Assembly (NCBI RefSeq): GCF_900114315.1
Contig: NZ_FOSQ01000004.1
Location: 197,725-261,724 of the forward strand
Direction of reading: 5' to 3'
From: Falsiroseomonas stagni DSM 19981
GTDB taxonomy: Bacteria > Pseudomonadota > Alphaproteobacteria > Acetobacterales > Acetobacteraceae
DNA: 64,000 nucleotides
This document shows positions 1-64,000 of this stretch, piece by piece (the first letter of the stretch is position 1; each line of letters opens with the position of its first letter). Under the pieces are notes generated by a model, which worked only from the letters and a program-made list of their open reading frames with translations, was not told the origin of the DNA and did not search any database. A program made the translations under genes and the position numbers.

Positions 1-602
1 GCCTGCACGACGCCGGTGACCAGGTCCTGCACCGCCGGCGCGCCGCCGCGATACGCCACATGGGCCACCTGCGTGCCCGTGCTGCGCATGAAGCGCTCCG
101 TCGCCAGGTGGCTCGGCGTGCCGACGCCGGGGCTGCCGACATTCAGCGCCCCCGGCCGGGCCCGCGCCCAGGCCACCAGCTCCGGCCCCGTCCGCACCGG
201 CAGATCGGGATGCACCACCAGCACGAAGGGGAAGCGCGCGATCGGCGCCACCGGCCGAAAATCCCGGATGGGATCATAGGGCAGGCGCCGCGCCATCGCC
301 GGCGTGATGACCAGCGCCGTCAGATCGGCCGAGAGCAGCGTGTAGCCATCCGGCGCCGCCCGCGCCGTCGCCTCGCTGGCCGGGATGGTGGCGCCGCCGG
401 GACGGTTATCCACCGTCACCGCCTGGCCGAGCGGCCCGCTGATCGCCGCCGCCAGACTGCGCGCCAGGAAGTCGGAGCCTCCGCCGGGCGCATAGGGCAC
501 GATCCAGCGCAGCGGGCGGGACGGCCAGGGCGCCTGCGCCAGGGCAGGCGAGGCAAGGCAAGCTGCCGCCATCGCCGTGAAGCCGCGTCGTGTGAAGGTC
601 AT
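1..602 (-). CDS. Bug/TctC-family tripartite tricarboxylate transporter receptor, C-terminus outside window
   Basis: This is a periplasmic solute-binding protein of the Bug (TctC) family, which delivers carboxylates to a TctA/TctB permease. The N-terminus has an export signal (TFTRRGF, then a hydrophobic stretch ending ALAQA), followed by the family entry motif WPSRPLRWIVPYAPGGGSD. Family-typical segments NRPGGA, DGYTLL and AYRGGAPA follow. About 200 residues are present of a usual 320; the rest lies left of base 1. The start is the ATG at 602. No TctA or TctB gene is visible nearby, so it looks like one of this window's orphan receptors. The ligand cannot be read from sequence. Confidence 0.9.
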   Translation of the reverse strand, partial: MTFTRRGFTAMAAACLASPALAQAPWPSRPLRWIVPYAPGGGSDFLARSLAAAISGPLGQAVTVDNRPGGATIPASEATARAAPDGYTLLSADLTALVITPAMARRLPYDPIRDFRPVAPIARFPFVLVVHPDLPVRTGPELVAWARARPGALNVGSPGVGTPSHLATERFMRSTGTQVAHVAYRGGAPAVQDLVTGVVQ

Positions 603-856
603 GTTCGTTCCTCGATACCGCGTGCGCATTGCGCACCGGATTCGACGACGCCGCAAGCGCCCCGCCGGCGCGCGGAAAAGCTCGCTTCCGGTTTCAGTTC
701 CTGATACGTTCTCTGCTACCAACCCGCCCCCATGCCCGCAGCGCCCCTTCCGCGCCCCCCTGGGAAGCAACGCGCCGTGGCAGGGGGCGGGAAGGTGCCG
801 CGAAAAACGGTGCTAAACGCGGCTAATCGGCATAATCGGCTTAAACGGGTTAGTGG

Positions 857-1771
857 CTAAAAAGCCACGGATGCACATTCCCGCGCCAGGAATCCCCGCA
901 CCAGCGCGGCGAAACCCGCCGGATTGTCCTGCGTCAGCCGGTGGTTGGCGCCGGCCAGCACCTCCAGCCGCGCCTGCGGGATCGCCTCCCGCGCGCGCGC
1001 CATCGCGGCGGGGCCGATCACGGTGCAATGCTCGCCGCCGAACAGCAGGGTGGGCTGGGCCACATCGATGTCGCGCCAGAAATCGGCGGTCAGCGCCCGC
1101 TGGGTTTCCGTGATGCCGGCCACGTCATAGCGCCAGCGCAGCCGCCCATCCGGGCAGTCCATCAGCGCGGTATCGAGCCAGTGCTCGGCCACGGCGTCGG
1201 TCCAGGCCTCCCGGAACGGCGTCTCCGCCAGCGCCTCCGCCCGCGTCGCGAAGCCGCGGTCATGGCGCTCCACCTGGTCGAGGAACAGGGCAAAGACATC
1301 GTCGCGCAGCCCGATGGCGGGATCGCCGGCCGCCACCGCCACCACGCCTTCCGGCAGCCTGGTCGCCAGCAGCAGCGCCAGCGTCGCCCCCGTCGCCTGC
1401 CCCACCACCGCGAAGCGCTTCCACCCCAGCGCGCGGGTCAGCGCCACCAGGTCCTCCCGGTGCTCCTCCAGCCGGAACAGCGATCCCGCCGGCGCGTCGC
1501 TCTCGCCGAGGCCCCGGTAATCCGGCACCAGCACCGGGTTGGGCAGGTCGAGTTCGGCCAGCACGAAGTCGAAGATGCGGCGCGTTGTGCGGTTGGCCGT
1601 CAGGAACAGGATCGGCAGGCCGGCGCCGGGCCTGTAGGTGAAGGCCATGGTCACGCCGGTCGGCAGGGTCATCCGCCGCATGGCGTAGGACGGATCGAGC
1701 GGCGGCCGCAGGCCGACGCCCGCGAAATCCTCGCCGGGCAGGAAGCTGGCGCTGGCCTTGGTGCTGAGCAT
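857..1771 (-). CDS. alpha/beta hydrolase-fold protein lacking the nucleophile serine
   Basis: The 304-residue product has an alpha/beta-hydrolase fold: an oxyanion region near residues 54-62, VPDYRGLGESD near 82-92, a strand leading to the nucleophile elbow, and a late histidine in GANHRLTQ. The elbow reads GQATG at residues 124-128, so alanine 126 sits where the family has Ser, Cys or Asp. The protein is therefore either a non-hydrolytic relative or uses another residue. It starts 9 bases after the yaiI-like gene ends, so it probably shares the transcript below the TPP riboswitch. A small hairpin (GTGGCT, four A, AGCCAC; 853-868) overlaps the stop codon. The cellular substrate is unknown. 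Confidence 0.8.
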   Translation of the reverse strand: MLSTKASASFLPGEDFAGVGLRPPLDPSYAMRRMTLPTGVTMAFTYRPGAGLPILFLTANRTTRRIFDFVLAELDLPNPVLVPDYRGLGESDAPAGSLFRLEEHREDLVALTRALGWKRFAVVGQATGATLALLLATRLPEGVVAVAAGDPAIGLRDDVFALFLDQVERHDRGFATRAEALAETPFREAWTDAVAEHWLDTALMDCPDGRLRWRYDVAGITETQRALTADFWRDIDVAQPTLLFGGEHCTVIGPAAMARAREAIPQARLEVLAGANHRLTQDNPAGFAALVRGFLARECASVAF

Positions 1772-1780
1772 GGGGCGAGC

Positions 1781-2257
1781 CTATCCCCCCGCCCGCGCCA
1801 CCCGCAACGCCGCATGCGCCATGGCGTCCAGCGCATTGAGGAAGCGGGACTTGTCCGCCCCCGCCATGGGCGGCGGCCCGCCACCCATGCCGAGTTCCCG
1901 CAGATGCTGCGACACCGCCCGCCCGGCCAAAGCGGAGCCGATGTTGTTCTGCGTCCAGGGATGGCCCTTGAAGTTGAGGCAGAAGGCCGTCTTGTCCAGG
2001 CACCGCTTGGCCAGCGGGATATCCGCGGTCAGGCAGACATCGGTCGGCCGCGCTTCCTCCGCGATCCAGTCATCCGCCTTGTCCGCCCCATCCGTGACGA
2101 TGACGATGCGGACCATCGCCTGTTGCGGCGGCCGGATGGGGCGGGACCCGTTGGAGACGAAGATCACCTCCAGCCCCAGCCGGGCCGCCACGCGCAGGAT
2201 CTCCTCCCGCACCGGGCAGGCATCGGCATCGACCAGGAGGCGGGTGTTGGGTGTCAC
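1781..2257 (-). CDS. yaiI: YaiI/YqxD family protein (DUF188)
   Basis: The 158-residue product matches the UPF0178 (YaiI/YqxD, DUF188) family. Visible family marks are the N-terminal VDADACPVREEI, the LTADIPLAKRCL segment, the RPTDVCLTADIP aspartates and the late GGGPPP motif. The fold is PIN-like and a nuclease or RNA-related role has been suggested for such folds, but the function is not established. It starts at GTG, which overlaps the stop of the upstream thiY-like gene by four bases (GTGA), so the two are translationally coupled. Its place in a riboswitch-controlled transporter operon is unusual and may not reflect function. Confidence 0.9.
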   Translation of the reverse strand: MTPNTRLLVDADACPVREEILRVAARLGLEVIFVSNGSRPIRPPQQAMVRIVIVTDGADKADDWIAEEARPTDVCLTADIPLAKRCLDKTAFCLNFKGHPWTQNNIGSALAGRAVSQHLRELGMGGGPPPMAGADKSRFLNALDAMAHAALRVARAGG

Positions 2258-3219
2258 CGGGCGGAGATAGCGGCCGGCAGTTCCACCGCATAGGTGTCCA
2301 GCGCCGGCACCGCCCGGATCATCCGCCGGTCCAGCAGGAAGCGGGCGAAGCGCTCATACCGGTTCCGGTCCAGCGCGCCGGGGCTCAGGGAGAAGCGGTT
2401 GGCCGTGCTGGCGAAGGCGCGGCGGTTGAGTTCATTGTCCAGCTCCCGCCGCTGCCCCGCGATGAACATGCGCCAGGATTCCTCGGGGTTGTTCACCAGG
2501 AAATGGGTCGCGGCCTCCGTCGCATCGATGAAGCGGCGCAGCACCGGGTCCCGGGCGCGGTCGCGATGGGTGATGTAGATCAGCTCGTCATAGGCCGGCA
2601 TCCCGTACTGCTCCGGGAAGAAGGCGCGGCCGGGCCGGTTCTCGATGTCGAGCTGATGCAGCTCGAAGTTCCGGAATCCGCCGAGGATGGCATCCACCTG
2701 CCCGGACATGAGGGCGGAGGACAGGCCGAAATTGACGTTCACCAGCCGGATGTCGGACAGCCGGAGCCCGACGCCTTCCAGCATCACGCCCATCACCACT
2801 TCCTCGAACCCCGCCACGGAATAGCCCACGCGCCGGCCGCGGAGATCCGCCAGCGTGCGCACCGGGCCATCCCGCAGCACGGTCAGGGTGGAGAGCGGGG
2901 TCGCCACCAGCGTGCCGACGCGCACCAGCGGCAGCCCCTGGTCCACCGCCAGGTGCAGGTTCTTCTGGTAGAAGACGCCGATATCGGCGCGGCGCGCGCC
3001 GACCAGCCGCGGCGGGTCGTTCGGATCGGCCGGCGCCTGGATCCGCACATCGAGGTTGGCGCGCGCGAAATCGCCGCGCTCCTGCGCGATGATGATGGGC
3101 AAATGGTCGGGGTTGATGAACCAGTCCAGCAGCACCGTCAGCTGGTCCCGCGCGGGCTGCGCAGCGACGGGTGGCGACAAGGCAAGCAGCGCGGCAAGCG
3201 CGATCAGAAGCCGCTTCAT
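2254..3219 (-). CDS. thiY: ABC transporter substrate-binding protein, ThiY/NMT1-like
   Basis: The 321-residue exported binding protein has a signal peptide (MKRLLIALAALLALSPPVAA) and the NMT1/THI5-like fold typical of ThiY, which binds thiamine-pyrimidine precursors such as formylaminopyrimidine. The mature N-terminus DQLTVLLDWFINPDHLP and the DIGVFYQ, GRRVGYSVAGFEE and GGFRNFE segments are characteristic. The ATG at 3219 overlaps the permease stop (ATGA), so the open frame upstream of it was discarded. It is the third gene of a cassette governed by a TPP riboswitch, which supports a thiamine-precursor ligand over the sulfonates or nitriles bound by other NMT1-like proteins. Confidence 0.9.
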   Translation of the reverse strand: MKRLLIALAALLALSPPVAAQPARDQLTVLLDWFINPDHLPIIIAQERGDFARANLDVRIQAPADPNDPPRLVGARRADIGVFYQKNLHLAVDQGLPLVRVGTLVATPLSTLTVLRDGPVRTLADLRGRRVGYSVAGFEEVVMGVMLEGVGLRLSDIRLVNVNFGLSSALMSGQVDAILGGFRNFELHQLDIENRPGRAFFPEQYGMPAYDELIYITHRDRARDPVLRRFIDATEAATHFLVNNPEESWRMFIAGQRRELDNELNRRAFASTANRFSLSPGALDRNRYERFARFLLDRRMIRAVPALDTYAVELPAAISAR

Positions 3220-3983
3220 GGCGTGACCTTCCTGTTGTTCTCGGAAAGAAGTGAATCCGGCTGCCAGGGGATGGCGGCCCGCAGCAGCCGGTCGGTGGTG
3301 AACCAGAGCGCCAGCGACATGACCGCCAGCACGAAGAGGGCGGCGAACATGACATCCGCCTGGGACCGCCCATTGGCCTGGAGCATCAGGTAGCCGAGCC
3401 CCGCCGAGGACCCGACCCATTCCCCCACGATCGCCCCGATCGGCGCCACCCCCGCCGCGACCCTCAACCCGGAGGCAAGGGATGGCAGCGCCGCCGGCAC
3501 CCGCACCCGCCACAGCACCGCGACGGGCGAGGCACCCATGGTCGAGGCGAGGTCGAGCAGCCCCGGCTCCGTCCGCCGCAGCCCGTCATGGAAGGCGGTG
3601 GCGACAGGGAAGAAGATGATGAGGACCGCCATCGCGACCTTGCTGGCCATGCCATAGCCCAGCCACAGGACCAGCAGCGGCGCGATGGCGAAGACCGGGA
3701 TGGCCTGGCTGACCAGCAGCAGCGGCAGCAGCCAGCGCCGCCCCGCCGGCCAGGCGGCCAGGGTCAGCGCCATCAGGCAGCCGAGCAGGGAGCCGAGCAG
3801 CAGGCCCAGCAGGATCTCCGCCCCCGTCGTCAGCGCGTGACCGAGGATGATGTCCCAGCGATCCACCAGCGCCGTCGCGACCCGGGCCGGGGAGGGCAGC
3901 AGGAAGGGCGGCACCTCTGTCAGCCAGACGAAGCCGTGCCACAGCAGCAGCAGGCCGAGGCCCGCGATCGCGGCCCGGATCAC
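3216..3983 (-). CDS. thiX: ABC transporter permease, ThiX-like (BPD transport family)
   Basis: The 255-residue inner-membrane permease has about six hydrophobic segments. The N-terminal helix (AAIAGLGLLLLWHGFVWL) is followed by PPFLLPSPARV, which is typical of the SsuC/TauC/ThiX group. The EAA-loop region lies around STMGASPVAVLWRVRVPAALP. It forms the channel with the ATPase encoded just upstream and receives substrate from the binding protein encoded just downstream, with ATGA overlaps at both junctions. The thiamine-precursor assignment rests on the TPP riboswitch and on the ThiY-like partner; the permease itself could equally serve a sulfonate system. Confidence 0.88.
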   Translation of the reverse strand: MIRAAIAGLGLLLLWHGFVWLTEVPPFLLPSPARVATALVDRWDIILGHALTTGAEILLGLLLGSLLGCLMALTLAAWPAGRRWLLPLLLVSQAIPVFAIAPLLVLWLGYGMASKVAMAVLIIFFPVATAFHDGLRRTEPGLLDLASTMGASPVAVLWRVRVPAALPSLASGLRVAAGVAPIGAIVGEWVGSSAGLGYLMLQANGRSQADVMFAALFVLAVMSLALWFTTDRLLRAAIPWQPDSLLSENNRKVTP

Positions 3984-4708
3984 GAAACGGCCTCCGCCAG
4001 CCGTTCCAGCAGCGCCGCCTGCGCCGCCAGCAGTGCCGGATCGCCCGCGGGGCGGGGCGGGGCGCCATCCGGCACCGGGACCTCCGCTGGCGTGGCGGGG
4101 CTGCCGCCCAGCACCAGGATGCGGTCCGCCAGGCGCAGCGCCTCCAGCGGGTCATGCGTCACCAGCAGCACGGTGCGCCCGGCCAGCAGCCCGGCGGAGA
4201 GCGACTGCATCCGGTGGCGCGTCGGCGCATCGACGGCGCTGAAGGGCTCATCCATCAGCACGACGGGCCGGTCTTCCATGAGGGTGCGGGCGAGCGCCAC
4301 GCGCTGCCGCATTCCGCCGGAAAGCTGGGCGGGCTGCTTGCGGGCATCGGCCTCCGTCAGCCCGACCGCCGCCAGCAGCGCCCGCGCCCGCGCCAGGTCC
4401 GGCGCCTGGCCGCGGAGATGCGCGCCCATGGTCACGTTGCCCAGCACGTCCCGCCAGGGCACCAGCAGATCCTGCTGCGCCATATAGGCGACCTGGCCGG
4501 CCAGCGGCGTCACGCTGGCCCCCGCGGGCACCGGCAGCAGCCCCGCCACCAGCCGCAGCAGCGTCGATTTCCCGGACCCGGAAGGCCCGAGCAGCGCCGT
4601 GGTCGCCCCGCCCGCGATCGCCAGGTCGAGCTGCCCGAGCACAGGCACGCCACCAAGGGCCAGCCCCTGGGGCAGCATGATACGGAATCCGGGCGCGCGA
4701 TCGACCAC
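3980..4708 (-). CDS. thiZ: ABC transporter ATP-binding protein, ThiZ-like
   Basis: The 242-residue ATPase energises the ThiXY-type importer. It shows Walker A GPSGSGKST (about residues 41-49), the Q-loop region MAQQDLLVPW, the signature LSGGMRQRVALARTL, Walker B VVLMDEPF and the H-loop THDP. The first in-frame start is GTG at 4708, only about 8 bases after the riboswitch; an internal ATG near residue 11 (MLPQG) is an alternative, and neither has a strong Shine-Dalgarno sequence. Such tight spacing favours translational control through the aptamer. It is the first gene of the operon. Confidence 0.88.
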   Translation of the reverse strand: MVDRAPGFRIMLPQGLALGGVPVLGQLDLAIAGGATTALLGPSGSGKSTLLRLVAGLLPVPAGASVTPLAGQVAYMAQQDLLVPWRDVLGNVTMGAHLRGQAPDLARARALLAAVGLTEADARKQPAQLSGGMRQRVALARTLMEDRPVVLMDEPFSAVDAPTRHRMQSLSAGLLAGRTVLLVTHDPLEALRLADRILVLGGSPATPAEVPVPDGAPPRPAGDPALLAAQAALLERLAEAVS

Positions 4709-4715
4709 AGGCAGA

Positions 4716-4800
4716 CACCGTTCCCTTCGCCGGCATGACCCGGATCAGGTTCGTGGGGTCGCGGTCGCCCGCCTCTCAGCCCCCGATGGGCTCCCCCCGA
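4716..4800 (-). promoter_or_regulatory. TPP riboswitch (thi box)
   Basis: Read on the minus strand, the element contains the conserved thi-box blocks in order: GGGGGAGCCC, GGGGCTGAGAGG, GCGACCC, GAACCTGATC and CGGGTCATGCCGGCG, then AGGGAA. These match the THI-element consensus (CTGAGA, ACCTGATCTGG, AATGCCAGCG, AGGGAA) with almost no change in the pyrimidine- and pyrophosphate-sensing helices. It ends about 8 bases before the first possible start codon of the ABC transporter operon. Thiamine pyrophosphate is therefore expected to shut off uptake of thiamine or its precursor. No clear T-tract terminator is seen, so the likely mechanism is masking of the start region. Confidence 0.96.
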
Positions 4801-4881
4801 TGACGGCGGCGGTTATGCGGGGGCCTGTGGCGGAGGGCAAGGGGAGGGGGCTGGCCTGTCCAGACCGACACGCAACCTCCG

Positions 4882-5019
4882 ATGCACCGCCCTCTGCCGC
4901 CGCCCATGGCCGATGCCTTCGCCTCCGGCCTGTTCGGTGTCAGCGGCCCCGACCTGGCCGCCCATGGCAACGCCTATCGGGGGGGGGGTACGCCGCTGCT
5001 GGCCTTCATCCGGCGCTGA
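4882..5019 (+). CDS. possible 45-residue protein of unknown function
   Basis: A short frame runs from ATG 4882 (or ATG 4906) to TGA 5017-5019 in the 331-base gap between the thi riboswitch and the acuC-like gene. Its product contains ADAFASGLFGVSGPDL and ends TPLLAFIRR. The codon third positions are GC-rich, as in real genes here, and it ends 20 bases before the next gene. No Shine-Dalgarno sequence is evident and I do not recognise the protein. It may be a remnant or chance. The rest of this gap (4801-4881) shows nothing else. Confidence 0.25.
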   Translation: MHRPLPPPMADAFASGLFGVSGPDLAAHGNAYRGGGTPLLAFIRR

Positions 5020-5039
5020 GCGCCCCCATCTCGGTGCCG

Positions 5040-6191
5040 ATGACCAGACCGCTCCTCATCGGTTCCGAGATCTATCGCGGCTCCACCTATGGACCGAAGC
5101 ATCCCCTCGCCATTCCGCGCGTCTCCACCACGCTGGACCTGGTGCGCGCCATGGGCTGGGTGGCGCCCAGGCAATACATCGACAGCCCCCGCGCCACGCC
5201 GGAGGCGCTGACCCGCTTCCACGACCGGGACTACATCGCCGCCCTGATGCAGGCCGAGGCGACCCAACAGGTGGACCCCGCGCATCGCGAACGCTTCCGC
5301 ATCGGCGCCGATGGCAACCCCGTCTACCGGGAAGTCTTCTCCCGCCCCGCCACCGGCGCCGGCGGCGTGACGCTGGCCGCGCGCCTCACGCAGCATGGCG
5401 GGGTGGTGCATGTGCCGGGCGGCGGGACCCATCACGGCCGCCCGGACCGGGCGAGCGGCTTCTGCTACCTCAACGACGCCGTGCTCGGCCTGCTGGAATG
5501 GCTCGACCTCGGCCTCGATCGCATCCTCTACCTCGATATCGATGCCCATCACGGCGATGGGGTGGAGGACGCCTTCGCCGATGATCCGCGCGTCTTCACC
5601 GTCTCGGTCCATGAGGCCGGGCGCTGGCCGCATACCGGCCGCGTGGAGGACCAGGCCGGCGGCCATGCCCGCAACCTGCCCGTGCCCCCCGGCTTCAACG
5701 ACAGCGAGATGGATTTTCTCAAGCGCCACGCCATCCTGCCGCTGATCCGGCACTGGCAGCCGCAGGCGATCATGCTCCAGTGCGGGGCGGATGCGATCGA
5801 GGAAGACCCGCTCTCGAAGCTCTCGCTGTCCAACAACGCGCATCGGGCCATGGTGTCCGCGCTGCGCGGGCTGGCGCCGCGCCTGATCGTGCTGGGCGGC
5901 GGGGGGTACAATCCCTGGTCCGTCGCACGCTGCTGGGCCGGGATCTGGGCCACGCTGAACGACCTGCCCATCCCGCCCCGCATCCCCCCGGCGGCGGAGG
6001 CCGTGCTGCGCGGCCTCACCTTCTCCCGCGCCGCCGGCCGCAATCCGCCGGAGCATTGGTTCACCACCATCGCCGACCCGCCCCGCCCCGGCCCGGTGCG
6101 GGAGGCGGTGCGCGCCCTGGCGCCCGCCACGCTGCGGCACCTGCCGGAGCCTTCCGGCGCGCGCGAAGCCGCTGCTATGCTGCGCTCATGA
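5040..6191 (+). CDS. histone deacetylase-superfamily protein (AcuC-like)
   Basis: The 383-residue class I/II-type zinc deacetylase belongs to the AcuC/acetylpolyamine amidohydrolase superfamily. It shows the paired catalytic histidines in GGGTHHGRPDRASGFCYLND (H131, H132), the zinc ligands in DIDAHHGDG (D168, H170) and the late GGGGYNPWSVARCW block that carries the transition-state tyrosine. Relatives remove acetyl groups from acetyl-CoA synthetase or small amines; which applies here is not clear. The start is ATG 5040; an open frame extends further upstream but crosses the riboswitch region. Its stop overlaps the next gene by ATGA, implying co-translation. Confidence 0.88.
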   Translation: MTRPLLIGSEIYRGSTYGPKHPLAIPRVSTTLDLVRAMGWVAPRQYIDSPRATPEALTRFHDRDYIAALMQAEATQQVDPAHRERFRIGADGNPVYREVFSRPATGAGGVTLAARLTQHGGVVHVPGGGTHHGRPDRASGFCYLNDAVLGLLEWLDLGLDRILYLDIDAHHGDGVEDAFADDPRVFTVSVHEAGRWPHTGRVEDQAGGHARNLPVPPGFNDSEMDFLKRHAILPLIRHWQPQAIMLQCGADAIEEDPLSKLSLSNNAHRAMVSALRGLAPRLIVLGGGGYNPWSVARCWAGIWATLNDLPIPPRIPPAAEAVLRGLTFSRAAGRNPPEHWFTTIADPPRPGPVREAVRALAPATLRHLPEPSGAREAAAMLRS

Positions 6192-6673
6192 CCCGACGCC
6201 AGACGCTGCTCTCCGCCCTCGGCCTCATCGCCGCCCCCGCCGCCGCCCTGGCGCAGCCTGGCGTGGACCGCCCGCAGCCGAAGCTGCCGACGGAGCGCCT
6301 GGTGATCGTGGGGCGGGAGGGCCGCCGGCACGAATTCGACGTGGAAATGGCGATCAGCCCGGACCAGCAGATGGTCGGGCTGATGTTCCGCCCCTCCGTC
6401 GGCGCGAATGAGGGCATGATCTTCGACTGGGGCAGCCCGCGCGAAAGCTCCATGTGGATGCGCAACACCATCACCTCGCTCGACATGGTGTTCATCGCCG
6501 CCGATGGCCGCATCCACCGGATCGCGGAGCGGACGGTGCCGCTGAGCCTGACACCGATCGACAGCCGCGGCCCGGTCCGCGCCACGCTGGAGTTGCAGGC
6601 CGGAATCACGGAACGGCTCGACATCCGCGTCGGCGACCGCGTGCTGCACCGGATGTTCGGCACGGCGCCTTAG
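6188..6673 (+). CDS. DUF192 family exported protein
   Basis: The 161-residue protein has an N-terminal export signal (MTRRQTLLSALGLIAAPAAALAQ; the paired arginines suggest Tat or Sec) and a DUF192 domain over the remainder. Family hallmarks are the MVGLMFRPSVGANEGMIF segment, MWMRNTITSLDMVFI, and the terminal GDRVLHRMFG. The biochemical role of the family is unknown. It is coupled to the acuC-like gene through an ATGA overlap. Its TAG stop is formed by the first three bases of the 165-bp inverted-repeat element that follows. Confidence 0.9.
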   Translation: MTRRQTLLSALGLIAAPAAALAQPGVDRPQPKLPTERLVIVGREGRRHEFDVEMAISPDQQMVGLMFRPSVGANEGMIFDWGSPRESSMWMRNTITSLDMVFIAADGRIHRIAERTVPLSLTPIDSRGPVRATLELQAGITERLDIRVGDRVLHRMFGTAP

Positions 6674-6835
6674 GGTCCAAACCCAATCATCCGCCGGGCG
6701 CCTGGCCGGTCTCTCGCGGCATCCGCGGCGTGAGGCCGCTTGCCGATGCAACCAGCATCGGCGGCGCGTCCTTCCTTGCGGCCTGCCACGCGATCCTCGG
6801 CCATCCGCCTCGGGTCTGATTGGCCTTGGACCCTA
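6671..6835. repeat. 165-bp element with 19-bp terminal inverted repeats (MITE-like)
   Basis: The left end reads TAGGGTCCAAACCCAATCA (6671-6689); the reverse complement of the right end (6817-6835) reads TAGGGTCCAAGGCCAATCA, 16 of 19 identical with the first ten bases perfect. Between them is non-coding sequence with a perfect 8-bp hairpin (GCCGATGC, loop AACCA, GCATCGGC; 6742-6762). Both outer ends begin with TA, as expected for TA target duplication in IS630/Tc1-type elements. It sits exactly between two convergent genes, so it may also act as a bidirectional transcription barrier. No transposase is encoded. Confidence 0.6.
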
Positions 6836-6840
6836 CCCGG

Positions 6841-7449
6841 TCACGCCAGCCGGGCGGCCACCACCCGCCAGGGCCTGGCGGTCTCCCGCGACGCCTCCCG
6901 CGCCGCGCCTTCCTCGATCCAGCCGATCCGCTCCCGCGGCCCCGGCTGCATGACGCCGAGGCCGAGGATCGCGCCCGCCTCCACCACCAGCACCACATCG
7001 CCGGCGCGGGCGGGCTGGCCGGGATCGCACAGCAGCAGGTGGCGCGGCTGAAGCAGCCCGCGGGGCTCCGCCAGCATCACCGCCACCATGCCGGGCTCGG
7101 CCGGCACGAAGCCCTCCGCCGCCAGGCGTCGCGCCGGCGGCGCGGCCGGCAGCAGCCGGTCCTCACCCTCCCGGTACAGGGGCAGGCGGAGGCCGGTCGG
7201 GGCGGGGAGGGGCGTGGCATCCGCCCGCAACGCGGCTTCCGGCAGGCCGAGCAGCCCGGCCAGCGCCTGGCGCAAATCCTCCGGCAGGCGCCGCGGCGTG
7301 CCGCGCGCGATGAATTGCTGGAGGTAGCTGGGGTTCCGCCCGAGCCGCAGCGACAGCGCCTTGAGCCCCAGCCGCCGGTCCCGCGCGGCTTCGAGGATGC
7401 GGGCCCGCACCGGGTCCGGCGCCGTGTTCCGGGTTGCCATGCTGTTCAT
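6841..7449 (-). CDS. XRE-type regulator with C-terminal S24/LexA-like domain
   Basis: The 202-residue protein has an N-terminal helix-turn-helix region (LGLKALSLRLGRNPSYLQQFI, about residues 22-42) and a C-terminal half resembling phage-repressor/S24 peptidase domains, including DVVLVVEAGAILGLGVM. I cannot clearly place the Ser-Lys catalytic dyad, so autocleavage is uncertain. The start chosen is ATG 7449 (MNSMATRN); ATG 7440 is equally plausible. It is divergent from the TauD-type operon, with a palindrome at 7507-7524 in between that is a candidate autoregulatory operator. Confidence 0.7.
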   Translation of the reverse strand: MNSMATRNTAPDPVRARILEAARDRRLGLKALSLRLGRNPSYLQQFIARGTPRRLPEDLRQALAGLLGLPEAALRADATPLPAPTGLRLPLYREGEDRLLPAAPPARRLAAEGFVPAEPGMVAVMLAEPRGLLQPRHLLLCDPGQPARAGDVVLVVEAGAILGLGVMQPGPRERIGWIEEGAAREASRETARPWRVVAARLA

Positions 7450-7506
7450 GCTCTGTCGCTGCACTCCCCTCGCCGGACGGACAATAGAGGAAATCCAGGC
7501 TCGGAT

Positions 7507-7524
7507 GGAAGGAATTCTCCTTCC
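7507..7524. promoter_or_regulatory. palindromic operator candidate between XRE regulator and dioxygenase operon
   Basis: The perfect inverted repeat GGAAGGA-ATTC-TCCTTCC lies in the 212-base divergent intergenic region. It is centred 66 bases upstream of the XRE start (7449) and 146 bases upstream of the dioxygenase start (7662). Its size and dyad symmetry suit a homodimeric HTH regulator. That the adjacent XRE protein binds it is inference. Confidence 0.45.
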
Positions 7525-7661
7525 CCATGCGCCCGTCGCGATCACGTCACCGCCCTCGGCCCGGGATTGCGAGCTACCGCGGCGTAGTGCCAGGATGCGG
7601 GAATAATTGAATGAGACGGCCGGGCCTTTGTGCGCCGCGCCGCCGCAAGGGGAAACGAGCC

Positions 7662-8561
7662 ATGGTCACCGTCACGCCCAATGATTCCACCCTCGGCGCC
7701 AGCATCACCGGCCTCGATCTCTCGAAGCCCATGGGTGATGCCGATTTCGCCGCCGTGCTGCGCGCCCTCGGCCGCTACGGCGTGCTCTGCTTCCCGGGTC
7801 AGTTCCTGGAAAGCGCGGCGCTGCGCGACTTCTCCGCCCGCTTCGGCAGCATCCAGACCTCCATCACCGGCAAGTTCCAGGACAAGGACGTGCCGGAAGT
7901 CGGCTTCCTGTCCAACATCGTGGAGAACGGTGTCGCGCTCGGCATCAACGATGCCGGGCAGGACTGGCACACCGACATGTCCTACCGGGACACGATGGGC
8001 TTCGTGAATGTGCTGAACGCCTTCAAGGTGCCGAAGCGCAACGGCACGCCGCTGGGCAACACCATGTTCGCCAACATGCACGCGGCCTATGACGAACTTG
8101 ATCCTGCACTGAAGACGAAGCTGGCCGGCCTCACCGCCACGCATGACTTCAACAAGTTCTGGGACAAGATGGTCAGCCGCCCCGGCAGCATCCGTCCGCC
8201 GCTGACGGCGGAACAGCGCGCCAAGCGCCCGCCCTCGGTCCACCCGATCTTCCTGACCCACCCCATCACGGGCCGCCAGGTGCTCTACTGCAACCCCGGC
8301 TATGCCGTGCGGATCAATGAGCTGGATGAGGCCGAGAGCGACCGCATCCTCGACATCCTCTTCGCGCACCAGTTGGAGGATCGTTTCCTGCACACGCATG
8401 TCTGGACGGAAGGCGATGTGCTGATCTGGGACAATATCGGCACGCTGCACAACGCCATCCCGGACTACCTGCCGCATGAACACCGCCTGATGAAGCGCTG
8501 CCAGGTCATGGCGGACCAGGTCTTCCAGACCGATTTCATCCAGCGCGCCCTGGCCGCCTGA
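7662..8561 (+). CDS. TauD/TfdA-family Fe(II)/2-oxoglutarate dioxygenase
   Basis: The 299-residue enzyme should couple 2-oxoglutarate and oxygen to hydroxylation of a carboxylate or sulfonate substrate. The iron facial triad is visible as WHTDMSYR (His and Asp about residues 104-106) and a distal His in IGTLHNAIPDY; an arginine for 2-oxoglutarate lies in the C-terminal EHRLMKRCQ segment. The start is ATG 7662 behind a good AAGGGGAAA site; the longer frame upstream lacks one. It leads an operon with a FAH-type hydrolase, an Ldh-type dehydrogenase and a dipeptide-type binding protein. The substrate is unknown. Confidence 0.88.
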   Translation: MVTVTPNDSTLGASITGLDLSKPMGDADFAAVLRALGRYGVLCFPGQFLESAALRDFSARFGSIQTSITGKFQDKDVPEVGFLSNIVENGVALGINDAGQDWHTDMSYRDTMGFVNVLNAFKVPKRNGTPLGNTMFANMHAAYDELDPALKTKLAGLTATHDFNKFWDKMVSRPGSIRPPLTAEQRAKRPPSVHPIFLTHPITGRQVLYCNPGYAVRINELDEAESDRILDILFAHQLEDRFLHTHVWTEGDVLIWDNIGTLHNAIPDYLPHEHRLMKRCQVMADQVFQTDFIQRALAA

Positions 8562-8574
8562 GGACACCGACGAC

Positions 8575-9360
8575 ATGCGCTGGATCAAGTTCACCGCCGA
8601 GGGCCGCACGGCCTACGGCATCCTCGAAGGCGACCGCATCGCGGAAGTCGCGGGCGATCCCTTCGCGGGCTATGAGACGACCTCTCGCCGCCATGACCTG
8701 GCGGCGGTGAAGATCGAGGTTCCGCTGATCCCGCGCACCTTCTACGCCGCCGGCCTCAACTACGTGGAACATGTGATCGAGGGCGCGAAGAAGCGCGGCG
8801 AGACGCCGAACATCCCGACCAAGGCGGATATCGGCTACCGCGCCGTCAACGCCCTGATCGCCCATGGCGAGAACGTGGTGATCCCCGCCGATGCCGGGGA
8901 GAAGATCCACTATGAGGGCGAGATCGTCGCCGTCATCGGGAAGAAGGCGAAGAACCTTAGCGAGGCCGAGGCGCTGTCCTGCGTCATGGGCTGGACCATC
9001 GGCAACGATGTGTCGGAGCGGACCTGGCAGAAGAACGACCGCACCTTCTGGCGCGGCAAGAACACCGACACCTTCAAGCCCATGGGGCCCTGGATCGACA
9101 CCGATTTCGACATGGAGGCGGCCACCACCAATGTGCGCCTGAATGGCGAGATCCGCACCAGCTTCGCCACCGGCCATATGCTGTTCAGCACGGCGCATTT
9201 CATCAGCGTGATGACAAGATACCTGACGCTCTGGCCCGGCGACGTCATCTGGCTCGGCACCGATGGCGTCAGCCCCGACCTGAAGCATGGTGACGTTGTC
9301 GATGTGGAGATCACGGGCCTCGGCAATCTGCGAAACACCTTCGTGCGGGAAGGCCTGTGA
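8575..9360 (+). CDS. fumarylacetoacetate hydrolase (FAH) family protein
   Basis: The 261-residue protein has a FAH-fold catalytic domain from about residue 60 on. The divalent-metal acidic residues are in HYEGEIVAVIG and in GNDVSERTWQ, and family motifs YVEHV, KPMGPWI, MLFS and WLGTDG are present. Members cleave or decarboxylate acylpyruvates and 2-oxo-dienoates, or hydrate 2-oxopent-4-enoates. It follows the dioxygenase by 13 bases and precedes the Ldh-type gene with no gap, suggesting successive steps in breakdown of one 2-oxo acid. The exact reaction is not decidable from sequence. Confidence 0.9.
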   Translation: MRWIKFTAEGRTAYGILEGDRIAEVAGDPFAGYETTSRRHDLAAVKIEVPLIPRTFYAAGLNYVEHVIEGAKKRGETPNIPTKADIGYRAVNALIAHGENVVIPADAGEKIHYEGEIVAVIGKKAKNLSEAEALSCVMGWTIGNDVSERTWQKNDRTFWRGKNTDTFKPMGPWIDTDFDMEAATTNVRLNGEIRTSFATGHMLFSTAHFISVMTRYLTLWPGDVIWLGTDGVSPDLKHGDVVDVEITGLGNLRNTFVREGL

Positions 9361-9362
9361 CC

Positions 9363-10445
9363 ATGCTGGTGCAGGCCGACCGCGTGCGCGCGCAGATCGC
9401 CGCGATCCTCGACCGCTGGGGCATGTCCCCCGACCTCGCCGCCACGACGGTGGAGGCGATGACGGAGACCGATCTGCTGGGCGTGGACAGCCACGGCATC
9501 TCGATGCTCATGACCTATGAGAAGCGCGTGCAGGAAGGGAAGGTGAAGCTGACCGTCCCGCCGCGGATCGAGAAGCGCACCGCCTGCACCGCGCTGGTCG
9601 ATGGCGGCGATGGCCTCGGCCATCCCGTCTCCGCCTTCGCCATGAACCTGGCGGTGGATATGGCGAAGGAGGTCGGCGTCGGCGTCGTCGGCGTGCGCAA
9701 CTCCCATCATTTCGGCGCGGCCGGCGTCTATGCCCGCATCGCGGCGCGGCGCGGCGCCATCGGCATGGTCACCAGCGCCACGCGTGGCGTCGCCATGGTG
9801 CCGACGCGGGGCGCGATGCCGGTGCTCGGCACCAACCCGCTGGCCTTCGCGGCGCCGGCGAAGCGCAACCGCGACTTCGTGCTGGACATGGCCACCACCA
9901 CGACCGCGGCCGGCAAGGTGAAGGTCTACGACCTCAACAACAAGCCGCTGCCCTCCGGCTGGGTGCTGGAAGCCGATGGCACGCCCGTGCAGGACCCGAA
10001 GCGCGGCATGCAGGTGGTGTTCGACGAAGCCGCTGGCGGCCTCTCTCCGCTGGGTGGCAGCCCGGAGATGGCGAGCCACAAGGGCTATGGCCTGGCGATG
10101 ATGGTCCACATCCTGGGCGGCACGCTGGTCGGCGCCTCCTTCTCCCCCATCCGCAACCGCACCCAGAAGCCCGAGGATCCCGACAGGCTCGGCCATTTCT
10201 TCATGGCGATCGATCCCGCCGCCTTCCGCGAAGCGGGTGATTTCGAGAACGACCTGGATGACGTGATCGACGTGCTGCACGCCACGCCGGCCTCCGACCC
10301 CGCGCGCCCCGTGCTGGTGGCGGGCGATCCGGAGGAAGCCGAACGGCAGCGCCGGCTGGAACACGGGATACCCATCCCGGAGGCGCTGGACCGGCACATC
10401 CGCGCCATCTGCGAACGCAGCGGGGCGCCATACCTCTTGAGCTGA
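9363..10445 (+). CDS. Ldh family NAD(P)-dependent malate/lactate-type dehydrogenase
   Basis: The 360-residue enzyme belongs to the type-2 malate/L-lactate dehydrogenase family (YlbC/ComC/DpkA-like), which reduces 2-oxo acids or cyclic imines with NAD(P)H. The substrate-binding VDSHGISM block (about residues 40-47), the NSHHFGAAG segment with catalytic His, and GTNPLAFAAPA are clear. I chose ATG 9363 because GGGAAGG lies nine bases before it; GTG 9357 overlaps the previous stop but is too close to that site. With the upstream dioxygenase and FAH enzyme it probably interconverts a 2-oxo and a 2-hydroxy acid. Confidence 0.9.
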   Translation: MLVQADRVRAQIAAILDRWGMSPDLAATTVEAMTETDLLGVDSHGISMLMTYEKRVQEGKVKLTVPPRIEKRTACTALVDGGDGLGHPVSAFAMNLAVDMAKEVGVGVVGVRNSHHFGAAGVYARIAARRGAIGMVTSATRGVAMVPTRGAMPVLGTNPLAFAAPAKRNRDFVLDMATTTTAAGKVKVYDLNNKPLPSGWVLEADGTPVQDPKRGMQVVFDEAAGGLSPLGGSPEMASHKGYGLAMMVHILGGTLVGASFSPIRNRTQKPEDPDRLGHFFMAIDPAAFREAGDFENDLDDVIDVLHATPASDPARPVLVAGDPEEAERQRRLEHGIPIPEALDRHIRAICERSGAPYLLS

Positions 10446-10474
10446 CAACGAAGAACACGAACGGGGAGGCAGGA

Positions 10475-12034
10475 ATGAAGAAGACAGGGATGGTCGCCGC
10501 GGCACTGCTGCTGGCGGCGGGCGCGGATGCGCAGACGCTGCGCATGGGAGTCGGCGCGCAGATCACCTCCGCCGATCCGCATTTCCACAACATCTCGCCC
10601 AACAACGCCTTCGCCTCCATGGTCTTCGACAACCTGCTGGAGACGGATGCGAATGCGCGGCTGATCCCGATGCTGGCGGAAAGCTGGCGCACGGTCGCGC
10701 CCGATGTATGGGAATTCAAGCTCCGCCGCGGCGTGCGTTTCCACAACGGGAACGACTTCACGGCGGAGGACGTGGCCTTCACGCTGGAACGCATCCCGCA
10801 GGTCGTGAACAGCCCGGGGTCCTTCCGCACCTATACCCAGGCCATCCGCGGCGTGGAGATCGTGGACAGCCACACCATCCGCTTCCGTACCAATGGCCCC
10901 GCGCCTTTGGTGCCGACGGACCTCGCCCAGGTCCCGATGCTGGATCGGGAGACCCATACCGGCGTGACGACGGAAGCCTTCAACACCGGCCGCGCCACCA
11001 TCGGCACCGGTCCCTTCCGGCTGCAGAGCTTCCGCAGCGGCGACCGCGCGGAGCTGGTCCGCAACGACGAATACTGGGGCCGCCGCCCCGCTTTCGCCAC
11101 CATCGACTACCGCATGATCACCAATGATGCCGGCCGTACCGCGTCGCTGCTGGCGGGCGACGTGGACATCATCGACCAGGTGCCGACGCCGGACATCGAG
11201 AGGCTGCGCCGCAACGATCGGCTGACGCTCAGCGAGATCGATGCCATGCGCTACATCTATCTCGCCATGGACCACATGCGCAGCGGGCCGTCCCCCTTCA
11301 TCACGGACAATGAAGGCCGCCCGCTGGACCGCAACCCGCTGAAGGATGTGCGGGTCCGACGCGCGCTTTCGCTCGCGATCGATCGCGCGGCCATCGTCTC
11401 CCGCGTCATGGAAGGGGCCGCCACCGCCACGGTGCAGGTCATGCCGCCGGGTGCCATCGGCTATGTGCCGGACCTGCCCGTGCCGCGCGCGGATGCCGAT
11501 ACGGCGCGGTCGCTGCTGGCCGAGGCCGGCTATCCCAACGGCTTCCGCCTGACCGTGCACGGTCCCAATGATCGCTACCCCAATGACGCGCGGATCGTGC
11601 AGGCGGTCAGCCAGATGTGGACGCGCATCGGCATCCGCACGCAGGTCGATGTCGCGCCCTATGCCAGCTTCATCGCCCGCGCCAGCCGGCAGGAGTTTTC
11701 GGCCTTCCTGGTCTCCTGGGGGTCATCGACGGGTGAGCCGATGGCGGGCCTGCGCAGCGTTGCCGCCACCTTCGACCAGGCGCGCGGCACGGGGGCCGTG
11801 AATCGCGGACGCTATTCCAACCCGGCCTTCGACGCCGCCCTCGCCGCCGCCGCCAATGAACTGGACGATGCGAAGCGGGAGGCGATGCTCCAGGACGCGA
11901 CGCGCATGCTGATCGCCGATGTCGGCATCATCAGCACGCATCTCCAGAAGAACATCTGGGCCATGCGCCGCGGCATCGCGCATGAGGCGCGGGTGGATGA
12001 ACGCACCCGCGCCCAGGATGTGAGCCTCCGCTAA
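10475..12034 (+). CDS. ABC transporter substrate-binding protein, family 5 (dipeptide/nickel type)
   Basis: The 519-residue periplasmic binding protein has a signal peptide (MKKTGMVAAALLLAAGADA) and the DppA/OppA architecture. The family signature is seen in WEFKLRRGVRFHNGNDFTAEDVAF, and the FTLERI, GTGPFRLQSF and VRRALSLAIDR segments follow. It closes the operon that starts with the dioxygenase, so its ligand is likely that pathway's substrate; family 5 proteins also carry opines, glutathione and small acids. No permease or ATPase gene is nearby. It converges with the beta-lactamase-like gene and their stop codons overlap. Confidence 0.9.
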   Translation: MKKTGMVAAALLLAAGADAQTLRMGVGAQITSADPHFHNISPNNAFASMVFDNLLETDANARLIPMLAESWRTVAPDVWEFKLRRGVRFHNGNDFTAEDVAFTLERIPQVVNSPGSFRTYTQAIRGVEIVDSHTIRFRTNGPAPLVPTDLAQVPMLDRETHTGVTTEAFNTGRATIGTGPFRLQSFRSGDRAELVRNDEYWGRRPAFATIDYRMITNDAGRTASLLAGDVDIIDQVPTPDIERLRRNDRLTLSEIDAMRYIYLAMDHMRSGPSPFITDNEGRPLDRNPLKDVRVRRALSLAIDRAAIVSRVMEGAATATVQVMPPGAIGYVPDLPVPRADADTARSLLAEAGYPNGFRLTVHGPNDRYPNDARIVQAVSQMWTRIGIRTQVDVAPYASFIARASRQEFSAFLVSWGSSTGEPMAGLRSVAATFDQARGTGAVNRGRYSNPAFDAALAAAANELDDAKREAMLQDATRMLIADVGIISTHLQKNIWAMRRGIAHEARVDERTRAQDVSLR

Positions 12035-12876
12035 CGCTTCAGCTCGTCCCACGCCGCGCGCGCCACGCGGCCGATGGTGGCAAAGCTGGCCGCGAAGCCG
12101 GGCATCCCGTCCGGCATCGTGTCCGGCACCCAATCCGTGGCGGCGGCCAGGATGAACAGCGGCTTGTCGCCGTCATAGACGATGCCGGCGTCCATCCGCC
12201 CGCGCCGGCCACGGCCGGTCTTGTGGGCGACCTTGGTGCCGAAGGGCAGCAGGTTCGGGATGAGGTTGCGGAGCAGCTGCCAGGTCAGGATCTGCAGGCC
12301 CAGCCGGCAGAGGTCGGAGGAGCAGTGCAGCTTCGCCGCTGCGGCCTCATCCGTCGTGCCGCGCAGGATGGCGTGCAGCAGGTTCACCTGGTCCGCCTGC
12401 GTGGTGCTGGCCGTCGCTTCCACCGGATGGTCCCACCCGATGCCGAGCGGCGGGATCAGCCCGCGATGCCGCGTGCCGGTCATGCCGATCGCCTGGCAGT
12501 ATTCGTCCATCGCGCCGGGGCCGAGGCGTTCCAGCACCACCTGGGTGCAGACATTGTCGCTGGTGATGATCATGTTCACCAGCACGTCGCGGAAGGGAAT
12601 GACGCAATCCGGTGTCATGTAGCGGTAGGTGCCGGAGGCCACGTCCTTCTGCAGCCGCGCCTCCAGCGTCACGGGCTCATCCAGCCGCAGCTTGCCCGCC
12701 TGCACGGCGGCCAGCGCCGCCATCATGATGGAGATCTTGCGCACGCTGGCCGATGGCGTCTCCACCGATCCCTCGCGGTCGATCTCCTGGCCCGTCGCGA
12801 GGTCGCGCAGGAAGTAGCGCGTCTTGAAGGGCTGCTCGTCGCAAATGGCGTCGAGCCTGGCCTTGAGCTGTTGCAC
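12031..12876 (-). CDS. class A beta-lactamase-like serine hydrolase without signal peptide
   Basis: The 281-residue protein carries all three penicillin-recognising motifs: SVRK (S44-K47, the SxxK nucleophile), SDN (106-108) and KTG (219-221). The fold extends over the whole length as in class A beta-lactamases. There is no N-terminal export signal: the chain begins MQQLKARLDAICDEQ. Bona fide resistance enzymes act in the periplasm, so this is more likely a cytoplasmic serine hydrolase or amidase. The class A general base (ExxLN) is not obvious; E153 in VEATAS is the nearest candidate. Confidence 0.85.
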   Translation of the reverse strand: MQQLKARLDAICDEQPFKTRYFLRDLATGQEIDREGSVETPSASVRKISIMMAALAAVQAGKLRLDEPVTLEARLQKDVASGTYRYMTPDCVIPFRDVLVNMIITSDNVCTQVVLERLGPGAMDEYCQAIGMTGTRHRGLIPPLGIGWDHPVEATASTTQADQVNLLHAILRGTTDEAAAAKLHCSSDLCRLGLQILTWQLLRNLIPNLLPFGTKVAHKTGRGRRGRMDAGIVYDGDKPLFILAAATDWVPDTMPDGMPGFAASFATIGRVARAAWDELKR

Positions 12877-13062
12877 CCGCTTCCTCCTGCTGTCCTGGTT
12901 CGCAACTCTAGGACGGGGGCCGGGGGCTGGCTACCGGAGGGTAGCCGGGAGCGCTGGGCGAAAGGAAAGGGAGGAAAATACCGTAGGTTGCCACCGCCCC
13001 CCCTTTCATGGGATTGCCTCGGGGTGGAGAGGGCGGCGCGTCGCTGCCCCCGCCCGGCCGGT

Positions 13063-13136
13063 CGGGGCGTGGCGCAGCCTGGTAGCGCGCCTGTTTTGGG
13101 TACAGGAGGTCGTGGGTTCGAGTCCCGCCGCCCCGA
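13063..13136 (+). tRNA. tRNA-Pro (anticodon TGG)
   Basis: The cloverleaf closes completely. The acceptor arms CGGGGCG and CGCCCCG pair over 7 bp, with discriminator A at 13136. The D-arm is GCGC/GCGC, and the anticodon arm CCTGT/ACAGG has loop TTTGGGT with TGG at the anticodon. The T-arm carries GTTCGAGTC. CCA is not encoded. TGG reads proline CCN codons by wobble. Confidence 0.95.
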
Positions 13137-13213
13137 TGCCGCCGCTTTCCCGCAGGCCCCGCCGGGTGTATTCTTGGCGCCCAAGCACCACTCCTTAGGA
13201 AGAGCGTCGCCGC

Positions 13214-13540
13214 ATGTCGCGCGAAAGCCAGACCGCCCGCATCTACCGCCAGCCGAAATCCGCCATGCAGTCCGGCCGCGCCCGCACCGCCGACTGGGTC
13301 CTGGCCTTCGCGCCGCTCGGCCCGAAGCGCATCGACCCGCTGATGGGCTGGTCGGGGTCGGGCGACACCAATGCCCAGGTCAGCCTGCGCTTCCCCAGCC
13401 AGGAAGCCGCCATCGCCTATGCGCAGGCCCGCGGCATTCCCTATGACGTCGAAGCGACCCCGGTGGTGAAGGCCGACATCAAGCCCAAGGCCTATGCCGA
13501 CAATTTCCGCTTCGGCCGCACCGAGAACTGGAGCCACTGA
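13214..13540 (+). CDS. NADH dehydrogenase accessory subunit, NDUFS4-like (ETC complex I subunit)
   Basis: The 108-residue protein belongs to the alphaproteobacterial and mitochondrial complex I accessory subunit family (NDUFS4, 18 kDa). The hallmarks are the N-terminal ARIYRQPKSAMQSGRA, WVLAF, the central PLMGWSGSGDT, the SLRFPSQEAAIAYAQARGI block and the C-terminal YADNFRFGRTENWSH. It acts at the matrix-arm interface of respiratory complex I. It stands alone between two tRNA genes, away from a nuo operon, as is common in this bacterial class. The start is ATG 13214 with AGGAAGAG upstream. Confidence 0.95.
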   Translation: MSRESQTARIYRQPKSAMQSGRARTADWVLAFAPLGPKRIDPLMGWSGSGDTNAQVSLRFPSQEAAIAYAQARGIPYDVEATPVVKADIKPKAYADNFRFGRTENWSH

Positions 13541-13562
13541 GCCGACCGCCTCGCGGCCTTCT

Positions 13563-13636
13563 GCACCCGTAGCTCAGCTGGATAGAGCATCGGATTTCTA
13601 CTCCGTAGGTCGGGGGTTCGAATCCCTCCGGGTGCG
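13563..13636 (+). tRNA. tRNA-Arg (anticodon TCT)
   Basis: The acceptor arms GCACCCG and CGGGTGC pair over 7 bp, with discriminator G at 13636. The D-arm is GCTC/GAGC. The anticodon arm CGGA/TCCG with loop TTTCTAC places TCT at positions 34-36, reading AGA/AGG. The T-arm contains GTTCGAATC. CCA is not encoded. The 3' end is only three bases from the stop codon of the convergent LysR gene. Confidence 0.95.
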
Positions 13637-13639
13637 TGC

Positions 13640-14503
13640 CTACCCCACCACCAGCTTGAGCAGCGGGTTGGGGAAGCGCCTGCGGCGCGTGATGGCGTAG
13701 AACGCCTCATGCACCGCGGGCAGGCGGCAATGTTCCACCAGCACGCCGGCCTCCAGCTCATCCACCACCACCACCGGCGGCACCAGCGTCACCGCGCCTG
13801 ATTCGCGGGCCAGCAGGCGCAGCATGGCCATGTCGTCGACCTCCGCCAGCAGGCGGGGCGTGATGCCGGCCGCATCCATCAGCCGGTCGAAGCCGGCGCG
13901 CAGCGTGCTGCCGCGGCCGGGCAGCACCAGGGCTTCGGTTGCCATGTCCTCCGGAAAGCGCAGTGGCGTCGCGCGCTTGCGCCCCACCAGGCTCACCGGC
14001 TGGTCCGCCACCAGCGTGTTCTGCCATTCGCTGCCGGCGCCGATCGTCGCGGGCTGGTTCGCCAGAACCAGGTCCAGCGCATGGCCCTCCAGCTGCCCCA
14101 GCAGGTCCTCGAAGGCGCCGGAGCGGATCTCCAGCCCCACCTCCGCCTGGCCCAGCAGGGGGCGCAGCAGGTTGAGCTGGAAGTTGCGCGACAGCGTCGC
14201 CACCGCGCCTACCCGAAGCACCTGCCGGCGGCCCGGCGCCAGCCCCTTCAGCGTGTCCAGCAATTCCTCACCGGACCGGAACACCGTCTCCGCATGGGAA
14301 AGGGCGATGCGCCCCGCTTCGGTCAGCAGCAGGCCGCGCCCGCGGCGGTCGAACAGCTTCTGGCCCAGCTGCGCCTCCAGCGCCGCCACCTGCACCGACA
14401 GGGCGGATGGCGAGACGTTCAGCAGCTGCGCCGCGCGCGTCAGCGACCCCTCCCGCGCCACGGCGTGGAAGTAGCGGAGGTGGTGGTAGTTCAGCGCGGC
14501 CAT
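13640..14503 (-). CDS. LysR-family transcriptional regulator divergent from dabB-dabA
   Basis: The 287-residue LysR regulator has an N-terminal winged HTH (SLTRAAQLLNVSPSALSVQVAALE, within residues 18-43) and a periplasmic-binding-like effector domain from about residue 90. The N-terminus MAALNYHHLRYFHAVAREG resembles NhaR/LysR relatives. The start is ATG 14503, upstream of which the frame has no supporting features. Divergent placement opposite dabB, with a T-N11-A palindrome in the 100-base gap, makes it the likely activator of the inorganic-carbon genes, analogous to CbbR or CcmR control elsewhere. The effector is unknown. Confidence 0.9.
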   Translation of the reverse strand: MAALNYHHLRYFHAVAREGSLTRAAQLLNVSPSALSVQVAALEAQLGQKLFDRRGRGLLLTEAGRIALSHAETVFRSGEELLDTLKGLAPGRRQVLRVGAVATLSRNFQLNLLRPLLGQAEVGLEIRSGAFEDLLGQLEGHALDLVLANQPATIGAGSEWQNTLVADQPVSLVGRKRATPLRFPEDMATEALVLPGRGSTLRAGFDRLMDAAGITPRLLAEVDDMAMLRLLARESGAVTLVPPVVVVDELEAGVLVEHCRLPAVHEAFYAITRRRRFPNPLLKLVVG

Positions 14504-14550
14504 GCCGTCCTTTCTGTCTGATAGAACGATCGGTTTCAATCTTTGAATTT

Positions 14551-14569
14551 TTCGGAATTGATTACCGAA
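14551..14569. promoter_or_regulatory. LysR-type binding-site candidate
   Basis: TTCGG-N9-CCGAA is a perfect inverted repeat that contains the T-N11-A core expected of LysR regulators. It lies 35 bases upstream of the dabB start and 48 bases from the lysR start. It stands in an AT-richer patch, the only one for several kilobases. Binding by the adjacent LysR protein is inferred from position. Confidence 0.5.
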
Positions 14570-14603
14570 GCTACATCCGCGCCTCCCCACCACGGAGGCT
14601 CCC

Positions 14604-16166
14604 TTGTCCGCCTGGCTGATCCTGCTCGCGCCCCTGGCCCCGGCCCTGGTGGCCTGCCTGCCCCGTCCTGACGAGGCACCGCGACGCATGGCGATGCTGT
14701 CCATCGCGGCCGCGCTGCTCGCGCTCGCGGTGGCGGCGGTCACGGCGGTGTCGGTCGCGATCGGCGGGCGGATCACGACGCCGACGCTGGGCGCGGCTGG
14801 AATCGGGCTCGGCCTGCACATCGATGGCCTCTCCGCCGCCGTCTTCCTGCTGGTGGCCTTCATCGGCACGGTGGTGCTGCGCTACTCGAAGAACTACCTG
14901 GCGGGGGATCCGGGGCAGGGGCGCTTCCTGCGCTGGATGTCGGTGACGCTGGCCGCCGTGCTGCTGCTGACCATCGCGGGCAATCTGGCGCTGTTCTTCC
15001 TGGCCTGGGTCGCGACCTCCATCGGGCTCAACAGGCTGCTGCTGTTCTACCCGCACCGGCTTGGGGCGGAGCTGGCGGCCAAGAAGAAGTTCATCGCCAG
15101 CCGCGTCGGCGACCTCTGCCTGCTGATGGCCGCCTGCCTGCTGCTGGGCGCCTTCGGCACGCTGGAATTCGCGCCCCTCTTCGCCGCGGCGAAGGGCCAT
15201 GCGCCGGCTGACCTGCCGACCATCCTCGCGGGGCTGCTCATGGTGGCGGCGGCGCTGCTGAAATCCGCGCAGCTGCCGGTGCATGGCTGGCTGGTGGAGG
15301 TGATGGAGACGCCCACCCCCGTCTCCGCCCTGCTGCATGCCGGTATCATCAATGCCGGCGGCTTCCTGGTGCTGCGCATGGCGGACCTCGTCGTCCTTTC
15401 CGCGCCGGCGATGGAGATGCTGGTCGTGGTCGGCGGCGCCACCGCGCTGTTCGGGTCACTGGTGATGCTGACGCAGACCTCGGTGAAGGCGCAGCTGGCC
15501 TACAGCACGGTCGCGCAGATGGGCTTCATGATGCTGCAATGCGGGCTTGGCGCCTTCGCCGCGGCGGCGCTGCATCTGCTGGCCCATTCGCTCTACAAGG
15601 CGCATGCCTTCCTCGGTTCCGGCAGCGTTGTGGACCAGGCGCGCGCGGCCTGGGTGCCGCAGGGCGCGCCGCATCCCGCCCGTGTCGGCCTGGCGCTGGC
15701 CGCAGCGCTGGCCGCCTTCGCGGTGGTGGCGGGGCTGGCGGGCTGGGATCCCGTCTCCCACCCCGCGTCCTTCGTGCTCGGCGCGGTGCTGGTGATGGGT
15801 CTCGTCCATCTCGGCGCCCAGGCCTTCGAGGGTGTCTCCGCCCCCGCCTTGGCCGGGCGCGTGGCCGGGCTGGCCGCGCTGGTGGCGGTGGCCTGGTTCG
15901 CCCTGCAGGGCGCCGCGCAGCATGTCTTCGGCGCCAGCCTGCCGCCGGCGCCGGCGCTGCGCGGGCCCTTCGACGCGGCGCTGCTGGTGCTGGTCGTCGC
16001 CAGCTTCGCGGGCGTCATGCTCTTCCAATCCGCCATGGCGGCCCCGGGGCAGGGCCAGGCGGGGCAGCGCTTCTGGCTGGCCGCCCATGTCCATCTCTCC
16101 GCCGGCCTCTACCTCAACACCCTTGCCAACCGGCTCGTGCTGCGGCTCTGGCCCGCGCGGTCGTGA
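14604..16166 (+). CDS. dabB: DabB-like proton-conducting membrane subunit (NuoL/MrpA family)
   Basis: The 520-residue polytopic protein of the NuoL/MrpA antiporter family has about 13-15 hydrophobic segments. It is shorter than NuoL (about 610 residues) and lacks the long lateral helix, as expected for DabB. Proton-path lysines are visible in LLKSAQLPVHGWLVEVMETPTPVSAL... (TM7 region) and in SLYKAHAFLGSG. The start is TTG 14604, seven bases after GGAGG. Paired with DabA it forms the energised CO2-trapping DAB complex in the cytoplasmic membrane. No other nuo genes are nearby, which argues against a respiratory subunit. Confidence 0.92.
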   Translation: MSAWLILLAPLAPALVACLPRPDEAPRRMAMLSIAAALLALAVAAVTAVSVAIGGRITTPTLGAAGIGLGLHIDGLSAAVFLLVAFIGTVVLRYSKNYLAGDPGQGRFLRWMSVTLAAVLLLTIAGNLALFFLAWVATSIGLNRLLLFYPHRLGAELAAKKKFIASRVGDLCLLMAACLLLGAFGTLEFAPLFAAAKGHAPADLPTILAGLLMVAAALLKSAQLPVHGWLVEVMETPTPVSALLHAGIINAGGFLVLRMADLVVLSAPAMEMLVVVGGATALFGSLVMLTQTSVKAQLAYSTVAQMGFMMLQCGLGAFAAAALHLLAHSLYKAHAFLGSGSVVDQARAAWVPQGAPHPARVGLALAAALAAFAVVAGLAGWDPVSHPASFVLGAVLVMGLVHLGAQAFEGVSAPALAGRVAGLAALVAVAWFALQGAAQHVFGASLPPAPALRGPFDAALLVLVVASFAGVMLFQSAMAAPGQGQAGQRFWLAAHVHLSAGLYLNTLANRLVLRLWPARS

Positions 16167-16180
16167 CGGGAATCGATGCC

Positions 16181-18745
16181 ATGACCATCCAGAACCCCAT
16201 TGCCCTCGCCCCGCCCGCCGTGAGCGTGGCGGCCGACCGCCTGGCGCTCGAATCCGCCATTCATGAGGCCTGCGCCCGCATCGCGCCGCTCTGGCCGCTG
16301 CGCGGCTTCGTCGCGGTGAACCCCTTCCTCGGCTTCACCGGGCAGGGCTTCGCCGCCACCTGCGCCACCATGCGCCGCGTCGCGCGGGTGGATATGCTGA
16401 TGCCGCGCGATTTCTACCTGGATGCGCTGGCCGAGGGCAGGATCGACGATGCCGCGCTGGAAGCGGCGCTGGCCGCGTCCCCCGCCATCCCCGGCGCGCC
16501 CGGCGATGTCGCCGCCCTGCGGGCCGCCGCGCAGCAGGAGCGCAGCTGGGACCAGACCCTGCCCGGCGCCCGCCACCCCGCCGCCGTCGCCACGGTGGCG
16601 GAGGTGCTGGACAGCCTCTCCGGCGGGGACCGGGAGGCATCGCGCACCCGCTTCATGATCGACGAGATCTCCCGCTGGTGTGGCGCCTATTTCGACGAGG
16701 GCCAGGCGAGCTGGCGGCTGCCCATCCGTCATCTCTCCCCCTATGCCGCCTGGCGGGCAACGGCGCGGCATGACCGCAACCCCGAAGCGATGGGCATCGA
16801 GGGCTTCCGTGCCTCCGTCCTCGCGCTGCCCTGCGACCCGGTGGAGGCGATCGGCGCCGTGCTGGCGGGCCTGCGCATCCCCGAACGCGCGCGGGTGGAC
16901 TACCTGCATCGCGCGCTCTTCGACATCCGCGGCTGGGCGGCCTATGCGCGGCATCTCGGCTGGGTCGCGGCGCAGCAGGGCAGGGATGACGATTCGCTCG
17001 TCGGGCTGCTCGCGATCCGCATCGCCTGGGGCTACGCGCTGTTCCAGGCCCGGTCCCAGGATGGGCGGTTCCGGCGCGCCTGGACCCATGCCATCGCCGC
17101 AGCCGCCTCCGCGCCGCAGGACGGGCAGCTCGGGCTCGATGCGGAACTCGCGATCGACCTGCTGCTGCATGAGGCCTATGAGGAAGCGGCCAGGCGCCAG
17201 CTGGCGGGGCGGCTGCGCGCCCATGCGGCGGCGACGCCGCTGCGCCTGCCTGCCCGCCCGGCGATCCAGGCGGCCTTCTGCATCGATGTGCGATCGGAGG
17301 TCTTCCGCCGCGCGCTGGAGACGGCAATGCCGGGGGCGGAGACGATCGGCTTCGCCGGCTTCTTCGGCTTCCCCATCGAATACGTGCCCTTCGGCCGCAC
17401 GCGCGGCGCGGCGCATTGCCCCGTCCTGCTGAAGCCCGCCTTCACGGTGTGCGAGGCCGTGCAGGGCGCGACACCGGCGGAGGAGACGGGCCTGCACGCG
17501 CTGCGGCGGCTGCGGCAGCGCGCGGAGCGCGCCTGGAAGGCCTTCAAGCGCTCCGCCGTCTCCTCCTTCACCCATGTGGAGACGGCGGGGCTGCTGTTCG
17601 GTGCCAAGATCGCCTCCGACAGCCTCGGCCTGACGCGGATCGTGGCGCATCCCCGCGATGCGGCGCTCGATGCCGCGACGGCCGCGCGGCTCGGCCCGCG
17701 GATCGAGGCGAAGGAGGAAGCCGGGCGGTTGACCGGCTTCGACGATGCGCAGCGCCTGGCGATGGCGGAGGCGGTGCTGAAGGGCATGTCGCTTGCGGGC
17801 ACCACCTTCGCGCGCCTGGTGCTGCTGGCCGGCCATGGCAGCACCACCGTCAACAACCCCCACGCCGCGGGCCTGGATTGCGGTGCCTGCGGCGGCCAGA
17901 CCGGGGAGGCGAATGCCCGCATCGCCGCCGCCATCCTGAACGACCCGGCGGTGCGCAGCGGCCTGGCCGGCAAGGGCATCCAGATCCCCGCCGACACCTG
18001 GTTCCTGCCCGCGCTGCACGACACCACCACGGACGCCGTGGCGATCTTCGGGGAGGATGCGGTCCCCGCCAGCCATGCCACCGACCTGGCACGGCTGAAG
18101 GACGCGCTGGCCCGCGCCGGTGCCCTCGCCCGGGTGGAGCGCGCCGTGCTGCTCGGCCTCGAAGGCGCCATGGACCTGGATGAGAGGATCACGGCCCGCA
18201 GCCGGGACTGGTCGGAGGTCCGGCCCGAATGGGGCCTGGCCGGCAATGCCGCCTTCATTGCCGCGCCGCGCAGCGTGACGCGCGGCCTGGCCCTCGGCGG
18301 CCGCGCCTTCCTGCACGACTACGATGCGGCGCAGGACGAGGGCGGGGGCGTGCTGGAACTGATCATGACGGCGCCTCTGGTCGTCGCCTCCTGGATCAAC
18401 CTCCAGTATTTCGGCTCCACCGTGAACAACGATGCCTTCGGCAGCGGCAACAAGGTGCTGCACAACGTCATCGGGCAGTTGGGCGTGCTGGAAGGCAATG
18501 CGGGCGATCTGCGCGCCGGCCTGCCCTGGCAATCCGTGCATGACGGGGAGCGGTTCGTGCACGAACCGCTGCGCCTGTCCGTCTTCATCGCCGCGCCGGA
18601 AGCGGCGATGGAGGCGGTGATGGCGAAGCACCAGGGCGTGCGCGACCTGGTGGAGAATGGCTGGCTGCACCTGCATGCCCTGGCCGAGGGAGGCCGGGCG
18701 ATCCGCCGCCGGGTGCCGGGCGGGGGCTGGGTGGAGGAAAGCTGA
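16181..18745 (+). CDS. dabA: DabA (DUF2309/UPF0753), carbonic-anhydrase-like subunit of the DAB complex
   Basis: The 854-residue protein couples with DabB to convert CO2 to bicarbonate vectorially. The beta-carbonic-anhydrase-like zinc site described for Halothiobacillus DabA is intact: C367 and D369 in FCIDVRSE, H552 in AGHGSTT and C567 in DCGACGG. The H-to-C spacing of 15 residues equals that of the characterised protein. Other conserved stretches are LRGFVAVNP and STVNNDAFGSG. ATG 16181 is preferred; GTG 16163 overlaps the dabB stop and would add six residues. No RuBisCO or carboxysome gene is in the window, so the bicarbonate probably feeds anaplerotic carboxylases. Confidence 0.96.
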   Translation: MTIQNPIALAPPAVSVAADRLALESAIHEACARIAPLWPLRGFVAVNPFLGFTGQGFAATCATMRRVARVDMLMPRDFYLDALAEGRIDDAALEAALAASPAIPGAPGDVAALRAAAQQERSWDQTLPGARHPAAVATVAEVLDSLSGGDREASRTRFMIDEISRWCGAYFDEGQASWRLPIRHLSPYAAWRATARHDRNPEAMGIEGFRASVLALPCDPVEAIGAVLAGLRIPERARVDYLHRALFDIRGWAAYARHLGWVAAQQGRDDDSLVGLLAIRIAWGYALFQARSQDGRFRRAWTHAIAAAASAPQDGQLGLDAELAIDLLLHEAYEEAARRQLAGRLRAHAAATPLRLPARPAIQAAFCIDVRSEVFRRALETAMPGAETIGFAGFFGFPIEYVPFGRTRGAAHCPVLLKPAFTVCEAVQGATPAEETGLHALRRLRQRAERAWKAFKRSAVSSFTHVETAGLLFGAKIASDSLGLTRIVAHPRDAALDAATAARLGPRIEAKEEAGRLTGFDDAQRLAMAEAVLKGMSLAGTTFARLVLLAGHGSTTVNNPHAAGLDCGACGGQTGEANARIAAAILNDPAVRSGLAGKGIQIPADTWFLPALHDTTTDAVAIFGEDAVPASHATDLARLKDALARAGALARVERAVLLGLEGAMDLDERITARSRDWSEVRPEWGLAGNAAFIAAPRSVTRGLALGGRAFLHDYDAAQDEGGGVLELIMTAPLVVASWINLQYFGSTVNNDAFGSGNKVLHNVIGQLGVLEGNAGDLRAGLPWQSVHDGERFVHEPLRLSVFIAAPEAAMEAVMAKHQGVRDLVENGWLHLHALAEGGRAIRRRVPGGGWVEES

Positions 18746-19045
18746 GCCGGCTGGGCCGGGCAGGGGGCACCCGCCTGGCGGGGCGGGCGACTCCGGGCTG
18801 ATTCGGGGCTGTTGGGGGGCTGACCAGGGGCGGGTGGCCGTGGGCGGGGCGATTGGCGCAAAAACGCTGGTCGTGCTAGGGGTTGCGCGCGTCCGGGCCT
18901 TGCCGCGGGAAGCCCTGCGAGGGGCGTCCCCCGGGGGCCACCTTCCCGGATGCCCGGGAAGCGCCTAAGCCCCTCCACGGACCACCGAACGCAGCCCGGC
19001 CTCTTCCTCACCCAGCGGAGGCGGGACCGCCACAAGGATGCCACG
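18746..19045 (+). other. intergenic region upstream of gyrA
   Basis: This 300-base gap between dabA and gyrA holds no convincing gene. A GC-rich run of G-clusters occupies 18760-18850. The only less GC-rich segment, around 18855-18880 (GATTGGCGCAAAAACG), is the most likely place for the gyrA promoter, but no consensus -35/-10 pair is clear. No strong terminator hairpin for dabA was found. Confidence 0.5.
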
Positions 19046-21850
19046 TTGAGCGACAAGCCGACACCGCCTGACGAGCCGAAGAGCGATATCGCCCCCGTCG
19101 GCCTCGAAGACGAGATGCGCCGTTCGTATCTCGACTATGCGATGTCCGTCATCGTCTCCCGCGCCCTGCCGGATGCGCGGGACGGGCTGAAGCCGGTGCA
19201 CCGGCGAATCCTCTTCGCCATGCACGAAGCGGGCTATTCCCACGACAAGCCGCACCGGAAATCGGCGCGCGTGGTCGGCGACGTCATGGGCAAGTATCAC
19301 CCGCATGGCGATGCCTCGATCTACGATGCGCTGGTGCGCATGGCGCAGCCCTTCTCCATGCGGGTGCCGCTGATCGACGGGCAGGGCAATTTCGGCAGCA
19401 TGGACGGCGATCCGCCGGCGGCCATGCGCTACACGGAAGTGCGCCTGGCCCGCGCCTCCGCCGCGCTGCTGGAGGGGATCGACGAGGATACGGTCGATTT
19501 CCAGTCCAACTACGACGAATCGGCGCAGGAACCGAAGGTCCTGCCCGCCGCCTTCCCGAACCTGCTGGTGAATGGCGCCGGCGGCATCGCCGTCGGCATG
19601 GCGACCAACATCCCGACGCACAACGCCGGCGAAGTCATCGACGCCACCCTGCTCATGATGCGGGAGCCGGATACGACGCTCGAGGAAGTCATGAAGATCA
19701 TGCCGGGGCCGGACTTCCCGACCGGCGGGTTGATCCTCGGCCGAGCCGGCATCCGTTCGGCCTTCGAGACCGGGCGCGGGTCCATCCCGCTGCGCGCCCG
19801 CGCGACGATCGAGGAGATGCGCGGCGGCCGGTCCATGATCGTCGTCACGGAAATCCCCTACCAGGTCAACAAATCCACGCTGATCGAGAAGATCGCGGAA
19901 CTGGTCCGCGCCAAGGCGATCGAGGGTATCAGCGACCTGCGCGACGAAAGCGACCGCGATGGCCTGCGCGTCGTGGTGGAGCTGAAGAAGGACGCGACGC
20001 CGGAGGTGGTGCTGAACCAGCTCTACCGCTTCACCCAGCTCCAGACCTCCTTCGGCGTGAACTTCGTGGCGCTGGACGAGGGCCGTCCCCGGCAGATGGG
20101 GCTGCTGGACGCCATCCGCGCCTTCATCCGCTTCCGGGACGAGGTGTTGCAGCGGCGTTCGCGCTTCCGCCTGAACAAGGCGCGCGACCGCGGCCACCAG
20201 CTGATCGGCCTGGCCATCGCGGTGGCCAATATCGATGAGGTCATCGCCGTCATCCGCGCCAGCGCCGATGCCAACGCTGCGCGTGGCGCGCTGATGGGCC
20301 GGGACTGGCCGGCGGGCGATGTCGGCGTGCTGCTGGAACTGGTCGATGACTACCGCAACGTCATCTCACCCGAAGGCACGGTGCGCCTGACGGAGGAACA
20401 GGCCAACGGCATCCTGGCGCTGCGCCTGCAACGCCTGACGGGGCTGGAGCGGGAGAAGATCAACGCCGAGCTCAGCGAGGTCGGCGCCACCATCCGCGGC
20501 CTGCTGGAGATCCTCGGCTCCGCCATCATCCGCCGCGAAGTGATGGTGCAGGAACTGGCCGCCGTGCGCGCCCAGATCGCGACGCCGCGCATGACGGAGA
20601 TCGTCGACGGCTACGCCGAGCAGGATGATGAAAGCCTGATCGAGCCGGGCACGATGGTCGTGACTCTGACGCGCGATGGCTACGTCAAGCGCACGGGCCT
20701 CGACGTGTTCCGCAGCCAGAATCGCGGCGGCCGCGGCCGCAGCGGCGCGGCGACGCGGGAGGACGATATCGTCGTCCGCAGCTTCGTCGCGCACACCCAC
20801 CAATGGGTGCTGTTCTTCACCAGCCGCGGCATGGCGTTCCGGGAGAAGATCTGGCAGCTGCCCGAGGGCGGCGCGACCGGCAAGGGACGCAGCCTGCGCC
20901 AGGTGCTGCAACTGCAGGATGGCGAACAGGTCACCGCCGTGCTGCCGCTGCCGCAGGATGAGGGGCTGTGGGAGAACCTGCACCTGGTCTTCGCGACCAA
21001 GCAGGGCAATGTCCGGCGCAACAAGCTCTCGGACTTCAAGAATGTCCGCGCCATGGGCCTCATCGCCATGAAGCTGGAGGAGGGTGACAGCCTGATCGGC
21101 GTCGCCACCTGCCGCGAGGGCGACGACGTGATGCTGGCCACCCGCAACGGCCGCTGCATCCGCTTCCAGGCGGAGGCCGAGCAGCTGCGCGTCTTCGCGG
21201 GCCGCGACAGTTCCGGCGTGCGTGGCATCCGCCTGCTGGGCGACGACAGCGTCATCTCGCTGGCCGTGCTGACGCATGTGGAGGCCAGCCAGGGCGAGCG
21301 CGAGACCTTCCTGCGGCACAGCGCCCAGAAGCGCCGCGCGGCGGGGGAGGAAGTCTCCGCCGATGCGGAGGCGCCGGCCGCCGCCGAGGACACCGACGAC
21401 GCCAATGGCGAAGCCCAGCCGGTGACGGCGGAGCGCCTGGCGGAGCTTGAGGGCCTTGAGCAGATCCTGCTGGTCGTCACCGACCGCGGCTTCGGCAAGC
21501 GCAGCTCCGCCTATGAATACCGCGTCACCGGCCGGGGCGGGCAGGGGATCACCAACATCACCCTCTCCGCCCGCACGGGGCGTGAAGTGGTGGCGACCTT
21601 CGCCGTCCGGCAGGGTGATGGCGTCATGCTGGTGACCAATGGCGGCCGCCTGATCCGCCTGCCGGCCGACCAGGTGCGCGTCACCGGCCGGTCCGCCATG
21701 GGCGTCACGCTGCTGCGCCTGAACGAGAATGAGCGCGTCACCTCCTGCTTCCCGGTCATGGAAACGCCGGGCTCCGAGCCGGGGGATGACAGCGCCGCCG
21801 AAGCGACGACCGGGGAAGCGACGCCCGGGGAAGGAACCGCCGATGCCTGA
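19046..21850 (+). CDS. gyrA: DNA gyrase subunit A
   Basis: The 934-residue type II topoisomerase A subunit contains the breakage-reunion domain with catalytic tyrosine Y129 in [12 protein letters not shown], the quinolone-resistance region [17 protein letters not shown], and a C-terminal beta-pinwheel with the GyrA box [10 protein letters not shown]. The GyrA box marks it as gyrase rather than topoisomerase IV. Position 90, equivalent to E. coli Ser83, is alanine, while D94 (Asp87) is retained. An acidic insert (about residues 765-800) interrupts the pinwheel. I chose TTG 19046, preceded by AAGGA; other upstream codons lack a site. The 3' end overlaps coaD by 8 bases. Confidence 0.96.
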
Positions 21851-22364
21851 GCTTCGCGTCGGGATCTATCCCGGCACCTTCGACCCGGTCACCAACGGGC
21901 ATCTCGACGTCATCGCCCGCGCCGCCAGGCTGGTCGATCGGCTGGTGGTCGGCGTCGCCATCAATGCCGGCAAGGGCCCGCTGTTTCCGCTCGATGAACG
22001 GGTGGAACTGGTGAAGGCGGAAACCGACAAGATCGCCGCGCAGGCGGGGTCGGAGATCCAGGTCGTGCCCTTCACCGGGCTGCTGGTGGAATTCGCCCGG
22101 CAATACGGCGCGCGGATGATCATCCGCGGCCTGCGCGCGGTGTCGGATTTCGACTACGAATTCCAGATGGCGGGCATGAACCACCGGCTTGCCCCGGACG
22201 TCGAGACCGTGTTCCTGATGGCCAGCGAAACGAACCAGTTCATCTCCTCCCGCTTCGTGAAGGAAGTCGCGACGCTGGGGGGCGATGTCTCCTCCTTCGT
22301 CCCGCCGCTGACCCTCGACCGCACGCTGGTGCGCGTGCGCAGCCGCAAGGAAGCCGCCGAATGA
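21843..22364 (+). CDS. coaD: phosphopantetheine adenylyltransferase
   Basis: The 173-residue enzyme performs the penultimate step of coenzyme A synthesis, joining 4'-phosphopantetheine and ATP. The nucleotidyltransferase motif [14 protein letters not shown] (about residues 8-21, TxxH type) and the C-terminal [11 protein letters not shown] (ISSTxxR-like) are intact, as is [14 protein letters not shown]. Length is typical. It overlaps the gyrA end and is itself followed by an ATGA overlap to a cyclophilin gene, so the three are probably one transcript. Cytoplasmic. Confidence 0.97.
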
Positions 22365-22960
22365 CCGTCCCGACCACCCGCCGCCAGGCGCTGATCGCCA
22401 CCGCCGGCTTCCTCGCCGCGCCCGCGCTGATCCTGCCGCGCGATGCCGCCGCCCAGGGCGCCGCACCTGCGACGGACCCCGAGAACACACTGTTCATGGA
22501 GCTGAAGGATGGCCGCGTGACCATCCAGCTGCAGCCCGAACTGGCGCCCCGCCATGTGGAGCGCATCAAGACGCTGACGCGCCGCAACTTCTACGACAAC
22601 ACGCCCTTCCACCGCGTGATCGAGGGCTTCATGGCCCAGGGCGGCGACCCCACGGGCACCGGCACCGGCGGCAGCCCGCTGCCGGACCTGGCCGCCGAGT
22701 TCAGCCCGCCGAGCCGCGCCCGCTTCCTGCGCGGCACCTGCGGCATGGCCCGCAGCCAGGCGCCGAACAGCGCCAACAGCCAGTTCTTCATCATGTTCGC
22801 GCCCGGCTCCTTCCTCGATGGCCAGTACACCATCTGGGGCCGCGTCGTGTCGGGCATGGACGCGGTGGACAAGATCAAGCGCGGCGTCGGCCAGTCCGGC
22901 CAGGTGCCCAACCCGCCCGACCGCATCCGCACCATGCGGGTGGCCGCCGACGTCCGCTGA
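22361..22960 (+). CDS. exported cyclophilin-type peptidylprolyl isomerase
   Basis: The 199-residue cyclophilin has an N-terminal export signal, TTRRQALIATAGFLAAPAL with a twin-arginine pair, cleaved near DAAAQG. The catalytic arginine and neighbours are in TPFHRVIEGFMAQGGDPTGTGTGG, with the active-site blocks GMARSQAPNSANSQFFIMF. It speeds cis-trans proline isomerisation during folding of envelope proteins. It is the paralogue of the next gene, and the two share nearly all core motifs, so they arose by tandem duplication with one copy kept in the cytoplasm. Confidence 0.95.
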   Translation: MTVPTTRRQALIATAGFLAAPALILPRDAAAQGAAPATDPENTLFMELKDGRVTIQLQPELAPRHVERIKTLTRRNFYDNTPFHRVIEGFMAQGGDPTGTGTGGSPLPDLAAEFSPPSRARFLRGTCGMARSQAPNSANSQFFIMFAPGSFLDGQYTIWGRVVSGMDAVDKIKRGVGQSGQVPNPPDRIRTMRVAADVR

Positions 22961-23006
22961 CGTCACGCGCCCCCCGCCCCGCAAGCTTCCATCGGAGAGA
23001 CGCAGC

Positions 23007-23543
23007 ATGAGCGCCACCGCCCCCGAGAATACGCTGGTCCTTGAACTGAAGGACGGCAACGTCGTGATCGAGCTGCTGCCCGACCTGGCGCCCCTTCATG
23101 TCGAACGCATCAAGGCCCTGGCGGCCGAGGGCTTCTACGACAACACGCCCTTCCATCGCGTGATTGATGGCTTCATGGCCCAGGGCGGCGACCCGACGGG
23201 CACTGGCACCGGCGGCAGCAGCCACCCGGACCTGCCCGCCGAATTCAGCCCGCCCGGCAAGGCGAAGTTCGTCCGCGGCACCTGCGGCATGGCGCGCACC
23301 AACAACCCGAACAGCGCGAACAGCCAGTTCTTCATCATGTTCGCGCCGGCGCCGAGCCTCGATGGCCAGTACACCATCTGGGGCAAGGTGATCGAAGGGA
23401 TGGACGTGGTGGACAAGATCAAGCGCGGCCAGGGCCCGAACGGCATGGCGCGCGATCCCGATCGCATCAAGACCGCCCGCATCGGCGCCGCTGCCGCCCC
23501 GGCGGCGGAAGGGGTTGACAGCACCCCGGCCGCCGACGCCTAA
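23007..23543 (+). CDS. ppiB: cytoplasmic cyclophilin-type peptidylprolyl isomerase
   Basis: The 178-residue cyclophilin lacks a signal peptide. The catalytic segment TPFHRVIDGFMAQGGDPTG and the GMARTNNPNSANSQFFIMF block are intact. A low-complexity tail (AAAAPAAEGVDSTPAADA) extends past the domain. The start is ATG 23007 after CGGAGAGA. It lies 46 bases downstream of the exported paralogue and is followed by a strong hairpin (23552-23580), so it ends the gyrA-coaD-ppi transcript. E. coli PpiB is the nearest named analogue. Confidence 0.95.
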   Translation: MSATAPENTLVLELKDGNVVIELLPDLAPLHVERIKALAAEGFYDNTPFHRVIDGFMAQGGDPTGTGTGGSSHPDLPAEFSPPGKAKFVRGTCGMARTNNPNSANSQFFIMFAPAPSLDGQYTIWGKVIEGMDVVDKIKRGQGPNGMARDPDRIKTARIGAAAAPAAEGVDSTPAADA

Positions 23544-23551
23544 CACGCCCC

Positions 23552-23580
23552 TCGCGCGGTCCCGTCACGGGGCCGCGCGA
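23552..23580 (+). terminator. GC-rich hairpin terminator after ppiB
   Basis: A 13-bp stem with one G-T wobble (TCGCGCGGTCCCG, loop TCA, CGGGGCCGCGCGA) starts 8 bases after the ppiB stop and ends 5 bases before tRNA-Lys. There is no T-tract. The position separates the gyrA operon from the tRNA gene. Confidence 0.6.
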
Positions 23581-23585
23581 CCTGG

Positions 23586-23661
23586 GAGCCCGTAGCTCAG
23601 CCGGTAGAGCACGTGACTTTTAATCATGGGGTCGTGGGTTCGAGTCCCACCGGGCTCACCA
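23586..23661 (+). tRNA. tRNA-Lys (anticodon TTT)
   Basis: The acceptor arms GAGCCCG/CGGGCTC pair over 7 bp, with discriminator A at 23658 and an encoded CCA (23659-23661). The D-arm is GCTC/GAGC. The anticodon arm CGTGA/TCATG has loop CTTTTAA with anticodon TTT, and the T-arm carries GTTCGAGTC. Of the three tRNAs here it is the only one with a templated CCA. Confidence 0.96.
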
Positions 23662-23719
23662 TGCAACGTCAACGACTAGTGGCGCGATCCGCGCTGTCGC
23701 CGCGATCCGCCCTTCGCGC

Positions 23720-24553
23720 TCAGCCCGCGGCCCAGTCCCTGGCGGTGACAAACCGCGCCAGGATCGGCACCTGCTCCGTCAGCATCGGCAGCCCCGGATG
23801 GGTCGCGCAGCCGATCGCGGCGGCGGCCCGCAGGAAGGGGGTGACCTCGGGCTGCATCACTACCTCCGCCGCCAGCATGCCGGGCGTCATCCGGGTGCAG
23901 TCCACGGGCAGGGCATCGCCGGGATGCAGGCCGAGCGAGGTGGCGTTCACCACGATGTCGTGGTCTGCGGGGTCCGCCCCGGCAGCGGCGATCTCCCGGC
24001 CCGGGAAGGCGTGGCGCAGCCGCGCGACCAGCACCTCCGCCCGCGCGGCGCCGCGGTTATGGATGGCCAGCGCGCCGGCGCCCTGGCGCAGCAGGGCGAA
24101 GGCGATGCCTGCCGCGGCGCCGCCGGCGCCCGCCATCCAGATGCGCCGCCCGCGGATGGCGTGGCCGGCGGCGACCAGGCCCGCGCAGAAGCCCTCCCCA
24201 TCGAATTGCCCGCCCAGCAGGCGGCCATCGGGCTGCACGCGGATGGCGTTGACGGCGCCGACCAGTCGCGCCTGGTCGGTCAGGTCATCGCAGAGCGCGG
24301 CGATGGTTTCCTTGTGCGGCACCGTGACGATGATGCCGCCGAGGTTCCGTAGCCGGCGCAGGCCATCCACCACCGCGGCCAGGTCATCCGGCTGCACATG
24401 CATCGGCACGATGACGGCATCCTGCCCCGCCGCCGCGAAATGCGCGTTCATGGCCGCGGGCGTTCGGATATGGCCGACGGGATGGGCGAGGATGACGACG
24501 ACTTGCGTGTGCCCGCTGATGGAGGCCCGCGTCGCGAAATGCGTTTCCGTCAT
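23720..24553 (-). CDS. shikimate dehydrogenase-like oxidoreductase (AroE/YdiB paralogue)
   Basis: The 277-residue NAD(P)-dependent enzyme has the shikimate/quinate dehydrogenase fold. The substrate-domain motif VTVPHKE (catalytic Lys) and NAIR are present, the cofactor loop is GAGGAAAGIA, and the C-terminal block is PGLPMLTEQ. The usual SxSPxxHN substrate motif near the N-terminus is changed to HIRTPAAMN, losing the serines that bind the shikimate carboxylate. That argues for a catabolic paralogue with a different cyclic hydroxy-acid. It is last of four overlapping genes (amidohydrolase, CMD protein, SDR, this), with an ATGA junction to the SDR. Confidence 0.88.
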   Translation of the reverse strand: MTETHFATRASISGHTQVVVILAHPVGHIRTPAAMNAHFAAAGQDAVIVPMHVQPDDLAAVVDGLRRLRNLGGIIVTVPHKETIAALCDDLTDQARLVGAVNAIRVQPDGRLLGGQFDGEGFCAGLVAAGHAIRGRRIWMAGAGGAAAGIAFALLRQGAGALAIHNRGAARAEVLVARLRHAFPGREIAAAGADPADHDIVVNATSLGLHPGDALPVDCTRMTPGMLAAEVVMQPEVTPFLRAAAAIGCATHPGLPMLTEQVPILARFVTARDWAAG

Positions 24554-25326
24554 GGCGCGCCGTTCGCCGTCCAGCCGCCATCGACGGACAGCACCGCGCC
24601 ATTAACGCTGGATGCCGCCGGGGAGGCGAGGAACAGCGCCATCGCCGCCACTTCCCGCGGCTGCACCAGGCGCCGCTGCGGGGACCGATGGCGCAGCGCC
24701 GCCGCATCAAGCCGGCCGCGCGCCAGCAGGTCCGACACCAGCGCCGTCTCCACATAGCCGGGCGCCAGCGCATTCACCCGCACGCCATGCTCCGCCCATT
24801 CGCAGGCGAGTGCCCGCGCCAGGTTCGCGACGCCGCCCTTGCTGCCGCAATAGGCCGCGCGCGCCGCGCCGCCCACGGCGTGGAACAGGCTGGCGGTGAA
24901 CAGCAGCAGCCCCGACCCCTGCGCCACCATGCGCCGCCCGCCGGCCTGCGCCGTCAGGAAGGCGCCGGTCAGGTTGACGTCGATCGTCCGGCGCCATTCA
25001 TCCTCGGTCAGGTCCAGCGTCGGCTTGTTGGCGGAGATGCCGGCATTCGCGTGCACAACATCGACGCCGCCCCAGGCCTCGTCCATCCGCGCGAAGGCCG
25101 CTTCGAGATCGGCGGCGACCGTGACGTTGCCGCGCGCGACGATCCAGCCCTCCGGCGCATCCGGCACGGGGCCGAGATCGAAGGCGCAGACGCGCGCGCC
25201 GCGGGCATGGAAGGCATCCGCCACCGCGCGGCCGATGCCCTGCGCCGCGCCGGTGACGATGATGCGCGTGCCCGGCGGCGGCAGCGGCGATGGGGTCACG
25301 TCCTCGGACAACGCGGCATCGTTCAT
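24550..25326 (-). CDS. short-chain dehydrogenase/reductase (SDR)
   Basis: The 258-residue classical SDR oxidises or reduces an alcohol or ketone with NAD(P). The cofactor motif TGAAQGIG (about residues 25-32), HANAGIS (NAG motif), the catalytic serine region LLFTASLF and YCGSK (Tyr and Lys) are all visible. The D in VCAFDLG after beta-2 suggests NAD preference. ATGA overlaps on both sides tie it to the CMD-family and shikimate-dehydrogenase-like genes. Substrate unknown; context suggests oxidation of a hydroxyl group in the catabolic island's substrate. Confidence 0.92.
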   Translation of the reverse strand: MNDAALSEDVTPSPLPPPGTRIIVTGAAQGIGRAVADAFHARGARVCAFDLGPVPDAPEGWIVARGNVTVAADLEAAFARMDEAWGGVDVVHANAGISANKPTLDLTEDEWRRTIDVNLTGAFLTAQAGGRRMVAQGSGLLLFTASLFHAVGGAARAAYCGSKGGVANLARALACEWAEHGVRVNALAPGYVETALVSDLLARGRLDAAALRHRSPQRRLVQPREVAAMALFLASPAASSVNGAVLSVDGGWTANGAP

Positions 25327-25868
25327 GGCAGCGGATACTCCTCCAGGAAGGGCTGGTAGTCCGGCTCCACCTCCACGCCGAGCGTCGCCAGCAGCCGCAC
25401 CACGCCGCAGTAATAGGCGATGGTGACGGTGAGGTCGGTGAGGCGTTCGGGATCGAGATGCGGGCGCAGCGCATCGAAGGTCTCGGTGGACATGCCGGGG
25501 CCGTGGAACATCTCACGCGCGCCTTGCAGCACCAGCTTCGCGAGGGGTTCGAGCGCGCTGTCGCCGCCATCGGTCTCGGTCGCGATGGCGCGGATATCGG
25601 CATCGGTGCAGCCGAATTCCTTGCCGATACGCACATGGTGCGACCATTCGTAGGGGCTGCGCGCCAGCCACCCCACCTGCATGATCGCCAATTGCCGCAG
25701 CCGCGGATCCAGCCGGCTGTGGAAGCGGATGAACATGCCGAGGTCGGTGAAGGCGCGTGCCGCGCCGGGGCTGTTGGCCATGACGCGGTTGAGCCAGATG
25801 TCGCGGGCGACGACATCCCGGTGCTCCGGCGGCAGGTCCTTCGCGGTCAGATAGGGCAGGCGGGCCAC
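25323..25868 (-). CDS. carboxymuconolactone decarboxylase (CMD) family protein
   Basis: The 181-residue all-helical protein belongs to the CMD/AhpD-like superfamily, with the core segment YEWSHHVRIGKEFGCTDADI. It lacks the CxxC of AhpD peroxidases, so redox activity is unlikely and a lactone-decarboxylase or structural role is favoured. The GTG start at 25868 sits six bases behind AAGGAG; the frame upstream belongs to the amidohydrolase region. It lies between the amidohydrolase and SDR genes. CMD proteins often accompany amidohydrolase-2 lactonases in protocatechuate-like pathways. Confidence 0.85.
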   Translation of the reverse strand: MARLPYLTAKDLPPEHRDVVARDIWLNRVMANSPGAARAFTDLGMFIRFHSRLDPRLRQLAIMQVGWLARSPYEWSHHVRIGKEFGCTDADIRAIATETDGGDSALEPLAKLVLQGAREMFHGPGMSTETFDALRPHLDPERLTDLTVTIAYYCGVVRLLATLGVEVEPDYQPFLEEYPLP

Positions 25869-25881
25869 GCGGTGCTCCTTC

Positions 25882-26919
25882 TCAGCTGGCGATGCGATAG
25901 AAGCGCGCGGCGTTGTCGTGGAACAGCGCGGCCCGCTCCCACGCCGACCAGGATGCGGTGATGCGCTTGAAGGCGTTCCAGGCGGTGCCATAGGCGAAGC
26001 CCGCCTTGTCCACGGGGAAGTTGCTCTCGAACATGCAGCGCGTGGCGCCGAAGGCTTCCACGCAGGTCTCCACCAATGGCCGCCAGGCTTCCGCCAGGGT
26101 GGCGCTGTCCGGCGGCGCTTCCCGTTCATGCATGGCGAAGCCGAACAGCCGCATGCCGAGGCCGCCGATCTTGAGGTGCACGTTCTGGCAATGCGCGAGT
26201 TCGCGCAGGGCCGCGCCCCAGGCCGCCATCACATGCCGCCGCCGCGTGGCATAGGGGCCGATGCCGATGGCGCCGCCGACATGGTTCAGCACGATCGGCG
26301 TTTCCGGGAAGGCATCGGCCAGGTCGCGCAGCTCTGCGATCTGCGTGTGGTACATCCAGGCATCGAAGCTCAGGCCGAGCGGCGCGAGTTGCGCGAAGCC
26401 CTCGCGGAACCGGGGCTGCAGCATCAGCATGGGCGGCGGCGTCGCGAGCGATCCGCGCGCGGCGGCATCCGGGTGCCAGGCGGCGATGTGGCGGACGCCG
26501 CGGAAACGGCCGCGCCCGGCTGCGATCTGCGCTTCCAGCACATCGCGGATGGAGGCCCCTTCCGTGAGTTCCGCGAAGCCCACGATCCCCGCCGCCACCC
26601 TTGGCCCGCCCAGCGCTGCCGCGCGCTCCGCCATCTCCACCACGAACTCGGTCTCGCCCACCGGCTGGAAGCGCGCCTCCCCGGTGGTACGGTAGGCCGT
26701 GTCGCATTCGATGAAGACGCTGGCGCGGATGTCGTGGCCGCTGGCGGCGTCGACCAGGAAATCGTCGAGGAGATAGCGGCCCCGAGCCTCCCCCCACAGG
26801 TGATGGTGGGGGTCGATGATGGGCAGTCCCGGTTCCAGCGCCGCTTCCCGGTGCCGGGCCAGCCAGTCCGGCCGCACGGCGGGATGCCGCACCGGCGTAT
26901 CGGATGCGGGCTGCGTCAA
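25882..26919 (-). CDS. amidohydrolase-2 family hydrolase (lactonase-like)
   Basis: The 345-residue TIM-barrel hydrolase belongs to the group containing 2-pyrone-4,6-dicarboxylate lactonase and fuconolactonase. The first metal/base motif IDPHHHLWG (about residue 36), VLNHVGG and the late FESNFPVDK with catalytic Asp are visible. The TTG at 26919 follows GGGGAGGA closely and is preferred. The longer GTG start at 26946 would lie inside the TGTCGACA palindrome that probably serves as operator. It is the first gene of the minus-strand operon and presumably opens a lactone or cyclic ester. Confidence 0.88.
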   Translation of the reverse strand: MTQPASDTPVRHPAVRPDWLARHREAALEPGLPIIDPHHHLWGEARGRYLLDDFLVDAASGHDIRASVFIECDTAYRTTGEARFQPVGETEFVVEMAERAAALGGPRVAAGIVGFAELTEGASIRDVLEAQIAAGRGRFRGVRHIAAWHPDAAARGSLATPPPMLMLQPRFREGFAQLAPLGLSFDAWMYHTQIAELRDLADAFPETPIVLNHVGGAIGIGPYATRRRHVMAAWGAALRELAHCQNVHLKIGGLGMRLFGFAMHEREAPPDSATLAEAWRPLVETCVEAFGATRCMFESNFPVDKAGFAYGTAWNAFKRITASWSAWERAALFHDNAARFYRIAS

Positions 26920-26937
26920 GGCGATCCTCCCCTTTTC

Positions 26938-26945
26938 TGTCGACA
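26938..26945. promoter_or_regulatory. TGTCGACA operator site, amidohydrolase side
   Basis: A perfect 8-bp palindrome followed by CTCTTTGCGGG lies 19 bases upstream of the amidohydrolase start. The same palindrome plus TTTTGCGGGG occurs at 38253-38260 before another operon of the island. The GT-nn-AC core suits GntR/FCD regulators. Confidence 0.5.
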
Positions 26946-27071
26946 CTCTTTGCGGGATCAGCCTAGGCGAGGCCCTGTCGGGCGTCGACTCCCCATGGGC
27001 CAGCTTCGGCCTGAAAGGCGCCTGCGCGCCGGGGCGGGATGGTTGACAGGGAAAGGGCCCGCACGCCTAAC

Positions 27072-27079
27072 TGTCGACA
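27072..27079. promoter_or_regulatory. TGTCGACA operator site, alpha/beta hydrolase side
   Basis: A second perfect TGTCGACA in the same 210-base divergent intergenic region, 51 bases upstream of the alpha/beta hydrolase start at 27130. It is 134 bases centre to centre from the partner site, so each divergent promoter has its own copy. Confidence 0.5.
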
Positions 27080-27129
27080 CAAGGGGGAAGCGCCGAGATG
27101 CCGACGATCACCATCCGCGCCCGGGGCGC

Positions 27130-27903
27130 ATGACCGCGATCCCGCTGCATGGCCGCGCGATCGGCGCCGGCCCGCCCGTGATCCTGCTGCATCCCGTGGG
27201 CCTGGATGGCGGCTTCTGGGGCGGCCTGCCGGCGGCGCTGGCCACCGCGCGGCGCGTCGTCAGCCTCGACCTCGCGGGTCATGGCGCATCCCCAGCCGTG
27301 CTGCGGCCCCGGCCGATCGAGGCCTATGCCGATGACGTGGCGCTGGCGATCCGGGAACTCGGTGCTGGCCCTGCCGCGCTGGTCGGCCTGTCCTTCGGTG
27401 GCATGATCGCGCAGATGGTGGCGATCCGGCATCCCGGCCTCGTCTCCGCCCTGGTGCCCTGCGGATGCGGCGGGGATTTCCCGGACCCGGTCCGCCCGAT
27501 GCTGCGCGAGCGCGGCCTGGTGGCGGAACGCGGCGGCATGGCAGCGGTGGTGGACGGCACGATCGAGCGCTGGTTCACCGAACCCTTCCGCGCCGATCCC
27601 GCCGTGCAGCGCGTGCGGGACCGCCTGCTGGCCGATGACGTCGCGGGATGGTCCGCGGGCTGGCACGCCATCGCGGGCCTGTCCGCGACGCCGCACCTCC
27701 CGGCGCTGACGGTGCCGGCACTCGTCATCGCGGGGGAGCGGGACGTGGCGACACCACCGGCCATGTCGGAAGCCACAGTCGCCCGCGCCATCCCCGGCGC
27801 CGCCTTCCAGGTGCTGCCGGGCGCGCCGCACATGATGCAGATCGAAGCGGAGGCCGCCTTCACCGCCGCCATCACCGGCTTCCTGCTGGGCGGGGTGGCA
27901 TGA
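27130..27903 (+). CDS. alpha/beta hydrolase, 3-oxoadipate enol-lactonase-like
   Basis: The 257-residue hydrolase has an intact catalytic set: oxyanion motif LLHPVGLDG, nucleophile elbow GLSFGG (serine), an acid in AGERDVATP and His in GAPHMMQ. PcaD-type enol-lactonases are the closest functional group. The start is ATG 27130. Directly upstream a short frame (ATG 27099, product MPTITIRARGA) ends with a TGA overlapping this start; it may be a coupling leader or a frameshifted N-terminus. It heads a plus-strand operon and overlaps the next hydrolase gene by ATGA. Confidence 0.85.
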   Translation: MTAIPLHGRAIGAGPPVILLHPVGLDGGFWGGLPAALATARRVVSLDLAGHGASPAVLRPRPIEAYADDVALAIRELGAGPAALVGLSFGGMIAQMVAIRHPGLVSALVPCGCGGDFPDPVRPMLRERGLVAERGGMAAVVDGTIERWFTEPFRADPAVQRVRDRLLADDVAGWSAGWHAIAGLSATPHLPALTVPALVIAGERDVATPPAMSEATVARAIPGAAFQVLPGAPHMMQIEAEAAFTAAITGFLLGGVA

Positions 27904-28688
27904 GCCTGCTGCACCATCGCCTGTCGGGCCGCGCCGTCAGGCCGGCGCCGACCCTCCTGCTGATCCATCCGATGGGCGCCTCGCTCGGCTTCTGGGATGC
28001 CTGCCTGCCGGCCTGGGACCCGCATTTCGCCGTGCTGGCCATAGATCTCCGCAGCGCCGGTGCCTCACCGCGTGGTGACACGCCGCCGGGCCTCGACCAG
28101 CATGTCGCGGATATCGAGGCGTTGCGCGCGTCGCTCGGCATCGAGCGGATGGTGCCGGTCGCCTGCGCCGTCGGCTGCATGGTGGCGGCGGCCTATGCCG
28201 CGCGGCATCCCGACCATGTCGCCGCCCTGGTGCTGTCCAACCCGACGCCGCGCACGGCGGAGGCCGCGCGGGCCATGCTGGTGGCGCGCGCCGCCGCGCT
28301 GCGGGCGCATGGCATGGCCGCGATCCTGCCCGGCGCGGTGGAGCGCCCCTTCGAGGCGCAGCCCCGTGACGCGCGCTACGATTCCTACCTCGCCACCTTC
28401 GCGGCGCAGGATGTGGCGGCCTATGCCGATGCGGTGGAAGGCTTCGCCACCGCCGATGCGCGGGCCGACCTGCCGCTGGTGCGATGCCCCACGCTGCTGG
28501 TGCCGGCCGCGCATGACCTGCTGCTGCCGCCCGCGCTGGCGGAGGAGGTGCAGGCGCTGATGCAGCCCGGCCTGGCGCGCATCGCCCTGGATGAGGAGGG
28601 CGCGCATTTCCTGCCCTACCAGCGCCCGGCGGCCTTCGCGGCACGCGTCCTCGACTTCCTCGCCCCGCTCACCCAGCCAGGAGCCTGA
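27900..28688 (+). CDS. alpha/beta hydrolase-fold protein with missing nucleophile
   Basis: The 262-residue protein is a paralogue of the hydrolase just upstream (LLLIHPMGASLGFW; VPAAHDLLLPPA; late His in EEGAHFLPY). Its elbow reads ACAVG at residues 88-92, so alanine 90 replaces the catalytic serine, and the first glycine is also lost. Either it is a catalytically inactive partner of the neighbour, or Cys89 or another residue acts. Coding quality is otherwise normal, with no frameshift. It follows the intact paralogue by an ATGA overlap, so the pair is made together. Confidence 0.8.
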   Translation: MSLLHHRLSGRAVRPAPTLLLIHPMGASLGFWDACLPAWDPHFAVLAIDLRSAGASPRGDTPPGLDQHVADIEALRASLGIERMVPVACAVGCMVAAAYAARHPDHVAALVLSNPTPRTAEAARAMLVARAAALRAHGMAAILPGAVERPFEAQPRDARYDSYLATFAAQDVAAYADAVEGFATADARADLPLVRCPTLLVPAAHDLLLPPALAEEVQALMQPGLARIALDEEGAHFLPYQRPAAFAARVLDFLAPLTQPGA

Positions 28689-28690
28689 CC

Positions 28691-29281
28691 ATGGCGAACA
28701 AGGGTTTCCTCCTCGTCTTCATGAATCCCCCGCCCGCCTTCGATGAGGAATTCAACGCGTGGTACGACAGCGAGCACGTGCCCGAGCGCCTGTCGGTGCC
28801 CGGCTTCGTGACGGGGCTGCGCTACATGAACATCGCCGCCGGCGCGCCGCGCTACCTCGCCATGTATGACCTTGAAGGCTTCGGCGTGCTGGACACGCCA
28901 GAATACCACCGCGTGGCCTATGACAATGCCAGTCCCTGGACCAAGCGCGTGACGGCGCGCGCCCGCGTGCAGCGCTTCGCGGGGGACCAGGTCGGCCCGG
29001 GCCACCCCGTCACCGGCCGCGCGGCCCGCATCGGCATCATCCGCTTTCGCGGCCTGGCGCCGGAACAGGTGGAGGCGGTAAAGGCCGGCATGGCGGCGAC
29101 CTGCCTCGACAGGCCTGCGGTGATCAAGCATCGCGTCCTGGTCGATCCCGGCAGCGGGGCGGGGGCTGATGTGATCGGCTTCATCGAGGCGCGCGCCCCG
29201 ATGCCGGACGCGATCGACCCGGCGCTGTTCGGCAGCGCGGCCGACCATGTGGACCTGGTGGCGCAATACTCGCCGTTCTGA
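28691..29281 (+). CDS. DUF4286-type dimeric alpha/beta-barrel protein
   Basis: The 196-residue protein begins with the recognisable FNAWYDSEHVPERLSVPGF block (about residues 20-38), typical of DUF4286/EthD-like ferredoxin-fold proteins. A second, weaker half follows, suggesting two fused modules. Relatives occur in catabolic clusters, where isomerase or oxygenase-accessory roles have been proposed, but function is unknown. It starts two bases after the upstream hydrolase stop, in the same operon. Confidence 0.75.
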   Translation: MANKGFLLVFMNPPPAFDEEFNAWYDSEHVPERLSVPGFVTGLRYMNIAAGAPRYLAMYDLEGFGVLDTPEYHRVAYDNASPWTKRVTARARVQRFAGDQVGPGHPVTGRAARIGIIRFRGLAPEQVEAVKAGMAATCLDRPAVIKHRVLVDPGSGAGADVIGFIEARAPMPDAIDPALFGSAADHVDLVAQYSPF

Positions 29282-29466
29282 CGGGGCGGATGACGCGAAG
29301 GGTGGGTTTGCGGTAAGCCCTGTCCCGATCCGGGCCGACGCCATGCGGCCCCCGATCCCCCGACCCTTCCCGCGATGACCGGGGGCGCGGGGGCAGGGGG
29401 CACGCGCAACCTCGGCCCTGCGCGGCCACCAGGGGGCGATGGCATGGGGCGGGATGAGTGACGGCG

Positions 29467-30234
29467 ATGCCTGACCATGGGGGGGCTTCCGCCAATAGCG
29501 AACGCTTCCGCGCCACCATCCACCGCGTGCTCTCGCGCGGGGAGGCGCATGCCTCGCTCGTCATCGACATCGCCTGCACCATCGGCGCCGAGATCCTGGA
29601 CGGGCTGCTGCCGCCGGGGCGTGACCTGAATTCCGTGGACCTCGCCCGGCGCTTCAGCACCAGCCGCACCCCGGTGCGGGAAGCGCTGGTGATGCTGGAG
29701 AAGGAGGGGCTGGTGGAGATCCCGCCGCGCCGCCGCCCCCGCGTCGCCATCCATGACCGGGACGAGATCCGGGAGATCTACCGCGTCCGCGCCGCCATGC
29801 TCGGCCTTTGCGCCAGCGAGGCCTGCGAACATGCCAGTGCGGAGGAGCTTGTCGAACTCCGGGACATCGTGACGGCGATGCAGGACGCCGCCAATACCGG
29901 CGACCGCGATGGCTACTACTGGGGCAATGTCCGCTTCCACGAACGCTTCGCCGAACTGGCGCGCAACCGCACGCTGCTGCGGCAGCTGGACAGCCTGGTG
30001 CTGCGATCGCTGCGCTTCCGGCGACGCACGCTGTCCAGCCCCGAACGGGTACGCCGTTCCATCGCCGACCACTCCCGCCTCGTCGTGGCGCTGGAGGACC
30101 GGGACCAGGCGCTGGCTTCCGCCTTGGCGAGTGCGAATGTGCTCGGCGCGCTGCGGATGCTGGAGGCGATGCTGGACGGAGAGGCGCGGGGCGAACCCCG
30201 CGCCGCCGCAAAGCGGCCGATCAGCCGAGGGTGA
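29467..30234 (+). CDS. GntR-family regulator, FCD (FadR-C-terminal) subfamily
   Basis: The 255-residue regulator has an N-terminal winged helix (DLARRFSTSRTPVREALVMLEKEGLVEIPP, about residues 57-86) and an all-helical FCD ligand domain with metal-binding-type His in VRFHERFAELA. ATG 29467 is chosen; GTG 29458 would add three residues. It is the only regulator inside the catabolic island, and its family recognises palindromes with a GT-nn-AC core, so it is the prime candidate to bind the TGTCGACA sites. Its end overlaps the convergent Bug receptor by 14 bases. Confidence 0.9.
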   Translation: MPDHGGASANSERFRATIHRVLSRGEAHASLVIDIACTIGAEILDGLLPPGRDLNSVDLARRFSTSRTPVREALVMLEKEGLVEIPPRRRPRVAIHDRDEIREIYRVRAAMLGLCASEACEHASAEELVELRDIVTAMQDAANTGDRDGYYWGNVRFHERFAELARNRTLLRQLDSLVLRSLRFRRRTLSSPERVRRSIADHSRLVVALEDRDQALASALASANVLGALRMLEAMLDGEARGEPRAAAKRPISRG

Positions 30235-31195
30235 TGCCGGCGTCGCGGATCACCTGCGCCGCCACCTCCCGCTGCCGTTCCACCCAGGCCGCGAAGACCT
30301 CCGTCGGCTGGCCGCCGAGGACGGTGCCGAGCGGCGCCATGCGGGCCAGCACGCCGGGGTCGCGGCACGCTTCCGCCACCGCAGCCTGAAGGCGGACGAT
30401 CACCGGCGCGGGCGTACCGGCCGGGGCGAACAGCCCGTTCCAGTCATCCATGTCGAAGCCGGGGAAGCCGCTTTCCGCCAGCGTCGGCACATCGGGCAGC
30501 GTCGGCAGCCGTTCCGCCCCCGTCAGTGCCAGCGGGCGCGCGCGGCCGGTCTCGATCGGCGCGCGGGCGGTGGAGGAGGTGAGGATCATGCTGTCGATCT
30601 GGCCCCCCATGATGTCCCGCGCCGCATCCGCGCCGCCGCGATAGGGCGCGTGCAGCAGGCGGATGCCCGCCCGCTGTTCCAGCAGCGCCAGCGCCAAATG
30701 CCCCGCGCCCGCGGCCGGGGGCGTGCCGCAGGAGACGCGGCCCGGATTGGCCTTCGCATAGGCGATGAACTCCGCGACGTTCTGCGCCGGGAAGTCCCGC
30801 CGCACCGCCAGCACCTGCGGGAAGCGCGCGGTCTGCGTTACCGGCAGGAAGGAGGTGCGGTAGTCGAAGGGCAGGTCACGCAGCAGCAGCGGGTTGGTGA
30901 TCTGGTTCGCCGCATCGACCAGGAAGGTGTAGCCATCCCGCGCCTGCAGCACGGCGGAGGCCGCGACCACGGCATTGCCGCCGGTGCGGTTTTCCACCAC
31001 CACGTTCTGGCCGAGGATTTCCGCCATCTTCGCCGCCAGCGGCCGCGCGGAACTGTCGCCGCCGCCGCCCGCGGTGAAGGGGATGACCAGGCGGATCGGC
31101 CGCGTCGGCCATTCCCCCTGCGCCCGCGCGCCGCGCGCGATGAAGGGCACGCCGAGGCCGAGGGCCAGGGCAGCGCGCCTGCGGATCTTGGTCAT
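30221..31195 (-). CDS. Bug/TctC-family tripartite tricarboxylate transporter receptor
   Basis: The 324-residue periplasmic binding protein has the signal region TKIRRRAALALGLGVPFIARGARAQ and family motifs WPTRPIRLVIPFTAGGGGDSSAR, ENRTGGNAVVAA, DGYTFLVDAANQ, PYRGGADAARDIM and LAESGFPGFDMDDWNGLFAPAGTP. The start ATG 31195 follows GGGAGGAAA. It is the last gene of the hotdog/CoA-transferase operon, suggesting that operon handles a carboxylate taken up from outside. It is a close paralogue of the receptor at 43270-44250; both end AGITLG. Confidence 0.93.
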   Translation of the reverse strand: MTKIRRRAALALGLGVPFIARGARAQGEWPTRPIRLVIPFTAGGGGDSSARPLAAKMAEILGQNVVVENRTGGNAVVAASAVLQARDGYTFLVDAANQITNPLLLRDLPFDYRTSFLPVTQTARFPQVLAVRRDFPAQNVAEFIAYAKANPGRVSCGTPPAAGAGHLALALLEQRAGIRLLHAPYRGGADAARDIMGGQIDSMILTSSTARAPIETGRARPLALTGAERLPTLPDVPTLAESGFPGFDMDDWNGLFAPAGTPAPVIVRLQAAVAEACRDPGVLARMAPLGTVLGGQPTEVFAAWVERQREVAAQVIRDAGITLG

Positions 31196-31235
31196 GGTGG
31201 TATTTCCTCCCTTTTTGTGTTGGACGCTGCGTCGT

Positions 31236-32408
31236 TCAGCCCACCGCGCCGGCCTGCCGCATCGCGGCGATCTCGGCCTCCGCGTATCCCGCCGCGCGCA
31301 GCAGCCCGTCGGTGTGCTCGCCCTTGTCCGGCGCCGGCAGGGTGATGCGCGCCTCGCTGGCGGACAGCGTGATGGGCGCGCCCACCACGGCGATGGGGCC
31401 GAGCCGCGGATGCCCCACCGTGGCGGCCAGGCCATGCGCCTGCACCTGCGGATCGGCGAAGACCTGCTGGATGTCGTTGATGGGCCCGCAGGCGATGCCC
31501 GCCGCATTCAGCACCGCGACCCACGCCGCGGCCTTGCGCGTGCGCGTCACGGCGGACAGCGCGGTGGTGAAGGCGGGGCGGTTGGCCAGCCGCGCATCGG
31601 CGGTGGCGAAGCGCGCATCCTCCAGCAGATGCGGCGCCTCGATCGCCTCGCACAGCTTGCGGTACTGGCCCTGGCCGGAGGCGCCGATGACGATGTCCTG
31701 GTCCGCCGCGGGATAGACGCCCATCGGCGTGGTGTAGGGATGGTCGTTGCCGGTCTGGCGATAGACCTTGCCCTCCATCAGCCAGGCCGCCGCCTGGAAA
31801 TCCAGCATCGCGACCTGCGCCTGCAGCAGCGATGCCTTCACCCACTGGCCCTGCCCGGTGCGGTCGCGGTCCAGCAGCGCGATCAGGATGCCGATGGCGG
31901 CGTAGAGGCCGGAGGTGAGGTCGGCCAGCGGGATGCCCGCGCGCAGGGGGCCGTGGCCGGGCAGGCCGGTCACGGACATCATGCCGCCCATGCCCTGCGC
32001 CACCATGTCGAAGCCCGGCCGCGCGGCGTAGGGCCCATCCTCCCCGAAGCCGGAGATGGAGGCGTAGACTAGGCGCGGATTCACGGCGCGAAGGTCATCA
32101 TACCCGATGCCGAGGCGATGCTTCACGTCGGGGCGGAAATTCTCCACCACCACATCGGCCGAGGCGGCCAGGCGCTTCAGCACCGCGACGCCATCGGGAT
32201 GCTTCAGGTCCAGCACGATGGACTGCTTGTTGCGGTGCAGGTTCTGGAAGTCCGAGCCATCCCGGGCGCCCGTCATGTCATCCTCGGCCGGGCCTTCCAC
32301 CTTGATGACGGTGGCGCCCCAATCCGAGAGCTGCTTCACGCAGGTCGGCCCGGCGCGGACGCGCGTCAGGTCCAGGATGGTGATGTGGGCCAGCGGCGAA
32401 TGGCTCAT
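31236..32408 (-). CDS. class III (CaiB/BaiF) CoA-transferase
   Basis: The 390-residue family III CoA-transferase moves CoA from a donor thioester to a carboxylic acid. The N-terminal LDLTRVRAGPTCVKQLSDWGA, ENFRPDV, SISGFGEDGPYA and the catalytic-Asp loop GIPLADLTSG are visible, and length is typical. It overlaps the HMG-CoA-lyase-like gene by ATGA. Together with the fused CoA-transferase upstream it gives this operon two independent activating enzymes, which fits activation of a dicarboxylate and recycling of the CoA from its product. Confidence 0.93.
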   Translation of the reverse strand: MSHSPLAHITILDLTRVRAGPTCVKQLSDWGATVIKVEGPAEDDMTGARDGSDFQNLHRNKQSIVLDLKHPDGVAVLKRLAASADVVVENFRPDVKHRLGIGYDDLRAVNPRLVYASISGFGEDGPYAARPGFDMVAQGMGGMMSVTGLPGHGPLRAGIPLADLTSGLYAAIGILIALLDRDRTGQGQWVKASLLQAQVAMLDFQAAAWLMEGKVYRQTGNDHPYTTPMGVYPAADQDIVIGASGQGQYRKLCEAIEAPHLLEDARFATADARLANRPAFTTALSAVTRTRKAAAWVAVLNAAGIACGPINDIQQVFADPQVQAHGLAATVGHPRLGPIAVVGAPITLSASEARITLPAPDKGEHTDGLLRAAGYAEAEIAAMRQAGAVG

Positions 32409-33355
32409 GCCGCCAGCCTGCGCGGCAGCAGGCCGCCCTTCATCACCTTGCCCGGCACGGGATGGCCGAGCATCGATTCCGCCATCTGCGCCGCGCGCAC
32501 CAGCGCGGGCAGGTCGATGCCGGTGGCGATGCCCATCTCCTCGCACATATACGCCAGGTCCTCGGTGCAGATGTTGCCCGCCGCGCCCTTGTGGCCCGCG
32601 AAGGGGCAGCCGCCGAGGCCGCCGATGGAGCCATCGAACTCGCGCACCCCCATCGCCAGCGCCGCCATCGCATTCGCCATGGCGGTGCCGCGGGTGTCGT
32701 GCAGGTGCAGCTTGATGGAGAGGTCGGGCCAGCGATCGCGCATGGTGCCGATCATCCGGCGGATGCGGTCGGGTGTGGCCCAGCCCATGGTATCCGCAAG
32801 CGCCACCTGCTTCAGCGCGGATCCCGCCGCCAGCAGCGCGGCCTCGGCGCGCGCGACCAGGGAGACGACGCGGTCCACCGGCACGTCGCCCTCGAAATTG
32901 CAGCCGAAGGCCGCCATCATGCCGAGGCAGTCCGGCGCCACGCCGGCGGCCCGGTAGCGCGCGATCCAGTCCGGCACATCGGCGAAGGTCTCGTCGATGC
33001 TGCGGTTGGTGTTGCGCTTCACGAAGGCTTCGCTGGCCGTGAGCTGGAGGCGGCCATCAAGGTCCACGGTTCCGACCGCGATGGCGCGGTCGAGGCCGCG
33101 CGGGTTCAGCCACAGCGCGCGATAGGTCACGCCGGGATGGCGGCGGAGGCGGCGGAACACCGCCTCCGTATCCGCCATCTGCGGCACGGCCTTGGGGTTC
33201 ACGAAGGACCCGGCCTCGATCTCCCGCACCCCGGCTTCGGCGATGGCGTCCAGCAGTTCCAGCTTCTGGTCCGTCGTCAGGATCGTGGGCTCGATCTGGA
33301 GGCCGTCGCGCGGGCCGACCTCCATCAGGTGCACGGTCTTAGGCAGGTCCCACAT
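32405..33355 (-). CDS. hydroxymethylglutaryl-CoA lyase-like enzyme
   Basis: The 316-residue TIM-barrel lyase of the HMGL/DRE family cleaves 3-hydroxy-3-methylacyl-CoA thioesters to acetyl-CoA and an oxo acid. Metal and catalytic motifs are EVGPRDGLQIE (about residues 12-22), LHLHDTRGTAMAN and the active-site cysteine loop GGLGGCPFAGHKGAAGN. In leucine breakdown the substrate is HMG-CoA, but here the neighbours are hydratases and CoA-transferases rather than isovaleryl or methylcrotonyl enzymes. A citramalyl-CoA-type or other branched substrate is therefore as likely. Confidence 0.9.
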   Translation of the reverse strand: MWDLPKTVHLMEVGPRDGLQIEPTILTTDQKLELLDAIAEAGVREIEAGSFVNPKAVPQMADTEAVFRRLRRHPGVTYRALWLNPRGLDRAIAVGTVDLDGRLQLTASEAFVKRNTNRSIDETFADVPDWIARYRAAGVAPDCLGMMAAFGCNFEGDVPVDRVVSLVARAEAALLAAGSALKQVALADTMGWATPDRIRRMIGTMRDRWPDLSIKLHLHDTRGTAMANAMAALAMGVREFDGSIGGLGGCPFAGHKGAAGNICTEDLAYMCEEMGIATGIDLPALVRAAQMAESMLGHPVPGKVMKGGLLPRRLAA

Positions 33356-33360
33356 GGCGG

Positions 33361-33861
33361 TCAGCCCAGCACGGCGGGATCGAAGGGGTAGGGCACGGGC
33401 GGGCCGCCGCGGCGCGGCAGCACCACGCGGGCGGTGCCGGGCGTGCCTTCATTGCCCTTCTGGTCGCGCAGCCCGATGTCCAGATCGACGACGCCCCAGG
33501 CGCCGCGTTCCTGCTTCCCCGTCACGCGGCCCCAGGCGGTCAGCGTATCGCCGGGCACGTTCATGCCGCGGAACTGGAAGCCGACCTTCCAGGCCCAGCC
33601 GGTATCGCCGACCCAGTCGGAGAGGAGCTGGATCATGACATGCTGCTTCCAGCTGCCATTCACCATCACGTCCGGCAGCTTGTCGTGCTCGGTCGCGTAT
33701 TTCCAGTCGTAGTGGATGCGGTGCCAATTCTCCATCGCCGCCGACCAGCGCATGATATGCGCGGTGGTCATCGGCCCCTTCACCAGCGTCGGGATGTCCT
33801 GCCCGATCTCGACATCGTCGAAGATGGCGCCTGCCGTGCCGTCCATGGCCGCTTCCTTCAT
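33361..33861 (-). CDS. MaoC-like hotdog-fold protein
   Basis: The 166-residue single-hotdog protein is related to MaoC dehydratases. The hydratase-2 catalytic region appears as AAMENWHRIHYD: the His is kept but the usual Asp is replaced, so activity may require a partner subunit. A glycine/proline-rich tail (PRRGGPPVPYPFD) ends the chain. The stop of the next upstream gene overlaps its start by four bases. It is one of five hotdog genes in this operon and probably forms heteromers with the FAS1-like half at 33858-34388. Confidence 0.8.
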   Translation of the reverse strand: MKEAAMDGTAGAIFDDVEIGQDIPTLVKGPMTTAHIMRWSAAMENWHRIHYDWKYATEHDKLPDVMVNGSWKQHVMIQLLSDWVGDTGWAWKVGFQFRGMNVPGDTLTAWGRVTGKQERGAWGVVDLDIGLRDQKGNEGTPGTARVVLPRRGGPPVPYPFDPAVLG

Positions 33862-34388
33862 CGGAGAATCATCGTGTTGACGGACAGCAGCAGCCGCTCT
33901 CCCGTCTCCGTCTCGTAGCTGTCCTCGATGACGACGAAGACGATCGGCCCGGTGCGGCCGTTGCGCTGGTAGATGTCGGCGTAGCGGCTGCGCAGCACGA
34001 TGCGTTCGCCGGGCCGCGCGTGGCGGAAAAGCTCGTACTCATAGCCGCCATTCATCAGCCGCTTCAGCGGCACCACCACTTCCGGCAGGCCGGGGCGCAG
34101 CGCGCGGTCCACGCCATCGAAGTCGGGGCGATCCATCGCCGCCAGCGGGTCTTCCTGATCCTCCGCGCGGCGATGCGCGTGGACGGGGAAGCCCATCGGC
34201 GCCACCACGCCGCCATAGCGCGCGGCCGCTGCCTCATCCCAGTAGCGCGGCGCGTGGTCCATCACCGCCTGGTGGAAGCGCCGGATCTCGCTGGGCTCCA
34301 CCGGATGGGTCGCGAGCTGGGGCGGGGAGACAGCGCCGATCACCGCCCTCACCGCGGGGGTGATGTAGTCCGGCACCATCTCGCTCAT
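33858..34388 (-). CDS. FAS1-like dehydratase-domain protein (MaoC N-terminal type)
   Basis: The 176-residue protein matches the MaoC N-terminal/FAS1-like dehydratase domain, with HPVEPSEIRRFHQAV, VAPMGFPVHAHRR, LNGG-type MNGGYEYELFRHARPGERI and a terminal LLSVNTMILR. This half lacks catalytic residues and normally packs against an active MaoC half. It is a paralogue of the protein at 37615-38136. The start is ATG 34388, overlapping the upstream MaoC stop. With 33361-33861 or 34385-34858 it would make a complete double-hotdog hydratase. Confidence 0.82.
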   Translation of the reverse strand: MSEMVPDYITPAVRAVIGAVSPPQLATHPVEPSEIRRFHQAVMDHAPRYWDEAAAARYGGVVAPMGFPVHAHRRAEDQEDPLAAMDRPDFDGVDRALRPGLPEVVVPLKRLMNGGYEYELFRHARPGERIVLRSRYADIYQRNGRTGPIVFVVIEDSYETETGERLLLSVNTMILR

Positions 34389-34858
34389 CGCCGGAACAGG
34401 ATCGTGCGCAGCACCGCGCACAACTCCCCCCTCTGGTTCGTGAAGCGGCGCTCGGAGACGACCTGGCCGAGCCTTCCGGACTTGCCGTGCTTCAGCTTCG
34501 CATCGACCATCGCGGTGCGGACCGTGATGACGTCGCCGACGATCATCGGCTCATGGAACTCATACTCATCGGCGCCATGCACGGTCGCCTTCCCGAAGGG
34601 GAAGTCGTGTTCGTAGATGGTGCAGGTGAAGAAATAGAGCCAGAGCAGCGGCCAGGGCGCGACGACGCCGCGATAGCCCCGCGCCTTCGCCGCGGCCTCG
34701 TCGAAGTGGATCGGGTCGAAATCATCCATGCAGAGCGCCATGCGCCGCACGGCGCCAAGCTCCACCAGCGTGGTGACGTCCTCGCCCAGCGGGCCGATGA
34801 GGCTGTCGAGGAAGGCCTGCGCCTCGGCATCCGAGGGCCCGGTCACGACCGCGCTCAT
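34385..34858 (-). CDS. MaoC-family hydratase/dehydratase
   Basis: The 157-residue hotdog protein has the canonical hydratase-2 motif MDDFDPIHFDEAAAKARGY (Asp and His both present) and RGVVAPWPLLWLYFF after it. It is expected to add water across the double bond of a 2-enoyl-CoA such as mesaconyl-, itaconyl- or methylglutaconyl-CoA. It is the best candidate for the catalytic subunit among the hotdog proteins of the operon. ATGA overlaps on both sides show tight co-translation with the FAS1-like half. Confidence 0.87.
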   Translation of the reverse strand: MSAVVTGPSDAEAQAFLDSLIGPLGEDVTTLVELGAVRRMALCMDDFDPIHFDEAAAKARGYRGVVAPWPLLWLYFFTCTIYEHDFPFGKATVHGADEYEFHEPMIVGDVITVRTAMVDAKLKHGKSGRLGQVVSERRFTNQRGELCAVLRTILFRR

Positions 34859-35322
34859 GCTCCTGCTCCCCGACGCGGCATCTCGACAAGGGCGGAGCCC
34901 GGCGTCGTCACCTCGCCCCGCTGGTTGGTGATGGAGCATTCCAGTTCGATGTAGGCGCGGCCCGCATCCTCATAGGTCCGCTTCACCTTGCCGTGGAAAT
35001 GGGCGAGGTCGCGCGGCATGGTGGAGCCGCGGTTCTGGTCGGCGAAGCGCACCAGCCGCGCGTCCCGTCCCATCCAGTCCTTCACGATGGTCAGCAGCCA
35101 GGATGCCATGAGCGGGCCGGAGAGGATGATGCCCGGCAGGCCCTGCGCCTTGGCGATGTATTCGTCGTGGTGGAATTCGGATTCGTAATTGTCGCAGGCA
35201 CCGGCCCAGCGGACCTGATGGCCCACCAGCATCGGCCCCCGCGTCACGCTCGGCAGGTCCTGCCCCTCCCGGAAGTCCTCGAAGAACCGCACCGGCGGCT
35301 CCCGCGTCTCGACCTTCAGCAC
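34855..35322 (-). CDS. MaoC-like hotdog-fold protein
   Basis: The 155-residue hotdog protein begins VRFFEDFREGQDLPSVTRGPM and carries ACDNYESEFHHDEYIAKAQ where the catalytic motif should be: an Asp and two His are present but the spacing is altered. LPGIILSGPLMASWLL follows as in MaoC proteins. It resembles 33361-33861 and may be the non-catalytic half of a second heteromeric hydratase. It lies between the fused CoA-transferase (25-base gap) and the canonical MaoC gene. Confidence 0.8.
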   Translation of the reverse strand: MLKVETREPPVRFFEDFREGQDLPSVTRGPMLVGHQVRWAGACDNYESEFHHDEYIAKAQGLPGIILSGPLMASWLLTIVKDWMGRDARLVRFADQNRGSTMPRDLAHFHGKVKRTYEDAGRAYIELECSITNQRGEVTTPGSALVEMPRRGAGA

Positions 35323-35347
35323 AACCAGGCCCTCCCTTGCCGTTCGA

Positions 35348-37612
35348 TCATCGGATCACCCCCGCCTGCGCCAGCGCCTGCAGGCGCGCGGCATCCAGGC
35401 CGAGGAGGCGGCCGAAGACATCCTCATTGTCCGCACCCAGGCGCGGCACCGGCGCCAGGCGCCCGCGATCGCCGCTTGCCTGCATCCAGGGCAGCGCGAT
35501 GCTCCATCCCCCGCCGTCGACGGGCTGGAACAGGCGGCGCGCCGCCAGATGCGGGTCCTCCACCAGGTCGAAGATCCCGCGCGACCGGGTGGCGGGAATG
35601 CCGGCGGCGCGCAGGACGGTCTCGGCCTGCCGCGCATCCCGGCTGTGGCACCAGGATGCGATCGCGTCCTGTGTCGTGGCGCCGATGACCCGGGACAGCG
35701 CCTGGCGCTGCGCCTCTGTCGTGGCCGACAGCGCCAGCCATTCATCGGGGCCGGCGCAGCGGAACAGGCCGGATGGCGCGCCGGAGAGATCCTCCGCGCT
35801 GCCATTGCGCGGCACGGTCCGCCCCAGCCCCGCATGCAGCAGCGCATCCGGCAGCAGCGCCACCGTGGCCTCCAGCATGGACAGGTCGATATGCGCGCCG
35901 AGTCCCGTCGCCGCGCGGTGCCGCAGCGCCGCCAGGATGGCGAGGCTCTCCCACAGCGAGGTCACGGGATCGGTCCAGGCGGGCATCACGCCCATGGCTT
36001 CCAGCTGCGGATTGGCGCGGCCGATCAGCCCGACGCGGCCGCTGTAGCATTGCAGCAGCGACCCATAGGCCAGCAGGTCACGCTCCGGCCCCTGCCGGCC
36101 GAGGCCGGAGGCGGAGACATAGACGATGTCCGGCTTCACCGCGGCGAGGTCGGCGTAGGAGAGGCCATTCTTGGTGAGCACGCGGGAGGAGAAGTTCTCC
36201 ACCACCACGTCGCTCCGCTCGACCAGGTCGCGGATCAGCCCCTGGCCTCCGGCGGTGGTGATATCGACCGTCGTGCTGCGCTTGTTGTTGTTGATGACGG
36301 CGAACCAGCCGCCGCGCATGGCGAATTCCGCGCGCTGGCTGGATTCGATCTTGATGATCTCCGCCCCCAGCGCGCCGAGCATCTTCGTCGCCATCGGCCC
36401 CGCGACGACCCAGGAGAAATCGACGACGCGGACGCCCGACAGCGGCCGCTGGTGCCGCGCATCCGACAGTGAGGGCGCGGCGGGCGTGGTGTGGAACCGC
36501 GCCGCGCCGTCCGGCTTCGGCCACACCGCCGGCGCGCCGCGCGGCAGTGCCGCGCCGGCGCCATCGCGCATCGCGAAGGGCAGGCCGGGCAGGGGCAGCG
36601 TGCCGCCATCCGCCAGTGCCAGCGGCCGGAAGAAGCCGCGGGCGGCGAGCTGGCGATTGGCCAGCAGGTCGGGCGCCGTGCTGATGGGGAAGCAGGCCAC
36701 GCGCGCGGCCTGCGCGGCTTCGAACACCGGGCGGGAGGCAACGGTCGCGGACCATTCCCGCATAAGCCGCCCGATCTCCGCCGCATGCTTCGTGCGCGTG
36801 GCGCGGGTGCCGCACAGCGCGGCGTCCTTCGCCCAGTCGGGGTCGCCCATCAGCGCGACCCAGCGCGCCCATTGATGGTCCTCACGCGGGGAGACGACGA
36901 TGGTGCCGTCGGCGCAGGGCAGCAGCCAGATCAGCCCGCCGGCGATGGTGATCTCCCGCCCCGGCATGCGCCGGCGGCCGGGGGCGAGCACGCCGTCATG
37001 CAACTCCGCCAGCGCATCCACCAGCATCCAGGCGAAGACATCCTCCGACGCCAGGTCGATCCAGGGCGCCGACGGCCCTGGGGGCTCCGCCAGGGCCGCC
37101 ATGGCGGCATTGGCGGCGACCAGGCCGACCAGCATCGCGGCCTCCCGGTCCGGGCAGCCCAGCGGCGGCGCGGCCTCGGGGTCGGTCACGGGGCATGCCT
37201 GGTGCCAGGCGTAGCCGCCGCCATGCTGCGTGGTGAAGGCGTTGCCCGGGTCGCCCGCGCGCGGGCCGGTCAGCCCATGGGCCGTCAGCACCAGCGTCGG
37301 TGCCCGCGCCGGATCATCCTGCGCCGGCAGCGGCGCACCCGGCGCGGCATCCCGCGCCCAGAGCACCAGCCCCGCCTCCCGCGCCAGCGCCGAAACCTGA
37401 TCGGGCGTCGCCACCACCAGCCGCTTGCCGGCGTTGAGATAGGCGAAGAGCGTCCCCTCCGGCGCCGCATGGCGCAGCGCATCGCCCGGCATCTCCGGCC
37501 GCACTACCTCCGCCCCCAGATCGGCCAGCAGCCGCGCGGCGAAGGCCAGCGAGACATCGCTGCCGAGTTCCAGCACGCGCAGGCCGGCCAGCGGCGCCAG
37601 GGCGGGGGCCAT
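35348..37612 (-). CDS. fused tandem class III CoA-transferase (two CaiB/BaiF domains)
   Basis: The 754-residue protein contains two family III CoA-transferase domains in one chain (about residues 1-375 and 390-754). The second domain is canonical: VRVVDFSWVVAGPMATKMLGALGAEIIKIES, VENFSSRV, VYVSASGLGRQGPE and WTDPVTS with the catalytic Asp. The first is more diverged and lacks the VENF motif, but keeps an Asp in PLGCPDREAAM. Family III enzymes are intertwined dimers, so the fusion probably makes an intramolecular heterodimer with one working site. It starts two bases after the upstream dehydratase-domain gene. Confidence 0.9.
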   Translation of the reverse strand: MAPALAPLAGLRVLELGSDVSLAFAARLLADLGAEVVRPEMPGDALRHAAPEGTLFAYLNAGKRLVVATPDQVSALAREAGLVLWARDAAPGAPLPAQDDPARAPTLVLTAHGLTGPRAGDPGNAFTTQHGGGYAWHQACPVTDPEAAPPLGCPDREAAMLVGLVAANAAMAALAEPPGPSAPWIDLASEDVFAWMLVDALAELHDGVLAPGRRRMPGREITIAGGLIWLLPCADGTIVVSPREDHQWARWVALMGDPDWAKDAALCGTRATRTKHAAEIGRLMREWSATVASRPVFEAAQAARVACFPISTAPDLLANRQLAARGFFRPLALADGGTLPLPGLPFAMRDGAGAALPRGAPAVWPKPDGAARFHTTPAAPSLSDARHQRPLSGVRVVDFSWVVAGPMATKMLGALGAEIIKIESSQRAEFAMRGGWFAVINNNKRSTTVDITTAGGQGLIRDLVERSDVVVENFSSRVLTKNGLSYADLAAVKPDIVYVSASGLGRQGPERDLLAYGSLLQCYSGRVGLIGRANPQLEAMGVMPAWTDPVTSLWESLAILAALRHRAATGLGAHIDLSMLEATVALLPDALLHAGLGRTVPRNGSAEDLSGAPSGLFRCAGPDEWLALSATTEAQRQALSRVIGATTQDAIASWCHSRDARQAETVLRAAGIPATRSRGIFDLVEDPHLAARRLFQPVDGGGWSIALPWMQASGDRGRLAPVPRLGADNEDVFGRLLGLDAARLQALAQAGVIR

Positions 37613-37614
37613 GC

Positions 37615-38136
37615 TCAGCGCAGGATCAGGTTGGTGGTGCAGAGGAACAGCTTCCGCCGTTCCCCGCCGGCGGCGAATTCGTCGTCGATGGTGACGATCA
37701 CCATGGGCCCGCTGCGGCCCTGGCGCTGCTTCACGTCGCGATAGGCGCTGCGGCAGAAGATGCGTTCGCCGAGGCGCGCATGGCTGAAGAATTCGTAGTC
37801 GTATCCGCCATTCAGCACGCCGCGCAGCTTCACCGGCATGCGCGGCAGATGCGGGCGCATCAGGCGCGACTCGCCATCGAATTCCGGGTCGCCATGGCCC
37901 TCGATCGGGTCCCAGTCATCGGCGGCGGCGCGGCGATAGGCATGGACGGGAAAGCCGAGCGGCGCCACCGGCATGTCATGCCGCGGGCCGGTGTAGCCGG
38001 GGCGGTGGCGCGCGTTGGGGTCCATCATCGCGTGCATGAAGCGGCGCAACTCGCTCGCCTCCACGGGGTGGGTCGCCTCCACCCAATCGGACTGCACGCC
38101 GACCAGCGCGCGCGCGGCCTCGGTGACGAGGTCCAT
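37615..38136 (-). CDS. FAS1-like dehydratase-domain protein, first gene of hotdog/CoA-transferase operon
   Basis: The 173-residue protein is a paralogue of 33858-34388, sharing HPVEASELRRFMHAMMD, APLGFPVHAYRR, LNGGYDYEFFSHARLGERI and the ending LFLCTTNLILR. The start ATG 38136 is preceded by AGGAGGAAG; the long frame upstream runs into the divergent promoter and was cut. It opens the minus-strand operon that runs to 30221. Its promoter region holds the imperfect AGTGTCCACACT site at 38188-38199. Confidence 0.85.
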   Translation of the reverse strand: MDLVTEAARALVGVQSDWVEATHPVEASELRRFMHAMMDPNARHRPGYTGPRHDMPVAPLGFPVHAYRRAAADDWDPIEGHGDPEFDGESRLMRPHLPRMPVKLRGVLNGGYDYEFFSHARLGERIFCRSAYRDVKQRQGRSGPMVIVTIDDEFAAGGERRKLFLCTTNLILR

Positions 38137-38187
38137 GCCTTGGCTTCCTCCTGCGCGATGCCTCGAAAGGGCATCGCTGCCTTGCGT

Positions 38188-38199
38188 AGTGTCCACACT
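38188..38199. promoter_or_regulatory. AGTGTCCACACT operator-like site
   Basis: The palindrome AGTGT-CC-ACACT lies 51 bases upstream of the FAS1-like dehydratase gene. It equals the TGTCGACA site except for the central CG changed to CC, and keeps the flanking AGTGT/ACACT symmetry. Confidence 0.4.
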
Positions 38200-38251
38200 T
38201 GGGGTGCGACAGGCGCAAAACTGCCATGCGGCCCTGGGAACCGCAATCTTG

Positions 38252-38261
38252 GTGTCGACAC
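38252..38261. promoter_or_regulatory. GTGTCGACAC operator site
   Basis: A perfect 10-bp palindrome followed by TTTTGCGGGG lies 46 bases upstream of the Gfo/Idh/MocA gene. The tract after it closely repeats that at 26938-26957, so the shared element is longer than the palindrome alone. Confidence 0.5.
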
Positions 38262-38307
38262 TTTTGCGGGGCTGAGCCATGCTCCCCACAACATCGGGGG
38301 AAACAGC

Positions 38308-39300
38308 ATGAGGGTCGCCTTCGTCGGCGCGTCGCATTGGCATCTGCCGCTCTACCTGGAGCCCGCCCTTGCGCTGCCCGGCGTCACCCTGGCCGGCGTG
38401 GCCGATCCCGACCCCGCCGCCGCCCGCGCGATCGGGGAGAGGCTGGGTTGTCCCTCGGACCAGGATTTTCGCGAACTCTGCCGCCGCCAGAAGCCGGATT
38501 TCGTCGTCGCGCTCGGCCGCCATGCGGACATGCCGGACCAGGCGCAGTTCCTGATCGAGGAAGGCATCCCCTTCGCGCTGGAAAAGCCCTGCGGCGTGAA
38601 CCTGGCGCAGGTGCAGCACCTGGCCGCGCTGGCGGAATCGCGGGGCGCCTTCTGCGCGGTGCCGCTTGTGTTCCGCAATGGCGACTTCTTCCGGCTGATG
38701 CAGGACCTTGCCGCCGAGGATGGCGGCGTGCAGCACATGGCCTTCCGCTTCATCGCGGGCTTCGCGCAGCGCTACCTCGACAGCGGCTGCGGCTGGAATC
38801 TTGATCCCGTGCTGGCCGGCGGTGGCTGCATGCTCAATCTCGGCGTGCACTTCATCGACATCGTCCATGCGCTGTGGGGCGATGCGGCACGGCCCGTCGC
38901 GGCGCATTTCTCCAACGCCGCCTGGGGCCATGCGGTGGAGGATTACGGCACCGTCGCCTTCGCCGGGCCGGGCGGCGCGCTCGCGCTGGTGGAGACCGGC
39001 TACCTCTTCCCCGCGCCCACCAGCAATTTCGACCTGCACTTCGCCCTGCGCACGCCGCGCCACTACCTGTTCGTGCAGGACACGGAGACCGTGCACCTGG
39101 TGGCGAATGACGGCACGCGCCGCCTGGTGCGGACCCACACCACGAATGTCGGGCAGTATCCGCCCTTCGTCGCCGATGCGCTGGACCGTGCGCGCCGCGG
39201 TGTGCCGCCGCTGGCGGGGCTGGAGGCGATGCTGCCGGTGATGCGCCTGGCGGAGGAAGCTTATGCGCTGGGCGGGCGCCGCCTGGGGCAGGCCGCATGA
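38308..39300 (+). CDS. Gfo/Idh/MocA-family oxidoreductase
   Basis: The 330-residue NAD(P)-dependent oxidoreductase acts on a sugar, inositol or related polyol. The Rossmann start reads VAFVGASHWH, an altered GxGxxG, and the family's catalytic-lysine motif EKP occurs in FALEKPCGVN (about residue 95). The substrate-domain GGGCMLNLGVHFIDIVHALWG is well conserved. ATG 38308 follows GGGGGAAA. It opens a plus-strand operon with an iron alcohol dehydrogenase, a split transketolase and a Bug receptor, all joined by ATGA overlaps except the last. Confidence 0.9.
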   Translation: MRVAFVGASHWHLPLYLEPALALPGVTLAGVADPDPAAARAIGERLGCPSDQDFRELCRRQKPDFVVALGRHADMPDQAQFLIEEGIPFALEKPCGVNLAQVQHLAALAESRGAFCAVPLVFRNGDFFRLMQDLAAEDGGVQHMAFRFIAGFAQRYLDSGCGWNLDPVLAGGGCMLNLGVHFIDIVHALWGDAARPVAAHFSNAAWGHAVEDYGTVAFAGPGGALALVETGYLFPAPTSNFDLHFALRTPRHYLFVQDTETVHLVANDGTRRLVRTHTTNVGQYPPFVADALDRARRGVPPLAGLEAMLPVMRLAEEAYALGGRRLGQAA

Positions 39301-40388
39301 TCCGCGCCTTTGGCGGCCCGCGCCTCTACCTGCAAGGCCCCGGCGCGGTGCGGGAGATCGGGCCCGTGCTGGCCACCATCACGCGCAGCGCCGCGCTGGT
39401 GGGGGATGCGGATGTGCTCGCGCGCTACGGCACGGTGATCGCGGATGCGCTACGCGGATCGGGCGTCGCCTGCGGCAGTGCGGCGCTGCGGGGGGAGGTC
39501 TCCGACAGCGCCATCGCTGCGCTGGATGCGGCGCTGCCCGCGGATGCCGGCTGCGTCATCGGCCTCGGCGGCGGGCGGTCCATCGATGCCGCCAAGGCCG
39601 TCGCGCTGCGGCGCGGCCTGCCCGTCGTCACCGTGCCGACCGCGGCCAGCAATGACAGCCCGACCAGCCGCATCTTCGTGATGTACCGCCAGGACGGCGC
39701 GCTGGATCGCGTGGAACGACTGCCCCGCAACCCGGAAGCGGTGATCGTCGATACCGAGATCCTGCTGCGCGCCCCGCCCGCCCTGCTGCGATCCGGCATC
39801 GGCGATGGCCTGACCAAGCGGTTCGAGGCCGAGGGATGCGCCGCCGTCGATGGCATCACGCCCCAGGGCACGCGCGCGCTCCGCACCCCCGCCGCCATCG
39901 CAGCGCTGGGGTTCGAGACGCTGATGACGCATGCGGCGCAGGCGATGGCGGATGCGGAAGCCGGCCGTCTGACGCCGGCCTTCGAGGCGACGGTGGAGGC
40001 CGTGATCCTGATGTCCGGCCTGGGCTTCGAGAATGGTGGCCTTTCGCTCGCCCATTCATTGACGCGCGGCTTCACGCGCGAAGCCGCCATCGCGCATTGC
40101 CCGCATGGCGAACAGGTGGCCTTCGGCCTGCTGGTGCAGCTTCAGGCGACGCCGGGTGAAGGGGCGATGCTGCGCCGCCTTATCCCCATCTGCGCCGGCA
40201 TCGGCCTGCCGACACGCCTGCGGGGCATCGGCATCGCGCGCGACGATGTCGCGGCGCTGGACCGCATCGCGGCCGCCACCATGACGGCACCCCACATCAC
40301 CCATCTGTCCGGCCCCGCTCTGACCGCGCCCGCGATCCGCGACGCGATGCTGGCCGTGGATGCCTTGTCCTCGGAGTTGACGGCATGA
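39297..40388 (+). CDS. iron-containing alcohol dehydrogenase, glycerol dehydrogenase-like
   Basis: The 363-residue enzyme is of the GldA group. The cofactor motif GLGGGRSIDAAKAV, the phosphate loop PTAASNDSPTS and the metal ligands in IGDGLTKRFEA (Asp), LAHSLTRGF (His) and CPHGEQVAFG (His) are in place. GldA enzymes oxidise glycerol or related diols with NAD. Next to a Gfo/Idh/MocA enzyme and a transketolase, a polyol or keto-sugar substrate is plausible. It overlaps both neighbours by four bases. Confidence 0.92.
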   Translation: MIRAFGGPRLYLQGPGAVREIGPVLATITRSAALVGDADVLARYGTVIADALRGSGVACGSAALRGEVSDSAIAALDAALPADAGCVIGLGGGRSIDAAKAVALRRGLPVVTVPTAASNDSPTSRIFVMYRQDGALDRVERLPRNPEAVIVDTEILLRAPPALLRSGIGDGLTKRFEAEGCAAVDGITPQGTRALRTPAAIAALGFETLMTHAAQAMADAEAGRLTPAFEATVEAVILMSGLGFENGGLSLAHSLTRGFTREAAIAHCPHGEQVAFGLLVQLQATPGEGAMLRRLIPICAGIGLPTRLRGIGIARDDVAALDRIAAATMTAPHITHLSGPALTAPAIRDAMLAVDALSSELTA

Positions 40389-41215
40389 ACCGCCCCCACC
40401 GCCTCGGCCTGGAAGGCGCCGCCCTGGCCGACAAGGCGCTGCGCCTGCGCCGCCATGTCGTGCGGATGGTCGCGCCCATTGCGGAGGGCTATGTCGGACA
40501 GGGCCTCGGCGCCGCCGACATCCTCGCCGCGCTCTACTTCAACGAGATGGCCTTCGATCCCGACGATCCCGGCTGGGAGGGGAGGGACCGCTTCATCCTC
40601 TCCCCCGCGCATTACGGCGTGGGGCTGTTCGCCGCGCTGGCGGAACGCGGCGCGCTGCCGGTGCAGGAACTCGCGCAATACGGCGTGGATGGCAGTCCGC
40701 TGGAGATCATCGCCAGCGAACGCCTGCCCGGCGTGGAGGCCACCTGCGGGTCGCTCGGCATGGGGCTTTCCGTCGGCGTCGGCATGGCGCTGACACTGCG
40801 CCGCCGCGCCAGCGCCAGCCGCGTCTATGTGCTGATCGGCGATGGGGAGATGCAGGAAGGCGAGACCTGGGAGGCGGTGATGTCCGCCAGCGCCTTCAAG
40901 CTCTCGAACATCTGCGCCATCGTCGATGTCAACGACATGCAGGTCGATGGCTCCACGAAATCCGTGATGGACATGGGCAACATCGCGGCGAAGTGGCGCG
41001 CCTTCGGCTGGAACACGATCACGCTGGATGGGCATGACCTCGATGCCCTGCTGGCCGCCTTCGCCGCGGCCCGCGCGCATGTCGAAGGGCCCACGGTGCT
41101 GCTGGCCGATACCATTCCCGGCCGCGGCGTGACGGCGCTGGAAGGCCGCAAGGCGCATTTCGCGAAGCTGCCGCCCGATGTCGCCGCCCAGGCGCTGGTG
41201 GAGCTGGAAGGATGA
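40385..41215 (+). CDS. transketolase, N-terminal (TPP-binding) subunit
   Basis: The 276-residue protein equals the N-terminal third of transketolase. It has the thiamine-pyrophosphate motif GDGEMQEGETWEAVMSA followed by VDVND (GDG...N, about residues 149-182), plus EGYVGQGLGAADILA and the CGSLGMGLS strip. Split transketolases transfer two-carbon ketol groups and occur in dedicated sugar pathways beside the housekeeping enzyme. It overlaps the C-terminal subunit gene (ATGA), ensuring equal synthesis. Confidence 0.94.
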   Translation: MNRPHRLGLEGAALADKALRLRRHVVRMVAPIAEGYVGQGLGAADILAALYFNEMAFDPDDPGWEGRDRFILSPAHYGVGLFAALAERGALPVQELAQYGVDGSPLEIIASERLPGVEATCGSLGMGLSVGVGMALTLRRRASASRVYVLIGDGEMQEGETWEAVMSASAFKLSNICAIVDVNDMQVDGSTKSVMDMGNIAAKWRAFGWNTITLDGHDLDALLAAFAAARAHVEGPTVLLADTIPGRGVTALEGRKAHFAKLPPDVAAQALVELEG

Positions 41216-42201
41216 GCCAGGTGCGCGCGCCCATCACCATTGCCAATTCTGGTGCCGTCTGGCGCCCCGGCACGCCGACGGACAGCAAGGCCTATGGCCG
41301 CGCGCTGCTGGCGCTGGCGGAGGCCGATCCGCGCATCGTCTGTCTCGGCGCCGACCTGACCGGCCCGACCGAGACCGACCTGTTCCGCGACCGCATTCCC
41401 GACCGCTTCTTCAACATCGGCATCGCGGAGGCGAATCTGATGTGCGTCGCCTCCGGCATGGCGCGCAGTGGCGACATTCCCTTCGTCAACACCTTCGGCG
41501 TCTTCGCCACGCGGCGGAGCTTCGACCAGGTGACGCTGCAGATCGCCTATCCCCGGGCGAATGTGAAACTCGTCGGCTTCATGCCCGGCCTCACCTCCCC
41601 GGGCGGGCCGACGCACCAGGCGACGGACGACATCGCGCTGATGCGCGCGCTGCCCGGCATGGTGGTGGTGGAACCGGCCTGCGCCACGCATGTGGCCCCG
41701 CTTCTAGCGCAGCTCGTGGCGCATGACGGCCCGGCCTACATGCGCATCAAGCGCGGGGACCTGCCGAAGCTGTTCACGGCGGAAAGCTTGCCGCCGCTCG
41801 GCAAGGCGCAGATCGTACGGCCGGGGCGCGATGGCTGGATCATCGCGAGCGGCGTGATGGTGACGCTCGCATTGGAGGCGCTGGACGCGCTGGCGGAACA
41901 GGGCATCCAGGCGGGCCTCGTCAACGTCACGAGCCCTAAGCCGCTGGACACGGATCTCGTGCGCTCCCTGGCAGCGGAAGGAAAGCCGCTGCTGGTGGCG
42001 GAGAACCACTCGATCGTGGGCGGCCTCGGCTCCGCGGTGGCGGAGGTGATCGCGGAAGCCGGCATCGCCACGCGCTTCGCGCGGCTCGGCGTCGATGACG
42101 TCTTCGCCGAGGGCGCGGGCGCGCCCTACCTGTTCCAGACCTATGGCCTGTCGCCGGCGGCGATCACGCGGCGCTTCGCCGCACTCGCCCGGCCAGGCTG
42201 A
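41212..42201 (+). CDS. transketolase, C-terminal subunit
   Basis: The 329-residue partner of the preceding subunit contains the pyrimidine-binding domain (DRFFNIGIAEANLMCVASGMA, with the Glu that activates TPP about residue 70, and FVNTFGVFATRRSFDQV) and the C-terminal transketolase domain (VAENHSIVGGLGSAVAEV). Together they form the full active site at the dimer interface. The product probably links the oxidised sugar of this operon to central metabolism. The adjacent Bug receptor begins 37 bases downstream. Confidence 0.94.
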   Translation: MSQVRAPITIANSGAVWRPGTPTDSKAYGRALLALAEADPRIVCLGADLTGPTETDLFRDRIPDRFFNIGIAEANLMCVASGMARSGDIPFVNTFGVFATRRSFDQVTLQIAYPRANVKLVGFMPGLTSPGGPTHQATDDIALMRALPGMVVVEPACATHVAPLLAQLVAHDGPAYMRIKRGDLPKLFTAESLPPLGKAQIVRPGRDGWIIASGVMVTLALEALDALAEQGIQAGLVNVTSPKPLDTDLVRSLAAEGKPLLVAENHSIVGGLGSAVAEVIAEAGIATRFARLGVDDVFAEGAGAPYLFQTYGLSPAAITRRFAALARPG

Positions 42202-42238
42202 CCACCGACGACCAACGCGTTCGAGGGAGGAAAGAAGA

Positions 42239-43228
42239 ATGTCCAGGATGAAGACCGCGACACGCTGGGGCATGGCCCTGGCGGCGCTGCTGTTCGGGGC
42301 GCAGCCGACTCTCGCCGCGGAATGGCCGCAGCGTCCGGTACGGCTGATCGTGCCCTATGCGCCGGGCGGCGGCACCGATGTGGTGGCGCGCGTGCTGGCG
42401 CAGACGATGACGACGCAGCTGGCGCATCCCGTGGTGGTGGAGAACCGCGCCGGCGCGGGTGGCGGCATCGGCGCCGAAGCGGTGGCGCGATCCGCCCCCG
42501 ACGCGCACACCATCCTGTTCACCAACACCGGCCATTCCGTGCTCCGGCTGATCGCGCCGAACCCCAACCTCGACATCATCCAGGCGCTGACGCCGATCAC
42601 CATCGTCGGCGAGGCGCCGATGATCATGATGATCGCGAACAGCACGCCCGCCACCAACCTGGCGGAGTTCCTCGCGCTGGTGCGCGCCAATCCCGGCCGC
42701 TTCGACTATGGCAGCACCGGCACGGGCGGCACCAACGGCCTGACGGCGCTGATGTTCCTGCAGGCCGCCGGCGTGACGATGACGGAAATCCCCTATCGCG
42801 GCGGTGCGCCTGCGACGCTGGACCTGGTGGCGGGGCGCATCGCCATGCTGTTCGATGCCAGTTCCACCGCGCTGCAGACCACCCGCGCCGGCCAGGCCCG
42901 CGCGGTTGCCGTCACCACGGCGCAGCGCAGCCCCTCCGCCCCCGAATTGCCGACGCTGCTGGAAGCCGGCGTGCCGGCGTCCATGAGCATCTGGATGGGC
43001 ATCATGGTGCCGACCGCGACGCCGGCCGATGTGCAGGGTGCCGTTCATGCCGCCACCATCCGTGCGCTGCGCGCCCCGGAACTGCGCGCCCGCTTCACGG
43101 AATTCGGCACGGACAGCATCCCGGGCCAGAGCCCGGCAGAGAGCGCCCGCTTCATCGCGAGCGAGGTGGAGCGCTGGGAACGCCTGCTGCGTTCGGCGGA
43201 AGCCGTGCCGCCGCGCCCGGCGCGCTGA
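42239..43228 (+). CDS. Bug/TctC-family tripartite tricarboxylate transporter receptor
   Basis: The 329-residue periplasmic receptor has signal peptide KTATRWGMALAALLFGAQPTLA and motifs WPQRPVRLIVPYAPGGGTDVVAR, ENRAGAGGGIGAE, DYGSTGTGGTNGL and IPYRGGAPATLDLVAG. ATG 42239 is preceded by GGGAGGAAAG. It ends the transketolase operon and converges on another receptor across a hairpin at 43236-43261. It is less similar to the 30221 and 43270 proteins than those two are to each other, so a different ligand is likely. Confidence 0.93.
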   Translation: MSRMKTATRWGMALAALLFGAQPTLAAEWPQRPVRLIVPYAPGGGTDVVARVLAQTMTTQLAHPVVVENRAGAGGGIGAEAVARSAPDAHTILFTNTGHSVLRLIAPNPNLDIIQALTPITIVGEAPMIMMIANSTPATNLAEFLALVRANPGRFDYGSTGTGGTNGLTALMFLQAAGVTMTEIPYRGGAPATLDLVAGRIAMLFDASSTALQTTRAGQARAVAVTTAQRSPSAPELPTLLEAGVPASMSIWMGIMVPTATPADVQGAVHAATIRALRAPELRARFTEFGTDSIPGQSPAESARFIASEVERWERLLRSAEAVPPRPAR

Positions 43229-43235
43229 TACCGCC

Positions 43236-43261
43236 TGGCGGGGCGCGCGTGCGCCCCGCCA
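43236..43261. terminator. bidirectional hairpin between convergent receptor genes
   Basis: A perfect 11-bp stem (TGGCGGGGCGC, loop GCGT, GCGCCCCGCCA) fills the 41-base gap between two convergent Bug receptor genes. It starts 8 bases after one stop and ends 9 bases before the other. No T-tract is present, but position and symmetry suit termination from both sides. Confidence 0.7.
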
Positions 43262-43269
43262 TCGCGGGC

Positions 43270-44250
43270 TCAGCCCAGCGTGATCCCGGCTTCCCGGATC
43301 ACTTCGGTCGCCAGCCGCCGCTGGCCGACGAGCCAGTTGGAGAATTCCTCCGGCGAATTGCCGACCATGACGGCGCCGGCCGGATCCATCCGGGCGCGCA
43401 CGGCGGCCGAACGCGCGGAGACCGCCGCCACCGCCGCCACCCTTTCCACGATCGCGCGCGGCGTGCCGGCCCCGGCGAAAAGGCCGTTCCAGTCATTCAG
43501 GTCGAAGCCCGGAAACCCGCTTTCCGCCAGCGTCGGCACATCGGGGATGGAGGGCACGCGCTGCAGGCTCGTCACCGCCAGCACCCGTGCCTTGCCCGCC
43601 GCGACGGGCGCGCGGATGGAGGAGGTGGTGATGAGCGCGGCATCGATCACGCCCGCCATGATGTCCCGCGCCGCATCCGCGCCGCCGCGATAGGGCGAAT
43701 GCACCAGGCGCAGCCCCGCGCGCCGTTCGAAGGACGCCAGCGCCAGATGCGCCATGCCCGCCGCTGGCGGCGTGCCGACGGAAACGGTGCCAGGCCGCGT
43801 CTTCGCCACCTCGATGAACTCGGCGACGGTGCGGGCGGGGAAATCCGTCTTCACCGCCAGCACCTGCGGGAAGGCGGAGATCTGCGTGATGGGCATGAAG
43901 GCGGTGGCGTAGTCGAAGGGCAGGTCGCGCATCAGCACGGGGTTGGTCAGCTGGTTCGCGGCATCGACCAGGAAGGTGTAGCCGTCGCGCGGGGATTGCA
44001 GCAGCGCATTGGCGGCAATCACCGCGTTGCCGCCCGTCCGGTTCTCGATGACGATGCTCTGGCCCAGCGCATCCTGCATGTCCGCCGCCAGCGCGCGCGC
44101 CGCGGTATCGGCGGCGCCCCCGGCCGCGAAGGCGACGACCCAGCGCATCGGCCGCGCCGGCCAGTCCGCCTGCGCCGCGGCGCCGCGCGACAGAATCGGC
44201 GAGGCAAGCGCCGCGCCGAGCATCGCGCGGCGGGTGGTTCCCCTGGTCAT
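43270..44250 (-). CDS. Bug/TctC-family tripartite tricarboxylate transporter receptor
   Basis: The 326-residue periplasmic receptor has a twin-arginine-like signal (TRGTTRRAMLGAALASPILSRGAAAQ) and motifs WPARPMRWVVAFAAGGAADTAAR, ENRTGGNAVIAANALLQ, DAANQLTNPVLMRDLPFDY and SPYRGGADAARDIM. It is a clear paralogue of the receptor at 30221-31195, about 13 kb away, including the ending AGITLG. It is the last gene of the LeuBCD-like operon, so a branched malate or tricarboxylate is a reasonable ligand. Confidence 0.93.
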   Translation of the reverse strand: MTRGTTRRAMLGAALASPILSRGAAAQADWPARPMRWVVAFAAGGAADTAARALAADMQDALGQSIVIENRTGGNAVIAANALLQSPRDGYTFLVDAANQLTNPVLMRDLPFDYATAFMPITQISAFPQVLAVKTDFPARTVAEFIEVAKTRPGTVSVGTPPAAGMAHLALASFERRAGLRLVHSPYRGGADAARDIMAGVIDAALITTSSIRAPVAAGKARVLAVTSLQRVPSIPDVPTLAESGFPGFDLNDWNGLFAGAGTPRAIVERVAAVAAVSARSAAVRARMDPAGAVMVGNSPEEFSNWLVGQRRLATEVIREAGITLG

Positions 44251-44283
44251 TGTCGTTATCCTCCCTGTTCTGTTCTTCGGTAT

Positions 44284-45363
44284 TCAGGCCGTGGCGAGGC
44301 GTGACAACTCCCTTGCCACGGCATCGCCCATGGCTTCCGTGCCGACCAGCGTCGCGCCGTCCTCCATGATGTCGGCGGTGCGCAGACCCTCGGCCAGCAC
44401 ATGCCGCACCGCCGTCTCCATCCGGTCCGCCATCCCGCCCTGGCCGAGCGAGAGCCGCAGCATCATGGCGGCGGAGAGGATGGAGGCCAGCGGATTGGCG
44501 ATGTCCTTGCCCGCGATATCGGGCGCAGAACCATGCACGGGCTCATACAACCCGCGCCCTTCCGCGTTGAGGGAGGCCGATGGCAGCATGCCGATGGACC
44601 CGGTCAGCATCGCGGCGGCATCGGACAGGATGTCGCCGAAGATGTTGCCGGTGACGATGACGTCGAAGTCGCGGGGCTTGCGCACCAGCAGCATCGCCGC
44701 CGCGTCCACGTACTGATGAGTCAGCTCCACATCGGGGTAGTCCGCTGCCACTTCGGTGACGACGGCGCGCCAGAGCTGGCTGGTCTCCAGCACATTGGCC
44801 TTGTCGACGGAGCAGAGCTTGCGCCGCCGCAGCCGCGCCGCGCGGAAACCTGCATGCGCCACGCGGCGCACTTCGGATTCCGTGTAGCGCATGGTGTTGA
44901 TGCCGACCCTTTCGCCATCCACCACGGAGATGCCGCGGGGCTGCCCGAAATAGATGTCGCCCGTCAGCTCGCGCAGCACCACCAGGTCCACGCCTTCCAG
45001 CGCCTCCCGCTTCAGGGTGGAGGCGCCGAGGAGCTCCGGGAAGGCGAAGACGGGGCGGTAGTTTGCGAAGAGGTCCATGCGCTTGCGCAGCCGCAGCAGC
45101 GCATGGCCGCCACGCGCCTCGGCCGGGCGCAGATCGCTGTCATAGGTCCCGGCAGCGCCGAACAGCACGGCATCGGCGCGCTCGGCCAGGCGGGCCGTCT
45201 CCTCCGGCAGCGGATCGCCGCCGGCATCGTAGGCCGCGTCGCCAACGAGGGCCTGGGTGAACTCGAATTGCGGGCCGTTGGCGGCCAGCGCGCGCAGCGC
45301 CTTGACGGCCTGCGCGGTCACCTCCGGGCCGATCCCGTCGCCGGGCAGCACTGCGATATGCAT
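44284..45363 (-). CDS. leuB: 3-isopropylmalate dehydrogenase-like beta-decarboxylating dehydrogenase
   Basis: The 359-residue enzyme of the isocitrate/isopropylmalate dehydrogenase family oxidises and decarboxylates a 2-alkylmalate with NAD. Seen are [26 protein letters not shown], the [14 protein letters not shown] block, the catalytic Tyr region [13 protein letters not shown], the metal Asp segment NIFGDILSD and the cofactor loop [18 protein letters not shown]. All LeuB residues are present. Context (iron alcohol dehydrogenase, receptors, a second dehydratase) raises the possibility of a catabolic paralogue, so the symbol is provisional. Confidence 0.9.
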
Positions 45364-45376
45364 CACTGTCGTTTCC

Positions 45377-45976
45377 TCAGTTGTTCTCCCGCCCGAAGCG
45401 ACTCTCGAAGGCGGCGATTTCATCGGCATAGGACAATGTCACGGCCATCTCGTCCAACCCTTCCAGCAGGCATTTCCGCGCGAAGGGATCGATATCGAAG
45501 GCGTGCACGCTGCCATCGGCAGCGGTGACGGTCTGCGCTTCCAGGTCCACCACCACCTCGCCCGCCGGATCGGCCTCGGCCTGCGCGATCATCATCGTGA
45601 CGGTCGCCGCCGGCAGCACCACGGGCAGCAGGCCATTCTTCAGCCCGTTCTGCGCGAAGATGTCCCCGAAGGAGGGCGCAATGACGGCGCGGAACCCGTG
45701 GCCATGCATCGCCCAGACCGCATTCTCCCGCGAGGAGCCACAGGCGAAGTTCTGCCCGCCGAGCGCGATGCGGCCCTGCCGCCAAGGCCCGCGGTTCAGC
45801 GGGAAATCCTCGATCTCCGTGCCATCCGGGCGCGTGCGAAGGTCCCGGAACAGGCAGGCGCCATGGTCGGCATCGCGGGGCAGGTGCAGGAAGCGGGCGG
45901 GCAGGATCTGGTCCGTGTCGATGTTGTCCTTGGCGAAGGGCACGGCCACGGATTCCAGGCGCAGGAACTTCTCCAT
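45377..45976 (-). CDS. leuD: 3-isopropylmalate dehydratase small subunit-like
   Basis: The 199-residue swivelling subunit of an aconitase-family dehydratase has [13 protein letters not shown] near residue 18 and the substrate-loop [18 protein letters not shown], where LeuD has FGCGSSREHAPWAL. It pairs with the large subunit encoded immediately upstream (1-base overlap, TGATG). The loop changes ([11 protein letters not shown]) hint at altered specificity relative to leucine synthesis. Its product would be used by the LeuB-like enzyme encoded 13 bases downstream. Confidence 0.9.
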
Positions 45977-47430
45977 CACGCGTCTCCCTGCACGAGGTCG
46001 CGCACATCCGTGATGCGCCCCGTCACCGCCGCCGCCGCCGCCATGGCGGGCGACATCAGGTGCGTCCGCGCCCCCGGCCCCTGGCGGCCCCGGAAATTGC
46101 GGTTGGAGGTGGAGGCCACGCGCACGCCGGGTGCCACGATCTCCCCATTCGTGCCCAGGCACATGGCGCATCCCGCTTCCCGCCAATCGAAGCCGGCGTC
46201 GCGGAAGACGCGGTCCAGGCCCTCGGCCTCCGCCCGGCGCTTCACGGGGGCGGAGCCCGGCACGGCCCAGGCGACGACACCCTCCGCCACGCGGCGGCCG
46301 CGCAGCACGGCGGCGGCCGCGCGGAAATCCTCGATGCGGCCATTGGTGCAGGACCCGATGAAGACGCGCTGCACGGGGATATCCGCCATGCGCTGCCCGG
46401 CATCGAGGCCCATATAGGCCAGAGCCTCCTCCATCGCCGCGCGGCGTTCGGGGTTGGGTGCCGCGGCGGGGTCCGGCACCGCGCCGGTGGCGGGCACGGC
46501 ATCCTGCGGCGAATTGCCCCAGGTCACGGTGGGGGCCACGGCATTGCCGTCGATCACCACTTCCCGGTCGAAGCGCGCATCGGCATCGCTGGCCAGGGCG
46601 CGCCAGCGTTCCACGGCGCGGTCCCATTCCTCGCCCCTGGGCGCGTAGTCGCGACCGCGGAGGTAGTCGATGGTCACGTCATCCGGCGCCACCATGCCGG
46701 CGCGGGCACCGGCCTCGATCGACATGTTGCAGAGCGTCAGGCGCCCTTCCATCGTCAGGGCGCGCACCGCCGGCCCCGCATATTCGATGACATGGCCGGT
46801 GGCGCCGGCGGCGCCGATGGTGGCGATGATGTGCAGGATCAGATCCTTCGCCGTCACGCCGAAGCCCAGCGTGCCATCGACGGTGATCCGCATCGTCGCT
46901 GGCTTGCGCTGCCACAGGCATTGCGTGGCCAGCACATGGCCCACTTCCGTCATGCCGATGCCGAAGGCCAGCGCGCCGAGGGCGCCATGCGTGGAGGTGT
47001 GGCTATCCCCGCACACGATGATCATGCCGGGCTGGCTGATGCCGGTTTCCGGCCCCACGACATGCACGATGCCCTGGTTGGCGTCCTTCAGCCCGAACAG
47101 CCGGAAGCCGCTCTCCGCCGCCGCTTGGTCCAGCGCCTCCACCATCCCGCGCAGTTCGGGGTTGGCGATCTCCGCGGTCTCCCGCGTGTCGGTCGGCACG
47201 TAGTGGTCGGGGCTGGCGAAGACGCGTTCCGGCGCGCGTAGCTTCTGGCCACGGGCGCGCAGCATGGCGAAGGCGGGGGCGCAGCCATCATGCACCAAGT
47301 GGCGGTCGACATAGAGCAGCACCTGCCCGTCCTCCCGCTCCAGCACGCGGTGGCGGTCCCAGATCTTGTCGAACATCGTGCGAGGCACGTGGTCGAGCGT
47401 CGTCCTGGGGAATTGGTCATGCGCCGTCAT
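45976..47430 (-). CDS. leuC: 3-isopropylmalate dehydratase large subunit-like
   Basis: The 484-residue aconitase-family subunit carries an Fe4S4 cluster. The first cluster cysteine is in IGSCTNGR and the CxxC pair is in [25 protein letters not shown] and [14 protein letters not shown] are conserved. Several positions nearly invariant in leucine-pathway LeuC differ: VHDGCAPAF for VHEVTSPQAF, and [12 protein letters not shown] for CLAMN...PG. This suggests a related but different 2-alkylmalate substrate. It overlaps the alcohol dehydrogenase gene upstream by ATGA. Confidence 0.9.
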
Positions 47431-48557
47431 GCGCCGGATGCTCCATGGGCGTCGCGCAGCAGGCGGAGATAGTCGGCCGCTGTCGCCGGACGCGGATTGG
47501 TGAGGTGATGATGATCGCGCATCGCCGCTTCGGCCACGGCCGGCAGCGCGTCCGCGCCGATCCCCATGGCCGCAAGCCCCGCGGGCAGGCCGAGCCGCCT
47601 GTTGGAGGCATCGATGGCGTCCGCCACCTCCGCCACGCCCATGGCGGCGGCCAGCAGCGGCAGCCTGTCCGCCAGCGCCGGCGCGTTGAAGCGCAGCACG
47701 CCGGGCAGCAGCAGCGCATTCAGCGTGCCGTGATGCGGGCAGGATGGATGTGCGCCGAGGGCATGGGACAGCGCATGCACGGCGCCGAGGCCCTTCTGGA
47801 AGGCCAGGGCGCCCTCGATCGAGGCCAGCATCATGGCCGACCGCGCGCCGGGATCGCCCGCGACCGCCTGCGGCAGCGCCGCCCAGCCGCGCCGCAACCC
47901 GTCCAGCGCGATGGCGTCGGCGACCGGGTTCTCCCTCTTCGCGCAGAAGGTCTCGATGCAGTGGGCCAGCGCGTCCATGCCGGTGGCGGCCGTCAGCAGG
48001 GGCGGCATGGAGTGCGTCAGCACGGGATCGCAGATGGCCGCGCGGGGGATCAGGAAGGGGCTCCCGATCGACACTTTCCGCCCGTCATCCAGCACGATCA
48101 GCGCCCCGCGACTCACCTCGCTGCCCGTGCCGGCGGTGGTCGGCACGGCCACCACCGGCGCCGCCGCGGCGGTGATGCGCGCAAGGCCGCCTTCCACCAC
48201 CGCATAGGGGGCCAGCGTCTCCGCGGGATGCGTGACCGCCAGCGCCACGGCCTTGGCGAGGTCGAGCGGCGATCCGCCGCCGACCGCGATCACGCCATCC
48301 GCGCCGAATGCGCGGAAGGCCGCGGCCCCGGCGCGCACCGCGGCCTCCGTCGGGTTGGGCGGCGTGTCCTGGAAGACGGCATGCGCCATGCCGGCAGGCA
48401 GGCTGGCGAGCAGCTTGTCCAGCGCCCCTGCCGCCGCGACGCCACGATCCGTCACCACCAGGGGCCGCGTGATGGCGGCGAGGGCCAGTTCACCCACGAG
48501 TTCGCCCAGCGCGCCCGGCGCGAACTGGATGCGATTGAGGAAGACCATCAGCGTCAT
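47427..48557 (-). CDS. iron-containing alcohol dehydrogenase (maleylacetate-reductase/ADH4-like)
   Basis: The 376-residue group III dehydrogenase has cofactor motif [19 protein letters not shown], phosphate loop [14 protein letters not shown], and metal ligands in [10 protein letters not shown] and in [23 protein letters not shown] 48557 is chosen; the much longer open frame upstream is a GC artefact. It starts the leuCDB-like subset and overlaps leuC by four bases. Relatives reduce maleylacetate or oxidise hydroxy acids and alcohols. The 182-base gap before it (48558-48739) shows no gene. Confidence 0.92.
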
Positions 48558-48739
48558 GATGACGCCGTCGCCCTTCGATCGGCCATGCCGTTTCCTTCCC
48601 GCGCAGCCACCTGCGCGGGGCCGCGCCGGACGGTGAAACGCTTCGCCGGCAGGGTCAACACCTGGTGCGGCGGGTGGCCGGGATGGTCGTGCACCCCGTG
48701 TGGCAGGCGGGCGATGGCGTCGCCACGCCCGCCACGCGG

Positions 48740-49741
48740 CTACTGCTGCTCGATCCGCGCGTCGCGGATCACGCGGGTCCACTTGGCCAGGTCGCTTGCG
48801 ATCTCCTGCGTGAAGGCCGCGACGGAAACCGGCGGTGCGGCCTCCACGAAGGTCTGCGCCAGCTTCGCGACGACAGCCGGATCGCGCATCACCTCGCCCA
48901 GCGCATCGGTCCACCAGGCCGCGACCTCGGGCGGCGTGCCGGCGGGGCCGAACATGCCGGTCCAGGACAGGGCTTCGAGGTCCGCCAGTTCCGGCACGCC
49001 GCTCTCGGCCAGGCTCGGGACGCTCGGCACCAGCGGCGAACGCTGCCGCGCGATGACGGCCAGCGGCTTCACCTGCCCGTTGAGCGCCATGGGCACGGCG
49101 GAATTGAAGCCGTCGATCATCAGCGCCACGCGCCCCGCGGCGACATCCACCAGCGCCGCCGCGCTGCCGCGATAGGGGATGGACTCGATCTCGGTGCCCA
49201 GCGACAGACCCAGCAGCGCCATGGCCAGTTGGCTCATCGTGCCGACGCCTGGATTGGCGGCGCTGTAGGTGCCGCGCGGTGCGGCGCGCAGCACGCGGGC
49301 GGCTTCGGCCATGGTGTTCGCCGGGAAGTTCGGCGCGGCCACCAGCACGAAGCCGGTGCGCCCGAACAGCGCGACGGGCGACAATTCCCGCACCGGGTCA
49401 TAGGGCGGGTTCTTCATCAGCGGCGGGTTGACCACGATGGGCGACTGCGTCGTCACCAGCAGCGTCAGCCCATCCGGCCGCGCGCCGGTCACGGCCTGCA
49501 CGCCCAGCGCGCCGGACGCGCCCGGCCGGTTCTCCACCACCACCGTCACGCCGCGGCGCCGCTGCAACTCCTCCGCCGCCAGCCGCGCGAGGATGTCGGA
49601 GGTATTGCCCGGCGGGAAGGGCACGACGATCCGCACGGGGCGGCCCGGATAGGCCTGCGCCATCGCGCCCGGTGCCGCCAGCGTGGTGAAGGCGGCGCCG
49701 GCAAGGGCGGCGCGGCGCGTCATGCGCAAGGATGATGTCAT
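48740..49741 (-). CDS. Bug/TctC-family tripartite tricarboxylate transporter receptor
   Basis: The 333-residue receptor has signal sequence TSSLRMTRRAALAGAAFTTLAAPGAMAQ and motifs YPGRPVRIVVPFPPGNTSDILAR, ENRPGASGALG, SAANPGVGTMSQLAM and IPYRGSAAALVDVAAGR. ATG 49741 is preceded by GGGGAAAG. It follows the leuD-like small subunit gene by 31 bases, within the IclR-controlled operon. Its start motif PPGNTSD differs from the GGG(T/S/G)D of the others, indicating a distinct receptor subtype. Confidence 0.93.
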   Translation of the reverse strand: MTSSLRMTRRAALAGAAFTTLAAPGAMAQAYPGRPVRIVVPFPPGNTSDILARLAAEELQRRRGVTVVVENRPGASGALGVQAVTGARPDGLTLLVTTQSPIVVNPPLMKNPPYDPVRELSPVALFGRTGFVLVAAPNFPANTMAEAARVLRAAPRGTYSAANPGVGTMSQLAMALLGLSLGTEIESIPYRGSAAALVDVAAGRVALMIDGFNSAVPMALNGQVKPLAVIARQRSPLVPSVPSLAESGVPELADLEALSWTGMFGPAGTPPEVAAWWTDALGEVMRDPAVVAKLAQTFVEAAPPVSVAAFTQEIASDLAKWTRVIRDARIEQQ

Positions 49742-49772
49742 GGTCTGCTTTCCCCAGCGTGTTGGTCGTTGA

Positions 49773-50297
49773 TCAGGCCTGCGCCATCGCATCCAGGCGG
49801 CGGCGGAACATCGGCCCCCAGCCGCCGGCGCGCAGCATGTCCTGCAGATGCGCGCCCAGCGGGGGGAAGGTGGCTTCGGTGCCGCGTGTCAGGTTGCGCA
49901 GGCGGGCGGCGGCGAAATCGACCTCGATCTCCTCGCCATTCTCGAACATGGCGCGCACGCCGGGGCAGCGCGGCAGCACCGGCAGCCCGGCGGCCAGCGC
50001 GTTGCGGAAGGATCCCACCGGGATGCTCTCCGCCACCAGGCCCACGCCGCAGCCCTTCAGCCCGATCATGCCCTGGATATGCGGATTGCCCTGCGCGAAG
50101 CGCTTGCCGCCGACGACGATGTCGCCGGGCTTCGCGCGGTTCGGGAAATCCGGGTCAAGCCCGGCGAAGACGTGTTCGCGCAGCACTTCCGGCCGCGTTT
50201 CCCGCTTCAGCGCCCATTCCAGCGCCATCAGGTCGCCATCGATGGCGACATTGTCCGGGTAGACCCAGGCCCGGCCCCGCATCACCAGGTCACTCAT
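49773..50297 (-). CDS. aconitase-family small subunit (LeuD2/dimethylmalate dehydratase type)
   Basis: The 174-residue swivel-domain protein resembles LeuD2/homoaconitase and DmdB-type small subunits more than true LeuD. It begins GRAWVYPDNVAIDGDLM, where LeuD has NIDTDQI, and carries GLKGCGVGLVAESIPVGSFRNA, the CG-x-GS..R substrate loop. It overlaps the large-subunit gene by four bases (ATGA). The pair makes a second, different dehydratase in the same 9-kb block as the LeuCD-like pair, consistent with two hydration steps on related acids. Confidence 0.8.
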   Translation of the reverse strand: MSDLVMRGRAWVYPDNVAIDGDLMALEWALKRETRPEVLREHVFAGLDPDFPNRAKPGDIVVGGKRFAQGNPHIQGMIGLKGCGVGLVAESIPVGSFRNALAAGLPVLPRCPGVRAMFENGEEIEVDFAAARLRNLTRGTEATFPPLGAHLQDMLRAGGWGPMFRRRLDAMAQA

Positions 50298-51580
50298 GCC
50301 GCCATCCCCCAGGCAACGTCACGCAGGAAGGGCCGCGGATCGGCAATGCTGCCGGCGACCGCGGAAGCCGCGACGGTCGCGGGGCCGGCGATGTGCAGCA
50401 CCGCCTCATGCGCGCCGAGCCGCCCCGGTTCGTTGCGCGTACCCGTGCCGATGGAAACCTCCCCGGCCGCGACACCGCCGATGCGCCCGCCGGCGCAGAC
50501 GCCGCAGCCCGGCGCGGTCACCATCGCGCCCGCGCGCATGAAGACCTCGATCAGCCCCTCGGCCGCCGCATCGGCGGCCACCTGCTGCGTCGCCGGCGTG
50601 ACGATCAGCCGCACGCCCGGCGCCACCTGGCGCCCGCGCAGCACGGCGGCGGCGACCCGCAGATCATCGAGCATCCCCGACGCGCAGGAACCGATGAAGG
50701 CGTGGCCGATGGCCTTGCCCGCCACCTCCGTCACATCCACCACATTGTCCGGCGTCGGCGGCAGCGCCACCTGCGGCGCGATGGCGGAGAGATCCAGCGT
50801 GATGCGCGCGCGATAGACCGCGTCGGCATCCGGCAGCGTGCGATGCACCGGCCGCTGCGCGCGGGCCTGCACATAGGCCATGCAGAGCGCATCGGGCTCC
50901 ACGAGGGAGGAGACGGCGCCGAGTTCGACCGGCGTGTTGCACAGCGTGTGCCGCGCATCGATGTTCAGGGACGCCAGGCCGGGGCCGCCATATTCGACGA
51001 CCGCATCCTCGAACAGCGCGGCATCGTGGCTGCCGATCAGCTTCTGCGCGGCATCACGCGCGAAGACGCCGAAGGGCAGGGCGCCGATGGTGTCCACGCG
51101 CAGTGTCTCCGGCACCGGCAGCCAGACGGAACCGCAGGCCAGCACTTCGGGAATCTCGGTCAGCACCGCGACGCCGAGGGCGCCGATCGCGCCGTAATTC
51201 GTGACATGCGGGTCATAGGCGAAGATGAACATGCCCGGCGTCACCAGCCCTTCCTCCACCGGGAAGACATGGCCCAGGCCCCCGCGCCCGGCATCGCGAT
51301 GCGCCACGCCGAAACGCTGCGCGATGCCGCGCACCGCATGCTGCCGCGCGAAAGCCTGGGGCGAGACGGCCAGCGGTTCATGGTCCGTCACCAGCAGCAC
51401 GCGCGACGCGTCATGCAGCTTCGTCACGCCGAAATCGTCCAGCGTGCGGAAGGCGTTCACCGTGTACCAGTCATGCACGGTGATGAGCTCCGCCTCCGGC
51501 ATCACCACCTCGCCGGCCGATACGCGCCGGCCGCAGATGCGGGAGAGAATCTTCTCGGTGATCGTCTGTCCGCCGCTCAT
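50294..51580 (-). CDS. aconitase-family large subunit (LeuC2/dimethylmalate dehydratase type)
   Basis: The 428-residue Fe4S4 dehydratase subunit begins GQTITEKILSRICGRRVSAGEVV, the signature start of the LeuC2/homoaconitase/DmdA group. The cluster cysteines are in IGSCASGMLDD and in PGCGVCAGG. Substrate residues are in the GTGTRNEPGRLG block, which replaces STSNRNFEGRQG. Its length suits that group rather than the 470-residue LeuC. An IclR regulator upstream and a PEP-mutase-family lyase across the promoter match the gene set of 2,3-dimethylmalate metabolism in Eubacterium barkeri; that analogy is inference. Confidence 0.85.
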   Translation of the reverse strand: MSGGQTITEKILSRICGRRVSAGEVVMPEAELITVHDWYTVNAFRTLDDFGVTKLHDASRVLLVTDHEPLAVSPQAFARQHAVRGIAQRFGVAHRDAGRGGLGHVFPVEEGLVTPGMFIFAYDPHVTNYGAIGALGVAVLTEIPEVLACGSVWLPVPETLRVDTIGALPFGVFARDAAQKLIGSHDAALFEDAVVEYGGPGLASLNIDARHTLCNTPVELGAVSSLVEPDALCMAYVQARAQRPVHRTLPDADAVYRARITLDLSAIAPQVALPPTPDNVVDVTEVAGKAIGHAFIGSCASGMLDDLRVAAAVLRGRQVAPGVRLIVTPATQQVAADAAAEGLIEVFMRAGAMVTAPGCGVCAGGRIGGVAAGEVSIGTGTRNEPGRLGAHEAVLHIAGPATVAASAVAGSIADPRPFLRDVAWGMAA

Positions 51581-52374
51581 GCGGCTGCCCTCCTCAATGC
51601 GCCGCGCCAGCCCAGCATGGCGGATATCTCGGCCGCCGCGGCGCGCAGCGCCTCCGCCAGCAGCTTTTCCTTGTCGCGCGTGAAGCGCACCTTCGGCACG
51701 CCGACGGACAGCCCCGCGCAGGGGCGGCCGGTGGCGTCCAGCACGGCATGGCCCATGGCGACGATGCCCTCGATCATCTCCTCGCGGCTGTAGGCGATGC
51801 CGTCCCGCGCAACGGTGGCGAGTTCGGTCTGCAGCGCCGCCGGATCAGTCACGGTGCGGGGCGTCAGGCGGGGCAGGGGGGCGGTGGCGAGGATGCTGTC
51901 CACCTCCTCCGCCGTCATCAGGCCGAGGATGGCCTTGCCGCCGGCCGAGGCATTGACCGGCCCGCGTTCGCCGAGCTGGAGGGAGTAGAGGATCGGCTGG
52001 TTGCAATTCTCCTTGCACACCACGACGACCTCCGCCCCCTGGCGCACCACCAGCGCGGCCGATTCACCCGTGCGCGTCATCAGCGCCGCGACCACGGGCT
52101 GCGCCAGGCGCGTCACATCCGTCCGGCGCAGCAGCACGCCGGCCAGGCCCAGGACGGCGGGGCCGAGGCGAATGCGCTCCGCCGTCCCGCTGCCCTCCCG
52201 CGACACGTAGTGGCGTTGTTCCAGCGTGCCGATCAGGTCGGTGAGGCTGCTTTTCGGGATGCGCAGCGCGCGGGCGATGTCGCCATGGGACATCGCCTCC
52301 GGCCGCGCGGCGAGGAGTTCCAGCACATCGAGTGCCCTGGTGGCGGACTTGACCAGGATCGACCTCCCCCCCAC
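51577..52374 (-). CDS. IclR-family transcriptional regulator
   Basis: The 265-residue regulator has an N-terminal winged HTH (SHGDIARALRIPKSSLTDLIGTL, about residues 29-51) and an IclR effector domain with NASAGGKAILGLM and the C-terminal GLSVGVPKVRFT. The GTG at 52374 is the earliest start; an internal start could shorten it by a few residues. It is first in the minus-strand operon (overlapping leuC2 by ATGA) and divergent from the lyase gene. A 24-bp palindrome in the shared promoter region is its likely operator, controlling both directions. Confidence 0.92.
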   Translation of the reverse strand: MGGRSILVKSATRALDVLELLAARPEAMSHGDIARALRIPKSSLTDLIGTLEQRHYVSREGSGTAERIRLGPAVLGLAGVLLRRTDVTRLAQPVVAALMTRTGESAALVVRQGAEVVVVCKENCNQPILYSLQLGERGPVNASAGGKAILGLMTAEEVDSILATAPLPRLTPRTVTDPAALQTELATVARDGIAYSREEMIEGIVAMGHAVLDATGRPCAGLSVGVPKVRFTRDKEKLLAEALRAAAAEISAMLGWRGALRRAAA

Positions 52375-52387
52375 GCTGTTTTCCGGA

Positions 52388-52411
52388 CAGTGTTCGAAAT
52401 ACCGAACACTG
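52388..52411. promoter_or_regulatory. IclR operator candidate (24-bp palindrome)
   Basis: The perfect inverted repeat CAGTGTTCG-AAATAC-CGAACACTG lies in the 80-base gap between the IclR gene (start 52374) and the lyase gene (start 52455). Arms of nine bases with a six-base spacer fit an IclR dimer site. It sits close to both starts, where it could repress both promoters, including iclR itself. Confidence 0.7.
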
Positions 52412-52454
52412 CGCGGTTGATCAAGCCGCCGATGGGGAAGCGGGAGACAGGGCG

Positions 52455-53351
52455 ATGGGCTTCGCGGCCGCGGATGGGTTGCGCGCCATGATGGCGGCCG
52501 GGCAGGGGGGCCTGCCCGTGCTGGCGCCCGGCGTATGGGATGGGCTGTCGGCGCGGCTCGCCATCCATGCCGGCGCCACGGCGCTGCATGCCAGTGGCGG
52601 GGCCATCGCGCGCGCCGCCGGGCAGCCGGACCTCGGCATCCTGGGCCTGGCGGAGATGGAGGCGCGGATCGGAGAGATCGTCGAAGGCGCCGGCACCGCG
52701 CCGGTCATCGCCGATGCGGATACCGGCTATGGCGGCTTGCTGAACCTGGCCCATGCCGTGCGGCGCTACGCCCGTCTCGGCGTCGCCGCGCTGCATATCG
52801 AGGACCAGCCCTTCCCGAAGCGCTGCGGGCTGTTCGAGGGCGTGACCGTGATCCCGCCGGCCGAGATGCTGGCCCGGCTGCGCGCCGCCCGCGCCGTGGT
52901 GGCGGCGATGGGCGGCGGTCCCCTCATCATCGCGCGCACCGATGCGGTGAAGGCCGAGGGCCTGGACGCCGCCCTGGCCCGCATGCGCGCCTACATGGCC
53001 GAGGGCGCCGACATTGCCTTCATGGAGGGGCTGGAGGACGCCGCCCAGATGCGCGCGGCGGCCGCGGCGCTGCCCGGCGTGCCGCAATTGCTGAACGCCA
53101 GCATGAGCGCCCGGGGCCTGCCGCTGCCACCCGCGGCGCTGCGGGAACTGGGCTTCGCGATCGTCATCTATCCCGGCGATGCGCAGCGCGCGGCCATCGC
53201 TGCCATGGACGCGGCCTTCCGCGCGGTGCTGCGGGCGGGCGACGCGCGCAGCGTGGCGGATCGCCTGGCGCCGGCGTCACTGCGGGATGGGGTGGTCGGG
53301 ACGGCCGCCCTGGCCGATGCCGAGGCGCGCTGGACCGCCGGTCCCGGCTGA
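52455..53351 (+). CDS. isocitrate lyase/PEP mutase-family lyase
   Basis: The 298-residue alpha/beta barrel belongs to the PEP-mutase/methylisocitrate lyase superfamily. Metal-binding motifs are IADADTGYGG (about residues 77-86) and HIEDQPFPKRCG, which holds the active-site Lys-Arg-Cys-Gly of lyases. RTDAVKAEGLD and FMEGLED follow. The presence of the KxCG loop favours C-C lyase over phosphonomutase activity; the residue after it is Leu-Phe, not the usual His. Members cleave methylisocitrate, dimethylmalate or oxaloacetate. Divergence from the IclR/LeuC2 operon suggests cleavage of that pathway's 2-alkylmalate. Confidence 0.88.
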   Translation: MGFAAADGLRAMMAAGQGGLPVLAPGVWDGLSARLAIHAGATALHASGGAIARAAGQPDLGILGLAEMEARIGEIVEGAGTAPVIADADTGYGGLLNLAHAVRRYARLGVAALHIEDQPFPKRCGLFEGVTVIPPAEMLARLRAARAVVAAMGGGPLIIARTDAVKAEGLDAALARMRAYMAEGADIAFMEGLEDAAQMRAAAAALPGVPQLLNASMSARGLPLPPAALRELGFAIVIYPGDAQRAAIAAMDAAFRAVLRAGDARSVADRLAPASLRDGVVGTAALADAEARWTAGPG

Positions 53352-53431
53352 GCCTTCGCGACCCGAGCCTTGGCGACCGGGCCCTGTCCTGTGCGCGGAA
53401 GGGCACGGGACAGGGCGCCCGGATGGGCCCG

Positions 53432-53578
53432 TCAGCCCTGCTCGGGCTCGCCTTCCGGGTTCTTGGCCTTCTGCTCGGCCTCCTTGGCGGCCTGCTTCTT
53501 TTCCAGCTTCTCCCGCGCCTTGGCTTCCTTGGCCTTCTCGCGCTGGGACCGTTCGAAATCGTAGTTCGGCTTGCGCAT
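53432..53578 (-). CDS. small conserved lysine-rich protein
   Basis: The 48-residue protein starts MRKPNYDFERSQREKAKEAK and continues with alternating Lys, Ala and Glu, ending PEGEPEQG. It is predicted to be a single charged helix or coiled coil. Small proteins with the same MRKPNYxFER start are widespread in Alphaproteobacteria, and no function is known to me. The start at 53578 is the family start; a longer frame upstream is unlikely. It stands alone between the lyase gene and a tandem repeat. Confidence 0.8.
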   Translation of the reverse strand: MRKPNYDFERSQREKAKEAKAREKLEKKQAAKEAEQKAKNPEGEPEQG

Positions 53579-53672
53579 GGGCGGCCCTCCGGCTGGTGTG
53601 TCCTTCTCTATGGGGTGTCGGCGGCGAAATGTCGCCTCAAATTCGGGCATGGCAGCCAAACCCGGGGCAGTG

Positions 53673-53788
53673 ATGTCATGCCGCGGCCGCGGCGGGGACG
53701 TCATGCCGCGGCCGCGGCGGGGATGTCAGGCCGCGGCCGCGGCGGGGATGTCAGGCCGCGGCCGCGGCGGGGATGTCAGGCCGCCGGG
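53673..53788. repeat. 25-bp tandem repeat, four full units and a partial fifth
   Basis: Units start at 53673, 53698, 53723 and 53748, each ATGTCAGGCCGCGGCC-like followed by GCGGCGGGG, with single-base changes in units 1 and 2; a truncated fifth unit begins at 53773. Every full unit contains the 12-bp palindrome CCGCGGCCGCGG. The last unit contains the stop codon of the creC-like gene, and on the minus strand each unit repeats that GGCCTGACAT end, so the array appears to have grown by duplication of the gene's tail. Confidence 0.9.
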
Positions 53789-55299
53789 ATCACCAGCCGG
53801 AACCGTGCGCCTGGCCCACCCGGCATCAGGTCGATGCTCCCGCCCGCCGTCGCCATGTGGCTGCGGGCGATGGATAGGCCGAGCCCCGTCCCCCCTCTGT
53901 CCCGCGCCGTGGTGAAGAAGCGCCCGAAGATGCGCCCCGCATTGCCCGGGGAGACGCCGCGCCCGTCATCGCTGACCTCGATCACCACCTGCGCGCCGGC
54001 CCGCCGCCAGGCGATCTGCCCGGTGGCGCCTGGCCCGGCATGGCGGGCGATGTTGTCGGCCAGGTTGCGGATCACCGTCGCCAGGCGCTCCGCCGGGATC
54101 GCGGCGCGCAGCGCCTCTCCCTCCAGCGCTACCGGGGCGGGCATCGGCAGGCCGCGGATCACCGCCGCCACGTCGCAATCCTCCTCCCCCCGCGGCAGCG
54201 GTGCCTCCGCCCGCGCCAGTTCCAGCAGGCCCTTCACCAGCCGATCCAGCCGTCCGACATCCGCGGCCGCCTGGCTGAGGAAGGTGGCGCGCTCCGCCTC
54301 CGTCATCTCCGCCGCATGGTCCGCCAGCAATTCCAGCGCGCCGCGGATGGCGGCGAGCGGCGTCTTGAACTCATGGCTCATCTCGGCGGCGAAGGCGCCG
54401 ATATAGTCCGCACGGTATTCCAGCGTGGTGGCCATGGACTGGATCGCGGCCCACATCTCATCGGCTTCCCGCACCGCGCTGCGCCGCGTGCGGGGCAGCA
54501 GCGTGGCGCGCGCGCCGGCCGCCACGGCGTGGGCCTGCGCGGCCACGGCCTCGATCGGGCGGCTGACGGTATAGGCGATGACCAGCGCCAGCACGCCGGC
54601 GGCCAGCAGCAGCGCCGCCGCCAGCCCCGCCATCTCCCAACGCTTGCCATGCAGCGCCTGGTCGATGCTGGCCGGGGTGCGGGACAGCACCACCACGCCG
54701 ATCACCGCGCCCCCTTCCATCACGGGATGCGCCAGGAACACGCGGAACGGCGCCGCCCGGCTGATGGAGGCCGATCCCACCCCCGGCTGGGGCGGCCGGT
54801 CCCGCAGCACCGCCGCCGGCCACCCCGCCAGCGCCGCCGAAACCTCCGCCCGCCCCGCCAGGGACAGCCCCATCTCCCCGCCCGAGGAGGCGACGACGAT
54901 CCCCGCCGCATCGGTGACGCGCATCCCCGCCAGCGTGATCCGCTGCGCCGCCGCCAGCACCGGCAACAGCGTGGCGCCCGCCGCCAGCGCGCGCGGGTCT
55001 GCCGGCCGGTCCGGCGCCAGCGCGTCCGGCGCCGGCGGCAGCACAGGGTCTTTTGCCAGGTCCAGCACCGCCGCCCGGGGCGCCCAGCCCGGCCCCGGCG
55101 CCGGGGGCGCGCCGCCATGCCAGGCGGCCTCATAGGCCGCGCCGATCACCGCGGCCTGCGCCACCAACTCCGTCTCCGTCTGCCGGACCAGCGCGCTTTC
55201 ATACAGCCGCAGCAGCCACAGCCCGCCCAGCGGCAGCGCCAGCAGCAGCAGATTCGCCGCCAGCAGCACCGTCCGCAGCCGGGGTTTCCGCGGCCTCAT
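53776..55299 (-). CDS. creC: sensor histidine kinase, CreC-like
   Basis: The 507-residue membrane kinase has two transmembrane helices (about residues 11-31 and 224-245) around a periplasmic sensor domain, then HAMP-like, HisKA and HATPase regions. The phosphorylation site is MSHEFKTPL. The ATP-binding boxes are NLADNIARHA (N), SDDGRGVSPG (G1), GRFF (F) and GGTGLGLSIA (G2). It overlaps the response-regulator gene (ATGA) and lies opposite creD, giving the CreBCD set that in enterobacteria responds to carbon source or cell-wall stress. Its 3' end lies in a tandem repeat. Confidence 0.9.
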   Translation of the reverse strand: MRPRKPRLRTVLLAANLLLLALPLGGLWLLRLYESALVRQTETELVAQAAVIGAAYEAAWHGGAPPAPGPGWAPRAAVLDLAKDPVLPPAPDALAPDRPADPRALAAGATLLPVLAAAQRITLAGMRVTDAAGIVVASSGGEMGLSLAGRAEVSAALAGWPAAVLRDRPPQPGVGSASISRAAPFRVFLAHPVMEGGAVIGVVVLSRTPASIDQALHGKRWEMAGLAAALLLAAGVLALVIAYTVSRPIEAVAAQAHAVAAGARATLLPRTRRSAVREADEMWAAIQSMATTLEYRADYIGAFAAEMSHEFKTPLAAIRGALELLADHAAEMTEAERATFLSQAAADVGRLDRLVKGLLELARAEAPLPRGEEDCDVAAVIRGLPMPAPVALEGEALRAAIPAERLATVIRNLADNIARHAGPGATGQIAWRRAGAQVVIEVSDDGRGVSPGNAGRIFGRFFTTARDRGGTGLGLSIARSHMATAGGSIDLMPGGPGARFRLVIPAA

Positions 55300-55976
55300 C
55301 CGCTGAACCGGTAGCCGAGGCCATGCACCGTCCCGATCGGCTCCGCCCCCAGCGCCGCGAATTTCGCGCGGATGTGGCGGATATGGCTGTCGATGGTGCG
55401 GTCGCTGACCACGCGGCGGTCGGGATAGGCCACATCCATCAGCGCATCCCGCGTGAAGACCCGGCCCGGATGCGCCGCCAGGCAGCGCAGCAGGGCGAAT
55501 TCCGTCACCGTCAGCACCACCTCCTCCGCCCCCCAGAAGGCCTGGTGGCTGTCCGGCAGCAGCCGCAGCGCGCCGCGCGCCATCTCCGCCGGTGCCGGTG
55601 CCGGGGAAGGGGCCGCCGCGCGCCGCCGCAGCACGGCGCGCACGCGGGCCACCACCTCCCGCGGGCTGAAGGGCTTCGTGACGTAGTCGTCGCCGCCCAG
55701 TTCCAGGCCGAGGATGCGGTCCACCTCCTCATCCCGCGACGAGAGGAAGATCACCGGCACGTCGGAGGTCCGGCGCAAGCGGCGGCAGACCTCCGTGCCG
55801 TCGATCTCCGGCATGGTCACGTCCAGCACCAGGATATCCGGCGCCTGGTCCGCCACCGCCGCCAGTGCCGCGGCGCCATCCGCGGCTTCCGCCACCGCGA
55901 AGCCTTCCCGTTCCAGCGCGAAGCGCAGGATGTGGCGGATATGCGGGTCGTCATCGACGACCAGGACCTTCGGCAT
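55296..55976 (-). CDS. creB: response regulator, CreB-like (OmpR family)
   Basis: The 226-residue regulator has a receiver domain (acidic pocket VVDDD, phospho-acceptor Asp in ILVLDVTMPEIDG about residue 52, Lys in DDYVTKPFSPRE) and an OmpR-type winged-helix DNA-binding domain (TVTEFALLRCLAAHPGRVFTRDAL ... DSHIRHIRAKF ... GLGYRF). The start is ATG 55976, which cuts off a long spurious upstream frame. It is the partner of the kinase that follows. A direct repeat of TGCAC with six-base spacing lies just upstream, resembling the cre box. Confidence 0.93.
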   Translation of the reverse strand: MPKVLVVDDDPHIRHILRFALEREGFAVAEAADGAAALAAVADQAPDILVLDVTMPEIDGTEVCRRLRRTSDVPVIFLSSRDEEVDRILGLELGGDDYVTKPFSPREVVARVRAVLRRRAAAPSPAPAPAEMARGALRLLPDSHQAFWGAEEVVLTVTEFALLRCLAAHPGRVFTRDALMDVAYPDRRVVSDRTIDSHIRHIRAKFAALGAEPIGTVHGLGYRFSG

Positions 55977-56002
55977 GGGCCTCCTGTCAGGCCACGCGGC
56001 CC

Positions 56003-56018
56003 TGCACCGCATCTGCAC
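56003..56018 (+). promoter_or_regulatory. cre-box-like direct repeat
   Basis: TGCAC-N6-TGCAC lies in the 133-base gap between creB and creD. E. coli CreB binds TTCAC-N6-TTCAC; both half-sites here keep four of five bases and the spacing is exact. Placement before creD, the best-known CreB target, supports the reading. Confidence 0.55.
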
Positions 56019-56109
56019 CAAATCTCCGCGCCCGCTGCAAGCGCCCTCCGTCACCGCTGCACGGGCGCCCGCGATGCTCCGCGCCATTCCTGGAACGGAG
56101 GACACACCC

Positions 56110-57378
56110 ATGGAACCCGACCCCAAGCCCGGCCTGCTCGATCGCCCGACCCCGAAACTCGCCGCCGTCGGCCTGGTGCTGCTGGCGATGCTGGTGCCCC
56201 ACCTGATGATCGGCGGCGTGATCGAGGAACGGGAGGAACGCCACCAATCCGTGCAGCGGGAGATCGGTGCCGGCTGGGGCGGCCCGCAACTGCTGATGGC
56301 CCCGGTCCTCGCCATCCCCTGGTCCGGCGCGCAGGGAAGGAGCGGCCACATCCACCTCCAGCCGGAGCGCCTGGACGCGCAGGTGGAACTCGCCCCCCAG
56401 CTCCGCCGCCGCGGCCTCTACGAGGTGCCGGTCTATACCGCGACGGCACGGCTGGAGGGCCGGTTCAATGCCGCGGGCGCGGTGGTGCTGCAGGAACCCT
56501 CGGCCATCCTGCATTGGGGCGACGCTACCATCGTCGCCGGCAGCCAGGCCATGCGCCTGGCCGGGGAGGTCCCGTCGATGCGCCTCGGCGAGGCATGGTT
56601 GCCCGGGGAGGACGGGCTGCCGCGCTGGGATGACTGCATGCCGTCCCGCGGCATCGCCTGGCGCGCGAATCTGGCGGCGGCGCCTGATGGGGCCATTCCC
56701 TTCGCCGTGACGCTGCCGCTGCGCGGGTCGCAGCGCTTCGGCCTGCTGCCCGGCCCGCAACGCGCCAACCTTTCCATCGCTGCCGCCTGGCCCACGCCGA
56801 GCTTCATCGGCGACGACCTGCCCGAACAGACCAGCGTGGAAGAATGGGGCTTCACCGCCGCCTGGTCCCTGGCCGGGGAGGGTGCGGCCGCCCGCCGCAC
56901 CCTTTGCGGCCGTCACGCCGCGGCGGCGGGTGTGGAGTTGCTGGAGGCCGTGCCGACCTACCGCATGGTCAACCGCGCCTCCAAATACGCCATGCTGTTC
57001 CTGGCGCTGTCCTTCGTGACCTACACGCTGTTCGAACTGCTGGCGGGCTTGCGCATCCACATCGTGCAATACGCCATGCTCGGCTGCTCCGTGGTCATGT
57101 TTCCGCTGCTGCTGCTGGCGATCGGGGAGCCGCTGGGCTTCGCCGCCGCCTATGCCGCCGCGACCCTGCTGGTCATGGCGCAGGCCAGCCTGTTCACCGC
57201 CGCCGTCACGGGCCGGCGTGTCCTGGCCGCGGCCTTCGCCGGCGTGCTCGCGGGCCTTTTCGGCTTCCTCTATGTCGTGCTCAGCCTGGAAGCCTATTCG
57301 CTGCTGGTCGGCACGCTGGCGCTGTTCACCGTGCTGTCGGCGGTCATGGCGCTGACGCGCCGCGTCCGCTGGGGATAG
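56110..57378 (+). CDS. creD: CreD-like inner membrane protein
   Basis: The 422-residue protein has an N-terminal transmembrane helix (about residues 18-38, LAAVGLVLLAMLVPHLMIGG), a large periplasmic region and five or six C-terminal helices starting near YAMLFLALSFVTYTLFELL. Family marks are the IEEREERHQSVQREIGAGWGGPQLL region and RIHIVQYAMLGCSVVMFPLLLLAIGE. ATG 56110 follows CGGAGGA. CreD is the main output of the CreBC system and influences envelope integrity and beta-lactam or colicin tolerance. In this genome it is divergent from creBC rather than cotranscribed. Confidence 0.92.
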   Translation: MEPDPKPGLLDRPTPKLAAVGLVLLAMLVPHLMIGGVIEEREERHQSVQREIGAGWGGPQLLMAPVLAIPWSGAQGRSGHIHLQPERLDAQVELAPQLRRRGLYEVPVYTATARLEGRFNAAGAVVLQEPSAILHWGDATIVAGSQAMRLAGEVPSMRLGEAWLPGEDGLPRWDDCMPSRGIAWRANLAAAPDGAIPFAVTLPLRGSQRFGLLPGPQRANLSIAAAWPTPSFIGDDLPEQTSVEEWGFTAAWSLAGEGAAARRTLCGRHAAAAGVELLEAVPTYRMVNRASKYAMLFLALSFVTYTLFELLAGLRIHIVQYAMLGCSVVMFPLLLLAIGEPLGFAAAYAAATLLVMAQASLFTAAVTGRRVLAAAFAGVLAGLFGFLYVVLSLEAYSLLVGTLALFTVLSAVMALTRRVRWG

Positions 57379-57383
57379 CCCCA

Positions 57384-57403
57384 GACCCTGGCGGTCCAGG
57401 GTC
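57384..57403 (+). terminator. hairpin after creD
   Basis: An 8-bp perfect stem (GACCCTGG, loop CGGT, CCAGGGTC) starts five bases after the creD stop. A second copy of GGACCCTGG follows at 57409-57417, so alternative pairings are possible. It probably ends creD transcription. Confidence 0.55.
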
Positions 57404-57427
57404 CCCCCGGACCCTGGCGAGGGGGTC

Positions 57428-57452
57428 AAAGGGGGAGCAGCGCTCCCCCTTT
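57428..57452. terminator. bidirectional terminator between creD and kdsD
   Basis: A perfect 11-bp stem (AAAGGGGGAGC, loop AGC, GCTCCCCCTTT) lies between two convergent genes, with A/T ends on both sides so that each strand reads a short T-run. Its right end overlaps the kdsD stop codon by one base. Confidence 0.8.
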
Positions 57453-58417
57453 CACACCACCCCCGCCCGCAGCAGGTCATGCAGGTGGATCACGCCGCGC
57501 GGCACGCCATCCACCACCACGAACATGCTGGTGATGCGCCGGTCGTTCATGGTCTTCACCAGGTCGGGCGCCAGCGAATCCGGCGCCGCCACGATCGGGT
57601 TGCGAGTCATCGCCTCCACCGCCGGGCGATCGACGAAGCCCTTGCGGAAGGCGCGGCGGATGTCGCCATCGGTGATGACGCCCAGCAGCCGGCCTTCGCC
57701 ATCCACCACGCCGCCCGTACCGAAGGGCTTCGACGTCATGGTCACGATCGCTTCCGCCAGCGTCGCGCCTTCCGCCACCAGCGGCATGTCCGCATGCATC
57801 AGGTCGGACGCCCGCAGCAATTGCGCGCCGAGCTTGCCGCCGGGGTGGAACACGCGGAAATCCGCCGCCGAGAAGCCCCGCGCCTCCAGCAGCCCCATCG
57901 CGAAGGCATCGCCCATGGCAAGCTGCATGGTGGTGGAGGTGGTGGGCGCCAGGCCGTTCGGGCAGGCTTCCGGCATCCGCGGCAGGATCAGCGGATAATC
58001 CGCCGCCTTGCCGAGCGGGCTGTCCGCGACGGAGGTGATCGCCACCAGCTTCACCCCGAAGCGATGCGCATAGCCGATGATGCTGCCGAGTTCCGGCGCG
58101 GCGCCCGACCAGGACAGGGCCAGGATCACATCCTCCGGCAGGATCATGCCGAGGTCGCCATGGCTGGCTTCCGCCGGATGCACGAAATGCGCGGGCGTGC
58201 CGGTGGAGGCCAGCGTCGCCGCGATCTTGCGGCCGACATGGCCGGACTTGCCCATGCCCGTCACGACGCAGCGCCCGGATTTGCCGAGCATCATGCGCAC
58301 CGCCGCGATCAGCGTATCGCCGAGCGTCCCATCCAGCGCGTCCCGCAGCGCCGCCAGCCCATCGGCTTCCAGCTGCACGGTGCGGCGCAGGCTCTCCCGC
58401 AGATGCGAATCGCTCAC
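57452..58417 (-). CDS. kdsD: D-arabinose 5-phosphate isomerase
   Basis: The 321-residue enzyme interconverts ribulose 5-phosphate and arabinose 5-phosphate, the first step to KDO for lipopolysaccharide. The SIS domain ([53 protein letters not shown]) is followed by two CBS domains ([36 protein letters not shown]). GTG 58417 overlaps the kdsB stop. It ends the kdsA-kdsB-kdsD operon, which runs to the terminator hairpin. Confidence 0.95.
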
Positions 58418-59169
58418 CGTGCAGCGCCCCCTTGGGCATGACCTTGCGCATGCAACTGCCGCGCGCGGTGCAGGTCGGCCGGCGTATCGACGCCGAGCGG
58501 CACGTCATCGACGGCGACCGCATCGATCCGCATCCCCGCTTCCAGCGCGCGCAGCTGCTCCAGCTTCTCCCGCGTCTCCAGCGGCGAAGGCGGCAGCGCG
58601 ACGAAGCGCGCCAGCGCGCTGCGCCGCCAGGCATAGAGCCCGATATGGTGCCACAGCGGCCCATCGCCCCAGGGGGCGGTGGCGCGGGTGAAATAGAGGC
58701 AGCGGAAGCGCCCCGGCGCCGTCTCGCTGCCCACCATCTTCACCACCTGGCTCGCCGTGCGCTCCTCCTCCCGCTCGATCTTCGCGACCAGCGTGCCGAG
58801 GGCGATGTCGGGATGGTCGATGGCGGCGAAGACGGCGCGGATGGCCTGGGGCGAGATCAGCGGCAGGTCGCCCTGGACATTCACCACCACATCGAAGCGG
58901 CCTTCGGGATCGATGGCCGTGATCGCCTCATGGATGCGGTCGGAGCCGGAGGGATGGTCATCCCGCGTCATCTGCGCGCGGCCGCCCGCGGCGCGGACCA
59001 CGCCGGCGATCTCCTCGCTGTCGGTGGCGACGACGACATCGCCGATGGCGGCGGCGATGGCGCGACGCCAGACATGGACGATCATCGGCTCCCCGCCAAT
59101 GTCCGCCATCGGCTTGCCCGGCAGGCGGCTGGCCGCCATGCGGGCCGGGATCATGACGATGGGTCGCAT
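58414..59169 (-). CDS. kdsB: 3-deoxy-manno-octulosonate cytidylyltransferase (CMP-KDO synthetase)
   Basis: The 251-residue enzyme activates KDO with CTP for lipid A glycosylation. The nucleotide-binding start [46 protein letters not shown] and [10 protein letters not shown] (metal Asp) are diagnostic. ATG 59169 gives the family's normal N-terminus; GTG 59181, which overlaps the kdsA stop, would add four residues. It lies between kdsA and kdsD, so three of the four KDO-synthesis genes are together; the phosphatase KdsC is not seen. Confidence 0.96.
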
Positions 59170-59177
59170 GGCGTGCG

Positions 59178-60008
59178 TCACCGGAAGGACTTCACCAGGC
59201 TGTCGATCGCCATCAGGCGTCCGATCAGCGCCTCGAACTGGTCGAGTGGCACCATGTTGGGCCCGTCGGAGGGCGCGCGGTCGGGGTCCTCATGCGTCTC
59301 GATGAACACGGCGGCGACGCCGACGGCCACCGCGGCGCGGGCCAGCGTCTCCACGAATTCGCGCTGGCCGCCGGAGGAGGTGCCCTGGCCGCCGGGCTGC
59401 TGTACGGAATGGGTGGCGTCGAACACGACCGGCAGGCCGGTGTCCCGCGCCATGATCGGCAGCGACCGCATGTCGCTGACCAGCGTGTTGTAGCCGAAGC
59501 TGGCGCCGCGTTCGGTCAGCAGCACATTCGGGTTGCCCGCGCCCGTCACCTTGGCCGCGGCATTCTTCATGTCCCAGGGCGCCAGGAACTGGCCCTTCTT
59601 GATGTTCACCACGCGCCCGGTGGCGGCGGCGGCCAGCAGCAGGTCCGTCTGGCGGCAGAGGAAGGCGGGGATCTGGATGACATCCACCGCCTCGGCCACC
59701 GGCGCGCATTGCGCGGCCTCATGCACATCGGTCAGCGTCGGCAGGCCGAGGCTCTCCCGGATCTCGGCGAAGACCTCCAGCGCGGTTGCCATGCCGATGC
59801 CGCGCGCGGCGCTGGCGGAGGTCCGGTTCGCCTTGTCGTAGCTGGTCTTGTAGACCAGCCCGATGCCGAGCCGCCCGCAGATCTCCTTCAGGCGGGACGC
59901 GGTCTCCAGCGCATGGGCGCGGCTTTCCATCTGGCAGGGGCCGGCGATCAGGGCCAGGGGCAGGTGGTTGCCGAGCGTGACGGGGCCGATCGCGACGGAG
60001 GCTGACAC
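59178..60008 (-). CDS. kdsA: 3-deoxy-D-manno-octulosonate 8-phosphate synthase
   Basis: The 276-residue aldolase-type barrel condenses PEP with arabinose 5-phosphate. [57 protein letters not shown] and [12 protein letters not shown] are characteristic. The cysteine in GPCQMES (C25) is the metal ligand of class II, metal-dependent enzymes; E. coli KdsA has asparagine there. The start is GTG 60008. It heads the kds operon, upstream of which lies a histidine kinase in the same orientation. Confidence 0.96.
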
Positions 60009-60114
60009 CGGGGCGGGATCCTTGTCCGGGGGAGGGGGAAGGGCGGCAGCGGGGCTTACAGCACGGGGCGGGTGGCGCCAAGCAAACCGGCAGGCGCACC
60101 CACCCGGGGGGGGC

Positions 60115-61827
<1,713 letters not shown>

Positions 61828-61982
61828 CCCTCGGGGCTCCGGCGGTGCTCCGCGCGCGGCCTGGTTCTCATCACCCGATTGTGCCGCGCGGCGCGCCCCC
61901 GCGCCAGGACTGCCCCGCCAGCCCGCAAGCCTGTCCAGGTCCCCGCCTGTCCAGGGCCCTGCCTGCCTGCTAGACGCCGCTG

Positions 61983-63083
61983 GTGCCCACGCCCCAGCCC
62001 ATCCGCCTCGCGGTCATCGTCCCGGTCTTCAACGAGGCAGCGAATGTCGCCCCGATGGTGGATCGCCTGGACGCCGCGCTGGCTGGCATCCCCTGGGAAG
62101 CGATCTTCGTCGATGATGACAGCCCCGATGGCACCGCCGCCGTGGTGCGGGGCATCGCCGCGCGGGACCCGCGCATCCGCTGCCTCCGCCGCATCGGCCG
62201 CCGCGGCCTGGCCTCCGCCTGCATGGAGGGTTTCCTCTCCACCACCGCCCCCTTCGTCGCCGTCATCGATGGCGATCTCCAGCACGACGAATCGATCCTC
62301 CCCGCCATGCTGGCGGCGGTGGAGGGCGGTGCCGACATCGCCATCGGCAGCCGCCATGTCGCCGGCGGCGCGGCGGAGCAAGGCTTCTCCGCCGCCCGCG
62401 GCGCGCTGTCCGACATGGGCGCGAAGATGGCCCGGATGCTGCTGCCCACCCCGGTCGCGGACCCGATGAGCGGCTTCTTCCTGCTGCCCCGCGCCCTGGT
62501 GGAGGAAGTCGCCCCCCGCGTCGCCGGCCGCGGCTTCAAGATCCTGCTGGACATCCTGCTCTCCGCCCGCCGGAAGCTGGCGGTGGCGGAAATCCCCTAC
62601 AGCTTCCGCAGCCGCCAGGCCGGCGAGAGCAAGCTGGACGCGACGGTGCTGCTGGAATTCGGCGCCCTGCTGCTGGACAAGGCCACGGGCGGCATCGTGC
62701 CGCTGCGCTTCCTGGCCTTCGCCGCGGTGGGCGGCATCGGCGTTCTGGTCCATATGGCGGCGCTGTTCCTGCTGGTGCAGGCGGCGGGCTTCGGCTTCGG
62801 GCCTGCGCAATGGGGGGCGACGCTGGTGGCGATGACGGCGAATTTCGCCCTCAACAACCGCATCACCTATCGCGATGCCCGGCTGCGCGGCCCGGCGCTG
62901 TGGCGCGGCCTGCTGCTGTTCTACCTGGTCTGCGGCATCGGCGCCGCCGCCAATGTCGGCATCGCGGGGCTGCTGGTTCGGGACGGCGTGCTGGCCTGGG
63001 GCCTGGCCGGCGCCGCCGGCGCGCTGCTGACGGTGGTGTGGAACTACGCCGTGTCCTCCACCCTCGTGTGGCGCGCCCGATGA
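61983..63083 (+). CDS. family 2 glycosyltransferase with C-terminal GtrA-like membrane domain
   Basis: The 366-residue protein joins a dolichol-phosphate-mannose-synthase-like GT2 domain (VIVPVFNEAANV; FVDDDSPDGT; VIDGDLQHD, the metal DxD; about residues 1-235) to a GtrA-type domain of four helices (FLAFAAVGGIGVLVHMAAL to the end). Such fusions make polyprenyl-phosphate-linked sugars and may flip them. The start is GTG 61983. The next gene, overlapping by ATGA, is a GT39-type transferase that would use the lipid-linked sugar, so the pair probably modifies lipid A or another envelope glycan. Confidence 0.9.
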   Translation: MPTPQPIRLAVIVPVFNEAANVAPMVDRLDAALAGIPWEAIFVDDDSPDGTAAVVRGIAARDPRIRCLRRIGRRGLASACMEGFLSTTAPFVAVIDGDLQHDESILPAMLAAVEGGADIAIGSRHVAGGAAEQGFSAARGALSDMGAKMARMLLPTPVADPMSGFFLLPRALVEEVAPRVAGRGFKILLDILLSARRKLAVAEIPYSFRSRQAGESKLDATVLLEFGALLLDKATGGIVPLRFLAFAAVGGIGVLVHMAALFLLVQAAGFGFGPAQWGATLVAMTANFALNNRITYRDARLRGPALWRGLLLFYLVCGIGAAANVGIAGLLVRDGVLAWGLAGAAGALLTVVWNYAVSSTLVWRAR

Positions 63084-64000
63084 TCGGGGTCCTCGCCGCC
63101 CTCACGGCGCTTCGCCTGCTGGTCGCCGGTGCCACGCCGCTGGCGCCGGACGAGGCCTATTACTGGGTCTGGTCCCGCGTGCTCCAGCCCGGCTACCTCG
63201 ACCACCCGCCCATGGTCGCCTTCTTCATCCGCGCCGGCACGCTGCTGGCGGGGGAGGTTGCGTTGGGCATCCGCCTGATGGGCCCGCTGTCCATCGCACT
63301 GGCCAGCGTGTTGCTGGCCCGCGCGGCGGATGCCCTGTTCCCGGACCGCCGGCCGGGAATCTGGGCCGCGGCGCTGTTCAACGCGACGCTGCTGGTCGGC
63401 GTCGGCGGCATCCTGATGACGCCCGATTTGCCGCTGCTGGTCTTCTGGGTCGCGGCGCTCTGGGCGCTGGCGCGGCTGCATGTCACGCAGGATGGGCGCT
63501 GGTGGCTGGCCTTCGGCCTGTTCTCCGGCCTCGCCCTGGTGTCGAAGTACACGGCGGGGCTGCTCGGCATCGGGGTGATCGCCTGGCTCATTGCCTGCCG
63601 GGGCGCCTGGCACTGGTGGCGGGACTGGCGGCTCTGGGCCGGTGGAGTCCTGGCCGCCGCCGTCTTCGCCCCCGTCATCCTCTGGAACGCCGCCCATGGC
63701 TGGGCGAGCTTCGTCAAGCAGGGCGGCCGCGCGGGGGTGGAGACGGGCGGCTTCACGCTGCGCTTCCTCGGCGAACTCCTGGCCGGGCAGGCGGGGCTCG
63801 CCACGCCGCTGGTCTTCATCCTGTGTGTCACCGGCACCGCGCTGGCGGTCATGGCCTGGGTCAGGCGCGGCGATGCGGCGGCGGCGCTGCTGGCGGCGCT
63901 GGTCGTCCCCGGCGCCGCGCTGTTCACCTGGCAGGCCACGGGCAGCCGCGTGCAGGGCAACTGGCCCGCCATCCTCTACCCCGCCGCCTGCATCCTGGCC
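63080..64000 (+). CDS. ArnT/PMT-like (GT39-type) membrane glycosyltransferase, C-terminus outside window
   Basis: The frame is open from ATG 63080 to the window edge (307 residues). The first loop has LAPDEAYYWVWSR with the catalytic Asp-Glu of GT39/GT83 enzymes, then LDHPPMVAFFIRAGT, as in ArnT and related proteins. At least seven hydrophobic helices follow. The enzyme transfers a sugar from polyprenyl phosphate to lipid A or a protein. It overlaps the GT2-GtrA gene by four bases, which supplies the donor. The true end lies to the right. Confidence 0.88.
   Translation, partial: MIGVLAALTALRLLVAGATPLAPDEAYYWVWSRVLQPGYLDHPPMVAFFIRAGTLLAGEVALGIRLMGPLSIALASVLLARAADALFPDRRPGIWAAALFNATLLVGVGGILMTPDLPLLVFWVAALWALARLHVTQDGRWWLAFGLFSGLALVSKYTAGLLGIGVIAWLIACRGAWHWWRDWRLWAGGVLAAAVFAPVILWNAAHGWASFVKQGGRAGVETGGFTLRFLGELLAGQAGLATPLVFILCVTGTALAVMAWVRRGDAAAALLAALVVPGAALFTWQATGSRVQGNWPAILYPAACILA

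Follow-up and report, generated by a model that had tools for sequence, protein, structure and literature searches.

Gene organization of the locus

The island lies between positions 23720 and 43228 of the window, the whole 64,000-nucleotide stretch of DNA that was analysed. Its 22 genes can be assigned, from strand and spacing, to four operons of 4, 4, 9 and 5 genes that form two divergent pairs, where an initial annotation had proposed four operons and about 20 genes. Operon 1 (23720-26919, minus strand) encodes, in that order, a lactonase-like Amidohydro_2 protein, a CMD protein, an SDR and an AroE-like dehydrogenase. The amidohydrolase matches an L-fuconolactonase-type family at 65 of 400 bits, far under the cut-off, and its start is most likely the TTG at 26919, after GGGGAGG. 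Operon 2 (27130-30234, plus strand) encodes two PcaD-like alpha/beta hydrolases (abh1 and abh2), a 196-aa protein and a GntR-family regulator. The short upstream open reading frame MPTITIRARGA (27098-27133, plus strand) has a stop codon that overlaps the abh1 start (ATGA). A similar arrangement occurs in six of the seven loci with abh1, and translational coupling of the two frames is possible. Neither Pfam nor NCBIfam gives a match for the 196-aa protein; its model (mean pLDDT 85.9, 9 sequences) resembles the ferredoxin-like 2pgc and the anthrone-oxidase-like 5f9p, and a ferredoxin-like fold is predicted.

Operon 3 (30221-38136, minus strand) encodes five small hot-dog-like (MaoC/FAS1_DH-type) proteins, a 754-aa double CaiB, an HMG-CoA-lyase-like protein (286.9 bits; cut-off 246), a CaiB and a TctC receptor. 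Two of the five small proteins lack a Pfam match, and the hot-dog-like label comes from weak NCBIfam matches. Operon 4 (38308-43228, plus strand) encodes a Gfo/Idh protein, a glycerol-dehydrogenase-like Fe-ADH, a transketolase split into N and C parts, and a TctC receptor, the last called from sequence and tblastn similarity only. The best match of the divided enzyme is the split-chain transketolase 6yak.

The embedded regulator

The regulator (29458-30234, plus strand; start GTG 29458 or ATG 29467) belongs to the FCD (FadR) subfamily of the GntR superfamily. Both an N-terminal GntR winged helix (PF00392, 2.3e-12) and a C-terminal FCD domain (PF07729, 2.4e-26) score above cut-off, and the island genes scanned include no further regulator. 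None of the 10 listed NCBIfam equivalog families (PhnR-Burk, CsiR, PdhR and others) reaches its cut-off, the best being TIGR03338 with 119 bits versus 271.5.

In the structural model (mean pLDDT 80.5, 11 sequences), six helices follow the winged helix (101-125, 128-146, 150-166, 171-191, 195-213 and 217-244). Such a six-helix effector domain, with no extra FadR helix, would place the protein in the VanR group. The nearest structures of the model are 7u5q, Atu1419, PmiR, McbR and AlkR, with Lar 6ep3 also among them; Atu1419 and AlkR are VanR-group members and stand among the best structural matches, together with PmiR. By sequence, the nearest solved structure is 7xp0, the PmiR (PrpR/PmiR) protein of Pseudomonas aeruginosa.

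The DNA-binding segment DLNSV-LARRF-TSRTP-REAL--LEKEGLVEI-PRRRPRV is almost unchanged across orthologues. Its helices are nearly invariant even in the 53% orthologue of locus L077, which keeps two exact copies of the palindrome described below. Alignment to PmiR puts Asn157 at the position of the metal-site Asp in 11/11 sequences, while the last His position holds Asn in 9/11 and Val in the Rubritepida pair. Judged by this alignment only, the set of one Asp and three His ligands is not present, and since both the Asp and the last His positions are replaced, the canonical FCD metal site has probably been lost.

A palindrome shared by the two divergent promoter regions

The exact palindrome TGTCGACA occurs three times in the window (26938-26945, 27072-27079 and 38253-38260), against an expectation of 0.55; a count of three was reached in 2 of 100 shuffles. 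A near relative, AGTGTCCACACT, lies at 38188-38199 and holds TGTCCACA from 38190. When up to one mismatch to TGTCGACA is allowed, the window has 22 matches versus 16.3 expected in all, and the 18 outside the four sites are unremarkable. All four sites (O1 to O4) fall within the two divergent intergenic regions, of about 214 and 171 bp. The initial annotation had reported three perfect palindromes and one near-perfect relative, confined to the two divergent promoters of the island; each is present where it was placed, and the window holds no further exact copy.

At the left divergon, O1 (26938-26945, minus strand) follows a -10-like CCTAGGCT and precedes the proposed amidohydrolase start by about 18 nt. 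With the TTG at 26919 as start codon, it would thus fall in the 5′ untranslated region. O1 is exact in orthologous promoters. O2 (27072-27079, plus strand) adjoins a -10-like CTAACT (27067-27072) that follows TTGACA (27043-27048) after 17-18 nt. The region is alike in other loci, with CCTAACTGTCGACA and again TTGACA in L054 and CCTAACTGTCGACA with TTTCGACA in L053. At the right divergon, O3 (TGTCCACA, 38190-38197, minus strand) is a weaker site that faces operon 3 at 63 bp from O4. O4 (38253-38260, plus strand) lies upstream of the Gfo/Idh gene and includes a -35-like TCGACA (38255-38260), identical to TTGACA at five of six positions, with CATGCT (38278-38283) following 17 nt later. Across genomes a -10-like hexamer stands 16-17 nt beyond TCGACA; it reads GATAAC in G228, G385 and G237 and is weaker elsewhere. 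All -35 and -10 elements were read by eye.

The extended tail (C)TTTGCGGG, proposed earlier as common to two of the sites, was rejected as part of the operator. With respect to transcription, it precedes one operator and follows the other, and it is not conserved in orthologues. A CTT immediately after the Gfo/Idh operator is found in 6/7 genomes.

The whole genome (6,384,459 bases, 44 contigs) contains 47 exact copies of TGTCGACA. Beyond the window there are 44, of which 39 lie in predicted genes and 5 between genes; these calls come from a home-made gene caller that relies on codon usage and was trained with 20 genes of the window, and individual calls could be in error. Many copies in coding regions had been named in advance as grounds for refutation. 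Such copies do exist (39/47), but at an ordinary rate. That genome-wide rate predicts 0.0027 copies in 385 bp, where three are present (Poisson 3e-9); because this figure is post hoc, the orthologue test below weighs more. As for distant members of the regulon among the other intergenic copies, the reading frames around two of the five, L083 and L103, show no catabolic operon. By reading alone, they appear to be response-regulator-type, HD-type and OmpA-type genes. Around a further intergenic copy, L015, the gene caller predicts no gene.

Conservation of the sites in related genomes

The regulator has a restricted distribution. A match at E ≤ 1e-40 was found in 10 of 397 family genomes, the own genome included, and among 385 genomes drawn from the class in the own genome only. 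An orthologue search returned nine loci, of which seven GntR orthologues at 65-76% were taken and two at 33-34% were set aside. Beside the GntR orthologue, the left divergon carries at least one exact TGTCGACA in 8/8 loci (the window, L052, L053, L054, L055, L056, L071 and L073) and two in 6/8. This count includes L054, where an AroE-like gene faces abh1, and L052, where abh2 is the facing gene. In the six loci with two exact copies, the sites are 115 to 167 bp apart, a variable spacing, as would be expected if each operon has its own site and no single fixed complex forms.

A similar pattern is found at the Gfo/Idh promoter. A Gfo/Idh relative at E ≤ 1e-60 was detected in 8 of the 12 genomes searched. 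An exact TGTCGACA lies 55-77 bp upstream of the gene in 7/7 genomes at 63% identity or more, own included; the 46% relative in G280 has no site within 300 bp upstream. In G367, where rearrangement has placed the Gfo/Idh operon on the opposite side of operon 1, the exact site is retained. A second TGTnnACA upstream of this operator is found at 63 bp in the window, G440, G367 and G385, at 62 bp in G188 and at 106 bp in G228; among the seven genomes compared, none was found in G237. The spacing is therefore 62-63 bp in 5/7 genomes, and 63 bp corresponds to six turns at 10.5 bp.

Taken together, 12/12 orthologous regions have a site, with a chance per region of 0.0003-0.017 from shuffling; for two of these, L077 and L139, the bounds were set knowing the site positions. 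The comparison of promoters in related genomes, which the initial annotation had suggested as a check, thus shows the sites conserved upstream of orthologues. Within promoter type, the flanks have a mean identity of 29-34% (range 15-47%), so that the 8-mer is kept against nearly random surroundings. Its invariance in a logo is by construction, as only exact sites were listed, and presence per region is the fair test.

Several loci depart from the standard arrangement. In L057 (Caldovatus), the left operons are missing beside the GntR. In L077, the gene next to the two exact sites is related to the 196-aa gene at 43%. L058, with a GntR orthologue at 64-65%, has no site near that gene and one copy 5.4 kb off, inside a weak TctC match; no other island gene was seen around its GntR. 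G006 holds a broken remnant in which the match starts at GntR residue 131-134 and abh1 and the amidohydrolase are partial, and TGTCGACA is absent across 40 kb.

Relatives of the amidohydrolase provide a control. Matches occur in 152/397 genomes, and the best 30 loci of this much longer list were compared. Among these, all seven loci at 72% or above come from GntR-bearing genomes and carry an exact site, and the 23 at 55-70% have neither an exact site nor any TGTnnACA within 400 bp upstream (0/23, with less than 200 bp of upstream sequence each for L124 and L127). The 23 include a 56% paralogue in G188, a genome with the GntR, as well as a locus in G237. The latter genome was considered as a clean case of the operons without the GntR and was rejected: its contig starts partway through the 196-aa gene, assembly completeness is 78%, and the Gfo/Idh promoter has a site.

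Comparison with known systems

The closest precedent is PrpR (PA0797) of P. aeruginosa, an FCD GntR repressor of the 2-methylcitrate operon. The motif predicted for it reads ATTGTCGACAAT, and in gel shifts the purified protein binds DNA upstream of its own gene (PMC9765439). PMC13086498 cites a single source paper for the names PA0797 and PmiR, from which it follows that PA0797 is also the PmiR of structures 7xp0 and 7xp1. ATTGTCGACAAT contains the TGTCGACA core, and in both cases the regulator gene lies in an operon under its proposed or reported control. In contrast, PrpR/PmiR shares only 29% identity with the window regulator in a structural alignment, the flanks outside the 8-mer differ, and PmiR keeps the metal-site Asp and the last His where the window group has Asn and mostly Asn. 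No methylcitrate-cycle (prp) genes were found among the island genes scanned, which sets the regulator apart from PrpR/PmiR by gene content.

Atu1419, a VanR-group regulator of a hydroxycinnamate region in Agrobacterium fabrum, is described as having two palindromes per divergent promoter, a looping tetramer and a degenerate second site (PMC7797058). It shares the VanR-type FCD fold and recognizes a 10-mer palindrome, ATGTATACAT, whose centre is TA, whereas the centre here is CG; its target genes are also different. The spacings are 190 and 109 bp in Atu1419 versus 63 bp at the right divergon of the window. Double sites in divergons, each specific to one operon, and a GT-N2-AC operator class were described for the FadR subfamily by Suvorova et al. 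2015 (PMC4494728), and the island likewise has one site near each operon. The conserved TGTCGACA points to the GT-Nx-AC class with x = 2, on comparative evidence only. The window orthologue group is not among the groups named in the passages of PMC4494728 that treat these sites.

Given these precedents in PrpR, Atu1419 and the FadR-subfamily divergons, the mechanism proposed below is familiar, and what is new about the regulon is its membership rather than its type. No paper on it was found in the open-access literature searched, in which TTGTCGACAA does occur. The island provides a well-supported new example of a familiar bacterial gene switch.

Proposed mechanism

The preferred reading, to which we assign a probability of about 0.88, is that the GntR/FCD protein acts as the local repressor of all four operons (22 genes) through TGTCGACA. 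A dimer would bind this palindrome, with the core TGT-N2-ACA. Operators over or beside the core promoters of the two divergent pairs would then block RNA polymerase. Binding of a catabolic acid or a derivative to the C-terminal domain would release the repressor and allow expression of the four operons, its own included. The regulator would be autoregulated if the genes of operon 2 are transcribed together. At the right divergon, the Gfo/Idh operator would double as the -35 region, and a further dimer, of the same tetramer or of a cooperating pair, probably occupies the weaker site some six helical turns off. That the four operons have operators in common, as proposed initially, is borne out by their conservation in orthologous promoters and by the way they largely track the GntR gene. 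The same tracking and conservation, and a core shared with a studied FCD relative, point to the embedded protein as the likely binder. Counting against this reading are L058 and the G280 Gfo/Idh relative, where no site stands at the expected place, as well as G237 and the copies at GntR-paralogue loci described below.

Some FCD regulators both activate and repress, and O3 and O4 are located over promoter elements or upstream of them. Both points would suit an activator or dual regulator working through the same sites, which we consider unlikely. O1, downstream of the likely -10, and O2, which abuts a -10 read by eye, are in typical positions for repression. PrpR is moreover a repressor (PMC9765439).

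It is slightly less probable still that TGTCGACA is bound by another regulator encoded elsewhere, of the FCD GntR type or not, with the embedded GntR a mere neighbour. Of 46 candidates scored in the genome, 22 match this GntR at E ≤ 0.001, a number that is a lower bound. Among 27 GntR-paralogue loci (94,984 bases), three contain TGTCGACA, with three copies versus about 0.7 at the own-genome rate; the core is thus not exclusive to this orthologue group, and some paralogues may share it. PrpR, which controls different genes, has the same core (PMC9765439). In G237, an exact site persists at the Gfo/Idh promoter, with none at the amidohydrolase promoter and no GntR detected in an assembly that is 78% complete. 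Against this, the sites track this particular GntR across genera, even with the 53% orthologue, and two paralogues at 38-40% face TGTTTACA sites instead of TGTCGACA.

That the palindromes are chance copies or plain promoter sequence is very improbable: the genome does hold 47 copies, mostly in genes, and TCGACA resembles TTGACA as a -35, but O1 and O2 lie away from the likely -35 and are exactly conserved, and the full palindrome is present in 12/12 orthologous regions.

Modularity and substrate

Repression by the embedded GntR could form part of a broader, more tentative picture, for which we would give somewhat less than even odds. Bacteria of the Roseomonas group may possess an undescribed, modular regulon for catabolism, in which lactonase-like and PcaD-like hydrolases feed CoA transfer and hot-dog hydratases, a lyase having been added in this genome. 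It would combine an FCD repressor devoid of the usual metal ligands, an operator that serves as the -35 box at one promoter, and a helically phased auxiliary site 63 bp off for tetramer bridging.

The initial annotation had predicted a single regulon for one substrate. The shared operators support co-regulation, and a common inducer for the island operons is likely; the idea of one substrate for all genes is not supported, since modules separate and are replaced. No curated family supplies a substrate name. A branched dicarboxylic acid, as its ester or lactone, was considered as the substrate and set aside. This proposal rested on the HMG-CoA-lyase-like match and carries little weight, as none of the three orthologous operons seen (L055, L056 and L057) has that gene.

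About 22 vaguely annotated genes would become one co-regulated set with a defined operator, so that inducers could be screened, in search of the substrate, with one protein and the two divergent promoter regions. The island also offers a clean comparative case in which an operator persists amid near-random flanks while the operons under it are exchanged. In Humitalea and G264 only the left divergon is present, and no Gfo/Idh reaches E ≤ 1e-60. The Caldovatus GntR is accompanied by the right half alone; this half lacks the double CaiB, and its Gfo/Idh gene is followed by LeuC/LeuD-like genes. G367 has no double CaiB at E ≤ 1e-150 and carries an extra exact site (position 11064 of L071) where TctC genes face genes for a TPP enzyme, acetolactate-synthase/oxalyl-CoA-decarboxylase-like, and a formyl-CoA-transferase-like protein, all under curated cut-offs. 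Another copy in the same locus, at 11325 and inside the TPP gene, is probably due to chance.

Short open reading frame ahead of abh1

The first PcaD-like alpha/beta hydrolase gene of operon 2 (abh1) is preceded by a short open reading frame at 27098-27133, with counterparts in the related loci L053, L054, L056, L071 and L073. The NTGA end of this frame overlaps the hydrolase start codon in six of the seven abh1 loci, window included, and a Shine-Dalgarno-like sequence likewise accompanies it in 6/7; L055 alone departs from the overlapping layout. The encoded peptides are dissimilar between loci, which suggests that the overlapping frame provides translational coupling with abh1. By eye, a similar layout precedes the CaiB genes of loci L050 and L051.

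Paralogous regulators and a broken island

In L050 and L051, GntR paralogues (38-40%) lie opposite a CaiB gene (49-51% to the window CaiB), with a TGTTTACA palindrome between the two (L050 7699, L051 13123). This arrangement suggests a sister regulator that may read a palindrome with a different centre dinucleotide. The same-genus relative G006 retains a broken remnant of the island (L048 17374-19997 and L049 1-412) from which the DNA-binding half of GntR is missing; a search of these remnant loci for the predicted operator TGTCGACA found no copy.

Island edges

On its left side the island is immediately bordered by a tRNA-Lys gene (23586-23661); tRNA genes are common integration points. Beyond the other edge, a further TctC receptor gene and leuB, leuD and leuC adjoin the island on the minus strand (43270-47430), where an exact-match scan of the window located no operator. 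In Caldovatus, leuC/leuD-like genes are located behind the operator of Gfo/Idh, the first gene of operon 4.

Double CaiB protein

The window encodes a 754-aa fusion of two CaiB-like domains (35348-37612), detected in 3 of 397 family genomes (E <= 1e-150), all three of which carry the orthologue of the island's GntR. In the genome G440, a CaiB fragment adjoins the Gfo/Idh gene.
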